DNA from: Macrophomina tecta
Lineage: Eukaryota > Ascomycota > Dothideomycetes > Botryosphaeriales > Botryosphaeriaceae
NCBI GenBank assembly: GCA_024180945.1
Contig: JAKSGN010000023.1
Location: 744,001 to 808,000 of the forward strand
Reading direction: 5' to 3'
DNA length: 64,000 nt
The notes beneath the pieces are model-generated. The model was not told the origin of the DNA and made no database searches. It saw only the letters and a list, made by a program, of their open reading frames with translations. The position numbers were made by a program, and so were the translations under genes. Shown in pieces: positions 1-64,000 of this stretch (its first letter is position 1; each line of letters opens with the position of its first letter).

Positions 1-837
1 TTTAATAAATATACGGCTCCAAGAACTATTGGCACATATCGACTCCTTATTCTGGATGGCCATGGAAGCCATGCGACACCAAAATTCGACAAATTCTGCT
101 CAGAACGGTCAATTATCACGCTCTGTATGCCAGCTCACTCCTCTCACCTCTTACAACCCCTTGATGTGGGCTGTTTTTCGACTTTAAAGTGATCATATGG
201 GCGCCTGGTTGCAGATCAGATCCGACTTGGTATCAACCATATCGACAAGGCTGAATTCCTACCAATATTCAAGCAGGCACGGGCCGAAGCGCTTTCAAAA
301 GGCAACATTTTGAGTGGGTTTGCAGCAGCAGGCCTGATTCCATTTGGTCCAGATCGGGTACTCTCGAAGTTGCAAATCCGTATACATAATACACCACCTC
401 CAGAGCCAATGCAGGCCCCCTGGCATCCAGAAACACCTCACAATGTTGCGCAATTGGAACAGCAGGTTGAGGTAATTAAGGGCTACCTTAAGCGTCGCAC
501 CCAGAGTCCTCCAACTCCAACAGATGCTGCGTTGAACCGGCTGGTCAAAGGCTGTCAGATGGCCATGCACAGTGTTGTGCTTCTGGCAAGCGAAAATGAG
601 AAATTAAGGGCTGCAAATGAGAGACAGAAAAGGAGAAAGGCTGCAAAGCGGTCTCAGATATCAAAAGAAACCACTCTTACAGTGGCAGAGGCCCAGGAGC
701 TCATACAGCAGCCAGAAGTAGCCCCAAACCTTCCTACTTCAACGGTCGTCACTCAGCTGAGAAGTAGTGTTCTGCCTTCCTGTATGAAGTGCTATGCCTC
801 TGATCATAAAACGAGGTCATGCCATAGGCCTCACTAA
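1..837 (+). pseudogene. pogo/Fot-type DDE1 transposase, 3' part, with in-frame stop
   Basis: The window opens inside a transposase reading frame. Two DDE1 catalytic blocks are visible: ILDGHGSHATPKF near base 50 and SHLLQPLDVGCF near base 150. The frame is interrupted by TGA at about 190, where the intact relative at 48798-50438 has an arginine codon (PLKRSYG), so CGA has become TGA. The frame then continues to 837. The C-terminal part has a coiled, basic stretch (ENEKLRAANERQKRRKAAK) and ends with a CCHC zinc knuckle (CMKCYASDHKTRSC), also found at the C-terminus of the 48.8-kb transposase. The enzyme would cut and paste a TA-targeting transposon, but this copy is inactivated by the stop. 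The 5' half lies outside the window. Confidence 0.85.
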
Positions 838-902
838 ATTTATATACCACGTTTTATTTGAATTGTATGAGTTGTTGTGGTGTTAGTCGAGCCACAAAGT
901 TG

Positions 903-960
903 AGATGGAGGTGGGAGGTGTGCGACTCGCTTGTGTGTGCGACTCGCTTGTTGATTACGT
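903..960. repeat. probable right terminus of the pogo element at 1-960
   Basis: About 120 bases after the transposase stop there are two direct copies of GTGCGACTCGCTTGT, then GATTACGT followed by TA at 961-962. Ending in ACGT next to a TA target matches the end of the intact pogo element at 48687-50519. The matching left end is outside the window, so this boundary is an inference. Confidence 0.5.
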
Positions 961-1822
961 TATAATTTGGCCTAGTATAAACTAGCGTATAATAACTAAG
1001 GCTGTAAGCCTCGCTTAGGACTGTACTATGTACTAAGTCGTCTCGCTTTTATCAGGGATCCTTGCCCAGCACATTACGAGGTACCAAGCGATGTGGCGAT
1101 TTTGTATTACACAGAGCGCCACGACCGCCACAGGGTAGATAATAACTTTTCAGCATTGCAGGGAGACTAGGAAATGTAGTTCAAACCGCTCTATAAGTTT
1201 AGTAAGTAAAAATAGCTTAATAGTAATGCTGCGGATTAAGTGGTCCTAATAAACTATAAAAGGATGCTTATTGTAACTATACGCGAAGGCGACGACGCGA
1301 TGTAATTTTTAGAGTAGCTAGAGTATAGAGTGCTTGAAAATGGCCGTAAAATATAATCAATATAAAAATGTACAAAAATTTAGTTCGTTGATGGAACTAG
1401 AAATGCTTAAATGTAAAGTACCAAAGATTTGTCTCGCCACGGGGGGCGTCTCTCGACGCAGGGACAGACGTTACAGAAGTTATTGGGATACGTCTGCGCG
1501 CTTGTGTACAGCCATATTCAAACCGTCCCTAATAAAGTGTGTTTACTGCAGCTCGTAGTGAGCCTAGAGGATAGGTTTGGGGTGTGACCAGATTTCAGTG
1601 AATTGTACAGGTGTTGGAATGTGTTATAACACTTCAGCAGGTCCTGAGAAGCAGGAATGATTGGAGAGAGGCACGGGGGTGCATCTTATCCTCAAGATGC
1701 CTATTTTTACTAACTAGTTATGTTCAGTAGTTACTCCCTTTTAAGCACGTGGTAATAATTTATATTACAACAACACCCAACCATCTCTCCACTTCGAAAG
1801 TTGGACTTTCGCACGATTTTTC
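961..1822. other. AT-rich intergenic stretch
   Basis: The sequence is rich in TA, TTA and TAA and has no frame with recognisable coding character. I see no RNA gene, promoter or complete repeat here. It resembles decayed, possibly RIP-mutated, transposon DNA. Confidence 0.5.
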
Positions 1823-2778
1823 TCATACTGCGGCATCTACACGCCCATAAAACCAGTACTCCGCGGTGTACTCGACCTCGATTCCCGTTCCATTGGCTGC
1901 TTCACAGTTTTCTGGCGGCTTGCCACCTGCAGTCACAACCCTATAGATCGCACAAATCTCGTCACTGCCCGAAGCCTCTATCAAGTACAGCCAGTCAGCT
2001 GCGCCTTCGCCATGCAGACCGCGATATGCTCCATCTGGGGCAGGGCTGCTATCTGCCCTTTCTCCTTGCAGGAAGATAGTTGCAGGTTCGTCTGGGTACA
2101 GCGCTCGGCTTGGAGTCAGTACCCAGGTAGGTACAAGCAAGCCATCTGATTCTACAAATATGTGGTCGCCGAAAGCTATGTTTGCTAAAGAAGCCCGGTT
2201 GCTTGAAGGGAGTGCTGAAAGCATTTGTGACCAGACAGCCGAGGAGGTAGGGGTAGAAAGCGATCCGTATCTAGTGCGGTAGTGTTAGCGGTCTGCGACG
2301 ATCTTCGCGGCACAAAGACTCGTCCTCATTTTTCTTTTTTTTTTTCGCCTTCGACCCATTTCACGAAATGGAAGATGTGGGTACTCGGGTGAAGAAATTT
2401 CCTTACTTACGCTGCTAAAGCGAGAGACGGAATTGCGTGCTGGAGAAATGGACCGGACGGCGAGGTAAGAAGCGGGCCAATGTCAAACAAGGAGGCAATG
2501 GCGCCGAACGCGACAGGGGCAACTTCTGCAGTAGCTGAATTGCAGGTATAATTCTGTGTGCCTATACCGAGAGCAACATATTTAAGCATGAGGTCCGAGG
2601 AGAGAGGAAGGGAGGAATTTGGAAGGCTGAGATGAGAAAAGTCGGGCGCCGTTTGGACAGGGGAGGTCCGTTGATCCAAGCTCAGGGAATACGCGACGTT
2701 CTGGCTCAAAAGGATTAAACCGGAGAAGAGAATTTTGCTTGTAACGCGGATTATCGCCATCGCTGTGCAGGGGCGCAT
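1823..2778 (-). CDS. DUF3455 secreted protein, two exons
   Basis: Exon 1 (2778-2411) starts with a hydrophobic signal-like segment (IIRVTSKILFSGLILL) and includes LKYVALGIGTQNYTC and VAFGAIASLFDIG, hallmarks of the fungal DUF3455 family, often loosely named malate dehydrogenase-like. Exon 2 carries the family's C-terminal block: GDHIFVESDG, AADWLYLIEASGSDEIC, IYRVVTAGGKPPENC and VEYTAEYWFYG. The donor GTAAGT lies at 2410-2405. To keep frame, the acceptor should be TTCAAG, with exon 2 at 2201-1823, giving about 248 residues; a stronger-looking TTTCAG at 2220-2215 would break the frame, so the junction is uncertain. The function of the family is unknown; members are usually extracellular. The gene looks intact and lies apart from the transposons. 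Confidence 0.8.
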
Positions 2779-3449
2779 TTTGGTTGTGGTGGTATAGCGA
2801 GAAGGAATTTTTTTTCTACGCGGACGGGATATTGTCTGTTATATATGAATTCCAGAATCTCGCTGCACTTCCATTATATGGGTTTTCCTTGTAGCTCTTT
2901 TTTATTAATTGACAGAAAAAGGAATTAAGGAACCACGTATGATTTTACAGGCTTAAAGTGTGTATCTGTTCGCCCTTTCAAGAGCATATATTGATCCTAC
3001 CTCTACAATTAGATCCTCGCTCAATTCTCCTTTTTACTAATTTTTTTTGTTTAATCCTGTTGGTTTGGGTTGGAGCGCAGTCGTTGGTCGAGGAGTGGCA
3101 TGTATTAGGAGGGGAGAGGCTTAGGAGCCGTCCTCTATCTACAGAAACTCGGCTAACTCCTTTGGGATACATCGCATACAGCCATATTCCAACAACTGTT
3201 ATTGCAATTACTGGTTACTGTTCCCTGAACGAAGTTTTTTGAGGACGGACATATCGACTCAAATCACGTGCCTGAGACGCCTTATCAACCCTCTTGGCCT
3301 AATCTCAGCTAGTGGCAAGTGTGTATCGAGATTTGCTTGATGTTTGAGTCTGCCCGAAGTTTATAGGTTTTACGCATGATGTCTATCTGCAGCAAAAATT
3401 AATCTAAATGATTTGTATATGTGCCATGCGTTAGCCCAAAATTTTGGCA
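2779..3449. other. intergenic, upstream of the DUF3455 gene
   Basis: The first 100 bases hold the probable promoter of the minus-strand DUF3455 gene, including pyrimidine tracts and a TATATATG stretch near 2840. Short ORFs at 2958-3242 on both strands have no recognisable content. Nothing else is visible. Confidence 0.4.
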
Positions 3450-3700
3450 GACAATTTTCACTAACAATTAAATTTCAGACTATTTCTTTACTGCCTCAGG
3501 TCTCACTCGATTCTCGAATCTACTTATGGCAACATGGAAGGCATCAATCATACCTAATATCCTCGGATATCTACACTCAATTGGCTATGTAGTTATCACT
3601 CACGTATATAAGCAAGCTTACCAACCTCTCTTGGAGACAGGCAGAATCTAACGTTACTCTCTTGTGTGACCTCACAACTCTTCATTCTAAAACTCCAACA
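3450..3700 (+). repeat. decayed solo LTR (family with ...TCCAACA end)
   Basis: The stretch contains the ordered motifs ACTATTT..TTACTGCCTCAG, CTCGGATAT, TATATAAGCAAGC, GAGACAGGCAGAATCTA and a terminal TCCAACA at 3694-3700. The same order is seen at 34395-34646, at 54010-54243 and, inverted, at 41853-42078. The TATATAA could be the LTR promoter. The 5' end cannot be placed. Confidence 0.6.
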
Positions 3701-3773
3701 GTAGTACATTATAGTAAATGATTTCAAGCTATATGACGTGCAGAAGAAATAATGCATTGTCCTTCTCATCTAA

Positions 3774-3992
3774 TTAATGATTTGCTGATTGAGATAAATT
3801 CCGTAATGCAGTGTGTTTTGCTGGTTGCTGTTCTAAGCATTCCATTATTCTTGCAGAAACAGTAATAAACTCCACATATAAGTTGCACCGGAGTTTTCCT
3901 TGCGTCGTTGCTTGTTTCTGTGACACGTTTGTGACGTCATAAATCACATTTGAATTAACTTGAAAATTGGAGCAACGCAGGAGAAGGCCCAA
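3774..3992 (-). pseudogene. C-terminal remnant of the hypothetical gene at 56889-57544
   Basis: The frame ends in LEQQPAKHTALRNL, matching LDQQPAKYPALRNL at the end of the minus-strand gene in the other copy of the duplication. Upstream of this block the coding sequence is missing or unrecognisable. It is a relic and gives no clue to function. Confidence 0.5.
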
Positions 3993-4361
3993 GTATACCT
4001 ATCTTCCGTCAAAAAGAATTCCAACAGTGCGCCTGAGGTTGGGTCTTAAGTCGGTGATGATGAAGTCTTGTCAACCGGAAAAGCCATAATGTGACTTCTT
4101 CTAGAAGATCAAAAATTTTTTTTCCTATTATTATTATACGTAAGTCGATGAAGCAACTACAGAGATTATTCACGTGGCATGTACCTCGCGGAGTCGTTCT
4201 GAGAGATAATTTATTATGCCCTTAAAGGCGTCATAATAATGTACGGCGGCTATTTAATTTAGCTCTTGACAGCCCTCAACTAGCCATTACATATATTTCT
4301 TTCTGGGATTCTCTTAGTTTACTACTGGACGGTCGGCCACCTTAAGCGATATCTTATACCG

Positions 4362-4532
4362 ATGGACGTTGAGCAAAACCAGTTAAGCCCTACTGAGCTG
4401 AAAAGAGCGCGCAACAAGCTTCTTCAGCGGCAGTATAGGGCAAGGCGTAAGCAGCAAGGAGGACTGCCTCCAACAGAGCCGAGAAAAAGAGGCCGGCCAA
4501 GGAAAACCGGTACTGAGCCCCGATCGCAATAA
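4362..4532 (+). CDS. small basic protein with AT-hook, copy A
   Basis: A 56-residue frame starts MDVEQNQLSPTELKRARN and has a basic stretch (QRQYRARRKQQ) followed by a canonical AT-hook (RKRGRPRKTG). AT-hooks bind the minor groove of AT-rich DNA, so a chromatin or DNA-binding role is likely, possibly as the N-terminal part of a longer protein. The copy at 59038-59196 keeps the same design with several substitutions. The stop TAA at 4530-4532 shares its last base with the ATG of the next ORF. Whether the two ORFs are one protein split by a frameshift, or two cistrons, cannot be settled from sequence. Confidence 0.55.
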   Translation: MDVEQNQLSPTELKRARNKLLQRQYRARRKQQGGLPPTEPRKRGRPRKTGTEPRSQ

Positions 4533-5283
4533 TGAGAGACCTTACACTGACCTGGAGTTCAGACAAGGCCGTCAATTCGGTCAGCCTCGACCAGAACGCA
4601 GATTCCAATAGCGAACAACGATCTGCTCATGTACCGATCGCCCTAGAAGAGCCGAATGGCGTTCGTAGACAATCCACACGGATGCATGATCAACGGGCCG
4701 ATACGAGCGGGACCGAGGGTCCGCATAACAGCCCTGCCGGCGATAAATCGGCTACCCCACACGAGACATCTAATCCGGATGGAAGTATCCAATTACCGGC
4801 ACAACAGAGTGACAAATTGAATCCGACCGAAGATTTCGTCTGGGATCCTCTTCTATTCGAGAGCAGAGAGTCAGCCATCGGCTTCGCTTCCCATCAGATG
4901 GCTCTACTGCAGCACAATCGCCCCTGCTACCAACACCAGTCTCAGCTCCAGACGCCAGACAGGAACCGCCTCAATTGCCTCCTTTCGCGGACTTTTTCCC
5001 GACAGACGAGTTAGCTCGTGCTCATACGAATACTCCATTCACTGCATCGGTCAACGGTTGCCAGCCAGATCGCTACGCTGGCTCTGGGATGCACAAGCAG
5101 CATTTGAACGGGGCATCTCATAGCAGGCCGCGGCCTGCGCAGTGTCAGCTTGCACCGTCAACGGTAGCAGCTGGCGTAGGAAGAGGGAGAATGGTGTTAG
5201 TTCCTCACACGACGTTATGTTTTGTTCCAGTCCAGGTCCCTTCCATTCCACTGGCCATAGACTGTGCACGTTGTAATTGGTGA
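4532..5283 (+). pseudogene. frameshifted partner ORF downstream of AT-hook ORF, copy A
   Basis: The first part (4532 to about 4900) aligns with the start of the intact 250-residue ORF at 59193-59945 (for example NADSNSEQRS and TSNPDG). Between about 4888 and 4923 this copy is one base shorter than the other, which shifts the frame. The remainder (PPFADFFPTDELARAHTNTP ... CARCNW) continues in a second frame to 5283. The protein is polar and low in recognisable domains, and no function is assigned. Confidence 0.65.
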
Positions 5284-6679
5284 CTACCAAGGGAGGGAGT
5301 GATTTTAGTGAATAGTGAGATTCAAAAAAAAAAAAAAAAAGTATTGTTGGAACATAAATCAATCAATTCGCACTGAATCTAAGTGCGGCGTCGTGCTTTT
5401 TTTCGGTCCAACAAGTATACAAGTCACTACTGTGGGACCGGCTTCTGTGGATTTCACGCCGTTGGCAGGGTTCTATGCAGGGCGGATACATCAGATCACT
5501 CCTACTTCGCCAGATCATGCAAACACATATCAGCCATCTGCGTTCTTGCTCACAGTTCATCGCTCGCTACCATTGTCTTTTCAATTGCTGGTCACCTGTG
5601 CCTGGGTCCACGCTTGGTAGACGAGAGGGATAAAACAGCGAGAGTTTTGCCTTCAGTGATTGAAGGGATAAGCTGGCTTACAAACTAAGCCAAAAGGAAA
5701 AAAAAAAAAATCAAAACTTAATCGTTGCTCCTGCTTCAATTATGCTGCTCATTGAAAATGGGAAACAACAAAATAACAAATGAGAAAAAATATCGAACAA
5801 ATATAACCCTTACAAGTCCTAGGCGGATCAGCCTCGTTGATGTCGGCCTTCAATGCACATATAAAACCTTTTGCTCGTCCCTTCCAATAATTTATCGCTG
5901 TTGCGCACTTGGATTCCTAAGATTTATATTCAAAAAAAAAGTCCAACACGCTCTCTGCACAGTATCTGCCACAATTTTTATTAGGACAGCCTATTCAAGA
6001 TGTTAGATGTTTTTCCTCAATTTTGGTAAGATGAAGCCCTCCACTATCAGTGGCTCAGCGGAAGCTAATAGACGTACGTATCCAGTGGAAGCTGCGACAG
6101 ACGGATTGATGGAGCAAACCAGAAGCTATACTGCTCTAGCCGGTACTATCTCTTGAAACTGAGAAGCGATTTTGAACTTGGCGTCCAGAAACAGGTGCAT
6201 GAGAAATGAACGTTTCTTAAGCTTTCCTCAGAGTTATAATTCCGCGGTCGTTCATCACCCTTCCCTCGAAAGCATTTCCAGGGCTCTAGGTGTTGCTCCT
6301 GTAGGTATGGAAGGGACGGCTTTCGATGTTTCGAACAGGAATGCACCTCAAATTTCTGCGAAAGGGCCATAGGGTTAGACCGCTCTGATGGCGAGCGCTA
6401 AATGCAAGTGGCCCTTTCACTCCAACAATTAAAAGAAAGGCTATTCAATGAAGAGATACTTCGCCTGTGCCCACTAAGATATTTCGTTTCGCAAGAACAG
6501 AGGCCTGTAACTGAGAGTAACCGCCCGATAACATACGCGCTGTGATCCACGCACTGGCTTTTTGTAGTTGGGATTAGGGGAAAAAAAAACTAAATAGCCG
6601 CTGATGCAGCTTCCAGTCACCCATACAAGGTTGTGCTCATTTAGAATCCGTATAACTCATTGAAGGAGAAAAAGAATTA
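5284..6679. other. 3' part of duplication copy A, no gene recognised
   Basis: It contains an A18 run at 5324-5341, a TGTTGGAA word at 5344, an A12 run near 5700 and a few short ORFs that also occur in copy B only because the two copies are almost identical. None shows a domain, so I do not call genes here. Confidence 0.5.
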
Positions 6680-6775
6680 TGATGGAACATGAGCCCAATC
6701 GTGGGCTGATCAACGCCTTATTGCCTGATATGTTTAAGCTTTTTGTTTGCCTCGGTTATGGTGTCAGATAGTTAT
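6680..6775 (+). repeat. about 95-bp direct repeat, copy 1
   Basis: The sequence beginning TGGAACATGAGCCCAATCG and running through CTCGGTTATGGTG recurs at 8511-8604 with scattered differences. It lies exactly at the right edge of duplication copy A. It may be the end of a small dispersed element. Confidence 0.6.
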
Positions 6776-6979
6776 CTAGCGTGTTTCAGCTGGCTCTAGG
6801 CTGGGCGCTAGGCAGCAACCTCCATCAGCATGCTATTTAGACCGCCTCAGTTGCCCTCATGTTTCTGCACAACTTTGGCAGTGAACCGCTCTGGTGAGCT
6901 GGCGCCAATTCATTATTATTTTGAGCATTCCCACTTACTGTGACTAGTTGCCCGTTATTACGATCCTCAAACGAAAGCA

Positions 6980-7339
6980 ATGACAGCTGCGAGCGAAATT
7001 AAGGTGGTAGTCGAAGGAAGAGGCTACGACATCCACGAAAATGGCATCAACCCCGCAACCGAACTACGCTGTATCGTCGAAAAGCTAAAGGCGGATGACA
7101 ATATGCCAGGTCCATGCACTTTCAGCGATGTCCGAACGGAGAACCCATATATCACCACCGTCTTGATGAGTACATCCAAGAGCGCCGATGCCCTTGAGGT
7201 AGCAACGTATCTCCGTAACCACGGATTCCAACTCGAACCTCAGCACAGCGATGAGACGATCACATATAAAATTACCTTGAGAGATGTGATAGATACAGCA
7301 TTTGCACGATTCAAGTCACTTATCAATGCGAAAAATTGA
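6980..7339 (+). CDS. hypothetical protein, 119 residues
   Basis: A continuous frame starts at ATG 6980 with a favourable context (AAGCAATGACA). The protein has mixed, globular-looking composition, starting MTAASEIKVVVEGRGYDIHE and ending FARFKSLINAKN, with no signal peptide, membrane segment or motif I recognise. It sits alone between the duplication and decayed DNA. It may be a small intact gene or an exon of a larger damaged one. Confidence 0.4.
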   Translation: MTAASEIKVVVEGRGYDIHENGINPATELRCIVEKLKADDNMPGPCTFSDVRTENPYITTVLMSTSKSADALEVATYLRNHGFQLEPQHSDETITYKITLRDVIDTAFARFKSLINAKN

Positions 7340-7960
7340 ACGAGTGAGGAAGAGTTGTCGGATGACTGCGGATATTTTGGCTTTGTCAATTTTGTTAGCA
7401 TAGTTGTATCTCAAGAGGTAAAGAACGGAGTGCCTTGTACTACCACCTTCGACCGCATGCAAACGAATAGCTTCTTCAATACCATCAACGATCAGCATCT
7501 AAAAAGACATTCAGGATCCACCTGCTTATATATTTTTTGCAAAGTGGTTGTCGGCAGCGCCAAATTACATATCCTTTGTGTTCTTTTGACTGCCCTTCTC
7601 CTTTTTAAATTGTGTTTATTTCGCCCCAGCCACTTGTTCAGGGACACGGATGGCCCAAATGACAGTTCGGCCTACCGGCTCGGACTCATCGTCTGCATAT
7701 CCCAGCATCCTACCACCACCAACCGAACAGATCATTATCCCCTCTATATCTGACGCTGGCCGTCTGTTTGCAACGATTTAAAACGTTCTGTTATCCTTCG
7801 CAAAAGAGAAGCGGTACTAATTACGTTTATCCGTTGCTTCGTCACCCGAGAGCTCTGCCCTCTTCAAGGCCAGCAAAGTGTTCTTCCAGAGCATCCGCCT
7901 CTCGGTACACTCCATTTAGCCCATTGAACGCGATAGAGAGCCATTGGCCAGACCATCCAT
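7340..7960. other. intergenic, nothing recognised
   Basis: The stretch shows short overlapping ORFs only. No motif, RNA gene or repeat matching other parts of the window is visible. Confidence 0.4.
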
Positions 7961-7966
7961 CTCGTT

Positions 7967-8415
7967 TCAATTCCGCGAGTACGTTGCTTTATCCTCCTGT
8001 AGAAGCGCTGCAGAGCGTTCCTCCAAAACGTTCGAGTCAAGACCTACTCCAACTTTCTGCTTGAAACTTCGAGACAAATCCTCACCAGATTTTCCTTCCA
8101 TTTTCAATCCTCTGAGAACCTCAGCCTGAAGTTTCTGTTCGGTTACTTGAAAGCGAAACTCCAAGGCGTCCGATTTCTGGCAAAATTCCGCAGTTTTCAT
8201 ATAGGCGTGAGCTAAATGTTCACCAGATTTTCCCTCCTTTTCAAATTTCTGAGTGCCTCGTCTCTAGATGTGTGGGCGTCTCGGGCTTCGAGCGCTGCAA
8301 ATCGTTTCTCTAAAGCTTTTTCGTCCAAGTGAACGCCAGCTTGACAGAGAAAATATTGAGACAGGCCCTTGTCGTTCTCCTTGTCCTTTTTGAGCACTCT
8401 AAGCTGTCTCAGCAC
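7967..8415 (-). pseudogene. relic of a coiled, internally repeated protein
   Basis: Two adjacent minus-strand frames (8415-8212 and 8200-7967) carry two versions of the same block: GLSQYFLCQAGVHLDEKALE followed by KRFAAL, and DLSRSFKQKVGVGLDSNVLE followed by ERSAAL. Each block follows a charged segment starting LR-x-LK. The pattern suggests tandem helical repeats of a lost gene. The frames are offset and no start or complete domain remains. The parent family is not recognised. Confidence 0.4.
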
Positions 8416-8510
8416 CCTAGCTCTGAACCCTCGGACCCCTTGTGGACCGTTCCTGGAGCTCGGGGAATGGAACTCTGAGAAGGATCTTTACAAAGTTAAA
8501 TATTTTTTAA

Positions 8511-8604
8511 TGGAACATGAGCCCAATCGTTGGCTGATCAATGCCTTATTACCTGATTTGTTTAAGCTTTCTGTTTGCCTCGGTTATAGTGCTAGATGCT
8601 TATA
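8511..8604 (+). repeat. about 95-bp direct repeat, copy 2
   Basis: This is the second copy of the repeat at 6680-6775, same orientation, 1.83 kb away. Flanks differ on both sides. Confidence 0.6.
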
Positions 8605-9482
8605 GCCAGCGCCACTTATTTGGTAGTAGCGAACAACCAGAATTCATCATCAGTTTCGCGGACTGGTTCCCAATTTGAGGCTCGCAGGACCATGCACCAT
8701 CAGAAGGATTACAAAATCAGTCCAAGTTTATGAAATAGAGGAGAAATGATACCTCCGGGGCCTCCCCTCTCCTTGATCATCTTGATCCCTCAACAGGAAG
8801 AGACGTTGATAAAAGCCATTCGGAGGTGTTTATCATTTGATTCGCCGAGTTTAATCTAAATTAGATACACAGGCAAGATAGAGTAGCACTACACAGATAC
8901 TAGACTGGACTAGCTAATAATGTTGAAATTTCGACGTACTCCAGCATACTTTTGATGAACGTCAATTTTTTTTTTTTCTCTCTATTCATCACAAGATCCA
9001 GCGAAATGCAATACATCATTTGCTGCTTGCATCATTTGCTACCAGATATGATACTATCGTAACATTTCATACAAGCTCGTCTCCGACGGAGGTAGGCGTA
9101 GATAAGCCATTATTTTGATGTTTGCGTGGCTTGTTTTAAGCGATCTACGATGTAGCGATAGATTTGAAGCATAATTCTCTCAGCGCTTCGCGGGAACGGC
9201 GACAAAAGTGGAAACTACGATGATACTGTACGGCGCGCAACCCTGGAGCTCGAACATGTCAGCGTCGCGACATATGCAGAACTCGTGAACGAGCTCTTAT
9301 AGGAGGCGCTTTCCTCGCTTTGCTTGTTGGGCGCCTTTACACTGTAACTTCCCAGCTATCTCGCTCGCGCTTTGCCACATATAGAGTAGGTCCTAACAAT
9401 TTCAGTTGATTGAGGAATATAATGGTCGTGGAATTCCTTGTAAAATGATACTGGAATATTTTACAGCATAGAAAGCCAAGAA
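8605..9482. other. AT-rich intergenic stretch
   Basis: A T-run at 8968-8978 and featureless AT-rich sequence are present. No gene or full-length repeat is recognised. Confidence 0.4.
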
Positions 9483-9882
9483 TTAGGTGTGGTGGCCGCG
9501 CTTTTTTCTTGAAACAAACAATTTACCATCCCGGACTGGAATAACTTTGTAGAAACCGTGCAAGCAAGGGCACCAAATCACTAGTTTCGCGACGGGCTGC
9601 GTCGACGTCTTTGAATCCGTGACGTCGGTCAGAAAATTGCTGAGAATACTGCCCGGAAACGCTCGAGAAATGAACCATTGCCACAAACCCTCGCTCAGGG
9701 CATGCCGCGGGGGTTTTGCGGGCACTTACTGTAGTCAATTCGTCTGGAATGATCCAAGTGTTCCTCATTTGATAGCCAGAACGCACACTTAATACAAAGC
9801 ACGACGGCAAGCCAGGAATAGTTCTAAACGAATCTAAGCATGGTGGGCTACAATGCAAGTTAATATCTCCGTAGGCCAACAC
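9483..9882 (-). CDS. hypothetical protein, possibly spliced
   Basis: A 119-residue minus-strand frame (9882-9523) begins MLAYGDINLHCSPPCLDSF. After WIIPDELTT there is a GTAAGT that could be a donor, with a possible acceptor (CGGGCAG) 82 bases on that keeps the same frame. An overlapping frame (9725-9483) is equally open downstream. No domain is recognised. It could be a genuine small gene or a fragment of one. Confidence 0.25.
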
Positions 9883-10265
9883 AATCTACCTTAGCTGCTT
9901 CTCGGTATATTATTCAGTTATCGGTTTCAGTATCAACCCATCGACGCAATAACACTATTTTATTGTACGGGCCCATCATCATCATGTACTTGTTGAAAAG
10001 CTTCGTATGAAGCAGAAGTGTCTTAAATTCCTAAAATTTTCTGCAGCAGAGAAGCATCTATTTATGTGGGCGGGACGGATCACCTCCTCGCGCTATCGGC
10101 AAAGAAATCGTGCTGAGTAAATTTTTGAATCTTTTTTTCTTGAAAAAAAAAAAAAAAAAACTTCCAAAACATAACGCAAAGGCGAATCGGACCGCTGATA
10201 ATATAAATATTGTTAAAACGATGTACAACTTGGATACAGCAAGGAAAGGTACAAAACCTGAAAAT
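9883..10265. other. intergenic, promoter side of the SnoaL-like gene
   Basis: An A18 run lies at 10143-10160, immediately upstream of the SnoaL-like gene. AT-rich sequence follows with ATATAAATATT at 10200, a possible TATA element. Nothing else is visible. Confidence 0.4.
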
Positions 10266-10736
10266 ATGATTTTATCAAACGCCCTCCTATCATCCATGAT
10301 CCTCACCGTAGAAGTAGCGGCAGCTAGCGCCGTGCCTTCTTTCATGGCGCTCTGTCCACCACGACCAACCACACCGGCCTGCCAAGAAAACATCTTCAAC
10401 AACTTTATGCACGCTTGGATGGTGGACAGGGACTACGAGGGAGCTTGGAGACGCCATGTGGATAGAAACTACATTCAGCACAACCCATATGTCCTCTCAG
10501 GACGCGACAATGCCATCGAGGCACTTGCTAAAATAGTTCCCTCGAGCAATTTCACGGTTCTACATACCAGCTTTAGCGACGACAAGGGATGGGTGCACTA
10601 CGTTTGGGAAGCGGCGAATGCCCAGGCGAGCGTTGTTGTGGACGTATTCCGTTTCAACGGCACGTGCATCGTTGAGCACTGGGACGTCATTCAGAGCAGG
10701 CCGGCGGATGCTGTTAATCAGTTGGCATTGTGGTGA
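10266..10736 (+). CDS. secreted SnoaL-like / NTF2-fold protein
   Basis: From ATG 10266 the frame encodes about 156 residues. A hydrophobic N-terminus (MILSNALLSSMILTVEVAAA) is likely a signal peptide. The mature part has the NTF2-fold pattern of SnoaL-like proteins: an entry helix (FNNFMHAWMVDRDYEGAW), YIQHNPYVLSGRDNAIEAL, and the closing strands VVVDVFRFNGTCIVEHWDVI. Members of this group are small cone-shaped proteins that bind hydrophobic ligands; some are polyketide cyclases, but most fungal ones have no known substrate. The stop lies 86 bases before the left end of the 12-kb element, so the 3' flank may have been altered by that insertion. An in-frame extension upstream through an A-run is unlikely to be coding. 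Confidence 0.75.
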   Translation: MILSNALLSSMILTVEVAAASAVPSFMALCPPRPTTPACQENIFNNFMHAWMVDRDYEGAWRRHVDRNYIQHNPYVLSGRDNAIEALAKIVPSSNFTVLHTSFSDDKGWVHYVWEAANAQASVVVDVFRFNGTCIVEHWDVIQSRPADAVNQLALW

Positions 10737-10822
10737 AGGGTAATGAACGGATGGTGAAATTTGGGGCTGCTGTGATGGCGTGGAACACTCGATATACAGC
10801 AGTAATAGAAATTCTCTTACTA

Positions 10823-13800
10823 ACCTCCCCCCCGGTGTGACGAAAAACCCTGTGTGCCGAAAAAAGCCCGAGGTACTTCGAGTTTGCAGCAACTTCATAG
10901 GCGTATCTATGTAGAAATTCTTATAAACTATGCTGGGAATATTCTACGCCATTTAATCTACTTGCGAAATGTTTTAAATTTAATATTACACAGGCGTGGC
11001 TGCTCCCTTACCTGATTTCTACAGGATGAGTCTTGATGCCGCGAACGATATTGCTCTACTATAGCACCACAGATGCTTTTTTCTGCTAGAAAATCTAGTT
11101 GGAGAGACGCATATATCCTCCGGTGTTATACCGCGTACTGTAATACTACTAGCAGCAGGATACGTGGTGTAGTAGGAGAGTCCGCCACGCAGGGCGGTAC
11201 TTGTCAGCGCAGCTTTGGCCAATCTCGGCTAGCCGCGATGCGCTGAGCTGTTCTTACTAAGTACGAAGACTGCGCGTAAAGCAAGATCAGCTTGTTTTTT
11301 TTACTGTTGCGAATGGAAACAGCAGCCGAGTTTACGACCTGTTCGCTTGTAGCGCACGGTCCATGTTGCAATAGCTTTACCCGATGGTTACCAGCTGATG
11401 CTGGTACGTTACAGGGGTCTAGTTCAAGGTTTTTGATTCTCGTCACTGCACGCATCATTTGATCTGTTATTCACAGCATGAAAACAAGACGCTATTAAAA
11501 AGCAGATAGATATTAAAAGTGCTGTCTAGGCTACGAAGCTTTTCTACGGAATCTTTCCTTTAGACGCATGACGATTGAGCTTTTCTTATTTCCCTGCCTG
11601 CTGCTTGCTGATTCGGATCGGGTTTCAGGACGGACGACGTCACCAACGGGTGTCCTATCGTTGTGAACCGGTTTCTGGCTTTGCTCGAGCCTAGCTTGTG
11701 TTGCTTCTTGCTGCATGGCTGAGAAGTGACTGAGACAGGCCGTAGTTGTTGGGTGCTGAGGACCGAGCGCCTGTTCGAAGCCGTTGCATGCTCGCTGGTA
11801 CAGCTCGCTTGCTTCTTCGTACCGCTGCTGTTGGTGTAAAAGATAAGCGAGGTTGTAGACAGAGATGAGCGTATGCGGGTGCCGCTCCCCCAGCTCCTTC
11901 TCCCTCCCTTCCAGCGCCCGCCGGTTCAGCTCCTCCGCCTCGCCGTACTTCCCCTGATCCCGCAGCACCATCGCCAAGTTGTTCACGCTCGTCAGCGTAT
12001 CCGGGTGCCGCTCCCCCAGCTCCTTCTCCCTCCCTTCCAGCGCCCGCCGGTGAAGCTCCTCCGCCTCGCCGTACTTCCCCTGATCCTGCAGCACGTTCGC
12101 CAGGTTACTCACGCTCGTCAGCGTTGAAGGGTGCTGTATGCCCAGCTTCTTCTCCTTCCCTTCCAGCGCCCGCCGGTTCAGCTCCTCCGCCTCGCCGTAC
12201 TTCCCCTGATCCCGCAGCACCATCGCCAAGTTGTTCACGCTCGTCAGCGTATCTGGGTGCCGCACCCCCAGCTCCTTCTCGCACCCTTCAAGCGCCCGCC
12301 GGTTCAGCTCCTCTGCCTCGCCGTACTTTCCCTGAGCCCGCAGCACGCTCGCCAGGTTGCTCACGCTCGTCAGCGTATAAGGGTGCTGCACCCCCAGCTC
12401 CTTCTGGTACCCTTCCAGCGCCCGCCGGTGAAGCTCCTCTGCCTCGCCGTACTTCCCCTGACCCTGCAGCACGCTCGCCAGGTTGCTCACGCTCGTCAGC
12501 GTAGAAGGGTGCTGCACTCCCAGCTCCTTCTCGCACCCTTCCAGCGCCCGCCGGTGAAGCTCCTCTGTCTCGCCGTACTTCCCCTGATCCTGCAGCACCG
12601 TCGCCAGGTTGCTCACGCTCGTCAGCGTATCTGGGTGCCGCACCCCCAGCTCCTTCTCGCACCTTTCAATCGCCCGCCGGTTCAGCTCCTCCGCCTCGCC
12701 GTACTTCCCCTGATCCCGCAGCACCATCGCCAAGTTGTTCACGCTCGTCAGCGTATCCGGGTGCCGCTCCCCCAGCTCCTTCTCCCTCCCTTCCAGCGCC
12801 CGCCGGTGAAGCTCCTCCGCCTCGACGTACTTCCCCTGATATCCCAGCACTAACGCCAGGTTGCTCACGCTCGTCAGTATTAATTCGTTATCTAGGCCTA
12901 ACACACGCTCTCTAACTGCGACCGCCTTTCTTGCTATCCTTTCCCCCGCCTTGTAGTCTCCTTTCATGCACATATACCACCCGACATTTGCAAGGACCTG
13001 GGCTAAGTTCTTTAGCAACTCGTCGGTCGCTGCCTCAGCGTCAAGAAGCCACTCTACATGGGGGAATAGCTGCTGACAACGGCCCCAGTTCTCAAACTCT
13101 CCAGTAGGAAACTCTCGTGCCATCAGCTCTACAAACTCTCCCTTCCACCGCTCCACCTCGCCAGACGACGACAGCCACACCCGCGTGCAGAACTGCACGA
13201 GAGCATGCATCTCACACGTGTCGGGCGCGGCCGTTTCGGCTATAAGCGAGTACGCTCGTAGAATGTCGAAGTCCTCGTTAAACGTGTCGTCAGCCTCGTC
13301 TTCGTAGCCCGGCTCTACTGCGGCTCTCCTGGACTCTCGGAGTATCGACTCCAGGATGCCTTGCGGATTAAAGAAGCTCATGAGCGACAGCAGATCAGCA
13401 GCAGAGGGCCGCTCTTGCCGGATACGCTCGAACGATATTTGCCATGTCGTCACAACCGAGTTCGATGCACTTGCGTCCCGACGCAAGTCGCCTGCGTCCC
13501 GATGTAGTAGGTTTTCTCTTTTCTTGTCGTTTGCGCGAAACTCGGCCAGATAGTCTTATATTGTCATGCGGGCTCGCCGGTTAATGTAGGCAGCAGCCTG
13601 CGTGATTGCAAGAGGCGTGTGGTCGAGAGCACGCAGCAGATCCACCGCGCCTTCTTCGGCCGACGTGTCGTGCAGCTTGTTGCGGAGAAGCTGCAAGCCC
13701 TGACTCTTATCCATCACGCGCACCTCTTTAATGTAATTATGATTTCCTACCAGCTTGAACGCCGCGTCCTTGTTCCGGGATGTGACTAGAATCGATCCGT

Positions 13801-14640
13801 TGCAGCTTTGAGGGAGGTATGTCGCCAGCGATGCCGACGCGCCTTCGAGTGGCTCGTCCTGCCCGTGCGCTCGCGATGGGAACAAAGTCTCAATATTGTC
13901 GGCGTTGTCTACGATCATCGTCCATCGCCCGTTCGCCTCGTCGCACAGCCAGTTGCTGACCAGTCGCAGAACGTCCGCTTTTGGATCGTGTCGCCCAGGA
14001 AGCGCGAGCCTGTCTGCGAGGGCTCCTGTACGCTTCTTCGAACCGGGCCCTGGTGCTGGCGTGCACCCAGAGCACGTGCGTGCGCGGCGTCGCATCGCGG
14101 ATACTATGCGCATACCGGATGGCGAGCTGCGACTTTCTTTGGTTCGTTAGCACTGCGGTATTCGAGAAGCGGACGTTGACATACCCTACGCCACCGAGGC
14201 CGACAAGCGCCGCCCGGGCGCCAGGGCCCGCGCACCTGTCGCGGATCCACGCTAAGATCTCGGGCCGGTCCACGAAGTCAGGGTCTGGGGCGAACGGGAC
14301 GTTGGAGAAGGGCTCGCGCTTGCGGGTAGGAGCATCTGTGGGCGTGTGTCAGCCACGGCTTTATGACTGTTGCTCAACGCATTCACCTCGTCCGGACGAA
14401 GCGCTGATGTGGAAGTTCGTCGTTCCGCCGGCGGCGGTGTAGGCGCCAGGAATGTTGACATGGCCGTCAAGATTTCCGTGGAAGGTGCTCATTCTCTGCT
14501 CTGCGCGCGAGGCTCACATCTGGCTCCAGTGAGGACGATGGAGTTGGGAACTTGGTGAGCTACGAGCTGAACTGTTGGCGATGCGATCCCCACTTGGCGG
14601 GGCTCAGCCGCGGTCGACGCAGCCTAGCTCGTATAACGAT
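10823..14640 (+). repeat. left arm of the long inverted repeat
   Basis: The reverse complement of this arm matches about 18555-22963. Homology covers the terminal 700 bases, the NLR coding region, both NLR introns and at least 100 bases of NLR promoter (the shared CTGCGTCGACCGCGGCTGAGCC-like block near 14600). It is shorter than the other arm because it has fewer TPR units. Confidence 0.85.
11531..14492 (-). pseudogene. NLR-1: NB-ARC/TPR protein with N-terminal amyloid-like motif, decayed
   Basis: The structure matches the intact NLR at 18783-22254: exon 1 14492-14387, exon 2 14335-14185, then 14136-11531, with introns GTGAAT...CCACAG (51 nt) and GTATGT...CAAAG (48 nt). The N-terminus begins MSTFHGNLDGHVNIPGAY and ends GGTTNFHI, a version of the motif shared with the hydrolase next door. 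A one-base insertion near 14018-14022 shifts the frame in the NB-ARC region, and CAA has become TAA at 13558-13556. Downstream, VTTWQISFERIRQERPSA and the cysteine-rich linker are kept. The TPR tract has eight near-identical 42-residue units (EAEELNRRALEG type) plus a degenerate last one. The gene cannot make a full-length receptor. It is divergent from the hydrolase gene, 617 bases away. Confidence 0.85.
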
Positions 14641-15109
14641 GAGCATCTTCCACGAGGCTTTGGAGCTACCCAGCAGGCAGCGAGCCGTATTAAAGCACCC
14701 TCCCACAGTCCGCTAGTGGTAGAGGTATGCTTAATTTGCTAAGCCTGATGATTAAGTTGAGCCGCCTGCTAAGCTCTGCTTTGTCGCTCGGTGCGTCTTG
14801 GCACTTGGGACCAGGGTGGGACAGGTCTGGGCGCGGACTGCCACGCAGTCTCGTTCCCCGCTTCGTATTCTTGCCACCCTGTCCTATCGGTATCCTGATC
14901 ATTCATGGAGGCTGCGCCATATAACTCAACCTGTTAACACTCCAATCCATCGTATGCTCTACCCAGCACTATCTACCTAATCGCATGAGTGAGCCAAGGT
15001 GTCGGCTTCTTCAACGTCGTCACCTACGTCATGACTTTCCTCAGGAAATCCGCGCACTCACCAGGGTCTCGCACTGAAGTCACTTCTGGGTCTGACACAG
15101 GAGCTAACA
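14493..15109. promoter_or_regulatory. shared divergent promoter region between NLR-1 and SesB-like gene
   Basis: This 617-base interval separates two divergent start codons. The NLR-1 side resembles the upstream region of NLR-2 (TCATCCTCACTGGAGCCAG-type and GAGCCTCGC blocks). A 16-base copy of the NLR start (ATGAGCATCTTCCACG) is present on the plus strand at 14639 but leads to no motif. Divergent control of receptor and effector is plausible but not shown. Confidence 0.45.
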
Positions 15110-16183
15110 ATGAGCTGTAAGCAGCTTGCTAGATGTCTGGCCGTTACTAATAGCGATAGATATGCGACCGATGGATCAATCGGGATCAGGGTCGTCGCTG
15201 ATCCTCCGGATGCAGTTGTTGAGTAGGAACCCCGCGGCATAGCTTCTCGCTGTACGCTGACCTGTGCTTCTAGTATCGTCTTTGTTCATGGACTCACGGG
15301 AAACCGCGACAAGACATGGACGCATCGCAACGGAATCTTCTGGCCAGGCACCCTCCTCTCGCAAGACTTTCCCCGTGCTCGCATTATGACATTCGGATAC
15401 GACGCTGACGTTGTCCGCTTCTGGACCATCGCAAGCTTAAATCGGCTAGACGACCATGCGAAGTCATTAGCGTACGCACTCCTCGATCAGCGAGCACACA
15501 TAGGCCAACGACCGATTATATTCATTGCTCACAGTCTTGGGGGCTTGGTGTGTGAGGAAGCTCTGAATCTAAGCAACAAACGACAGAACTTGGGGACCGT
15601 TCTGTCTAATACGTTAGGCATCGTGTTCATGGGTACTCCTCATGGAGGCTCACGTGTGGCAAAATGGGGAAACACTGTGGCAAGATACGTGAACATCTTC
15701 CGTGGCACAAACCAGGAGATCTTGCGAAATCTACAGCCGGGCTCCTCGGACCTGCAGAGGACTGAAGAAGACTTTCAGAATATGCTTCGGCGCGACGACA
15801 TCAAGCTCAAGATATACTGCTTCTACGAGGCTCTCAAGATGGACGACAGGATTGGCAAGATTGTGGAACGAGAGTCTGCGATACTGCCTGCATACGACAA
15901 CTGCAGCATCAATGCAGATCATCGGGACATGACAAAGTTCACCGGGAGAGCGGACCCGGGGTATGGACAGGTCCGAGGTGTGCTAGAAAGATGGATGCAG
16001 GAGTTTGAGAGTGAGGTTAGCCACTCGGATGCTAGCGAAGCGGAGAACGCATCAAAGACCAACGATAGGGCTGGCGAAAGAACTTCATATCATGGCCCTG
16101 TCTTCAACGGTGCCATCTCCGGTCGGTATGTGATCCCCGCTCACACCACCGGTGGTACGGTTACCTTCAATTTCCCTGGATGA
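15110..16183 (+). CDS. SesB-like alpha/beta hydrolase with C-terminal amyloid-like motif
   Basis: Two exons, 15110-15222 and 15274-16183, are joined by a 51-nt intron (donor GTAGGA, branch GCTGAC, acceptor TTCTAG), giving 340 residues. Splicing creates the family signature AVVDIVFVHGLTGNRDKTW. The nucleophile elbow is AHSLGG, followed by GIVFMGTPHGG; the likely catalytic histidine lies in NADHRDMTKF. After a polar linker (SDASEAENASKTNDRAG) the protein ends in FNGAISGRYVIPAHTTGG then TVTFNFPG, matching the N-termini of both NLRs. In the known fungal sesB systems a lipase-like effector is activated when an NLR templates its amyloid motif, leading to cell death. Here effector and NLR share a locus and a motif, which supports that role. 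The start has A at -3; an alternative upstream exon cannot be excluded. Confidence 0.85.
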
Positions 16184-16680
16184 TCCAGACGCGTTCAGTA
16201 GTCAATGCTAGTCTATCCATTTGTGCATCTTACGATCATGCGAGCAGCGAACATTGTTCCATCAAGGTAGTTAGTCATCTCAGCTGGCTTTCCAGCTGGG
16301 ACTTGTATTGCAACCGGCTTGCTCGGTATACCCCCAAACCCAAGTGCTGCTGTTGTTCGACAGGCCCACGATCACAGTCCTCATCCTCTGCCAGCATTCT
16401 GTTCTGTCTAGTGTTCATAGCCGAATTGATGAGTATGAATAACAGCTTGACGATACGTGTATGACAAAATGCCTAACAACAGGTACGAGGTATTGACGGC
16501 AGATTTGGCTGCGTAATGCGTAAGGCGAAGAAATTCTATAGTGTTCCGGTACTTTCTTTGTAAAGCACTGGCGAGACAGTTGACGCCTCTGTTCGCGCTC
16601 TCCGGTATAACTAGTTCACCCACCGCCTTTAATCCTTATAGTGCAGTTGTTTTACGTTGTGTACAGTTGGCTTGTCCATA
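16184..16680. other. intergenic between SesB-like gene and transposase
   Basis: The interval should hold two convergent 3' ends. I searched it and 18370-18560 for matching inverted repeats that would make the transposase a separate nested transposon and found none by eye. Confidence 0.45.
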
Positions 16681-18366
16681 TCAAACACCCCCGCAAAATT
16701 TCAGAACAGAGCAGTAACCCCCCAGCCCTAGTGCCTGGATCTCATCCTCTGCAGCTTCCGCTTCGCTCTTCCTTTTCCTTTTGGCCTGCGCTACTGCCGG
16801 CGTAGCGCTTTTGCGCTTGGGACCGCGTTTCCCCTTGACCACTGCAGCTTCTTTCGCATCACGCTTCGCCTGTGCTTCAACGATATCCTCATAGCTCATC
16901 ACTTTTGCCTTCCCGACTACTGTTGACCTACCCGATTTACGGCGATTGCTTTCGTTGTTCTGCTCGAACAAGAGCCGATTCTCGTCGAGAAGGAGGGCGC
17001 GTTCGGCAAAGGATTTATGAGCAGCATCCACCAGCTTCCGTAGGCGTTGTCTGCTCGGACCATCGAGCGCACGAATGTCCTGCTCGATTCTGTCATGTAG
17101 CAAACTGAGGGCCTCTGACGTCACTGGCGTTTGGAGTTCATCGCCTCGCGGACAAGAACCCGCATTCACCTCGTCTTCCTGAGGAATACGAAGCTCGGCT
17201 AGTGGCTTCTGGATTCCTCGGAGTACCTTGTCTGGGCTGAACGGATACAAACCTGCCTTTGCCCAGCCTGACTTGATGTTCCGCGGGGTAAGTGCCTGTT
17301 CCCGTGCACGGCTATAGAGAGACGTGAAATGCTGCTTGCCAACTGTGTTTGCACCTCCGCGATACAATCGTTCAACCTGTTCGCGATACGCCGCCTTGAG
17401 TGGGCCAAAGACTCCGACATCACAGGGCTGGAGCTTATGAGAGGTGTGAGATGGGATGCGGCAGAGGATGATATTGTTCTCAAAACAATATTGCATGACC
17501 TCGAGCGACTCGTGTGTCCCGAAGCCATCACAGATCAGGATACGTGGCTTCTGGTTCGCCTGTGACTTGGTCTGCGGGTCAAACACATGCTTGACCCAGT
17601 CCAAGCTGATTCTGGAATCGGTATACCCAGACTGGGAACATGCAAAACGCCATCCAGGAGTGGGATGCGTAGTCCATGTGTTTCGATGGGTTGCCGCTGG
17701 CCAGATAACTAGTGGATAGAGAGACCTACCATCTGCAGAAATGCACTCAATTGCTGTCACGGTCATGCGCTTGACGCCCGCACCCCTGTAGGTTCGCAGG
17801 TCATCCTTACTTACCAGGACCTTAAGGGAAGCGAGCATGCTTAACATGACACCCGTTTCGTCCATGTTGTAGACATTCTCCGGCACAATGACGGGATCAT
17901 GTAGCTCCTTCCCGATGATCTCAAACCAGTGCGATATCTTATCGTGGATGTTATTATCGTGTCGATTCCAGTCCAGCGCCTTGACCCTTTTCGCTTTAAG
18001 CTCGGGATGGCGACTGCAGAAGGCCTGCGGCCAGTTCTTGCCTGGATGGCGGATCGTTTCGTCCGTCGCAGGAGCTTGGAAGACGGAGGAGCGCTGACGT
18101 GCAATGACGAGCGCTAGCGAACGTAGGTACTTGAGTGGAACGGGAAAGCCGTTGTTAGACATTCGTAACAGGTATTCAACAAGGGCCTTCTCTTCCGAAG
18201 GGCTGAGGTACTGTTGACTCTTTGCTTTATCTTCCCTCGAGGGCCGTCCGTGTGCGCGGTGCCACAGCGTAGAGATAGGGACATTACTGGACTCTGATAG
18301 GGCAGTATACGTTTTAGGTTTCGAGGGTCCAAGGCCTTCGGACAGCACAGCACTGGCGGGATCCAT
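16681..18366 (-). CDS. pogo/Fot-type DDE1 transposase inside the 12-kb element
   Basis: The likely start is the methionine of MDPASAVLSEGLGPSKPKTY at 18366, giving about 561 residues; the frame is open to 18693, but that extension overlaps DNA shared with the NLR promoter and is probably not coding. Parts in order: a helix-turn-helix (psq-like) N-terminus, a CENP-B-type second HTH beginning LSPSEEKALVEYLLRMSNNG, then the DDE1 core with acidic positions in NVYNMDETGVM, ILICDGFGTHES and HKLQPCDVGVFGPLK. The C-terminus is very basic (GKRGPKRKSATP and AKRKRKSEAEA), a likely nuclear signal. All catalytic residues are present and the frame is uninterrupted. No private terminal repeats are visible, so it may be the transposase of the whole 12-kb unit. 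Confidence 0.85.
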   Translation of the reverse strand: MDPASAVLSEGLGPSKPKTYTALSESSNVPISTLWHRAHGRPSREDKAKSQQYLSPSEEKALVEYLLRMSNNGFPVPLKYLRSLALVIARQRSSVFQAPATDETIRHPGKNWPQAFCSRHPELKAKRVKALDWNRHDNNIHDKISHWFEIIGKELHDPVIVPENVYNMDETGVMLSMLASLKVLVSKDDLRTYRGAGVKRMTVTAIECISADGRSLYPLVIWPAATHRNTWTTHPTPGWRFACSQSGYTDSRISLDWVKHVFDPQTKSQANQKPRILICDGFGTHESLEVMQYCFENNIILCRIPSHTSHKLQPCDVGVFGPLKAAYREQVERLYRGGANTVGKQHFTSLYSRAREQALTPRNIKSGWAKAGLYPFSPDKVLRGIQKPLAELRIPQEDEVNAGSCPRGDELQTPVTSEALSLLHDRIEQDIRALDGPSRQRLRKLVDAAHKSFAERALLLDENRLLFEQNNESNRRKSGRSTVVGKAKVMSYEDIVEAQAKRDAKEAAVVKGKRGPKRKSATPAVAQAKRKRKSEAEAAEDEIQALGLGGYCSVLKFCGGV

Positions 18367-18782
18367 TCTACGATGCTGATCATGATGGGGGGTGAGAGTC
18401 AAGCTGCAGCGCCAGGCAGCAGACTCAGAGACCACGTGGCTGGATTGGCCTATCGATGCTTCTAGAATTCTTCCGCGACTCGCTTTTCGGCATGAAGAAA
18501 ATCCGAACTCATTGTGAAGAACAATACTAGAAGCATTGCCTTGTTGCACGGCGTAAGAAAATATCGCCTCCATCATAACGTCTGATGCTATGGTTAGCCA
18601 TGAGCAGCTTTTGAAGCCTAGTAGATGAGGCCCGTCGTTACACAAGCCAGGATGTGTCGACTGCGGCTGAGCCCCCGGCGGCGAGGCTGACATGGTCAGC
18701 AGCTCAGCTCAGGGCCCTTGGGTTTTCTGACTCCATCATCCCTCACCGGAGTCAGGCGCGAGCCTCGCTTTGAAGGCAGAAA

Positions 18783-21700
18783 ATGAGCATCTTCCAGGGA
18801 AATCTTGACGGCCAGTTTGTTATCCCTGGCACCCACACCTCAGCCGGCGGAACGACCAATTTTAACTTCGGCTATCCGCCGGGGCAAGGTAAATACGCTA
18901 ACCGACAGCCAGCAGCCCGCACCTCGAGGCTAACACAGGCCCATAGATGCCTCGACCCAGAAACGCGAGCCCTTCTCTACCGTCCCGTTCGCCCCAGACC
19001 CTGACTTTGTGGATCGGCCCGAGATCTTAGCGTGGATCCGCGACAGGTGCGCGGGCCCTGGCGCTCGGGCGGCGCTCGTCGGGCTCGGTGGCGTGGGGTA
19101 TGTCAACGTCTACTTCTCGAGTATCGCAGTGCTAACGATCCGAAGAAAGTCGCAGCTCGCCATCCAGTATGCGCATAGCATCCGCAATGCGACGCCGTAT
19201 ACGTATGTGTTCTGGGTGCACGCCAGCACCTGGGCTCGGTTCGAAGAAGCGTACAGGAGCCTCGCAGACAAGCTCGCGCTTCCAGGACGATACGATCCAA
19301 AGGCGGACGTTCTGCGGCTAGTCAGCAACTGGCTATGCGACGAGACGAACGGGCGATGGACGATGATCGTGGACAACGCCGACGATGTCGAGACGTTCTT
19401 TCCCTCGCGACCGCGCGGGCAGGGCGAGCCACTCGAAGGTAGGACGGCATCGCTGGCGACATACCTCCCTCAGAGCTACAACGGATCGATTCTAGTCACA
19501 TCCCGGAACAAGGACGCGGCGTTTAGGCTAGTAGGAAATTATAATTATATTAAGGAGGTGCGCGTGATGGATGAGAGTCAGGGCTTGCAGCTTCTCCGCA
19601 ACAAGCTGCGCGACACGTCGGCCGAAGAAGGCGCGGTAGATCTACTACGTGCTCTCGACCACACGCCTCTTGCAATCACGCAGGCTGCTGCCTACATTAA
19701 CCGGCGAGCCCGGATGACAATACAAGACTATCTGGCCGAATTTCGCGCAAACGACAAGAAAAGGGAAAACCTACTATATTGGGACGCAGGCGACTTGCGT
19801 CGGGACGCAAGTGCATCGAACTCGGTTGTGACGACATGGCAAATATCGTTCGAGCGCATCCGGCAAGAGCGGCCCTCTGCTACCGATCTGCTGTCGCTCA
19901 TGAGCTTCTTTAATCCGCAAGGCATTCTAGAGTCGATACTCCGAGAGTCCAGGAGAGCTGCAGTAGAGCCGGGCTACGAAGACGAGGCTGACCACACGTT
20001 TAACGAGGACTTCGACATTCTACGAGCGTACTCGCTTATAGCCGAAATGGCCGCGCCCGACACGTGTGAGATGCATGCTCTCGTGCAGTTCTGCACGCGG
20101 GTGTGGCTGTCGTCGTCTGGCGAGGTGGAGCGGTGGAAGGGAGAGTTTGTAGAGCTGATGGCACGAGAGTTTCCTACTGGAGAGTTTGAGAACTGGGGCC
20201 GTTGTCAGCAGTTATTCCCCCATGTAGAGTGGCTTCTTGACGCTGGGGCAGCGACCGATGAGTTGCTAAAGAACTTAGCCCAGGTCCTTGCAAATGTCGG
20301 GTGGTATATGTGCATGAAAGGAGACTACAAGGCGGGGGAAAGGGTAGCAAGAAAGGCGGTCGCAGTTAGAGAGCGTGTGTTAGGCCTAGATAACGAATTA
20401 ACACTGACGAGCGTGAACAAACTGGCGTTGGTGCTGGGGGATCAGGGGAAGTACGGCGAGGCGGAGGAGCTTCACCGGCGGGCGCTGGAAGGGAGGGAGA
20501 AGGAGATGGGGGAGCGGCACCCGCATACGCTAACGAGCGTGAACAACCTGGCGAACGTGCTGGGGGATCAGGGGAAGTACGACGAGGCGGAGGAGCTGAA
20601 CCGGCGGGCGCTGGAAGGGAGGAAGAAGGAGCTGGGGGAGCGGCACCCGGATACGCTGACGAGCGTGAACAACTTGGCGATGGTGCTGGGGGATCAGGGG
20701 AAGTACGGCGAGGCGGAGGAGCTTCAGCGGCGGGCGCTGGAAGGGAGGGAGAAGGAGCTGGGGGAGCGGCACCCGGATACGCTGACGAGCGTGAGCAACC
20801 TGGCGTCGGTGCTGCGGGGTCAGGGGAAGTACGGCGAGGCGGAGGAGCTTCACCGGCGGGCGCTGGAAGGGAGGGAGAAGGAGCTGGGGGAGCGGCACCC
20901 GGATACGCTGACGAGCGTGAGCAACCTGGCGTCGGTGCTGCGGGGTCAGGGGAAGTACGGCGAGGCAGAGGAGCTGAACCGGCGGGCGCTGGAAGGAAAG
21001 GAGAAGGAGCTGGGGGAGCGGCACCCTTCAACGCTGACGAGCGTGAACAACCTGGCGGGCGTGCTGGGGGATCAGGGGAAGTACGGCGAGGCGGAGGAGC
21101 TTCACCGGCGGGCGCTAGAAGGGAGGGAGAAGGAGCTGGGGATGCGGCACCCGGATACGCTGACGAGCGTGAACAACCTGGCATTGGTGCTGGGGGATCA
21201 GGGGAAGTACAGCGAGGCGGAGGAGCTTCAGCGGCGGGCGCTGGAAGGGTACGAGAAGGAGATGGGGGAGCGGCACCCGCATACGCTAACGAGCGTAAGC
21301 AACCTGGCGTTGGTGCTGCGGGGTCAGGGGAAGTACGGCGAGGCGGAGGAGCTTCAGCGGCGGGCGCTAGAAGGGAGTGAGAAGGAGCTAGGGGAACGGC
21401 ACCCGCATACGCTGACGAGCGTGAACAACCTAGCGGGCGTGCTGGGGGATCAGGGGAAGTACGGCGAGGCAGAGGAGCTTCACCGGCGGGCGCTGGAAGG
21501 GAAGGAGAAGGAGATGGGGGAGCGGCACCCTTCAACGCTAACGAGCGTGAACAACCTAGCGGGCGTGCTAGGGGATCAGGGGAAGTACGGCGAGGCGGAG
21601 GAGCTTCACCGGCGGGCGCTGGAAGGGAGGGAGAAGGAGCTGGGGAAGCGGCACCCGCATACGCTGACGAGCGTAAACAACCTGGCGAACGTGCTGGGGG

Positions 21701-22254
21701 ATCAGGGGAAGTACGACGAGGCGGAGGAGCTTCACCGGCGGGCGCTGGAAGGGAGGGAGAAGGAGCTGGGAGAGCGGCACCCGGATACGCTAACGAGCGT
21801 AAACAACTTAGCGATGGTGCTGCGGGATCAGGGGAAGTACGGCGAGGCGGAGGAGCTGAACCGGCGGGCGCTAGAAGGGAGTGAGAAGGAGCTAGGGGAG
21901 CGGCACCCGCATACGCTCATCTCTATCTACAACCTCGCTTATCTTTTACACCAACAGCAGCGGTACGATGAAGCAAGCGAGCTATACCAGCGAACATACA
22001 ACGGCTTCAAACAGGCGCTCGGTCCTCAGCACCCAACAACTACGGCCTGTCTCAATCACTTCTCAGCCGTGCAGCAAGAAGCAACACAAGCTAGGCTCGA
22101 GCAAAGCCAGAAACCGGTTCACAACGATAGGACACCCGTTAGTGACGTTGTCCGTCTTAAACCCCGATCCGAGTCAGCAAGCAGCAGGCAGGGAAATAAA
22201 AAAAGCTCAATCGTCATGCGTCTAAAGGAAAGATTCCGTAGAAAAGCTTCGTAG
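18783..22254 (+). CDS. NLR-2: intact amyloid-motif/NB-ARC/TPR receptor
   Basis: Three exons: 18783-18888, 18947-19097 and 19146-22254, 1121 residues. Intron 1 is 58 nt (GTAAAT, branch GGCTAAC, CATAG). Intron 2 is 48 nt (GTATGT, branch GCTAAC, CCGAAG) and in frame; its removal rebuilds the Walker A motif GLGGVGKSQLA. Residues 1-30 carry FQGNLDGQFVIPG and GGTTNFNF, shared with the hydrolase C-terminus. FAPDPDFVDRPEIL leads into NB-ARC with Walker B-like WTMIVDNADD, SILVTSRN and the GLxPL-equivalent DHTPLAITQAAAYI. Residues from about 470 form twelve near-identical 42-residue TPR units (LTSVNNLA...GKYGEAEELHRRALEG...GERHP) and a degenerate thirteenth. The C-terminus is basic (MRLKERFRRKAS). It is expected to oligomerise on ligand binding and nucleate the motif of the SesB-like effector. 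Confidence 0.9.
20395..21990 (+). repeat. 126-bp tandem repeats encoding TPR units of NLR-2
   Basis: Twelve head-to-tail units of 126 bp encode 42-residue TPR/Kinesin-light-chain-type repeats. Units are nearly identical in DNA, with variation concentrated at a few codons (for example N/S after LTSV, the residue before VL, H/N/Q after EEL). This implies recent homogenisation. The decayed copy has eight units at about 11840-12890. Confidence 0.9.
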
Positions 22255-22965
22255 CCTAGACAGCACTTTTAATATCTATCTACTTTTTAATAGCGTCTTG
22301 TTTTCATACTGTGAATAACAGATCGAATAATGCGTACAGTAACGAGAATCAAAGGCCTTACTAGACCCCTATAACGTACCAGCATCAGCTGGTAACCATT
22401 GGGTAAAGCTATTACAACATGGACCGTGCGCTACAAGCGAACAGGTCGTAAAGTCGGCTGCTGTTTCCATTCGCAACAGTAAAAAAAAACAAGCTGATCT
22501 TACTTTACGCGCAGTCTTCGTACTTAGTAAGAACAGCTCAGCGCATCGCGGCTAGCCGAGATTAGCCAAAGCTGCGCTAACAAGTACCGCCCTACGTGGC
22601 GGACTCTCCTACTACACCACGTATCCTACTACTAGTAGTATTACAGTACGCGGTATAACACCGGAGGATATATGCGTCTCACCAACTAGATTTTCTAGTA
22701 GAAAAAAGCATTGGTGGTACTATAGTAGAGCAATATCGTTCGCAGCATCAAGACTCATCCTATAGAAATCAGGTAAGGGAACAGCCACGCCTATATAATA
22801 TTAAATTTAAAACATTTCGCAAGTAGATTAAACGGCCGTAGAATATTCCCAGCATAGTTTTATAAGAATTTCTACATAGATACGCCTATGAAGTTGCTGC
22901 AAACTCGAAGTACCTCGGGCTTTTTTCGGCACACAGGGTTTTTCGTCACACCGGGGGGGAGGTTA

Positions 22966-23679
22966 CAAATGATTATTTTTCCTAATGCACGCTGGAGACG
23001 TCTGTGCTGAGAAGACCTTGGCGAGCATCCAAGTTGCTATTGTCTCTAATTCTTAAACACATGAGACTATAATCGAGACAGCTGCTGTATCGTAAATCTA
23101 TATGAGATATTGACACGCTTGCATGAACGATCGTCTGGCTTCCCGATTTCCTCTTACAATATCATATACCATATCAAGCTCAGAGGTTGAGCGTGATGGC
23201 CGCGCTCTTTCTTGAAACGGTTTTATTCATAACCAGTGCTAAACATTACTGAGGCAATTGCTGCTCTATGCGACACAGAATTATCGTTCTGGTGAAATAT
23301 TAGCGCAAAGCCGACCATTTCGCCCATTGTAGCCGATAATTATCAGGACTTCCGTCTTCCTTTTCTATTTTCTTTCTCTTCCCAAGTGGCCTCCATGAAG
23401 AATATTTATATTCCTTAATTGTCGCACTTACTTAATCCTGCCCATAATTAATCTATGATCACCGCTACGGATCGTCCAGTCCCCCATGGTCTAGCGAGTG
23501 CGGCTTACAAATAGTCTTCCGGCTAACAGAATGGCAGCTCCACTACATCTTAGATCCACCCGACGACAGAGAGACAAAAATTTCTTCGTCGTCTGGAAGG
23601 TACGTAGAGTCCGTGTTTCGCTACTAAGATGCAGTAAATTAATCCGCCCGACTAGCTACCGTCGCACTTCAACTGGCAG
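22966..23679. other. intergenic right of the 12-kb element
   Basis: The sequence has no long ORF. Around 23190-23218 a GATGGCCGCGCTCTTTCTTGAAAC stretch resembles 9485-9512, a very short match only. Nothing else is recognised. Confidence 0.4.
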
Positions 23680-24660
23680 AATCTGAAGGACCTTGTCAGA
23701 GCCACCACCGGCAACGATCCAGGATGGACTAGCGTCACCAAGTCTCCGTACGGCCGCGAAGGTGCTGCGGGCTCTTTTAGCGTCAGGTCGGACCAAGACG
23801 CAGCTAGCATATATCGTGAGTCGTAACGCTTCTCCTCTCTTTCTATTTCTCATGGCGATCGGCTTATGAATGGACGCAGATTTTTTTGCAGTAAAAATCA
23901 CTGCTCAATTTGGATGGGAACCCGTAGTGCACCATTTTGACGCTTCAAGCCAACCTCCTACTCTGCTTACATGTAACTGCGCGAATATCTCCGCCAATGC
24001 AGTAGGCCCTTCAGAGAGCCAGTCGCGTACCTCCTGCAGTGCTACTCCGGCAGCTTTAGGCGTAGGGGCGACGTCGCACTGGCAGTTAACGCCTCCATTG
24101 GGGCCATACATCACACCATTACAGTGCCGGGGCTTAACCGTGCTCAGTTGTAACGCGCGAGTCCAACCTCCTGCTTCCCAACCGGCCAGATACAGGTGGC
24201 CGTTCTCGGGCAACTTTATGTCGACGAATGTGTGCAGAGCCCCGATTCGGCATGCAAACGGCATAAGCTTTGCAAGACCTGGGATGGAAGTTCCATACGG
24301 ACCTCGTAGCCTGAACAGATTTGAGAGCAGGAAACCACATCGACAGCATAAGTTGAGCACTGGAAGAGACGTTGGATGCAATCATGCTATTTCTTGGACC
24401 TGTGCGGAAAACGAAGCTGGAAATGTCCGAGATTACTCGAACGGACCGTCTTCAAAGGACTGGCAACCTTTATCGAAGAACGCTACTGGGCTAAAGTTTG
24501 CATCTGGGTCCGTGATTGTAAATGGGGCACCACAACGTCTTCGTTCGCAATGAATACGGCTCATAACCGATATGTCTATTCTGATACGGCGTGCATTGGG
24601 GAAAAGCGTGGCAAGGATTCTAAAGATGCGGCAGTACTGGTTGTGATGATTCACTACTGA
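23680..24660 (-). pseudogene. possible decayed cysteine-containing gene
   Basis: The minus strand carries an open stretch (24381-23905) with HCNGVMYGPNGGVNCQCD and AGVALQEVRDWLSEGPTAL, followed by a GTAAGC that could be a donor after FAQLH, and a second open stretch at 23901-23656. Another open piece lies at 24560-24433. Together they look like exons of a small secreted-type gene, but no consistent complete model could be built. The plus-strand ORF at 23870-24553 is the opposite-strand shadow or vice versa; no domain decides between them. Confidence 0.3.
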
Positions 24661-25280
24661 TAATATTCGTTCAGTACAGATATGATTCAGTATTATCACA
24701 CGAAAGAAGATTTCCATCTCAGTTATAAAACTTTATCTACTGTTATATATTTTTCGCATGACTAAAACGAGCACAGGTCGCCCTTTGTTAGGAGTTCAAT
24801 TGGTATGAGTATAGATTTACAGACCTTCTAAGTCAACCACGGCCTTCTTAAATTGATTAAGGGCTGTTGCCAAATAGTGTATCTCGTAGATTCCGCACGA
24901 ATGCATGTACAGAATATTCAACCAGTAGGCAAAGGTCAGCGTGCGTTGTTCATCAGAGCTACCACCTTTTTACCCTCTCAATTATTCATTTGCTAGCATA
25001 GCATTTTAGGCTTGTAAAAGGATTTCTCGCACCGTTCGACAGGTTATAATTCTTTTTTTTTTCTGGTGTCGCAGTCGTTTCGATGTATGAATTAATTTCG
25101 ATGCAGTAAGATGGTCCGTTTTAGCCATCATCGACGCGCATTCGAAAACTACTGACAGAACTAACACGTAGAGCAAGTCTCATGACTTCTACCCCGAGCT
25201 TTTTTGAGATCTATTGCCTCGTGATTTAACGTTTGCGTAGAGTCTAGTATTTTCAGGGAAGAAAAAGAATAATAACTTTT
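24661..25280. other. AT-rich intergenic stretch
   Basis: No gene or repeat is recognised before the solo LTR at 25286. Confidence 0.4.
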
Positions 25281-25285
25281 CAACC

Positions 25286-25442
25286 TGTTGGATCAATCAC
25301 GTGTATTTGGCTTTCGCCAAGCGTAGTCTATTCTGGAGAGGATAAAAGGCCACTCCACGGCCGCCCTCCTCCAACAACATGCCAATCTATGCCAATTCAT
25401 CCCATTACTACTGAATAAGCCGTCACACCACTTGTTCCAACA
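25286..25442 (+). repeat. solo LTR with CAACC target-site duplication
   Basis: The 157-bp sequence starts TGTTGGATCAATCACGTG and ends CTTGTTCCAACA, with the TG...CA ends of retrotransposon LTRs. It is flanked by CAACC on both sides (25281-25285, 25443-25447). A TATA-like ATAAAAGGCC lies in its middle. The family recurs at 27460-27606 (inverted) and 56128-56274. Confidence 0.9.
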
Positions 25443-25447
25443 CAACC

Positions 25448-27454
25448 ATTATTACCCAATAATGTCGGTCTTCAATTTTGTTCTGTTCATCCAACCGACT
25501 CTTATGCTTCCTGTATTATCCTCCTGCACCCAAGCTTTCGTACGCTTCACATTAGCTGCAGCATGGGGCTACCTCAGGGCGTGGACACCTTGTAATTCAG
25601 TAAAATGGGTATTTAGCGGAACATCTGTGTAAAATGGTGTTACGGTCAGCCATATGTAGTTAGCTTACATAGCGAGAGTATGTGAGGCGCCTCCTTGCCC
25701 TTGCTCTCAGAACCATGTCGACCTCAACGAAAACAGACAACAACTAGCAAATTCTGTCCCCTCAAGGCCGGGATGAGACCCCTGCTCACTGAACTGTCAT
25801 CCTTACCAATTGCAGAAGCATCATTAGTACAAGTCAATAGGGCAGCGACATCTTCACAATTGATGGCTGCTCCTGCTTTCCAACAAAATTTGACTCGTTA
25901 CTAGGTAGTCTGGAGCGTGGGTGCGAGGCAGTTGTCGCAGCAATGGGCTAGCACGCGAGATACTGGCGGAATATTAATACTTCGTTTTTCTTTCTCTGAT
26001 TGATTCGGACTCGAAATCATCTTTTCATGAGTAGCTGGAAGTGTGCGCTGAGAAACACTGAGTTGATGGGGTATTGGTTAGGATGGGACTTTTGTCCTAG
26101 TACTTCCTGTACATGATCAACTAGAAAACCTTTATCTTCATTACTCAATCATTTATACAATCGTGCGGCTTCGTAATTCGGAAGCAATTCTTTACATAAG
26201 CGCTATAAACACTATTTATATAAAAGTAGGCAAACAGAGTGAGGGGAAGGACAGATTTAGACTGCTGTCCTCCTCATGACTACCGTTCAAAGTTATGACC
26301 GGCTTGACTACCGCGCTCCTCTAGCATACAGCTTAGACAGCGGAGCCATTGTTACTTCACACACCACAAAAGTATCCCCCCACGGTTTCAACAATGGAGT
26401 CAAGATGCTTTATCCTGTAATCAATGCTCAAGTGGGGCCAACCCATCCTCAGCTAGCACAATCGATCATTGAAGAGTACCGAGGCGTTTTGAGAGTTGAT
26501 GAAAAACGATGATCTCCTATCTAGGAAGGCGTATACGGGAAGAAATTGTCTGATTTCGTGTCTGATCCATGTCAGATGCCAGTTAACACGACCTACACTT
26601 TTAATACGTAGGGCTGGGAAAATTTAAAGCTTACTACTTAACATCAAAGTAACTACGCACTCGGTAATACAAAGTCCTACGGGAAGCGAAGAGGGATATG
26701 ATATAGACTTGATATGAACCGCTCGACTACTAAAATCATGTTATTTTCAGTATAACTAGCAGCATATTCCCAATATTCCCAAAATGGAACAATCAGCTAA
26801 GAGGCCGGTGGCCGTGTCGAGACTAGCAGTTCGACAAATTATCTGATCCTCCAGTTATTCCTCGTTCAGGTCATGTTGTGGAGGAGATTCTTAAGTATCA
26901 CGAAGAAGGTAGGCTCAAACACTTTACGTTTATTCTTGCCAATACCACGTGTTTTGGCTTTGGCATGGCATAAAGTGGGGTGCCTTTACTAACAATCAAC
27001 TCTTTCCCTTAAAAGCAATGGTAATATTTAACAACAGGCGACGTGATTTGCGCCACAGTTAATTTGTTACGTGGAAATTAGCGGGATTGATGGGCATATG
27101 GTAATACAATAATAATATACTTTCTCTCTCAATGGAGATGTGATTCCACCTACCGACCTTTAAAGTATTACATCGATAAAACATTTTGCTGGATCAGAGT
27201 TTCTTGCCGCACCACAACGAGATCGCAAAGATATTTACTAGACTATGATAGCCTCGATAGGTGACGCATTGCTAGGATATAAGACAGTACGCTCTTTTAT
27301 GCTTCTCATACGTAAAGGAGGAAATTGAAAAGAAAGTGGCTCAAGCTGTCGCAACGCGTGTAACAGTATAGCCTTCGAGTATAACACCCGTGGATTATAT
27401 TTTGTCTAGCACTTATAGACCAACTAGGCCGAACATTTAATTTTTTTTAAATTA
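25448..27454. other. 2-kb AT-rich stretch without genes
   Basis: Only short ORFs (for example 26276-26512) with no recognisable content are present. It looks like old, mutated non-coding or transposon-derived DNA. Confidence 0.45.
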
Positions 27455-27459
27455 TTTAC

Positions 27460-27606
27460 TTTTAGAACAAGTGCAGTGACAGCTTATTCAGTAGTAATGG
27501 GATGAATTGGCATGGTGTTTGAAAGGAGAGGCCGTGGAGTGGCCTTTTACCCTCCCCTGCATAGACTACACTTGGCAGGAAATCAAATACACGTGATGTT
27601 CCAACA
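27460..27606 (-). repeat. solo LTR, inverted, with TTTAC target-site duplication
   Basis: The minus strand reads as the same LTR family as 25286-25442 (TGTTGGAACATCACGTG ... ). The plus-strand left edge is TTTTAGAACAAG instead of the expected TGTTGGAACAAG. Flanking TTTAC is present at 27455-27459 and 27607-27611, confirming the boundaries. Confidence 0.85.
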
Positions 27607-27639
27607 TTTACATAGAGCTAAAAGTTGTCCGCCAGCGTC

Positions 27640-28072
27640 GCAGCGAGCTGCGCAACCCATCCATCACCAAAAATTATTAAATTGACAGCACGATGGCTCA
27701 ACCATCACTTGATAAAGGCTCCTAAAAGTTTCGTTTCACAAGCTTGAGTGTACATATGATCTATCCTTATCGTCTTACATTTACACAAATCAGTCCAGTG
27801 GTCATTGATATCTGTCTTTTGGTCACCAGATTCCGCACAATTATTCCATCAACGCTCACCGTGCCTATCACGTTAAAATTGGAACAAGTAAAATACTACA
27901 TGTGACGAAAGTGTCATGACTATTTTCCCATACTTGTCCGCCTAAGGTTTTTTTTTTTTTTTTTTGAGCGGGGGAGAGAGAGAGAATCCCGTAAATTCTA
28001 GGGTGTTTTTTTTTTTTGCGTATTTCTTTTTTTTTTTTTTTGGTGAGAATCAGGGCGCGCAGCTTACAAGTA
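27640..28072. mobile_element. decayed MITE related to the one at 48210-48633
   Basis: The left side has GAGCTGCGCAACCC then ATCACCAAAAATTATTAAATT, matching the subterminal GAGCTGCGCACC and CTCACCAAAAATCGTAAATT of the intact MITE. The right side has the inverted form, GGTGAGAATCAGGGCGCGCAGCTT. Length (about 430 bp) also agrees. The tips are not recognisable, and T-runs at 27950-28041 interrupt the right part. Confidence 0.6.
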
Positions 28073-28155
28073 TGTCTCTATACCAACCCTCCCACCACAC
28101 TTACGCATTATCCAACATTGGAACGCAGATATCCCCTTCCTTCACTTAGTTAGGC

Positions 28156-29218
28156 ATGAATCAAGCAAACATGCCTCTTCTCCCAGAACTGAAGTGCGCA
28201 ATGATGCACCTCTGCAGAGACTTTGTGCACCCCAGCACTATAGAGGCGCTTCTCGATGACCCGATGAGGCTTCTGGCACAAATCGAATCAAACTATGCAC
28301 GTCTACTTCTATTCCTCGACCTTGCCACATCGCTCAGAAACGACGAGCTACAGGCGCAATATGAGTCAAATCAGACCGGACCGTCAAAGCGCAGCCTTCA
28401 TTTCCCACCATTTCACGACGACCAAGGCTTGGCAATATTCTGGATGTGCGCTGCTGTGGTAATACGCGAGCTGGAAAAGCGCATGGTGGTTGGCAAGGGT
28501 AGCAGTGAGTGTGAACGTAAGCACAGAAGATGCTAGAGACCGAACTCTGTTGCGCAATTGCTAACAGCGCGGAGGGGGAACTACGTGCGTATGCTATCAT
28601 CCCTCAGCCGGCTTGTCCGTGTGGCGAGCGGTTATCCAGACTCATACAACGCGTAATCCGATCTGCAGTGTGCTGTCATCTGCAGGTTGGCAAACCTGGA
28701 ACTTGGATGAAAGTAGCTGCGATACAGTGAAGCCTCGGGTGGAAACGGCGTTCGAACGAGTCTGCCAGTCGGACGTGAGCATTTCAGGAAAGATACGGCC
28801 AGCTGCACCGACAGCTACTCTTCCCCTTGACCAGCAAGCGCTGTTCCTGAAGGTATATGCACTCTTATCCTCGTTGCAGAGCTCGGAAGGCTTTACGCTA
28901 GCATCTCGTCATCCAATGAGCCTAAAAGGCTTCACATGCCAGAGCATTTCGGAGGCGGAAACCAAAGGAGGCACGCAGAATGCCTCCGCAGCAGTTGTTT
29001 CTGGACCTAACACCCAGCTGTCTCGGCGCATGAGTTCTGTAACCGCACCGGAAGAATTGAACACGCCGAATACGGTTGAGCAAGCCGTATTCCGCATAGT
29101 GGGCATGGGGTTCACGCCCAAGGATGCGCGTCAGGCGCTGAGCAAAACAGACAGTGGAACCTGCCTGAGGGTCGATGCCGCCATCCAACTGCTGCTTGAC
29201 CAGGCTCAGGATGCATGA
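28156..29218 (+). CDS. UBA-domain protein, multi-exon
   Basis: The first open stretch starts at ATG 28156 (MNQANMPLLPELKCAMMHLC) and includes helical segments such as ARLLLFLDLATSLRNDELQ. After a short gap that must be an intron near 28490-28540, the same frame resumes with GNYVRMLSSLSRLVRVASG. The last open stretch (to 29218) ends in a clear UBA domain: VEQAVFRIVGMGFTPKDARQ, then ALSKT and DAAIQLLLDQ. UBA domains are three-helix modules that bind ubiquitin. The rest is unrecognised, so the protein could be a ubiquitin-dependent adaptor. Exact splice sites are not resolved, and frame changes between stretches could also mean damage. Confidence 0.65.
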
Positions 29219-30714
29219 TTGATTATTCTTGCAAGCCAGAAGACTGGGGTAGACGGAAATAAAGGAATTTGTTCTAAATGCTTACGAAGTGGAGAAATTA
29301 GAATCGAAATAGAAAAAAAAGGGACGACGTTTCTACGTACTTGTGCCTCTGGGCGTGGAGGAAGAAACGATCGAGCTCAGACCATTTTTCTATTCTTGGC
29401 TTAAATGCCTGCGTGATATTCATAATCACTACACGTATATCGTGTGCGCAAAGTACAACGTGGCGCTATATGATTTTTCTCTACCAGCAGCAGTTTTCTC
29501 TTCCTCATCGGTAGATGCGTCTTGTTGTAGCAATCTAGTTGCTCCCATAGGCTAAGGGTAAACCGGGATTAGTCGCCCCTCCCGGCTTCTGGAAAAGATG
29601 ATGCTGAGTGATCTTATACGTAATGAAGATGGTGACAGTTCTTAGAGTGAGGCTGGACAGGTTGACATGGCGCTAAGAGAAAGGTGCATGAGGCGCCTTA
29701 TAGACACTTGCAGCGTAAGGAACTATATGTGGTTGCATGTGACAGGCCATTTTGTAATAACTTTCTCTGATGTCTCTCATTAGGTTCACGTACTCAAGCA
29801 TAGCTATGTACCTTCAGTCTCGCTCGGTCGAGTGCACGGACTGTGACATGGCCATCTGCCACTAACACTCTGGTCGTGGAGCGAAAGGTCTGGGGTGACT
29901 GTTAACGCTTCGCTGCAGTCTGAAACGCGGTCTATGGTGTCTTTGCCGGAGGCGGTGTAGCCTGAAAATGGGAGATCGTTTGCGCATGCAGCCTTCTGGT
30001 GCGCCGGCATTAGCAAGAATCCCCTGCTCTGATCGAATGCCGATCGAGTCTTGTTCGTGATGACATGGCACGGCGAGTGAACGTTCGATCAACGAAGATC
30101 AGGAACCATGTAGCACGCCAGATAAGTTAGTATGTGCCGACACTTACCGCGTATACTGCTCTGCCAGTGAATATATTACGTGAGCGCATATGAGCAGTAG
30201 AGTAATGCAAGTTGATGATAAGATCAGCTATGCCGCCATAGCCTTCCCCAACACCTCGTATGTGAATAATAGAGCCTCTAACTTCAGTCACTTATTTGTG
30301 TATTCATCTAGGTCTGCCCCGTGTCCCCGCGCAGTATGTCCCCTCTGATCCACGGGGCGCCATACCCCAAACGTGCAGCTTGCAGCCCAGCGTAGCCGCT
30401 GCAACAAGTACCCTCACAACGCTCCCGCGACAACTTGGCCAAACGGACGGCTGCGAACTGTCCACGAACAAAAGAAATGCGCTGGCGAAAATGGCCAGCT
30501 TCACGACATCAGGCGCCCCCCGATGGCGATGAATAACAGCGGAAATCCCGGGACACAAGATATGATCGACGACGGAGGAAAATTGGTGGAAAAAATAAGT
30601 GCGGCACAGCAACCATAAAGGTGCCGCTGTCTCATCTCATACCCACTCCCCCGCCCTCCCGCGCTCCCGCGCTCCCGCGCTGTGCAACCGGGGCCCGTTC
30701 ACCGTGACATTGCT
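29219..30714. other. intergenic
   Basis: Several short ORFs on both strands (for example 29804-30092) have no domains. GC content rises toward 30300-30700, the promoter side of the Zn2Cys6 gene, where CGCTCCCGCGCTCCCGCGC forms a short repeated word at 30660-30680. Confidence 0.4.
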
Positions 30715-32097
30715 ATGGCATCGCCGTCCTCGACAGTTCCTGTCCTGCGCCTCCCAGTGCTCGTGCAGATGCACCCGAGCTCCTTATCATCTTCTCAACC
30801 GCCGTTGCCCTCCTCTACCCCAGAACGCGTAGAAGCACCGGGGCAAGCAGCGCCTGATGAGGCAGTGAGGCCCGATTCAGCGCCAGAAGACTGCATTCCT
30901 CTAAGCGCTGAGGAATCGCAGATGTCTTTGAGACTAGCAGCAGCAAGAAGAAACGAACCAGCACCAAAAGGCTATGTGCGCATGAGGTCTGGGGTATTGA
31001 AGAAGGCCAAATTCGCGCATAGGACCAATTGGCGAGGCGTGGTGGATCATCACTTGACGTCGTCTCCGGACGCTCAGAGCCAAGCAGGCAGGAAGACGGC
31101 GCGCGCAAAGAGGGGGAACCTGTACAAGGCAAGGCAAGAACAGCCAGCTCTAGTGGCGGCACGAAAGAAGCATTGGCAATGCGTACTGGGGGCGACACCA
31201 GAAGCAGCAGCCGCAGCGCCAGGATCTGTACCAGGGTCAGCACCAATGTCAGCACCGGCATTGATGCCACAATTTGCGTCAGCGCAATTACCAGCACCAG
31301 TGCCAGCGCCAGCACCAGTCGCACCAGACATATTCTCAGCTCGACTGCCAGCTCCAGCTCGACTCCCAGCTCCAGCTCGAGCTCCAATTCCGGCAATGGT
31401 ATCAGCGCCTGTCCCAGCTCGAACTGTTGCTCCACCTCCCGCTCAACTCCCCTTTCCGGCCGCCGCAAAAGCCCCAACTCTGACACCCGGCCAATCTCTG
31501 GCTCCATTTCAAGCACTAGATACAAAGCCAACGATAGCGGCGCCGGATCCATTTCAGGCTTCAATTCGACTACTGGCGGCAGGGCGGAGTCTGCCTCTTG
31601 CTTCACTACCTGCAATAGCACCGACAGCGACGCCAAAAACAGCACAAGTGATAGCATCACCAGCAATGACATGGCTAGGGACGCAGGGTCAGCCTGTAGT
31701 AGCGGCCCAAAGCGCATATGATAGCGGCGGAAGGCTGGGTACAATTACCGCCCAATCCCAAGAGTCACTAGATGCATCAATAGCGACAGCCACCTCATCA
31801 GTGCACAATGGCTACATGCCTCCTAATGCCAGCGAATTTCGGAACAAAAAGACGCCAACGGAAGAAAATTTCCTTAATTTAACATACAGATCCGGTATGA
31901 TAAAGAAATATGAGCCAAGGGCCAAGATGGCCTGCATTCCGTGTCATCAGAACAAGCTTCGATGCGACGAGCGCAAGCCTGAGTGCAGCCGGTGCAGCCG
32001 TAGCGGCTTCGTCTGCGTTTGGCCCTCGACCTCCACACACCGCCGGCACAAGAAGGTAACGACTAGTAGTGAGATAATAGGGGAGTGGGCTAGGTGA
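30715..32097 (+). CDS. Zn2Cys6 protein with long Pro/Ala-rich region
   Basis: From ATG 30715 the frame encodes about 460 residues. The N-terminal 150 residues are polar and basic (RMRSGVLKKAKFAHRTNW, GRKTARAKRGNLYKARQEQ). Residues about 165-340 are a low-complexity Pro/Ala tract with PAPVPAPAPVAP-like runs. Near the C-terminus is a binuclear zinc cluster: CIPCHQNKLRC, then ECSRCSRSGFVC, i.e. C-x2-C-x6-C-x6-C-x2-C-x6-C, preceded by a basic PRAKMA segment and followed by a basic tail. Such clusters are fungal DNA-binding modules, usually N-terminal; here it is C-terminal and no fungal-specific regulatory domain follows. It is likely a DNA-binding regulator or a truncated one. A GTG 11 codons upstream is ignored. 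Confidence 0.75.
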   Translation: MASPSSTVPVLRLPVLVQMHPSSLSSSQPPLPSSTPERVEAPGQAAPDEAVRPDSAPEDCIPLSAEESQMSLRLAAARRNEPAPKGYVRMRSGVLKKAKFAHRTNWRGVVDHHLTSSPDAQSQAGRKTARAKRGNLYKARQEQPALVAARKKHWQCVLGATPEAAAAAPGSVPGSAPMSAPALMPQFASAQLPAPVPAPAPVAPDIFSARLPAPARLPAPARAPIPAMVSAPVPARTVAPPPAQLPFPAAAKAPTLTPGQSLAPFQALDTKPTIAAPDPFQASIRLLAAGRSLPLASLPAIAPTATPKTAQVIASPAMTWLGTQGQPVVAAQSAYDSGGRLGTITAQSQESLDASIATATSSVHNGYMPPNASEFRNKKTPTEENFLNLTYRSGMIKKYEPRAKMACIPCHQNKLRCDERKPECSRCSRSGFVCVWPSTSTHRRHKKVTTSSEIIGEWAR

Positions 32098-33023
32098 TTG
32101 AGAGGAGGATTCATGGAAGAAGAAGCGCATCATAAGCAAAGAAACAAAATAACTAGCTGCCTGCCATGAGTCGAACCCTACCTAGCTGCTCCTGAGGGAG
32201 ATTCATTCGATCCTCTCTGCAGATTCTTGGAGATATAGTTATAAGAGCTCAGTCGAATATTGTTGGGAAGGCTAGGCTGCTCAAAAGATTAAGCGACTTG
32301 CTCCTAGAACTTGTCATGTTTACTTCCAATTCTGGATAACCGGCAGATATTTAACTGGTATCGTTGACACGGAATGAATGACGAAGCTAATAGGCTTGTC
32401 CAGTAATGCAACGGAGGTAATTCAGCTTGTTTCCCTCAGCTACCTACCGGTTAGGCTCGGCAGCGGGATAGTCGTCGCGTTTTTCCGCAAATCTATAGTG
32501 TGCATCATCGCCATTTTGTGCGACTCGACAAAACTTCCATCATTTGCACAGCCAAGGCTTCTACAGCTTCGGATCTTGTGTTCGCTGTTGGCATGCTGAC
32601 AGATTCAGTAACAGCCAGATGCTTTCCGAACTTGGCGTTATACTACTATGTAAACAGTGCTATCGAACATCGTACATATTATTGACCTTACACTGTGCAG
32701 TCGCTTATTCGATTCGAGGCTTGAGTGTTCAGGATACGCCAACGTTAGTATTTATTTACTTTGCCCCCGCTCTGTTTCTTCTATACAACCCAATACTGCG
32801 TCGAGAAACTTCTTAGGTAACAGGACCTACGCTTTCCTTAATGCTTGCCCTATCTTGTCTTCGATTCGCCCTGGGTACAGCTCTACCACCTTAGCTTTCA
32901 AATAGAACCAGGGGTTTCCAGTAGTATTAACATCTAGACTACAGGCTGGCCAATTAATAACACTTATATGCCTGACGTTACACCTATCCGTAACCTTGTG
33001 TAAGATTGTGTGAGGCTTCTTAT
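32098..33023. other. intergenic with copia LTR fragment
   Basis: At about 32370-32445, GAATGAATGACGAAGCTAAT and CAACGGAGGTAATTCAGCT match the copia LTR of 36483-36646 in diverged form. The rest contains only short ORFs without features. Confidence 0.5.
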
Positions 33024-33148
33024 TGTTGGACTTAGTGGTGAAGCATGAAACTCCCGGTGAGGAGCTGTAGCAGGGGGAGGGGATGTCCTCTTATACCCGC
33101 CACAGCCAAGCTACGCTACTGAACCTTAAATACACGAAACTTCCAACA
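33024..33148 (+). repeat. candidate solo LTR, 125 bp
   Basis: It starts TGTTGGACTTAGTGG and ends ACTTCCAACA, giving TG...CA ends with a short inverted repeat. Flanks are CTTAT and ATTAT, four of five bases shared, so the target duplication is only suggestive. Confidence 0.55.
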
Positions 33149-34394
33149 ATTATTGATTGAGAAGTCGGCATACGCCTGAGAGGCGTGTTAAGGAAGGCTC
33201 CTTATTTACTACCCCTCGGCATTTGCAGCCCCTGACTATCTACACTATTGAATGAGGCTGGAAACAACGCTCATAAGGCTGTATTTGACTTGGACAAGCC
33301 ATGGTGTTGACGCTACTGGTAGCGTAGGCGCTGGTATACATCACCAATCGGTGGTGGTGATCAGCACGCTGCCAGCACGTCAAAAGCAGGCCAAAAGCAG
33401 GCTGTACCCTTAGTACAATGAGTCTTACACCTTCTTTAGAGTATGAATACGTGCTTTATTCTGCACGAAAAACATGTCTCTGTGCCAAACCTGCGGTAAA
33501 TTCTTCTTTAAGTAGTTACATTAAGGTAGGAGTTTGCAGATACCAATACCTGTTACGTGCATATTCGACCTGCCACGCTTACCAGAGAATGCTACCCAGA
33601 CCATAACATATTTATCGTTTCATTTTTATACCGGTAGATTATCTACTAATTTAACATTAATCCCATTTCTACCATGGTGTGCAAAAACACCGCCTGGGTT
33701 TTTGGCCCGCACCACGCTCCGCAGAGCACTCGTCGGACTAGTTTATTTCAGCCCATTGCGCTCGTGGCCAGTGTAAATACTGGCAAGCCCAGGCAAACCG
33801 AGCGGCTGCGTGAGTTTCTGTTAGCTCTGGCTGGCCGGCTGGGCGTAATAGGGGGTTCGTGATATCGAATGGCCGAGGCTTGTTGGCGTGATTGACCAAA
33901 GTAACTTGTATTGATTTTCATTGACGAAATGGCCTTCCGGAGATCATGGGAACAGCTTGTCGACCAATCCCTCTCCAAGATGCATAGAAATGCACCTGCA
34001 TTCCCATTTCAGCTTGGGTAAGCAATACAACGAAGCATATTGATCTTTACTTGGTTTTATATGGTGCACACTTACCAATAAATAAGCTTAGCCACCCGTT
34101 GTCTTCTTGCTAGATTACCACTTGGTCTAGTTACAATCGGTAAGATGGCTCCTTCTGATGATGAGAGATGTGTAGTATTGTATTAAATGCGTAATAGCTA
34201 GGCTCTACGTTTCAATATTAGCTAAGTAGGCTGGAGGAATTTTTACTAATAGTAAAGCATGACTCCTATTAACTCTGCTGTGGGTAATAGCTGCGTTCCT
34301 TATGCTCGCTCTAAATCTAAATTGTTTTTTTCACCATAATAAAGTCATGCATCTCTTGTTGCATAGTATATTAGAATAATTACGTTAGTGCTTC
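33149..34394. other. intergenic; includes an inverted repeat partner of 41654-41852
   Basis: The bases 33415-33625 reappear as reverse complement at 41654-41852 with very few differences (for example GGTAGGAGTTTGCAGATACC). No gene is visible. Confidence 0.6.
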
Positions 34395-34646
34395 CACATA
34401 TTAGCAGCACTATTATCAGCGAAAGGCGATATTCTGTCGGACTATCTCACTACTTCCTCAGGCACCACATTGATTCCTTCCTCGGTCACTCCCTACCCTC
34501 GGTAATGCAATCTCCTCGGATCTATTACTTCCTCGGTTATACTATCTCATGTTGTGTATATAAAGACACTCTTTCACCTCTCTTCAAATACAGGCAGAAT
34601 CTACTCTTTTCTGACCTCACTACTCTTCACTCACCCAAATCCAACA
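34395..34646 (+). repeat. solo LTR fragment (family with ...AAATCCAACA end)
   Basis: It shares CTCGGTTAT, GCAGAATCTACTCTTTTC and CACTCACCCAAATCCAACA with 54010-54243. It carries a TGTATATAAAG promoter-like word. The left edge is not defined. Confidence 0.6.
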
Positions 34647-35299
34647 TATTCATATCTTGTACACGCGTGAAATCTCGTTACCACCAGATTCAGAGTCTTT
34701 CGTATACAGAGGATCGTTGCATGACACCAGTTACCTCATAATTAGTGTTCTAGAAAGGCCTATGTTCGTCCATATTACTAGAAGGATGCTCTGGTGTCGA
34801 GAGTGGTGGACAATCTTACACAGAGTACGATAGTTCTGTGCTTAGCACTAAGCTAATAAATCTATTATAAGCGATCCGAAGTGATGCTTAGACAAGACCA
34901 CGCATACAGACTAACAGACCAGCAGAGTCCTGTAGCGCTATCCGCTTCCTTACACTAGCGTTATTCGTGCCCCTATCACTGAACTCGGGAGTGACGCGTA
35001 GGATTGTTCTCTAAATAATGTGCCTTAATCATCTACTACGCTGACCTATGAACCCAATCTCTCTTTCACAGAAATTGAGCCATATACTGGACAGAGAGAG
35101 AAGCGATTCATTCTGGCAAACGTACATAAAATCCGAAAATTAGCTCAACCACCCACCGGTTGCCGCCCTTCTCTACTTCTTTCATTCTCGCTATCGGACA
35201 TCGTCAAGCCGCCGACACGTCATCCCTAGAAAAGTCCGCGCCCATCAATCGCAGCCTTCTACTAAGCCGCCTTTGAAAACACTAGTCACTTTGGGTCTC
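34647..35299. other. intergenic upstream of the glutamine synthetase pseudogene
   Basis: No ORF or repeat is recognised. The last 100 bases have higher GC and may be the original promoter and 5' exon region of the glutamine synthetase copy. Confidence 0.35.
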
Positions 35300-36062
35300 G
35301 TGCTAGGAGTTGGCTTAGACCCAGCAAAGTATCTCGAACTACCCCAGAAAGCGCCATTATCGCCGAGTACGTTTGGATCGACGGATCAAACGGCATTCAA
35401 TCTAAATCCAGGACCCTTGGTAAGAAGCCCAGCTCTGTCACGGATCTCCCTGAGTGGAACTTTGATGGCTCGTCGACCGGTCAGGCGGCCGGAGACGACT
35501 CTGACGTCTATCTCCGCCCTGCCGCTTTCTACCCTGACCCCTTCCGCCTCGGCGACCACGTCCTGGTCATGTGCGAGACTTGGGGCGCTGACGGCAAGCC
35601 GAAGAGAAACAACTTCCGCCACGACGCTCAAATCGTGATGGAGGCGCACAAGGCCCGCAAATTCTGGTTCGGTCTCGAGCAGGAGTACACTCTGCTAGAC
35701 CTCGATGGCTGGCCGTATGGCTGGCCCAAGGGGGGGTTCCCTGGCCCCCAGGGTTCTTACTACTGTGGTGGCGGTGCCGGCAAGGCCTTTCGTCGCGACA
35801 TCGTCGAAGCTCAATATAGGGCCTGTTTGTATGCTGGCGTTAACATCTCCGGCACAAACGCCGAAGCCATGCCGGCTCAGTGGGAGTTCCAGGTCGGCCC
35901 CTGCGCAGGCATCGATACGGGCGATCAGCTCTGGATCGCGAGGTTCATCCTTTGTCGCATCGCCGAGGAAGCTGGCGTCAAGATTGATTTCTCTTCCAAG
36001 CCCGTAAGCGGTGACTGGAACAGTGCTGGTCTTCATAGCAATGTCTCCACAGCAGAGACTGG
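35300..36062 (+). pseudogene. glutamine synthetase, frameshifted and truncated
   Basis: The sequence encodes typical fungal glutamine synthetase: KYLELPQK, then in another frame [27 protein letters not shown], the catalytic [31 protein letters not shown] and [16 protein letters not shown]. The enzyme makes glutamine from glutamate, ammonia and ATP. Two defects are visible. The frame changes near 35351 (just after LPQK), and after NVSTAE at about 36060 the sequence switches to the end of a transposon, removing the C-terminal third. The GC-rich codon use contrasts with surrounding AT-rich DNA. It must be a dispensable or captured copy, as the enzyme is essential. Confidence 0.9.
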
Positions 36063-36443
36063 GGCCGACCTGCGTGGCGGATTCGCCTTCCGCACCACGC
36101 ACCTTATTATTGATAGCATACCGGCATTATGACATGATTTCCAATATCCATCAGTGTCCTGTAGAGGTTTTCTGGAGAATAGAAAAGCCAATAGTGGTGT
36201 TATAGAAGAGAAATACAGCTTGTGGCGTCAATGCGTACTTTGTAGGAACCCTGCAAGAGAACAACAGCCTTACTGTAATTTAATAGATCAAAAAAGCTCA
36301 AGTATTGAGATGTAGCTATGAAACCCACTGAAGGTAGTTTTCCAAGCATATCAGCAGAGTCGCATCTTCTATATTGCTTGCAACTTGAAGTACCTCGGTC
36401 ATTTTTCGGTACATAGGGTTTTTCGTTACACTGGGGGGGAGGT
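36063..36443 (+). mobile_element. single transposon end of the ACCTCCC family
   Basis: From CCGACCTGCGTGGCGGATTCGCC onward the sequence is nearly identical to the right 380 bases of the element ending at 50936 and ends in GGGGGGAGGT followed by TA (36444-36445). No opposite end is present nearby, so this is a truncated element joined directly to the glutamine synthetase fragment. Confidence 0.85.
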
Positions 36444-36445
36444 TA

Positions 36446-36482
36446 GTTAAGTTAGTTGTTGTAAGACTTTGTAATGAGTAGA
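36446..36482. repeat. short fragment of another LTR
   Basis: GTAAGACTTTGTAATGAGTAGA here equals 53214-53236 inside the repeat at 53202-53422. The copia element abuts it directly. Confidence 0.5.
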
Positions 36483-36646
36483 TGATGGAATTTGCGCTTG
36501 ATCGGTCGGAATCGATGAATGAATGACTTGATTGCTTCGTTGTTGAGGCGCTCGTGGTATTGATCCCCAAGACGTCTCAGAATGAATGACTAAGCTAATA
36601 TACTATCCAATAGAATAACGGAGGTGATTGAGCTCATTTTCCATCA
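36483..36646 (-). repeat. copia 3' LTR
   Basis: On the plus strand it starts TGATGGAATTTGCGC and ends CATTTTCCATCA. The GATGGAA/TTCCATC ends form the short inverted repeat. Identical by eye to 41490-41653. A purine stretch (GGAGGGTGTG on the minus strand) just inside is the likely polypurine tract. Confidence 0.95.
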
Positions 36647-36735
36647 CACCCTCCAGATCAATTACCTCCGGACTGATTGCTAAATAAGGAAGGTGGTGAT
36701 ATAAGAGCAGAACAATAAAATATAGAATCAATACC

Positions 36736-39700
36736 TTACAATTTGGGTTGCTTATAAAGTCCAATTTGATTAACAAAGCGTCCAAACTTCAATTTGGATA
36801 ATGGTTTAGTGAGCATGTCGGCAATCATATGCTCAGTTGGGACGTAGTTCAATTTGATCTTTCCCTTTTCGACTTGCTGGCGAATGAAGTGATATTGTGT
36901 CTCAATATGTTTGATCCTGGAGTTGTCTTTCCGGTCAGGTCGAGTGAGACTGATTGCAGGTTGATTGTCGCCATTCATTTGGATTGGTGATAAGTCAGAT
37001 CCATGATATCCAAGTTCATTGAGGAGATTCTTGATCCAGAGAGCTTCCTTTGCAGCGAGGGTCATTGCCACGTATTCAGCTTCAGTGGATGATGTAGCCA
37101 CATTGCTTTGCTTGGTTGATTTGAACGAGATGGGTCCTCCGGCAGCCAGGAATATGTATCCTTGAGTACTGACCCGATTCTCCTTATTGTCAGCATAAGC
37201 AGCATCACTAAATCCTTGAATGTTTAATTGATTGTCCTTGGAGGCTTGGAATCTGATTGAGAGATCTGGGTTGCCTTTTAAATATCTGAGAATCCGATAG
37301 GCAGCATCCAGATGAAATTCTGAAGGATTATGGGTGAACTGACAGAGCTTGTGAGTTGCATAAGTAATGTCAGCTCGTGTCATGTTCGCCGCATATCCAA
37401 TTGATCCGATGAGAGATTGATATTCATTGATCAGGTTGATTGGGGCTTGTCCTTCAACTCTTGGTGCGAGTGAAGCTCCAGATAGTTCCATTGGTGTTGA
37501 TATTGGTTTGCAATTCTCCATGTGATGCCTAGATAGGATTTTTTGAATATAGGACTCTTGACTGATCCACATTGTTCTGCGTGGGCGATCTCTGATAATT
37601 CTCATGCCGAGATAGTGATGAATTGGTCCCAAATCACGTAGTTCGTATTTTGTTGACAATTGATTCTTCATGAGACTAATCATGTTCTTGTCCTTGTGAA
37701 TAAGGATCAAGTCATCCACGTAGACAATAATGATTCCCTTGCTCTGAGCATGCTGGAATACGCAGGAATCTGATTCCAGTGGGAAATATTGAATTGTTGC
37801 GAGATATCGAGTGATCTCCTGTTGCCAGATGCGTGGTGCTTGCTTCAATCCATATAGTGCCTTCCGAAGATGTGCAACGAGATTGGTTCCATTCGGTTGA
37901 CCTTCGAATCCAGGAGGAAGTGCCATATAGACATCGTCCTTGTCGATTTTGCCGTTAATGAATGCTGAAGAGATATCCAATTGGTGGCATTCGAGATCCA
38001 GAATTGTGACGAGTGCCATGATGATCTTGAAGGTGGCTGGCTTAACGACTGATGCAAAGGTTTCAAGATAGTCAAGTCCGGGGCGTTGCTTATCTCCTCT
38101 GATACAAAGTCTTGCCTTGCAGGAGGCGAGATTTCCGGTTGAATCAGTTTTATACTTGAAGACCCAGGTACAGGGCAAGATTCTGGCTGAATCGGGTGGC
38201 TCGGTGAGAGTCCAAGTGCCGTTCTTCTTGTGTTGATCGATTTCCTTAGTGGCAGCTCGAATCCAATGATCCTTAAGAGGATGATTCATGGCTTCAGTCC
38301 AGTCTCGTGGTTCTGGTGGTAGGTCCTTGATTTTGGGCGTGTGATCCAGCCCGATGGAAAAACAATATGCCGTGATTGGTGGTAGAATTGACAGAACGGT
38401 ACGTGGGCGTCCAGGTTTACCGGTGCGTGCTTCCATAATTCTTCGATAAGTTTGGCCCTTCTCTGTCTGAATCTTCGGGCGTGATGATTTTCGAATTAGG
38501 GTAGGCTGGCTCGATTCTTCTTGGTTGGCTACAGGTGTTAAAGTCGAAGGTGATTCTGATGATTCTGATAGTTGGTCTTGGTCACTGATTGGTGGCAGAC
38601 GTTGTTCTGCATCCGAAAGTGGTAGAGATTCGATTGAAGATTGGCGTGTCATTCCAAGATCAGGTAATTCGGGCAGATCGAAGGTGCTAGTTGATCTAGG
38701 CGAGTCTAGCTGATCTTGAATTCGAAGAGCTTGTTGGGCAATTGATTGGAGTCGATCTATTTGATCATGATCCTCTGGTTGCTGAGATTCGATTTGATGC
38801 TGAGATTCCGTTGATTGATTCCGGTACAAATCTGATGGAGTTCCACCCTCCGAATCGAGAGGGAGTCTAACGTATTCGATTGTAGGATCCTCCTCGTCCG
38901 AGAGATCCTCATTTGGGACATTGGGAAGGTCCAGATTCGATTCATTGAATGTGACATGAGAGCTTCTAATGACAGCACGCTTGCTGGGTAAGTAGATGCG
39001 GTAGATGTTCTCTCCCTCATATCCGATGAGATTTCCTTTCTGAGCTCTGAGCTCGAGCTTGTTTCCTTGGGTTCTTCGTTGCTTTGGAACATGGACGTAG
39101 GCAGTGCAGCCAAAGGTCCTCCAATTGGTGATATTGGGAAGAGTATTTGATATTTCCAGCTTCTCGCAGAGCGACTGATATGGGGTCTTAGAATCCTTGT
39201 TGATTCTGGTGGGTGTCCGATTGACAATCTTGATTGCGGTATTCAAGGTTTCTGGCCAGAGAAATGAGGGTAGTCTGGCATCCTGAAGCATTGATCTGAT
39301 TCGTGTTTCAATGATGTGGTTGGCTTTCTCAGCCTTACCATTCTGTTCGGGTGTATAGGGTACTGAAACTTCAAGCTTGATGCCTTTCGCAGTGCAGTAG
39401 GCTCGGAGTTGATTCATCGCAAATTCTCGACCATCATCAATTCGAATTCGTTTTGGGTAGTTCCCGGTCTGAGTATTCCACATCTCAATGTGATCCTTGA
39501 GCGTGTCAAATGCATGATATTTCTTCTTGAATGGGTAGCCCCAGCGGAACGTGGTTGCGTCATCAGTTGTGAGGAGAAAATAGCGTTCGCCGTGCATTCC
39601 AGGAGTAGACATCTGAACAGTATCGACATGGAATTCACCTGGTTCAGAGGCACGTCGTTGCTTCTCGTGGCTGATGTTCCTTTGTGATTTGGTGAGGGCA

Positions 39701-41232
39701 CAGATCTCGCAGTTGCCTCGTTCTCCAGTAAGTTGATACCCAAGCTGCTGGGCTAGTATCCGGCAGGCCTGAAATGATGCATGTCCCATTCGTTGATGTA
39801 GAAGATTGATATCGATCTTGATTGGTGAGATTGGAAGGAGTAATTGACGGTGTTGCGTTTCAGATCCGTTGCCGATAGCAATAATTCGAGGGCTAAAAAA
39901 GCCGAGCTCCTTGTTATAAGGCGTGTACATGATTTCGTCACCTGATGGGGTGTAGAATCCGGGTTTGTTTGATCCATGGAAGAAGAGTTGATTGCCTTTC
40001 CGTTCATAGAAGATCCGAGAGGAAATCGTGCTAATTGGCAAGTCGGGAGTATAGAGGACATACTGGATAGTCCGTGTGATCTTGTCATTCTTGGAATCCA
40101 GGTAGGTGAGTTGGATTGTTCCTCTGCCAAGAACTCTGATTGGTCCTCCTCCTGTATTGATCTCACTTGGTAAGGTATCTTGGACGTCTAAGAATGCTTC
40201 TCGATTATTGCAGCAGTGATAGTAGGCTCCAGTATCAACAATGAAGTAATTACGGAACCATTCCTTGGACTTGGTGGAGACTGTGAGAGGTAATTGCAGG
40301 ATTGCCATGTGATTCAAAGCTCCTGATTTCGTATCAGGCTTCACATTAGGCTGATCTTTGGATTGAGAGGCATGGTATTCGTTGACAAGTTTCTGATTGG
40401 GGACAAATGATCCTCCTCTTGACAATTCAGGATGTAGGTGGAAGCACCTCTCCGTTCGATGAGGTCCATTGCAGCAGAGGCATTTCTGCTGATTCGGTTG
40501 ATTCGGTTGATTCGTAGTATTAGACTGATTGGACTTTGTTCCTCGCTTGATAATATTGACTTGTGAATTCGGAAGAAGCATGTTGCGCTTGTTCTCATCG
40601 ATGATCTGATTGATGAGGTCTTGAAGCTTGATTTTCTCGTTGTTGCGAAGTGATTGGCGCTTAGCCGTAACCCATGCGTCAAAATATTGGTCCAGCTTGG
40701 CGAGTAATTCGTAGACTGCTGTCTCAGATGGTAGCTTAAGGCCAGATTGGATACAGTCTGTCCAGGCTGCACTATATTTTCGCAGAAAGGTTTCGAGATT
40801 CGTGGTAGGATCATAGGTCATTTTGGTCCAAATTGAGAAGTAGATTGATTGCTGGACGGGACCTTCTCCTTCGAATTTAGAATTAATGTCGTCCCACATT
40901 CCTTTCGAAGTTGAAAAAGTGGACAGGGAACGAAGATAGTCCATATGTACGGTCATCTTGATTGCGTAGATTGCCTTGGCATCCCTGGTGATCCAGTCCT
41001 TATACCGTTTGAGCTTGCGCTCGTACTTGGCAAGGGCTGTCTCTTCCAGAGCGTCTTCCTCTTCAGGCTTCAGACGTTCTTGCTTTGGTGGTTGTGCAAG
41101 ATCGCCGTTGACAATCTCCCAAAGATCCTCTCTCTTGAAGTATCCTTCCAATAAGGACCTCCATTGTAGATAGTTCCTTGAGCTGATGAGCTTTGGGACA
41201 GTCCCAAGCTCCTTGGTCGACGATTCGGTCAT
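36736..41232 (-). CDS. copia Gag-Pol polyprotein
   Basis: One uninterrupted frame of 1498 residues. Residues about 1-240 are the Gag/UBN2-type capsid region. A zinc knuckle follows (CLCCNGPHRTERC, one residue shorter than canonical CCHC). The protease has FIVDTGAYYHCC. The GAG pre-integrase zinc region has LLHQRMGHASF and CEICALTKSQR. The integrase DDE core shows HVDTVQ, IRIDDGREFA and PYTPEQNGKAEKANHII. Reverse transcriptase shows HQLDISSAFINGKI and IIIVYVDDLILIH. RNase H shows GFSDAAYADNKE and ATSSTEAEYVAM. All catalytic residues that I can check are present. Gag and Pol are in one frame without a visible frameshift or stop, as in many copia elements. With identical LTRs this suggests recent activity. 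Confidence 0.97.
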   Translation of the reverse strand: MTESSTKELGTVPKLISSRNYLQWRSLLEGYFKREDLWEIVNGDLAQPPKQERLKPEEEDALEETALAKYERKLKRYKDWITRDAKAIYAIKMTVHMDYLRSLSTFSTSKGMWDDINSKFEGEGPVQQSIYFSIWTKMTYDPTTNLETFLRKYSAAWTDCIQSGLKLPSETAVYELLAKLDQYFDAWVTAKRQSLRNNEKIKLQDLINQIIDENKRNMLLPNSQVNIIKRGTKSNQSNTTNQPNQPNQQKCLCCNGPHRTERCFHLHPELSRGGSFVPNQKLVNEYHASQSKDQPNVKPDTKSGALNHMAILQLPLTVSTKSKEWFRNYFIVDTGAYYHCCNNREAFLDVQDTLPSEINTGGGPIRVLGRGTIQLTYLDSKNDKITRTIQYVLYTPDLPISTISSRIFYERKGNQLFFHGSNKPGFYTPSGDEIMYTPYNKELGFFSPRIIAIGNGSETQHRQLLLPISPIKIDINLLHQRMGHASFQACRILAQQLGYQLTGERGNCEICALTKSQRNISHEKQRRASEPGEFHVDTVQMSTPGMHGERYFLLTTDDATTFRWGYPFKKKYHAFDTLKDHIEMWNTQTGNYPKRIRIDDGREFAMNQLRAYCTAKGIKLEVSVPYTPEQNGKAEKANHIIETRIRSMLQDARLPSFLWPETLNTAIKIVNRTPTRINKDSKTPYQSLCEKLEISNTLPNITNWRTFGCTAYVHVPKQRRTQGNKLELRAQKGNLIGYEGENIYRIYLPSKRAVIRSSHVTFNESNLDLPNVPNEDLSDEEDPTIEYVRLPLDSEGGTPSDLYRNQSTESQHQIESQQPEDHDQIDRLQSIAQQALRIQDQLDSPRSTSTFDLPELPDLGMTRQSSIESLPLSDAEQRLPPISDQDQLSESSESPSTLTPVANQEESSQPTLIRKSSRPKIQTEKGQTYRRIMEARTGKPGRPRTVLSILPPITAYCFSIGLDHTPKIKDLPPEPRDWTEAMNHPLKDHWIRAATKEIDQHKKNGTWTLTEPPDSARILPCTWVFKYKTDSTGNLASCKARLCIRGDKQRPGLDYLETFASVVKPATFKIIMALVTILDLECHQLDISSAFINGKIDKDDVYMALPPGFEGQPNGTNLVAHLRKALYGLKQAPRIWQQEITRYLATIQYFPLESDSCVFQHAQSKGIIIVYVDDLILIHKDKNMISLMKNQLSTKYELRDLGPIHHYLGMRIIRDRPRRTMWISQESYIQKILSRHHMENCKPISTPMELSGASLAPRVEGQAPINLINEYQSLIGSIGYAANMTRADITYATHKLCQFTHNPSEFHLDAAYRILRYLKGNPDLSIRFQASKDNQLNIQGFSDAAYADNKENRVSTQGYIFLAAGGPISFKSTKQSNVATSSTEAEYVAMTLAAKEALWIKNLLNELGYHGSDLSPIQMNGDNQPAISLTRPDRKDNSRIKHIETQYHFIRQQVEKGKIKLNYVPTEHMIADMLTKPLSKLKFGRFVNQIGLYKQPKL

Positions 41233-41475
41233 TATTACGGTCGGAACGGTCGTTCGTCGTTAGAGATTTAATTCGGTAATTCAGTTGATGCGCCCGATAG
41301 GCTGATTAGTCGTTCTCATCGTTTGAGAGACGATTGAGATGGCTTGCGTTGATGCTTGAATTGATGCGATGAGTGCTCGTCCAATAAACGGCCTCGGATG
41401 CGCCGGATTCGGCAGTATTCAGTAGAAATTGATTCTGAGTGATTGCGACCGATCAGGCTATTGCTTGAGCGCCAT

Positions 41476-41489
41476 CCGGGCTCATAACC
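41476..41489 (-). promoter_or_regulatory. copia primer binding site, internal tRNA-iMet type
   Basis: Directly inside the 5' LTR the minus strand reads GGTTATGAGCCCGG. Its complement, CCGGGCTCATAACC, resembles the anticodon arm of initiator tRNA-Met rather than the tRNA 3' end. Drosophila copia is known to prime from a tRNA-iMet fragment at an equivalent sequence. Confidence 0.65.
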
Positions 41490-41653
41490 TGATGGAATTT
41501 GCGCTTGATCGGTCGGAATCGATGAATGAATGACTTGATTGCTTCGTTGTTGAGGCGCTCGTGGTATTGATCCCCAAGACGTCTCAGAATGAATGACTAA
41601 GCTAATATACTATCCAATAGAATAACGGAGGTGATTGAGCTCATTTTCCATCA
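41490..41653 (-). repeat. copia 5' LTR
   Basis: Same 164-bp sequence as the 3' LTR with no difference that I can find. It should hold the promoter of the element, transcribed leftward. Confidence 0.95.
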
Positions 41654-41852
41654 AAACGATAAATATGTTATGGTCTGGGTAGCATTCTCTGGTAAGCGTG
41701 GCAGGTCGAATATGCACGTAACAGGTATTGGTATCTGCAAACTCCTACCTTAATGTAACTACTTAAAGAAGAATTTACCGCAGGTTTGGCACAGAGACAT
41801 GTTTTTCGTGCAGAATAAAGCACGTATTCATACTCTAAAGAAGGTGTAAGAC
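41654..41852 (-). repeat. inverted copy of 33415-33625
   Basis: The reverse complement runs from TTTATCGTTT at the copia edge to GTCTTACACC, matching 33415-33625 closely. An LTR fragment begins at 41853 inside this sequence. Confidence 0.7.
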
Positions 41853-42078
41853 TGTTGGATTTGGGTGAGTGAAAAGTAGTGAGGTCAGAAAAAGAGTAGA
41901 TTCAGCCTGTCCCCTGAGAGGGAGGTAAGTAGGCTTGCTTATATACATAAATGAGTGCTTGAATAACCGAGGAGAGCAGAAGCCGATATTGCTATCCGAA
42001 GCTTGTGAAGATGAGGAGTAGTGAGGAGGTGGCAAAGAGTAGATGCTGATCTGAGGCAGTAAGGCAAAAATAGTTTGA
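41853..42078 (-). repeat. LTR fragment starting TGTTGGATTTGGGTGAG
   Basis: The reverse complement of this stretch matches 54010-54243 and 34395-34646. The left edge is a clean TGTTGGA. The right edge fades at GTTTGACAG, and no target duplication is found, so the element is truncated or recombined. Confidence 0.65.
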
Positions 42079-42105
42079 CAGTTTTACTCGCTACTCGCTA
42101 TACCC

Positions 42106-42190
42106 GGCTGTTAGCAGGCTTCACCGGCTGTTAGCAGGCTTCACCGGCTGTTAGCAGGCTTCACCGGCTGTTAGCAGGCTTCACCGGCTG
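42106..42190 (+). repeat. 20-bp tandem repeat, four copies
   Basis: The unit GGCTGTTAGCAGGCTTCACC repeats exactly four times (42106-42185) and is followed by a partial fifth. Related words (GCTAGCAGGCTTTCCCGGCT) occur at 42258. It is non-coding. Confidence 0.95.
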
Positions 42191-43179
42191 CCACCAGATG
42201 CTGCTGCTTGTATGCTTCATTAACTGCATTGGTTGGACACTGTACCAGCTGCTAGCTGCTAGCAGGCTTTCCCGGCTACCACCGCACCGGCAACTGGAAG
42301 GAAGGTCGACTTTGGTTAAGGACTGACGGGGTCGAAAAGAGGCCCTGTATAAGGTAAACACGATTTTCCGGAGCAGGGAATCAGCCTAACTATCGATTTT
42401 ATATAGCTACGAGTGTATCTGACGCGGCATTGAGGGGGGAATAGTTGGTAATAGTAGCTCCGAGTTTCTTATGCGTTCGAGCCAAGCTGTCTAATCAAGA
42501 TGACTCAGCTCTGACTCATCTAACGTGGGCGTCTGCCCCAAGGTCCAAATTCGAGTCGCACGCGTGCGATGCGCGTTGAGCCGGCTCAGATGGACGCGTG
42601 CGACGACACGTGGCAAATTACATATCAAAAAGGGGATATTGAGCGAGGTCCGCTCTACATTTATCAAAAAAGACCTCTGTTTCTACTCAATATTGCGCAA
42701 CAACAAAAGAAGTTATCGAAACTTAAACTACACAGCACGAATGAGGAGAATTAGAAGTATACATCTGTAAATTCTAGGGCAATTATTTCACTGTTGTAGT
42801 TGTAAGGCTAGTGGGGATTTGGCTAATGGAAGCGGGCGAGTCGAGAGGTACACGGTCGCAATGGAGGCTTTCGCCGGTGGCAGTTTAAGTCTGGAGGGCG
42901 AAAGCTGCTTCTTGGGCGGCGGCGCGACGAGGAGTGGGTGGATGGAGACGTCCATGGCGACGCTTCTCAACTGTCAACGGAGTTATGCTTCAGCATACGA
43001 AGGTGGGCGCTTTGTTGACCCCACGGAGTAACATCGGCAGTCGCCTGCAGCAACGGGTGTGAGGGAACCACGCAGCAGATTGACATGTTTAACACCCAGC
43101 TGATAGCAATATAACAACAATCACAGCAACTGCAGGAGCGTTAAAATGTGCTAAGCACCCATTATTCTATGCTGCTGTC
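42191..43179. other. intergenic
   Basis: A short GC-rich plus-strand ORF at 42819-43031 (MANGSGRVERYTVAMEAFAG) has no recognised domain. The remainder is non-coding by eye. Confidence 0.35.
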
Positions 43180-43335
43180 GAGTTAGTGGGGATGCAACAG
43201 ACGATTAATGAGTGACTTGATTACCTTGCATCGAGGCGCCCCCTGGGGCTGATCCCAAGACGTCCCAGGATGAATGATAAGCTAATGAAGTATCTGATGA
43301 CTGATAAGGGAGGTAGCTGAGCTCGTCTTCATAAC
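43180..43335 (-). repeat. diverged solo copia LTR
   Basis: It follows the copia LTR throughout: GAGTGACTTGATTACCTTGC, GAGGCGC, GGCTGATCCCAAGACGTC, GATGAATGATAAGCTAAT and GGGAGGTAGCTGAGCTC. Divergence is much higher than between the two LTRs of the intact element, so it is an older insertion. Confidence 0.75.
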
Positions 43336-44588
43336 ATTATAACCTCAAGGGGCGAGCTACGCGCAAGCCTCCTTCGTCAAATGAGTAGGCCATGAAGGGT
43401 AATGTTATTCTTATGACACATGGTCGGATCGGTGCTCAGCCTTCTGGCCCGCCATACGAGGATGCCTAGTGGAGCCAGGGATGAGAAAAAAGCCGTAAGA
43501 TGAGGCAGACCGTGCTAAGCCACACAGCCGAGCCACACGGTTCCAGTCATGGAGTTTACGGTCAATGAGGCAGCCTATCAGTCCCGCCTGTATTGAAAGC
43601 ACCTATCTAGCATTTGGAGATGATACGAAGCGGCCTGAAGTACGTGATTATCCTTAATATTTCAGGTTTCTTTATGTGAGCTTCAATTAGAAATGATCCT
43701 CTTCGATCATTATCACTAGTTACATCTCCACGAATGTTCTGTGGAATCCGGGAAGATTCCTTCTCACCCAACATGTATGGCATGAGATATCCTCGACATC
43801 TACATTTTACGAACCACCACTGTATATAAAGTCATTGAGGCACGATCAGCCACCCGGCTGATCATTGCTGTACCTTTTGCTGACTGGTTGGCTACTGCTA
43901 GTCGCTCTAGGTTGGCCTGATGGTCTTGCAGCACCGACTGAAACACAACACGGTCGGTCCACTGTAACCCTACATTCCTTTGGTTATAAATCTTGATTAT
44001 TTTATATACAAAGGAATTCTTTTGGGCGTACTTTTTTTTCTCTTTTTTTCTTTTCATTCTTTTTTTTTTTAAAAAAAAGAAAAAAGAACTGAGATATCAA
44101 AGACCCTTAGCTATGATGAACCCAACGCCCTTCTGATATTATTTAATACGACTTTTTTCGGAAACATGTTGCCGATGGAGGCTAGAGTCGTTAATTTGCA
44201 TATGATCCTAGTGTACGGTAAATATGACTCCTCGTTCGAGCATCTGTTACTATCCATGTCTTAATTATAACAGGCAACATTTGTTCCCATAGAATGCAGA
44301 TAACCCATCGGAAGCCAAGGCGACCGAAGGATCGCTGCTATAGGCTCAGCCCCCGCTGCGCCACCTTTAGCCCAACGCTTTCCTGGTCAGTTTCATGGGC
44401 CCACCGCGTGACAACAAAGGCCGGAAATCTCCATCCCAAGTGGAAAATGCACATATAAGAGACGTTAGGTCCCCGCATAGGGTCAACTCTCTTGGAACAT
44501 CTTCTTCTCCTCTTTGCTTCACTGCAAGTACTCCGTGAACGTACTGCTCTCTAAGTCTTTCCTCAACCTCAGCAATAAAATAAACACA
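43336..44588. other. intergenic, promoter of the deoxyribosyltransferase-like gene
   Basis: Low-complexity T/A runs at 44031-44090 form a near palindrome. A CATATAAGAGA word at 44451 lies about 135 bases before the downstream start codon and may be its TATA element. A minus-strand ORF at 43800-44057 is not convincing. Confidence 0.4.
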
Positions 44589-45107
44589 ATGTCCTTCACG
44601 CCCTCCATAATAACGCCTTCTGAACCTTTCACTCCTACCACGCCCCCGGCGCGCGTATGCAAAGCTCCTGAAGAGGGTCCAATTAGCGGACGGTCTATCT
44701 TCCTTGCAGGATCCATCGAGATGGGGGCGGCCGAGGACTGGCAAGCTGCCTTGACTATGCGTCTCGCGTACCTCCCTATCACTATTTTCAATCCTCGCCG
44801 CGAAAACTGGGACAGCTCGTGGAAGCAGAGCGCATCGGACCCGCGGTTCCGCGAGCAGGTCGAGTGGGAACTTGAAAAGCAGAGTCGCTGCGACATCATC
44901 GCCATGTACTTCGACCCCAACACGAAGGCCCCTGTATCCCTGCTCGAGCTGGGCCTGTTCGCCTCGACCGGAAAGATGGTGGTATGCTGTCCGGATGGGT
45001 TTTACCGGAAGGGGAACGTTGAGATTGTGTGCGAGAAGTACAACGTCCAGCTTGTGGAGACGCTAGACCAACTGGTTGGCAAGGTCATCGAGAAGCTGAA
45101 TATGTGA
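44589..45107 (+). CDS. nucleoside 2-deoxyribosyltransferase-like protein
   Basis: From ATG 44589 (context AACACAATGTCC) the frame encodes 172 residues. A Thr/Pro-rich N-terminus (about 40 residues) precedes the domain. Signatures are SIFLAGSIEMGAAEDWQ, IFNPRRENWDSSWKQS, REQVEWELEKQSRCDIIAMY, APVSLLELGLFASTGKMVV and CCPDGFYRKGNVEIVC. Enzymes of this fold transfer deoxyribose between nucleobases or hydrolyse nucleosides, with the SLLELGL glutamate region as catalytic site. The fold is also used by NAD-processing TIR domains, but nothing here shows such activity. The fungal family has no established role. The gene is intact and unspliced and lies close to the NLR relic downstream, which may be coincidence. 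Confidence 0.85.
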   Translation: MSFTPSIITPSEPFTPTTPPARVCKAPEEGPISGRSIFLAGSIEMGAAEDWQAALTMRLAYLPITIFNPRRENWDSSWKQSASDPRFREQVEWELEKQSRCDIIAMYFDPNTKAPVSLLELGLFASTGKMVVCCPDGFYRKGNVEIVCEKYNVQLVETLDQLVGKVIEKLNM

Positions 45108-45279
45108 GAGGAACCTTCCACAGACGCGAGTAGCGCGCTGGAATGGATTAGAGTTTTCATAAGCTATGTGTGGATAGTTTGGATCAATCCGTAAATCCTG
45201 TTTTGCAGACACAAGCCGCGGATCCTTTTATATCCTTGTCTCCTTCGGCTCTCATTAATGTACAAATTAAGTGATCTGG

Positions 45280-46110
45280 TATTCACAGCATGAAGCAAAC
45301 ACGCGAATTAAACGAGAAGCTGTTGCAATGTGGATGGCAACCAGTAGATGCTCTTTAGACTGCAAAGTAATTTTACGGAATATTTCCCTCCAACGCGTGA
45401 CGATTGAGCCTTGGTTATGCCTTTGGCTATCGCTTGCTGATTCTGTCAGACTTGAGAATCATGTGACTTTCCGGTGCATCCGCTCACTCGTGTGGGGTAT
45501 ATAGGACCCTCTCCCCCACCCTCTACAGATAGCCAGCTGCTGCACAATTCATCACTTTTCTCAAAAGTTCGACAGATTCGCATCTGGATTTAGGACGGAA
45601 AGGGTCACTGAATGGAGTTCTATGGTTGCAGACCGATTCTAAGCTATGCTAGAGCCCAGCTTGCCTTGCGATTTGCTGCAAGGCTGAGAAGTTTAGTCAG
45701 ACAGGGCCGTAGTTATTGGAGGCTGGGAACCGAGCGTCTGTTCGAAGCCGTCGCATGACCGTTGGTACAGCTTGTTTGCATCTTCGTACTGCTGATGTTG
45801 TTGTAATAGATCAGTGAGGTTGTGGACAGAGATGAGCGTATCTAGGAGCTGCAACCCCCAACTCCCTCTCCCTCCCTTCCAGCGCCTGCCGGTTCAGCCC
45901 CTCTGCCATCTTATAGCTTCATTTCATCCACATATACCATGCAACATTTGTGAAGATTTGAGCCGATTCCCTTTGCAACCCGCCGGTTGCTGCCTCAGCG
46001 CTAAGAAGCTGCTCGGCGTGCGGAAGCAGTTGCTGGTAACGTCCCCAGTTCTTAAATTCCCCGTTAGGAAACTCCCGTGCTACTAGGACCACTAAGTACG
46101 GGAGACGTAA
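45280..46110 (-). pseudogene. relic of a third NLR of the same family
   Basis: The minus strand aligns in order with the 3' half of NLR-1 and NLR-2: the segment equivalent to the NLR C-terminus and 3' flank (CACGCGTGACGATTGAGC-like, ATTCACAGCATGAA), the last degenerate TPR, one partial GGCGCTGGAAGGGAGGGAG unit, then the linker before the repeats (GTCCCCAGTTCTTAAATTCC). The tandem TPR units are collapsed to less than one, and stops interrupt every frame. No NB-ARC part is left. Confidence 0.75.
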
Positions 46111-47683
46111 CCGGTTGTTTTCCTTTTCTTTGTACGGCTCTATGTTTTGGTAGAGAATGCTGCGCTTAGCTCTCGGTACTTTACTTGGCTTTCAACGAGC
46201 GATTTCCATTAGCGCCGCGTTTGTGTAAGACATCCGTTTCTTTTCTAATTTCATGCCCTATGCGCTCTGTCTTCAAGCTGTCCACGGATGTTGTCCATCC
46301 ACAGAGCCGCTAACAGAGTCTGATACTGATGCTAGCAACCTGCTTCCGCCTAAGCGGAGATAGGACTAATACGTAAAGGTTATTGCTCAACAGGTCGACG
46401 CTAGCAAAATTGAAGGACATGTCGAACGGAAATCGTGAACTGAGCTTAAGACCGGCCGCACTGTAGGGGGGGCGATGGGGAAGAAGTGCTGGTCGAAGGC
46501 GGGCGGAGGGCGATGGCATTATTACGACCATAATTGCGCTCATACTTCGGTCAAGTCCTAAGTTCTAAACGCTATTGTTTTATCTCACAAATTCGCTGTC
46601 ACCATCTAAAAATCAACTCGTCGGGCGAGCTCCAAATGATGCTCGGAGCGGTGGTCGTGCTGACGATAATGGACAAGTGCACGCCAGTCAAAATTCGCCA
46701 AGCCGACCACGCTCAGTGTACGTAGTATGTCTCGGCGCGCATGACTATGTTGGCAGTTATAAGCGAGGAAAGAGATGTGGCGTTTGTTGGAAATGGGAGC
46801 AACACATCAAATCTAGGCCTGTGTGCTCCAAGCGGTCCTGTTGCGTCCTACCGGCCTTGACGATTGATCCCGGACCTTCCTGTCCTGACTCTAACTGTAA
46901 GCAGACCGTGGATTTCAGAGGACTAGAGTTTCGTGAAGCTTCAAAAGATCCGCCGATAGAGGAGACTTCAGGGCTGGTGGAAACTGGATCTGTGTCGGAG
47001 GTAGCCTCAAGACCTCGATACGCCGTTCCTAAGGCCTCGGCCATGCTAATTCAGGAACATGGTGTGGTTTAGTGTGAAACCGGTGTGCACTGCGAGCACA
47101 GCACTTCAAAACTGGTGTGCATTGTCAGTACAGCACTTTGAAATCGGTGTGCACTGTGTAGCACGGACCACCGGGAGCCTCACCTGGTCCGGATGCAGTG
47201 ATGGTTGAACGAATGAGGTCAAAGCGGCGCAACGAAGGCGAAGCGGCAGGTGCTCAGATACAGACCGGCTCAGCGAAGCGGCGAGCAGAGTAATGGGGAA
47301 ATGACTCATTTCTACGAGACATGGATGGCAGTCCGGAACTGCTATGTCGGTAGAGTTCACGCGCCGATTTCCAGCTTACGCTGCATCAGTGTCCGCCGGC
47401 CGGTCCCAGGGCATATCCAAGTCTTTACGCGCAGTCCTCGCGACAGGCTACACCGTCCAAAGAATCGCCCCTTGAGCTTATCAACGTTGCCACTCGCTAA
47501 CGGAGAAGAAATTACGTTGCTGTAAGCGGTCATTCTACGTACCAGGGCGGACTCCACTTATTACTCTACGTGACGAGGCACTGAAGATGCGCCTCACTTG
47601 GAGACATGGGATAGTTCGGTCGTTTCGCAGCGGGGGCTGTGGGGGGAGAGGAGGGTGGGGGCGTATTTCCAATCCATTACATC
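46111..47683. other. intergenic with one uncertain ORF
   Basis: A plus-strand ORF at 46575-47072 includes cysteine-rich segments (CGVCWKWEQHIKSRPVCSKR, SCPDSNC), but no family is recognised and it may be a relic. At 47077-47166 a roughly 40-bp unit (GGTGTGCACTG ... ACAGCACTT) is repeated about 2.5 times imperfectly. Confidence 0.4.
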
Positions 47684-48209
47684 TAACCTCCCCCCCGGTG
47701 TAGCGAAAAACCCTGTGTACCGAAAAATGACCGAGGTACTTCAGACATTGAGCAACGCGGAAGCTGCGCTCATGCAAATATTCTTGTTAAATTATTGTTA
47801 GTATGCTCAATGACCACTGCAGTCATTCAAAGTACCTTCTACCTGCAAAATTACAACAAGCACGGTTAATCTCTTGCCAAATTCCTACACAGTGCCCTTT
47901 GACGCCTCAAGCTATATTTCTTTCGCGCAGCACCACCATAGCTTCTTATTACTAGAAAAATACATATGGAGACGGATTAAAAGAAAAAATTATGCCAATA
48001 TCCTGAAATCTTATTAGAGACGAGATGCGTGGTGCAGGAGGCAAATCCGCCACGCAGGTCGGTACCTGTTAGCGCAGCTTTGGCCAATTACGGCTAGCTA
48101 CACGGGCTGAAAAGTATTTACTAAGTGCAGAGGCTGTAAACAGCTAATCATTTCATTGGGTAACAGCGAGCTGAACCGTGCGCCCAGAGCGAGCGGAACA
48201 TGAAAAATA

Positions 48210-48633
48210 ACGTGTTTCACCAGTGAGCTGCGCACCCCAGTGAGCTGCGCACCGCGTTTCTCACCAAAAATCGTAAATTTGGCAGCACAGCATCTCCACA
48301 ACCACTAGATAACAACTTCTAAAACTCTACGGATAAGTTCGCACACATATTCCACTATTCCCCTCTTAAATTTATAAGAATGCGTCAAGTGGCCATGGAG
48401 ATATGTAATTTCGGACCCCAAAATCTGCTCCAATTCTTGCATGTCAACACTCACCCTGTCAATCACTCTAAAATAAAGAAAGAGAAAACATTGAACGTAT
48501 AAAAGCTTAATAATGGAATTTTAGCAGTTTTTATTAGGTGACTGTGGAGATATCGTGCTGCCAAATTTACGATTTTTGGGGAGAAACGCGGTGCGCAGCT
48601 CACTGGGGTGCGCAGCTCACTGGTGAAACACGT
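48210..48633. mobile_element. 424-bp MITE with ACGTGTTTCACCA ends
   Basis: Long terminal inverted repeats begin ACGTGTTTCACCAGTGAGC and contain a tandem GAGCTGCGCACCCCAGT word, then CTCACCAAAAATCGTAAATT. TA flanks are at 48208-48209 and 48634-48635. It encodes no protein. Its first 13 bases equal those of the pogo element 53 bases to the right, so that transposase could mobilise it. Confidence 0.92.
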
Positions 48634-48686
48634 TAGCCAGCGCGGGTGTAAGAAAGTAAGCTGACTCAAATTTACGCATACCACTA

Positions 48687-50519
48687 ACGTGTTTCACCAC
48701 TCACCCGGCCACACCAGTCATCCGGCCACCCCACCAACACCAAAACGCTTCTTTGTACAATTATTCCACCACAACGCCTTGAATTCAATCGAAATTTCTA
48801 TCTAACTACTCCTTGATTACTAGGACATCGGCGGATTGTGTGACCTTGTAAATGGCAATTGCTGCACGTCGGCGGCGCACGTTGTCGTACAGCCGTCGCC
48901 TCCTGTTGATCAGCCTCTTCCTCCTCATTTTCTATCCCGTGAACCAAGAACTGCCCCTGCTGAGCCTGCAGAGCACCTCCCTGTGCAATATACCTTCGGC
49001 GGTATTGCTGCTTTTGTTTTCGCCGTTGATTAGCTGTACGAAGCTCCGAATTCTCCTTTGCAAGTATCACAGCTGAATTCATCGCCATCTGACATCCCTT
49101 CACAAGTTGACTAAATGCTTGGCTCGTCGGGCTCTGAGATTGGCGCTGGATGAGATCCCGTATGAGCCGAGCCTGCTTCTCTAGCTGAGCCAAAGTATGA
49201 GGTGTTTCTGACGTCCATTGAGGTGCTTGTCCGTTCGCCGTAGCTGGTGGAGAGGGTGTTTTGGTAACGGTAAGCGACGATAAGACGCGTTGTGGGTTAT
49301 ACGGTATAAGCCCCGTGGCTTGAAATCCACTTCTGATATTTTGGCCCGTAAAGACTGATGGGCGCACCTTCGAGTATATTGCGAGAAAGTCGTCTTTGTC
49401 AATATGGTGGATTCCTTGGCGGACGCTTTCCTGAACCTCCTGACCGTACGAGCGCTTGAGGGGGGAGAAGCAGCTTACATCAAGCGGCTGGAGAAGATGC
49501 GATGTATGCGCAGGCATACAGAGCGTGACGATATTATTTGCCATACAGTATTGGTCAAATTCGGGCGTTGCGTGGCTGCTGTGGCCATCGAGGATAAGGA
49601 GACGGTAGGCTCCCTTCGTACAAGACTCTGTGTGCGTATTGAAGTGCTTGATCCATTCAAATCCGAGCTGGTCTGTCGTCCAGCCATTACTGCTTACAGC
49701 AATTACCCAGTCAGCCGGCAGTTCTCGATACCAGTTTGACTGGTGCACCTTCCCTGCTAGGATGATGAACGGCGGAATCGCCCAGCCGGACGCGTTGATG
49801 CCCTCGATTGCCGTTGTCCACTCACGGTTCCCTGGTTGCACAGCAGTTGCTCGACCGGTCGTATCAGAGCTTGTGACGACCTTAGATGTCGCAATTACAC
49901 CCATCATAAATCCTGTCTCGTCAAAATTGTAGAAGTCGTCGTCGAGAATGCCGTACGACTGACGCGTCTCTTGAACACGCGTAAACCACGCGTTAATCGT
50001 GTCTGGATCCTCGCATTTGGCGCGTTGTAAATGGAACTTTCGATTCCATTTCATTTTAAGCTCGGGCTGGTTGTTGATAAACCGAGATATCCAGTTCTTG
50101 CCGACTGGTTGAGGTGGAGGATTATGGCCGCGCGCTGCGAGTAAACAGTCTGCCATCCTTCGTACATCAATGACCTGGGGAGGGAATCCTCGCCGATCAA
50201 GGCTTAGAATCCACTCAACTAAAGCCTTCTCTTCGGACGGCTGCAGCTTTCGTTTTTGCGAATTAGACACGCTTCGTGGGGCTGTTCCATTGAGATGATC
50301 TTGGAGAGTAGTTCGAGGTATATCGTACGATGTTGCAGCCTTGCGAATGCTCGAAATTCGATTGTTTTGAACAGCCTGCTTAGCAAGAAGTAGTCTGCCC
50401 TCTTTCTGGTGTGATTCTTGGTTCTGTGTTGATGTCATTGCTGATTTTCACGAGGGCGCGTTTTGGTGTTGGTGGGGTGGCCGGATGACTGGTGTGGCCG
50501 GGTGAGTGGTGAAACACGT
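48687..50519 (-). mobile_element. complete 1.83-kb pogo/Fot-type transposon
   Basis: Terminal inverted repeats of about 60 bp are perfect by eye: ACGTGTTTCACCACTCACCC, then GGCCACACCAGTCATCC, GGCCACCCC and AACACCAAAACGC. TA duplications lie at 48685-48686 and 50520-50521. One intact transposase gene fills the interior. With perfect ends and an open frame it is a candidate for an active element. Confidence 0.96.
48798..50438 (-). CDS. pogo/Fot-type DDE1 transposase, intact
   Basis: The 546-residue frame starts MTSTQNQESHQKEGRLLLAK. An N-terminal psq-like helix-turn-helix (ISSIRKAATSYDIPRTTLQD) is followed by a CENP-B-type HTH (LQPSEEKALVEWILSLDRRG, GKNWISRFINNQPELK). The DDE1 core has acidic residues in DDFYNFDETGFM, LLILDGHSSHATPEF and SHLLQPLDVSCFSPLK. 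The C-terminal 100 residues are coiled and basic (ENSELRTANQRRKQKQQ) and close with a CCHC knuckle (CSNCHLQGHTIRRC). It should bind the terminal repeats, excise the element and reinsert it at TA. The frame fills the space between its terminal repeats, with 80-110 bases on each side. Confidence 0.95.
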   Translation of the reverse strand: MTSTQNQESHQKEGRLLLAKQAVQNNRISSIRKAATSYDIPRTTLQDHLNGTAPRSVSNSQKRKLQPSEEKALVEWILSLDRRGFPPQVIDVRRMADCLLAARGHNPPPQPVGKNWISRFINNQPELKMKWNRKFHLQRAKCEDPDTINAWFTRVQETRQSYGILDDDFYNFDETGFMMGVIATSKVVTSSDTTGRATAVQPGNREWTTAIEGINASGWAIPPFIILAGKVHQSNWYRELPADWVIAVSSNGWTTDQLGFEWIKHFNTHTESCTKGAYRLLILDGHSSHATPEFDQYCMANNIVTLCMPAHTSHLLQPLDVSCFSPLKRSYGQEVQESVRQGIHHIDKDDFLAIYSKVRPSVFTGQNIRSGFQATGLIPYNPQRVLSSLTVTKTPSPPATANGQAPQWTSETPHTLAQLEKQARLIRDLIQRQSQSPTSQAFSQLVKGCQMAMNSAVILAKENSELRTANQRRKQKQQYRRRYIAQGGALQAQQGQFLVHGIENEEEEADQQEATAVRQRAPPTCSNCHLQGHTIRRCPSNQGVVR

Positions 50520-50938
50520 TACTAGGCTGCAATAGGCCAAAAATGCGTTAACAGGTACCGACCTGCGTGGCGGATTCGCCTTCCGCACCACGCACCTTAT
50601 TACTGTTAGCATGCCGGCATTATGACATGATTTCTAATATCCATCAGTGTCCTGTAGAGGTTTTCTAGAGAATAAAAAAGCCAATGGTGGTGTTATAGAA
50701 GAGAAATATAACTTGTGGCGTCAAGGCGTACTTTGTAGGAACCCTGCAAGAGAACAACAACCTTTCTGTAATTTAATAGATCAAAAAAGTTCAAGTATTG
50801 AGATGTAGCTATGAAACTCACTGAAGGTAGTTTTCCAAGCATATCAGCAGAGTCGCATCTTCTATATTGCTTGCAACTTGAAGTACCTCGGTCATTTTTC
50901 GGTACATAGGGTTTTTCGTTACACTGGGGGGGAGGTTA

Positions 50939-51259
50939 TACGCTCGATGAGTTTGGATAAGCAAACGGAAACAACTAGTACGTCACTTAGAGTCTTTTGA
51001 ATGAGAAAAGCCCGACGCTGCACTAATTTATCTGCCCGGGCGCTTAACCATGCAGAATCGAAGAGAAATGGGCAGATCAAGATCAATATTTAACTTATAA
51101 TATTCCATTAAAAATTCTCTGGCTAAGTTAAGGTATATCAGAAAATTGAAGGAAAGAAAATTATTGTCGTTGTCGCGACCCTGTTCTTCAATCCGCTTTG
51201 CATTTGTGGGCTCGAACCAATTGCAAACCCATGACGCTGACCCTGGTTAATTTCCCCTT
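50939..51259. other. intergenic
   Basis: The first half is AT-rich. Near 51190-51240 a GGTTCGAGCC-like box occurs on the minus strand, but no tRNA can be folded around it. It holds the 3' end of the cupredoxin gene. Confidence 0.4.
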
Positions 51260-52311
51260 TCATGACGGTAACTCCGATACTGGGCATCCTTCGCTCTTTC
51301 CTACCCACAAGAAGCTTTGAGGACTACTAGTCACTGTCTGAGGTGTTGAGGGTGTGGCTGGTGCGGTCCCGGTTCCCTGTTCCCCACTTTGCATCTGTGT
51401 TCGTCGTTTCCTGCAGTAAAGAAGCGCAAGAAAACCAAAGGCAACCAACGCCGCAACTCCAATAGCGATCCCAGCGATCGCTCCGTCTGAAATGCCACCG
51501 TCTGTAGACCTTACTTCACCGCTGGTTTTATAGCCACCGTTTCCAGTCTCAATTGCGCTCCCTGGGCCCAGGGTAGCCACTGACGTTGGAACGGGAGCTG
51601 ATGTTGTGGTAAGCGATGGAGTCTCGTCCGGGAAGCTTTCACCAGGATTTAGCACGTATGAACTATCAGCAGCCTTCTGCTTCTGGACATCGAGCGAGAC
51701 CGATCCGTTCTGTGCGTGTACATTATCGACATTAGCTAATGAGGGGGATTGCGCTGTTTATTGTTGACGGTGACTTACCGGGTTGATCACCCCGACCATG
51801 CGCTGGCCAATGCAGGATCCTGGTGCCGAGCAGTAGAAGAACACTGGCAGCGTATCATTAATTTCGAGCAAGAACGTGGGCGGCTGTGCAACACAGGATT
51901 CAGCTTTTTTTTTTTTTTTTTCGTGAACTAGGAATCATCCGCTGTACCCACATTGTTTAGAATCCTGTCGACAGTGTGCAAGCCAGTGAAGAAGCCGGTT
52001 TTGCCTTCCCCGGTCATCTCGTACGGAATGCATGGGAACTCGTACTCCGCTCGAACGACGGAGTGGTTGGTAGGAAAGAACTGGAATTCAACAATGTCGC
52101 CCACGTCCGCCTGCACAACGTCAGGAACAAACTTGTGGTCTGCCTTTCCTACTGTTACGGTATGAGTATGTCTTGCTTTACTGCCAGTAGCCTTAGAGGT
52201 CTTGGAGGTTGAGGATGCGAGAGCGCTACTCCTGTTGCATGCAAGGATGTAGAGTAGCGATAGTAAGAAGACGGAGGCCTGCCTCGAGGATAGAGGAGTA
52301 CGGTAAATCAT
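51260..52311 (-). CDS. extracellular cupredoxin-domain membrane protein
   Basis: Three exons, 52311-51952, 51883-51779 and 51709-51260, give 304 residues. Introns have donors GTGGGT and GTAAGT and acceptors GCACAG, and all joins keep phase 0. A signal peptide (SVFLLSLLYILACNRSSA) leads into a plastocyanin-like domain: HTVTVGKADHKFVPDVVQ, VGDIVEFQFFPTNHSVVRAE, FPCIPYE, then after splicing PPTFLLEINDTLPVFFYCSA and SCIGQRMVGVINP. Copper-ligand candidates are His in NHSV and Cys in FYCSA. A Ser/Thr-rich stalk precedes one transmembrane helix (AIAGIAIGVAALVAFGFLAL) with a basic CRKRR stop-transfer and a short cytoplasmic tail. It is likely a cell-surface, glycosylated protein; fungal relatives are called extracellular serine-rich proteins. 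The gene looks intact. Confidence 0.85.
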
Positions 52312-53201
52312 ATTCCTCAGCTTCTGTTGGGTTCCTTAACAGGTGAAGTATTGGCCCCCCTTTTTGTTTCCCTCTTCTTCGAAAGGTACCAGAGCCGTGT
52401 CTGTAGGACTAGGATATGCACCCTTATATGCTGGGCTTACTGTATATGATTGGTTTTTTTTAAGGAAAAAAAGGAAAATAGGAAAAAGCACATTCTTTGA
52501 GACACTGTGTCAGAAGACAAGAACTTGTCGGCCGACTTCAACAGACGGTCTTCTTTTTCAACCGTTTGTGGTTAAAATATAGTGCCTTGAGTATATTCTA
52601 GCATTACTATTGCTCGAATGTTCTCCTTGTAATACTAAAAGTCCGGGGACAAAAGAATTGGCACACGGTACACCACAGTTATACTGGGAAAAAAGAAAAA
52701 AAGCGCCCTCCCGCCCATCGCTATTCTGCGGTCGGTCTTGTTTTGAAGATGCGGAAACCCCCCCAAAAAAGAGACAGATTTGACGATTATATTTTTTTTT
52801 TTTTTTTGGATAACTAATTGTAAGGATACTGACGCGCTACTTCTTCATTGTCGTCCCAATTCGGAATCTTTAATATTTCGCTTTTATGAGCAGCCCCACC
52901 TTCATTTCCGATTCTCCGAGAACTCGTGTATATATTCTACAGTAGACAGCTTCATTCACAGAGAGGGGGATTCCTCCATTTTTGATACCTCTCCCTATGC
53001 ACGCAAGGATATGCTGCGCACCAGGATGAGTTACCCCAAAACTCAACACTAATTCTGCAAACAAAAAATGGACAGACATAGCGTATGAAAGTTTAGGGGG
53101 AAAAAAAAAGAAAGAAAGAAAGATCTGGCTCGGTTAGTTCGTGTTGCAGTTGAGCTAGATATAAATATTGCCCATTTAAGATCTCTCCCATTTTTGTTAA
53201 T
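52312..53201. other. intergenic
   Basis: The first part is the promoter side of the cupredoxin gene. T-runs at 52791-52807 and an AAAGAAAGAAAG microsatellite at 53104-53121 are present. No gene is recognised. Confidence 0.45.
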
Positions 53202-53422
53202 GTTGAATTTAGTGACTGTGAGACTTTGTAATGAGTAGAGAATGAATTGACGGTGCTACTGAAGAGTGTAACGAGTGGTGGGGGAGGATCCCCTTTATAC
53301 TACAGTGTCGGGCTAGTAAGCCGCGGATAGTCCTGTAACGCTTAATGTTTGACAGATATCGATTGAGAGGAGACGCCTGAGGCGTCTTATATCCCCTCAT
53401 GGTGCAATCGAAGCTTTCAATA
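53202..53422 (+). repeat. candidate decayed LTR
   Basis: It begins TGTTGAATTTAGTGACTGTG near 53202 and ends in TTTCAATA near 53422. Part of it (GACTTTGTAATGAGTAGA) recurs beside the copia element at 36446-36482. The GGAGACGCCTGAGGCGTCTTATA word inside is an inverted repeat. Target duplication is not seen. Confidence 0.45.
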
Positions 53423-54009
53423 AGCAATTATAGAGCTATCTTGGCGTTGTTTGATTTTTTGCTTGCAGTTTGTGTTCTGCTTGCAGCTTAGAGAATTTTG
53501 GACGTGTCTGTTTGCAATAAGAGCTTAAACAGATCAGGCAATAAGGAATAGATCAGCTAACGATTGTGCTCATGTAATATAAATTTATTTGTTGCATGGG
53601 GAGGCAAACCCGTCATTTATATAAGCGTCTGATGCCTGGTGTTTTCTATAAGGTCATTGAAAATACATGCCGGGAGGGACAGAAATCGCTCACACTAGAG
53701 ACAACCCTTGAATGGAATCATCACTTGTTCGAATTCATGAAAACTAAAGTCCGCTTCGGGCTCCACCATACCGTCTTGATCTTCAAGGTTCTTCCTAATC
53801 ATCTTGGATAGAATCTGCGAAAAGCATTTGTTTTCCCATCTCGTCCAGTCTGGCCACACAACACAGCGGAGCCTCACCATCGGATCCCGTACGAGGCCGC
53901 ACCATAATCAACGGCGAGGATTTCTTTTTCCTTGTCTCAAAACCATAAAATTACAGCACGTAAACATTATCAGCAACGAAGATCGTTGGATCCAACTACG
54001 AACTGCATC
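53423..54009. other. intergenic
   Basis: A minus-strand open stretch at 53880-53695 (WENKCFSQILSKMIRKNLED) may be a relic exon but is not recognised. Nothing else is visible. Confidence 0.35.
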
Positions 54010-54243
54010 GAAAATTGTCAAACTATTTTTGCCTTACTGCCTCAGATCAGCATCTACTCTCTGCCACCTCCTCACTGCTCCTTATCTTCACAAGCTTCGG
54101 ATAGCAATATCGGCTTCTGCTCTCCTCGGTTATTCAAGCACTCATTTATGTATAATAAGCAAGCCTACCTACCTCCCTCTCAGGAGACAGGCACAATCTA
54201 CTCTTTTCTGACCTCACTACTCTTCACTCACCCAAATCCAACA
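54010..54243 (+). repeat. solo LTR, ...AAATCCAACA family
   Basis: It runs from TGTCAAACTATTTTTGCC through GCCTCAGATCAGCATCTAC, CTCGGTTATTCAAGCACTC and GAGACAGGCACAATCTAC to a terminal AAATCCAACA at 54243. It is the best preserved plus-strand copy of the family also seen at 3450, 34395 and 41853. Confidence 0.7.
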
Positions 54244-54338
54244 AAAACTTACCGGAAAGAATCTCAATAACTATAATTTGCACGTCGGCCAAGCTAAAAC
54301 AGATAAGCTAACCTGGTTAATCAACTCATTAGCCGATT

Positions 54339-55019
54339 ATGGGGACGAAAGTCAAACCTATACTCCTCCTCGCAAAGATGCTCAGAGCCTACCCGGTGGC
54401 CTCTACCATCAAAGCGCAGATATGCTCCTTGGATTTGCTCTCGCTCATAGCTGCTGTAGGGCAGGAGAACATTTGTGTGACGCCCAACAAGAATGCGAAT
54501 CTTGAGGATATGCTTTTCAGGGATGCAGAATATTCATTGCTATCCGTCCACGGTCCCGTGTTTTTGACTGTACGGGCCTTTAGCAAAACATTTCCATTGG
54601 CGATAAACGACCCCACGTTCGACAACGTAAACACGTTCCGCGACGAGATAATAAGATCAGCCTATGTGGAGATACTATGGAACCTATCATCCAACGGCAG
54701 ACGTATCGTAACGGCATTGGTGCTCAGCAGATTGCGAGACTCATCTGCAATACCCACAGCATTTGATGCGCACAGTACGGATTTGACGAGAGTGAGATGG
54801 ATGACGTACTCGACTTGTGCTCTAAAAGGAGGAGAGCGACGGGAGCGATTAAATCAATCCGATGATTATGTAGTCCATACTTGCTGTATTTGCGTAACGG
54901 GCCGAAGGAATCTTGTCAGGCACCACGGGCTCGAACTGATGTTTTCGTCGGCGAGATGGCCAAACGATTATGTGGATGAAAGGCTTAGGATCGAGCAGAA
55001 AGAGGGCTTCTACCGTTGA
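54339..55019 (+). CDS. hypothetical protein, 226 residues
   Basis: The frame starts at ATG 54339 (MGTKVKPILLLAKMLRAYPV) and runs uninterrupted to 55019. It has mixed globular composition with a CCICVTGRRNLVRHHGLEL segment near residue 185 that could be a partial C2H2-like finger but lacks clear spacing. No family is recognised. It lies between a solo LTR and a Tc1 relic, so it may be a resident gene fragment or part of an unrecognised element. Confidence 0.4.
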   Translation: MGTKVKPILLLAKMLRAYPVASTIKAQICSLDLLSLIAAVGQENICVTPNKNANLEDMLFRDAEYSLLSVHGPVFLTVRAFSKTFPLAINDPTFDNVNTFRDEIIRSAYVEILWNLSSNGRRIVTALVLSRLRDSSAIPTAFDAHSTDLTRVRWMTYSTCALKGGERRERLNQSDDYVVHTCCICVTGRRNLVRHHGLELMFSSARWPNDYVDERLRIEQKEGFYR

Positions 55020-55199
55020 AATTTTCAGGCGATATCTCTGAAGACAATTAGAGGTTAGTCACGGAGCAACGGCAGACCGGAGCCACGCCCAGTGCGGTAC
55101 AGCCACCTAGTGTACGTGTGCAGAGCCGAGAGCGCACGGCCCCCACAACATCAAGTGCTGCATCAGCACCCCTCATCCCTTTGCTTCCTCAACAACCAT

Positions 55200-56127
55200 G
55201 CAACGCATCTTTGTGCAAGAAAAAGGCATCATCTTTCGCATGAAGACAGAGTTTCAATCATTACGGAGCATAAAGACGGTAAATCTAGACGTAAAATTGC
55301 AGATAAGACTGGCTTTTCCGAGCACGCCGTAAGGCAGTGCATTACCCACTACAAAACAACAGGCCAAATTAATCTAAAGCCTCATCTCGGGCGCTGTCCT
55401 AAATTCAAACCTCGTACCGAGCGGCAGATTATTCGTTTGGTTAATAAATCTCCAAAACTCAAGCATCAGCAAGTGATTACTCAGCTACGCCTACCTGTTC
55501 ATAAAGATATTTTACGACGTATTCTACGCAAGCACCACATTACCAAATGGCGTGCAAAGAAGAGACCATGGATCTCAGAAAGACTGCTCGGATTTAGTAT
55601 CGATACGCTAAAAAAAAATACGTACATAAGAGCTGGAAATAGTGAATGAAAGTTGTCTTTAGTGATGAGTGCTCAGTTGAGCAGGGCTCAGGGCACGCTT
55701 ATACCTGGGTTTTCTATAAAACAGGCCAGAAAAAGTGGGACCTAAATAGGCTTAATACAAGGCCACTTGGGAAAAAGGCAAGATGTATGGTTTGGGGCGG
55801 TATTTCCGGTCGATTAGGAATATCAAACCTTCAAGTTATGGAGCGTGATTTAAGCGCACCTAGGCAAGGATATACGGCCAGGTCATACTTCCAAGTACTC
55901 GAGCAGCAAACAATAAGGAACTATGACTACGGGATGTACTGGCTACAAGATAGGGCTGGAATTCATCGAGCTAATATGGTTAAGAGATGGCTGGCTGAGC
56001 ACCGGATTCGGTGTATTGAACACCCTCCTTATTCGCCAGATCTAGACCTTTAAGAGTATCTTTGGTGGCCGCTTAAGAAGAAGCTTCAAGAGATCGCTCC
56101 ATTTATCAAGTTTAAGAAGAATCCTGG
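55200..56127 (+). pseudogene. Tc1-type DD34E transposase, broken
   Basis: Two overlapping frames make one transposase. The first (to 55649) has the paired HTH: HLSHEDRVSIITEHKDGKSR, KIADKTGFSEHAVRQCI and KHHITKWRAKKRPW. The second (55646-56053) has the catalytic core: VVFSDECSVEQGSG, ARCMVWGGISG and YWLQDRAGIHRANM, then SPDLDL followed by TAA and EYLWWPLKKK. The glutamate after the stop gives the DD34E spacing of Tc1 elements. Defects are a frameshift in an A-run near 55611-55618, two stops just before VVFSDE, and the TAA at 56051-56053. The 3' end is cut by the LTR starting at 56128. Confidence 0.88.
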
Positions 56128-56274
56128 TGTTGGAATATCACGTGTATTTAATTTCCTGCCAAGTGAAGTCTATGCAGGGAGAATAAAAAGCCACCCCACG
56201 GCCTCTCCCTTCCAACACCATGCCAATCAATGCCTTTCAATACTGAACAAGCTGTCCCATCACTTGTTCCAACA
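56128..56274 (+). repeat. solo LTR, TGTTGGAATATCACGTG family
   Basis: The 147-bp sequence starts TGTTGGAATATCACGTGTAT and ends CACTTGTTCCAACA, the same family as 25286-25442. Flanks CCTGG and ACTGA do not match, so either the insertion was followed by a deletion or the Tc1 3' part was lost by recombination. Confidence 0.85.
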
Positions 56275-56829
56275 ACTGAGCCGTCTATCATTTACAAATT
56301 CAGGCTCAGCGATACTATTGATTCCCTCACCCCTCGTCCTAAATTCTTATTTCATCTACCGTGACCTGGCTTTCTACCCATCTCTCCACCTTCGACCCGG
56401 GCCGCTGGGCCAGCAAGTTCGAGGCCGCAATAGAGCTGGCGGGTAACCGGGTGGGGACGCACTTTTTAGGGCGTCGTACGCCCTTTGCGACCGGCGATGC
56501 GTGTTCCCGGGTCAGCATTCATCGGGCAGTGATTGGTTCTGGCAATTTCGAGGCGATTGCAAGGCCGAGGAACGCAGAGTAAGCGCAGTTTGCGGAGAAA
56601 CTATGGAAGAAAGAGAATATGGGGTTCTCGGCTGATCACGGGCAGCTGTAAGTGTTCTGGAAGGGTGGGAATTGTGTTCGAGAGGGCTATTGGATGTTGA
56701 GAGAAGATCATCGATCAAAGCTTGATCTCCCCAATGAGTGAAAGAGAAATAGTCGGGAAGATTTTCATCAGTCTATTTCCTCCCATGCGGCTCATAGAGG
56801 GCAAATGCGTGAGACACGACAGTACACAG
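56275..56829. other. intergenic
   Basis: Short GC-rich ORFs (for example 56361-56582) have no recognised content. No repeat boundary is visible until the duplication starts near 56830. Confidence 0.4.
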
Positions 56830-56888
56830 TGGCAAGCTATATGGCGTGCGAAAAAAAAAAAAAATTGTGGAATATCTTCCTTATCTAG

Positions 56889-57544
56889 TCAGTAACCTTC
56901 CAATTGAAACAAATTCCGTAGCGCAGGGTACTTTGCTGGTTGCTGGTCTAAGAGGCGTAGAACTTTCTGGAACGTTCCTTCCACTGACTGACCACTCCGA
57001 CATTTCCGCACCGTTTTCCCGGCAGCTGATTGTGCCCATTTCATTTCGACTTCATCTTTTATCAAAACTCTGGCTCCTATATCGGCCAGCATGTCGTGAG
57101 CACCTTTGTAACTTAGGCCCTTGAGTAAATGCTCGTGTTGGGCGCTTTCAGACGGCCGCAGCATGATTAGACTAAGTTTTACCATGTCTCCTTCGACGGT
57201 AGCCCATCTGTAGCTTCTCGTTTTCACCCACCGCCCATTTCGGAGAAGCTTACTACAAGCCTGTCTGATATCTATACTGTGTGTGAGCAGCATTACTCCG
57301 TGATGTTGCAAGTAGCGAGCAGTCACGTCGCAGGTGGCTGTTTTCGGTAGACGTGTAAATTTAGCGCTGTGCACAATCTCCTCGGACTCCCCATGCTCGA
57401 TAGCGGGGGAAGGTCAGTCTCGTATATAACGGGGGCCGATGATCCTACGAGTCGGGGCACGTCATTATCTTTATCGTCGAGATCTGTTTGCATCCAAATA
57501 TCACCACACTCGTTCATCTGACTACTTTCCACTTTGAACGCCAT
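56889..57544 (-). pseudogene. hypothetical gene, frame broken once
   Basis: The N-terminal frame (57544 onward) starts MAFKVESSQMNECGDIWMQT and runs to about 57410, where coding appears to continue in another frame as HGESEEIVHSAKF, then RYLQHHGVMLLTHSIDIRQA, GARVLIKDEVEMKW and LLDQQPAKYPALRNL. A single-base indel or a short intron near 57400 would explain this. The total would be about 210 residues. Basic, helix-rich composition with no recognised domain. Only its last 20 residues survive in copy A at 3774. Confidence 0.5.
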
Positions 57545-59037
57545 GTTGGAGGATTTGCGATAAGGTCAGGTTTCTAGCAGATCTTCAACCAGAAGCTATA
57601 GCGGGATTTATATTAGACGCAAAACAAACGCCTTAGAGGACTGCCAACATAACACCTGGTCCATCAGCTCTGTGCGAGACGAACTTAATTAATAAGAGGC
57701 TGACGACAGAGAGCCATAGAACAGTTATTGATAGAAATTTCGTAAGAGGACTACGTAAGCTTTGTGAGTGTGAGATGGAAAATAAACTGAATCACCTACG
57801 TTGTGTTATTGAATAAACCTATCCGCGCAGTCATTAATGCTTAGACGTCTTGGGACTGAACACTATGAGCTCCAGGAGAACGAGGCAATTACGTCACTCA
57901 TTCATCGACTCAGACCAACAAAGCGCATATCCCATCAGTTTTCCCGGGGTACGAGGCAAAACACATTGGCTGGGTATTCGCAACTAGGTCTTCGTGCCGA
58001 ACGACTGCACCATTCGTAGACAAGCTTTATACAATGATATGTATTAGAGCTTTTAGAGCATAAGGTCGCCTCTCTATGTTAATATACTTTATTGCAGCTG
58101 TCGTCAATTGGTCCATTGTGTTCGAAGCTGAAGAAAAGAAAGCCGGCTCCATTACGCACAGAAAATATCTGTCGGCACATGTATCCGGAGAGAACAATCT
58201 GCCACGACGAAATTATGATGTCGAGGATTTTGGGCGCTTCTAAATGTATTGGCCTATATGATTTTAAGGGGTCCTCTGTCTCTAAAAGAAAAAAAAAGAA
58301 AAGAAAAGAAAAAAGGCATCTTCAACTCCAAAGCTCAAGGTGCCATGGCCAACGATGGTTAGTAGTAGAGGGTCTTATTGATTGCTTCTATGTTTCGACG
58401 GCATATCTCATTACTCTTGCGGAAGCAGTAATTCAATTCGACAAGAAAGTTGCGACAGACTTTTCCTTGTGCGGTTGCTTGTTTCGTTAAGACATTTGTG
58501 ACGTCATTAAACCTTATTTGGATTTCTCTTCACGGATTCAATTTCCTGACCTTGAAGACTGGAGCAACGCAGGTGAAAACTCAGGCTTGTCTAACTTCAG
58601 CCAAAAAGAGCTCCAATGGTGCGACCGAAGGTATTCCCTAAGCCGTTATTGTCTCGGGCACGCCAGAATTCGAGTCCAGAGTACTGCGCAGCCTGGAAGC
58701 ATTACCACAAATGGTTTGACACATACGTATCTAATTAGACAAGATCTTCTCAACCAGAATCACCATAATGCAACCTCTTATGGAAATGAATGCGTTGTCT
58801 GTTCTACGTAAGTCAATAAAGTAATTTAAGAAATTCTTCAAACGACATAAGTATACCTCACGGACTCGTTATCAGAGATAATTTATTACGTCCTTAACGA
58901 CGTCATAATAATGAGCGACGGCTAGTAAATGTGCTTTTTGAAAGCACCCGGCTATCCACCATATATGTATTTCTTTCCTGGGTTTTCCAAATTTACTCCC
59001 GTACGGTCGGCCACCTTGAGCGACATTTTATACCGTG
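57545..59037. other. non-coding middle of duplication copy B
   Basis: From about 58380 the sequence is a diverged counterpart of 3840-4360 (shared GACGTCAT, GGAGCAACGCAGG). A purine microsatellite (AAAGAAAAAAAAAGAAAAGA) lies at 58286-58312. No gene is recognised. Confidence 0.45.
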
Positions 59038-59196
59038 ATGGACGTTGAGCAAAATCAGTTAAGCCCTGCTGAGCGGAAAAGAGCGCGTCAGCGGGAGTAT
59101 AGGGCAAGGCGTAAGCTGCAAGGAGTGCCTCCACCAGCGAACAGAAAGAGGGGCCGGCCAAGGAAAACCGGTACTGAGCCCCGGTCGCGAAAATGA
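59038..59196 (+). CDS. small basic protein with AT-hook, copy B
   Basis: A 52-residue frame: MDVEQNQLSPAERKRARQ, then a basic REYRARRK stretch resembling a bZIP basic region without a following zipper, and the AT-hook RKRGRPRKTG. It ends in TGA at 59194-59196, overlapping the ATG of the next ORF (59193) as ATGA. Copy A at 4362 shows the same arrangement. DNA binding is likely from the AT-hook alone; no larger family is recognised. Confidence 0.6.
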   Translation: MDVEQNQLSPAERKRARQREYRARRKLQGVPPPANRKRGRPRKTGTEPRSRK

Positions 59197-59945
59197 GAGA
59201 CCATAGACTGGCCGAGAATTCAGACAAGCCCAGCAATTCGGCCAGCCTCAATCAGAACGCAGACTCTAATAGCGAACAACGATCCATTTCTGTACCGATC
59301 ACCCTAGACGAGCCGAACGGCGTTAGTAGACAATATACCCGGATGCATGACCAACAAGCCGATGCGAGCGAGACCGAGGGCCCGCATGACAGTCCTGCCG
59401 TCGATAAACCAGCTACCCCAGACGAGACGTCTAATCCGGACGGAAGGACCCAATTATCAGCACATCAGATTGACACATTTAATCCGACCGAATTTTTTGA
59501 CTGGGATCCTCCTATATTCCAGAGCGGAGAGCCAGCCATCGGCCTCGCTTCTCCACCTGGTGGCTCGACTACGGCACAATCGCCCATGTCAGCAATACCA
59601 GTCTCAGCTGCAGACGCCAGACAGGACCGGCCTCAATTGCCTCCTTTCGCAGACTTTTTCCCGACAGACGAGTTAGCTCGTGCTCATACGAATACTCCAT
59701 TCACTACATCGGTCAACGGTTGCCAGCCAGATCGCTACGCTGGCTCTGGGATGCACAAGCAGCATTTGAATGGGGCGTCTCATAGCAGGCCGCGGCCTGC
59801 GCAGTATCAGCTTGCACCGTCGACGGTGGTAGCTGGCATAGGAAGAGGAAGATTGGTGTTGCTTCCTCACACGACGTTATGTTTTGTTCCAGTCCAGGTC
59901 CCTTCCATTCCACTGGCCATAGACTGTGCACGTTGTAATTGGTGA
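59193..59945 (+). CDS. polar 250-residue ORF coupled to AT-hook ORF, copy B
   Basis: The frame begins MRDHRLAENSDKPSNSASLN immediately at the stop of the AT-hook ORF and is intact over 250 residues. The first 130 residues are polar and probably disordered (TSNPDGRTQLSAHQ, NPTEFFDWDPPIF), followed by PPFADFFPTDELARAHTNTP and a C-terminal part ending CARCNW. No signal peptide, membrane helix or known domain is seen. The acidic/aromatic FFDWDPPIF and ADFFPTDEL segments look like transcription-activation motifs, which with the AT-hook upstream would suit a split or reinitiated regulator; that is inference. Confidence 0.5.
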   Translation: MRDHRLAENSDKPSNSASLNQNADSNSEQRSISVPITLDEPNGVSRQYTRMHDQQADASETEGPHDSPAVDKPATPDETSNPDGRTQLSAHQIDTFNPTEFFDWDPPIFQSGEPAIGLASPPGGSTTAQSPMSAIPVSAADARQDRPQLPPFADFFPTDELARAHTNTPFTTSVNGCQPDRYAGSGMHKQHLNGASHSRPRPAQYQLAPSTVVAGIGRGRLVLLPHTTLCFVPVQVPSIPLAIDCARCNW

Positions 59946-61434
59946 CTACCAAGGGAGGCAGTGATTTAGTGAATAGTGAGATTCAAAAAAAAAAAAAAAA
60001 GTATTGTTGGAACATAAATCAATCAATTCGCACTGAATCTAAGTGCGGCGTCGTGCTTTTTTTTCGGTCCAACAAGTATACAAGTCACTACTGTGGGACC
60101 GGCTTCTGTGGATTTCACGCCGTTGGCAGGGTTCTATGCAGGGCGGATACATCAGATCACTCCTACTTCGCCAGATCATGCAAACACATATCAGCCATCT
60201 GCGTTCTTGCTCACAGTTCATCGCACGCTACCATTGTCTTTTTAATTGCTGGTCACCTGTGCCTTGGATCTCGCTTGATAGACGAAGGGAATAAAGCAGC
60301 AAGGTTTGTCTTGAATGAGTGGAGGGGATAAGCTGGCTTACAAACTAAGCCAAAAGGAAAAAAAAAAAAATCAAAACTTAATCGTTGCTCCTGCTTCAAT
60401 TATGCTGCTCATTGAAAATGGGAAACAACAAAATAACAAATGAGAAAAAATATCGAACAAATATAACCCTTACAAGTCCTAGGCGGATCAGCCTCGTTGA
60501 TGTCGGCCTTCAATGCACATATAAAAGCTTTTGCTCGTCCCTTCTAATAATTTATCGCTGTTGCGCACTTGGATTCCTAAGATTTATATTCAAAAAAAAG
60601 TCCAACACGCTCTCTGCACAGTATCTGCCACAATTTTTATTAGGACAGCCTATTCAAGATGTTAGATGTTTTTCCTCAATTTTGGTAAGATGAAGCCCTC
60701 CACTATCAGTGGCTCAGCGGAAGCTAATAGACGTACGTATCCAGTGGAAGCTGCGACAGACGGATTGATGGAGCAAACCAGAAGCTATACTGCTCTAGCC
60801 GGTACTATCTCTTGAAACTGAGAAGCGATTTTGAACTTGACGTCCAGAAACAGGTGCATGAGAAATGAACGTTTCTTAAGCTTTCCTCAGAGTTATAATT
60901 CCGCGGTCGTTCATCACCCTTCCCTCGAAAGCATTTCCAGGGCTCTAGGTGTTGCTCCTGTAGGTATGGAAGGGACGGCTTTCGATCTTTCGAACAGGAA
61001 TGCACCTCAAATTTCTGCGAAAGGGCCATAGGGTTAGACCGCTCTGATGGCGAGCGCTAAACGCAAGTGGCCCTTTCACTCCAACAATTAAAAGAAAGGC
61101 TATTCAATGAAGAGATACTTCGCCTGTGCCCACTAAGATATTTCGTTTCGCAAGAACAGAGGCCTGTAACTGAGAGTAACCGCTCGATAACATACGCGCT
61201 GTGATCCACGCACTGGCTTTTTGTAGTTGGGATTAGGGGGAAAAAAAAAATTAAATAGCCGCTGATGCAGCTTCCAGTCACCCATACAAGGTTGTGCTCA
61301 TTTAGAATCCGTATAACTCATTGAAGGAGAAAAAGAATTATGACGCTCCGTCTAATGCAGGTTAATCAATGCCTGCATGACGGACACTCGACCCACTGCG
61401 CGCTGAGGAATGGGTTGAAGATCTTTTTTACACT
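59946..61434. other. 3' part of duplication copy B, no gene recognised
   Basis: Nearly identical to 5284-6679, with an A-run at 59985-60000. Short ORFs are shared with copy A only because of the recent identity. From 61341 the flank is unique and leads to the 3' end of a minus-strand gene. Confidence 0.5.
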
Positions 61435-61972
61435 CTAAATAAGCGCTCTTACTGATGAGCGTACTCCATCTAAGCATATGTCTTGGAACGCCTGCGTTGC
61501 CTCAACGATTGCGTCATACTCTGTTTTCGTAATCGAACCAGTGGATCTCGCTTTTATGGTCTCCGTCACGAGATCGTTGAAAAATGGTTGCTCGACAAGC
61601 TTGATATTGTCGAAACGGTATTTGCTTGATTTGGTAAGATATCGGAGCCACTCAGTTATTACGGCAGTCTCCCGTTGAGATTCACTCCAATGGTTGGCGA
61701 TGTATTTCCGGAGTGGACTGTAAACGTGTATATGTCCGTCATCGAAATAGAATATGCCGTTTCCATCAATTATTCTTTTGTAGAAATTTTTAGGAATGTA
61801 AAACACACTGTTGCTCCTGACGGAAGCGGCTGTCAAAGCGAAGACCGCTACGACATCCTCCCGCTTACCGGGTTCCAATTTGTCTTCTATAGAATCGACT
61901 ATCCTTTTATAGAGCTCGTCCCTCTCTTCAGGGGAGAAATGCTCTGGGTAAGCCTGATGTAGAATACCAAGA
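61435..61972 (-). CDS. 3' exon of an unrecognised gene, 5' part missing
   Basis: An open minus-strand frame runs from 61972 to 61435 (LGILHQAYPEHFSPEERDEL, YKRIVDSIEDKLEPGKREDV, ... EATQAFQDICLDGVRSS). It has no start codon near its beginning; instead GCTAAC and TATCTAG just upstream form a branch site and acceptor, so it is an internal or last exon. About 180 residues with soluble, helical composition; no family recognised. The preceding exon should lie to the right, where the ACCTCCC-family element begins at 62056, so the gene is probably disrupted there. Confidence 0.5.
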
Positions 61973-62055
61973 CTAGATAGGCGTTAGCAGCGTAGTGGCT
62001 GGCACTGGGGCTTACGCATCATGTACTGAAGTAGCCCCGGGGAAACTTTTCAGTA

Positions 62056-63047
62056 ACCTCCCCCCCCAGTGTAACGAAAAACCCTATGTACCGAAAAATG
62101 ACCGAGGTACTTCAAGTTGCAAGCAATATAGAAGATGCGACTCTGCTGATATGCTTGGAAAACTACCTTCAGTGAGTTTCATAGCTACATCTCAATACTT
62201 GAACTTTTTTGATCTATTAAATTACAGAAAGTTTGTTGTTCTCTTGCAGGGTTCCTACAAAGTACGCCTTGACGCCACAAAATATATTTCTCTTCTATAA
62301 CACCACCATTGGCTTTTTTATTCTCTAGAAACCCTCTACAGGACACTGATGGATATTGGAAATCATGTCATGATGCCGGCATGCTAACAGTAATAAGGTG
62401 CGTGGTGCGGAAGGCGAATCCGCCACGCAAGTCGGTACCTGTTAACGCATTTTTGGCCTATTGCAGCCTAGTAGTGGTGTGCGTAAATTTGAGTCAGCTT
62501 ACTTTCTTACACCCGCGCTGGCTATTTTCCATGTTCCGCTCACTCTGGGCGCACGGTTAAGCTCGCTGTTACCCAATGAAATGATCAGCTGTTTACAGCA
62601 TCTGTACTTACTAAATACTTTTCAGCCAGTGTAGCTGGCCATAATTGGCCAAAGCTGTACTAACAGGTACCGACCTGCGTGGCGGATTCGCCCCCTGCAC
62701 CACGCATCCCGTCTCTAATAAAATTTCAGCATATTGGCATAACTTTTTCTGTTGGTCCGTCTCCCGTATGTATTTTTCTAGTAATAAGAAGCTATGGTGG
62801 TGCTGCGCGAAAGAAATACAGATTGAGGCGTCAAAGGGCACTGTGTAGGAATTTGGCAAGAGATTGACCGTGCTCGTTGTAGTTTTGCAGGTAGAAGGTA
62901 CTTTGAATGACTGCAGTGGCCATTGAGCATACTAACAATAATTTAACAGGAATATTTGCATGAGCGTAGCTTCCGCGTTGCTCAATGTCTGAAGTACCTC
63001 GGTCATTTTTCGGTACACAGGGTTTTTCGTTACACCTGGGGGGAGGT
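62056..63047. mobile_element. 992-bp non-autonomous ACCTCCC-family element
   Basis: It starts ACCTCCCCCCCAGTGT after TA (62054-62055) and ends with the inverse before TA (63048-63049). It is oriented opposite to 47686-50936: its left end equals that element's right end and vice versa. It shows both insertion sites of the nested elements in uninterrupted form (AAAATAGCCAGC and CCACTACTAGGC on the minus strand). No coding capacity. Confidence 0.93.
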
Positions 63048-63049
63048 TA

Positions 63050-63655
63050 AGCTCAGTTTCAGCGGCCAATTCAGCTGGGTTGTGCGGTGTTTGGGAGTCC
63101 CAAGTTGCAGCCTCTACCCCGGGGGGTGTCGGCGTCCGAAGCTTGACATCGAGCTTGGAAATCACGGCCTCTGGATCGAGCGGAACCAGTCCTGGGCCTC
63201 GGAACCCGCCTACGACATTCTGCTGCGTGAATGCGGCTTCGAACGCCGTTTTAAACACAGGCAGAAACTCGAGCTTCGTGATGTGGTTGATGTGGGATCG
63301 CATCAGCTCTTCAACCTGCTTTCCGTACGCCTTCTTGAGAGGCGCAAAACAGCCTACATCGAGCGGCTGGAGGAGGTGCGATGAATGCGCAGGCATGCAG
63401 AGCGTGATGATCTTGCGTTCCTGGCAGAACGCGTCGAATTCAGCCGAATTGTGGCTCGCATGGCCGTCAAGAATCAGAAGTCGCCATGCTCTAGTTGTAC
63501 GATCCTTTGTGTGCTTTTCGAAGTGCTGCAGCCACTGCAGACCAAGCTCGTTCGTCGTCCAGCCGTTTTCGCTTAATGCGATGACCCAATTGCCTGGTAC
63601 GTCGTCGCTGTACTGTTCCGACCCTGTGAAGGCTGTAACAACGATAAGAAACCTT
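63050..63655 (-). pseudogene. pogo/Fot-type transposase fragment
   Basis: The minus strand encodes NWVIALSENGWTTNELGLQW, LLILDGHASHNSAEFDAFC and SHLLQPLDVGCFAPLKKAYG, continuing to TPHNPAELAAETEL where the ACCTCCC-family element begins. The N-terminal half, the first catalytic block and the C-terminal tail are missing. The upstream edge is near 63655. The sequence left of 62054 does not continue this frame. Confidence 0.85.
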
Positions 63656-64000
63656 CATAAGTTCTTACGCAGAAGCTCTGGCGGTTGCCATTATTTTTTA
63701 TCTCTTATGCTCTCGTCTCTCCCAGTCAGGATGCGTTATTCTTTCCAATTCTCCCAGCTTTGGCGGAGATTGAACAGCGAAAGCAGAACTTTATCATATC
63801 TAAGATAAGTACCTCTTACATCTTACACACGAGCGGAAAGACCCGCTCTCGCTTCGCTCTCCTCCTCGACAGTTCATGCAAACGGGCCTTTCGTCGTTAA
63901 AGACCTCCTCCAACAAATCAACTGTGAAGTCATTCACCTCCCTTAACACAGCTCTTAACTCGGCGTCATTCCGGACTGATCGATACCTCTTCTCCACGGC
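63656..64000. other. window end, partial minus-strand ORF
   Basis: A minus-strand frame from 63997 to 63800 contains ERPVCMNCRGGERSESGSF and RSCVRCKRYLS, with two CxxC pairs that could bind zinc. It may continue beyond the window. The family is not recognised. Confidence 0.3.

Follow-up and report, generated by a model that had tools for sequence, protein, structure and literature searches.

Fungal NLR and incompatibility genes are numerous, scattered and strain specific, and a small self-contained transposon holding both a receptor and its effector offers a direct route to such a distribution. The first-pass annotation of a 64,000-nucleotide stretch of the Macrophomina tecta genome (the window) had proposed a case of this kind. 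Is an NLR and SesB-like gene set carried there by a DNA transposon, and does the module then serve the fungus or the element? The evidence set out below indicates that a two-part cell-death signalling set is probably a constant part of a pogo/Fot1-type cut-and-paste transposon.

Ends and gene content of the element

A DNA transposon of 12.1 kb spans window positions 10823–22963, with inverted ends, a TA on each side and its own transposase (Table 1). The 16-mer ACCTCCCCCCCGGTGT occurs exactly and in inverted orientation at 10823 and 22963, each time adjoining TA, and forms the tips of terminal inverted repeats that are 96% alike across a 480-bp query. It recurs, exactly or with one mismatch, at 36428, 47686, 50921 and 63032; six occurrences in the window compare with an expectation of 0.24 and were reached in 0 of 100 shuffles. 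Thus, the identical inverted ends next to TA and the same ends at four other places, both described in the first-pass annotation, are borne out. The additional ends belong to a 3.25-kb transposase element at 47686–50936 (both ends), to a 992-bp MITE at 62056–63047 (one end) and to a lone right end at 36443. The transposase of the 3.25-kb element is only about 30% identical to that of the 10823–22963 element, though their tips are alike, and this shorter element could be the real mover.

Enclosed between the ends are two NLR genes, one SesB-like alpha/beta hydrolase gene and one transposase gene. Because NLR1 and NLR2 are inverted duplicates of each other, each arm of the element combines one end repeat with one NLR gene. 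The transposase combines DDE_1 and HTH_Tnp_Tc5 domains in a frame open across 675 codons, and its D-D-D triad is intact (DD35D); with the TA duplicated at the target and the terminal inverted repeats, these are the features of pogo/Fot1 elements. The gene content given in the first-pass annotation, including the intact transposase, was therefore recovered, except that NLR1 is not intact: the frame change and in-frame stop in its NB region leave NLR2 as the sole whole NLR of this copy.

For the unspliced frames, the NLR label rests on profile matches to TPR (TPR_12/TPR_10) and DUF7779. Spliced NLR2 matches NB-ARC at 28.8 bits (cut-off, 23.5), a spliced piece of it scores just under the cut-off of the NACHT profile, and NLR2 scores 630 bits against NCBIfam NF040586. 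The spliced model has the composition of a fungal NB-ARC/TPR NLR, namely, an NB domain with Walker A (GLGGVGKS) and TPR repeats. The TPR repeats of the element NLRs are near-identical, differ at few hypervariable positions and vary in number, and the same pattern of NLR repeats is described in the available text of PMC4986451. The SesB-like label is a putative one, drawn from alpha/beta-hydrolase class matches (DUF676 and others), and neither the SesB-like nor the transposase sequence matched the PDB at E values up to 0.01.

Table 1. Features of the element in window coordinates
Feature	Position	Strand	Details
Left TA, target-site duplication	10821..10822	.	Adjoins left end
Left arm (end repeat + NLR1)	10823..14660	.	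Self-alignment of element C; inverted duplicate of right arm
Left terminal inverted repeat	10823..11302	+	480 bp used as query; right-arm homology extends into NLR
NLR1 (NB region, DUF7779, TPR), broken	11534..14492	-	Frame change and in-frame stop in NB region
NLR1 TPR array	11721..13028	-	126-bp (42-aa) units
NLR1 N-terminal signalling-type motif	14409..14492	-	
SesB-like alpha/beta hydrolase, 352 aa	15031..16183	+	3-exon model; introns 15117-15159, 15223-15273; Pfam; full-length relatives
SesB C-terminal motif copy	16100..16174	+	
pogo/Fot1-type transposase, 561 aa from likely start	16684..18366	-	D169-D280-D316; 35 residues between last two
Right arm (end repeat + NLR2)	18614..22963	.	Self-alignment of element C
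NLR2, 1121 aa	18783..22254	+	3-exon model; introns 18889-18946, 19098-19145; Walker A formed at second splice
NLR2 N-terminal motif copy	18783..18869	+	
NLR2 TPR array	20275..22086	+	126-bp units
Right terminal inverted repeat	22482..22963	-	96% vs left repeat
Right TA, target-site duplication	22964..22965	.	Adjoins right end

Receptor, effector and selection

Four complete copies of the element, A to D (the window copy is C), are present in the genome, range from 10,975 to 13,868 bp and all lie on one 1.57-Mb contig. A short motif at the N-terminus of all eight of their NLRs is also the C-terminus of all four SesB-like proteins. Compared with 2000 shuffles, the NLR/SesB motif similarity was above every shuffle in seven of eight pairs; the pair with NLR1 of the 10823–22963 copy was weaker, with 18 of the 2000 shuffles not beaten. 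Among fetched fungal relatives, which were compared as proteins rather than as loci, visual inspection shows the motif retained in 10 of 13 SesB and 4 of 7 NLR proteins. Searches of the motif peptides against Pfam (E up to 10, with HMMER filters that drop weak matches) reported no amyloid-motif model, and the NACHT_sigma profile had no match anywhere in the genome. By eye, the motif resembles the sigma pattern GxGxQFNxx/GGTQNINT given in the available part of PMC3321046.

A shared motif in adjacent genes is, as far as sequence can indicate, the layout of NLR-to-effector amyloid signalling. In such signalling, the NLRs would detect a ligand by means of their fast-diversifying TPR arrays and then oligomerise; their N-terminal motifs would act as a template for the similar motif with which the SesB-like lipase ends, and the templated lipase would kill or damage the cell. 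We infer that the motif forms amyloid and that SesB kills; the benefit would be non-self recognition, to the advantage of the host, of the element or of both.

In simple NG86 counts on the four copies, dN/dS was 0.05–0.14 for SesB (6/6 pairs), 0.16–0.29 for the NLR NB region (28/28 pairs) and 0.09–0.42 for the transposase (six pairs), with the highest value in the A–B pair, where copy A is broken. SesB is under purifying selection, which may reflect host benefit. Across 61 TPR units fitting the pattern (of about 80 anchors), the nonsynonymous/synonymous ratio was 8.9 at the eight most variable of the 42 positions versus 0.3 at the rest, the former value being biased upwards since the eight positions were chosen by variability.

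Alternatively, the transposon may be real and its cargo a passenger, captured once and subject to selection at the level of transposition alone, with no immune role of its own. The decay seen in the broken NLR1 and in relics on contigs C10 and C18 fits that account, but we consider it unlikely given that the SesB-like frame is open in all four copies, that TPR units vary at few positions and that the receptor-effector motif match is kept throughout. In addition, SesB dN/dS lies below that of the transposase, whose frame is open in three of four copies (copy A's is broken), in four of six pairs, three of them involving that broken copy; it is equal in one pair and higher in one. The presence of a matched receptor and lipase set in every complete copy points to small DNA transposons as possible vehicles of fungal self/non-self recognition modules.

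Copies and target sites

All four copies are flanked by TA on both sides, homology ends at the TIR/TA boundaries in each, and the cargo (NLR, SesB-like lipase, transposase, NLR) keeps the same order and orientation. Their 2-kb flanks are unrelated, except for matches of 36 bp and for 266 bp that belong to a neighbouring transposon. An empty site for copy B lies on C10, with 406 bp aligned across the junction and a single TA; the continuation of this site beyond a 5-kb element was not found. Copy A has a shorter junction match (143 bp, 87%) with just 29 bp left of the junction, and the genome yielded no empty site for either C or D. Transport of the cargo by a DNA transposon, as first proposed, is upheld by the occurrence of one and the same cargo in complete copies whose sites are unrelated, and by the copy B empty site. 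Neither of the patterns that the proposal had named as contrary to it, a cargo block without the end repeats or ends that never match the cargo, was seen in this one genome.

Genome-wide, the NB-region matches of at least 80% number eight and are the eight NLR genes within the elements; no complete close SesB exists outside the elements in the genome, where only decayed pieces occur, on C10 and C18. The copies are 82–87% identical in DNA over their best aligned stretch, a divergence that does not show a recent jump, and the present mobility of the element is one that we infer. RIP was rejected as the origin of the copy differences, which carry no signature of it (GC, 0.54–0.56; TpA/ApT, 0.88–0.96; transition/transversion, 1.8–2.2).

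It is very improbable that larger Starships enclose the elements and move them along. The genome holds 43 DUF3435 matches, with one cluster at 635 kb of contig C21, but none of the 43 falls within the four elements, and Starship membership was rejected for want of such a captain; furthermore, the elements terminate in inverted repeats beside TA, a DDE transposase gene is present in the copies, and copy B has an empty site of its own. Neither end of C21 (first 300 bases, last 332) has TTAGGG repeats. Slimmer still is the chance that the copies arose by segmental duplication of a single ancestral locus, on an accessory chromosome, with no transposition. The confinement of the four copies to one contig, and another large duplication on it (812463–821500 = 1395816–1404852, 99.96%), would suit this account, but not the homology limits and flanks described above, the clean empty site of copy B or the relics on C10 and C18. 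Least credible is chance enclosure of an ordinary NLR-SesB cluster between two small-transposon insertions, never moved as a unit: the contig does contain many small elements and MITEs with these tips, but the single-TA empty site contradicts it, as do four of four enclosed clusters with the same order and ends in unrelated flanks, a transposase sitting between the cargo genes, and NB-region matches found solely within elements. Flank comparison and empty sites led us to reject these last two accounts.

Relation to known systems

In a sister transposon, whose transposase is 67% identical, the NLR is instead of the HET-NACHT-WD class, and the two sister families thus hold unrelated NLR classes, NB-ARC-TPR with SesB and HET-NACHT-WD. 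A broader, rather doubtful possibility is that receptor-effector cell-death modules became integral to a clade of pogo-type transposons, much as defence systems are carried by mobile elements in bacteria. On that view, the multi-copy, gene-converting, TPR-diversifying receptors would form a mobile system for allorecognition or against rivals, maintained because it favours persistence of the element, and the inverted repeats of the Nectria ses locus (sigma determinant) could be what is left of a similar carrier.

The arrangement had been thought undescribed, which holds in part: our literature search found no description of an NLR-effector pair carried by a pogo-type element, whereas NLR cargo as such is known from Starships, which likewise are fungal mobile DNA with NLR genes (PMC9815663, citing Gluck-Thaler 2022, and PMC12134995, in the parts available). 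One Starship carries a single sesA-NACHT-WD NLR, and Starships use a tyrosine recombinase and span 15–700 kb (available text of PMC12134995); the elements here are 11–14 kb long, with inverted ends next to TA and a transposase of DDE type. Set against Starship NLR cargo, receptor and effector occur together in all four complete copies.

Fot1 elements of the classical kind measure about 2 kb and are not known to carry cargo, in contrast to the present elements with their greater size and inverted ends that are each at least about 480 bp long. Shared with Fot1/pogo are the TA target, inverted ends, DDE_1 plus HTH, and DD35D, in line with pogo groups 33–40 (PMC7325037, in part). In the material available on it, ToxhAT, at 14 kb, likewise has the size of a DNA transposon and bears a fungal gene of interest, ToxA; it differs in being of hAT type, by its name, and in its cargo.

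The closest parallels to the cargo itself come from motif-sharing gene pairs. In NWD2/HET-S and PNT1/HELLP/SBP, as here, the NLR N-terminal motif equals the effector C-terminal motif and the genes are neighbours; the sections of PMC5485727 that say so mention no transposon carrier, and the present motif was assigned to none of the HET-s, PP and sigma models. The Nectria haematococca ses locus (SesA, SesB and het-eN) has a SesA gene, and its het-eN is of NACHT/ankyrin type, whereas the NLRs here are NB-ARC/TPR. Section 10 of PMC516043 names no transposase at that locus, and the stem "transpos" is absent from the paper as available; here, a transposase is present. As in our elements, the SesB hydrolase stands beside a STAND/NLR with a terminal motif common to both (PMC3321046, in part), and the 9 kb sequenced from the ses region contain inverted repeats of 32–290 bp "organized in a symmetrical fashion" (PMC516043, in part).

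Four copies of one element with constant cargo

The inverted ends that the first-pass annotation assigned to element C, the copy within the window, are real; the inverted repeats that they cap measure about 480 bp or more. When the left repeat was used to query the genome (54.1 Mb, 37 contigs), at least 34 matches were obtained, 31 of them on C21, the contig holding the window (at 744001-808000), and four repeat pairs faced one another at distances of 11-14 kb, delimiting elements A to D. TA borders both sides of all four elements, and their 2-kb flanks are unrelated, save for 36-bp matches and one 266-bp stretch, common to B and D, that is part of another transposon adjoining each. One more end repeat has no partner. 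Queries made by joining the flanks located an empty site of B on contig C10, where 406 bp aligned over the junction with a single TA; the junction match for A was shorter (143 bp, 87%), extending just 29 bp left of the junction, and the same queries found no empty sites of C and D in the genome.

When the genome was queried with SesB (a SesB-like alpha/beta hydrolase), with the transposase, and with the NB region of the NLR, A to D were all found to hold NLR, SesB, transposase, and NLR, with order and orientation unchanged. The NB-region search, which scores best candidates only, gave 14 rows: the eight element NLRs, at 80-100% identity, fill nine because one of them is split, and the remaining five rows reach 35-36% at most. 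Complete close SesB copies number four, all within the elements; decayed copies lie on C10 (pieces of SesB and transposase) and C18 (pieces of SesB, NLR, and end repeat), and the next best matches reach 34-37%. A transposon with constant cargo is well supported. In element C, each arm consists of an end repeat plus an NLR; the two arms, about 3.8 kb long and ~90% alike, duplicate one another in inverted orientation and enclose a core of SesB and transposase. Because the two NLRs of one element are each other's closest match in three of four elements (exception A), NLRs within an element may undergo gene conversion.

Elsewhere in the window, a 3.25-kb element (transposase identity ~30%), a MITE, and a lone right end have tips in common with the 12-kb element. 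A Copia-type retrotransposon (identical 164-bp end stretches, open frame of 1507 codons) adjoins the lone right end, and direct repeats with segments 84-100% identical lie 54.66 kb apart.

Locations of the elements and related features
Feature	Location	Length
Element A	C21:200745-214612	13,868 bp
Element B	C21:429565-442326	12,762 bp
Element C	C21:754823-766963	12,141 bp
Element D	C21:934253-945227	10,975 bp
End repeat without partner	C21:1487825-1488290	
Empty site of B	C10:652076-652428	
Transposase element	window 47686-50936	3.25 kb
MITE	window 62056-63047	992 bp
Lone right end	window 36065-36443	
Copia-type retrotransposon	window 36483-41653	
Direct repeats	window 4460-6232 and 59121-60891	
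NLR matching NF040586	window 18934-22251	
Sister element, C21 copy	C21:815235-823365	7.6-8.1 kb
Sister element, C6 copy	C6:30904-38481	7.6-8.1 kb
Sister element, third copy	C21:1398584	
DUF3435 matches	C6:28239-29706	
MAPEG transposon near D	C21:927514-932515	5.0 kb
MAPEG transposon near B	C21:~442433-447434	5.0 kb
Possible chromate transporter element	C21:902521-912313	
Transposase remnant between NLRs	C29:3146-3154 kb (3147000-3154500)	
HET-domain gene	C21:215642-217411	

Genes, relatives, and selection

Splice models were built for copy C alone. SesB comprises 352 aa in three exons, in agreement with full-length relatives (e.g., Melanomma); NLR2 comprises 1121 aa in three exons, with Walker A GLGGVGKS arising at a splice and residues 1-278 exceeding the NB-ARC cut-off, and NLR1 is broken. 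The transposase has DDE_1 and HTH_Tnp_Tc5 domains and the triad D169, D280, and D316, with 35 residues separating the latter two; its frame is open in B, C, and D and broken in A. The bacterial FxSxx-COOH TPR model NF040586 gives one fungal NLR of the window 630 bits. Best-scoring named relatives are Melanomma, Lindgomyces, and Delitschia for SesB and Curvularia, Plenodomus, and Ophiobolus for the NLR, all of them Dothideomycetes, and Talaromyces, Pseudogymnoascus, Penicillium, and others for the transposase. The host itself is probably a dothideomycete.

By NG86, dN/dS was 0.05-0.14 for SesB (6/6 pairs), 0.16-0.29 for the NLR NB region (28/28 pairs, including the broken NLR1 of C), and 0.09-0.21 in five transposase pairs, with 0.42 for A-B. 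TPR anchors range from 2 to 22 per NLR gene. Among the 61 TPR units matching the search pattern, others being excluded, unit positions 9, 16, 22, 26, 32, 36, 39, and 40 varied most; the nonsynonymous/synonymous ratio of 8.9 at these eight is inflated, the positions having been picked for variability.

Sister elements and other cargo

A TA-flanked sister element, with a transposase 67% identical to that of the 12-kb element, occupies differing sites on C21 and C6 and carries an NLR-type HET-NACHT protein followed by WD40 repeats; the HET-NACHT and WD40 parts occupy two frames, with either an intron or a break between them. A 424-bp insert is nested within the C21 copy, and a third copy lies within a 99.96% segmental duplication. 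DUF3435 (Starship captain type) matches directly adjoin the C6 copy. A TA-flanked 5.0-kb transposon, identical where compared between its copies near B and D, carries a MAPEG-family gene alongside a related transposase, and a possible element, its right end a repeat match only, pairs a related transposase with a chromate transporter gene. Near an end of contig C29, two further NLRs, one a TPR NLR fragment and the other of PNP_UDP/NB-ARC/TPR type, flank a transposase remnant. Cargo thus differs across the transposase clade, at least two families of which carry NLRs. A HET-domain gene was also observed between the right end of A and a 5-kb transposon copy, in an interval bordered by 116-bp inverted repeats (86%).

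Receptor-effector motif and known systems

A short motif is present at the N-terminus of all eight NLRs of A to D (e.g., MSIFQGNLDGQFVIPGTHTSAGGTTNFNF) and at the C-terminus of all four SesB proteins (e.g., VFNGAISGRYVIPGAHTTGGTVTFNF). Its similarity was never equalled in 2000 shuffles for seven of the eight NLR-SesB pairs and was equalled 18 times for NLR1 of C. By eye, the motif is kept in four of seven NLR relatives (Curvularia, two Plenodomus, and Fusarium falciforme) and 10 of 13 SesB relatives examined; a Talaromyces NLR relative has a different motif, named Ses_B by Pfam. The element motif looks sigma-like by eye, and searches of the motif against Pfam and of the genome gave no supporting Pfam model. 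As read from these sequences, the signalling layout is well supported; amyloid templating and cell killing are predicted, and the element may be mobile at present and might benefit its host or itself.

Among the titles and abstract openings listed for the open-licence literature, none describes an NLR-effector pair borne by a pogo-type element. NLRs as Starship cargo are already known (PMC9815663, PMC12134995), and symmetrical inverted repeats were noted at the Nectria haematococca ses locus (PMC516043). The TPR variation in the elements agrees with the variation regime described for fungal NLR repeats (PMC4986451). The motif layout of the element NLRs and SesB is the same as that of fungal amyloid signalling, where NLR N-terminal and effector C-terminal motifs are alike (PMC3321046, PMC5485727).
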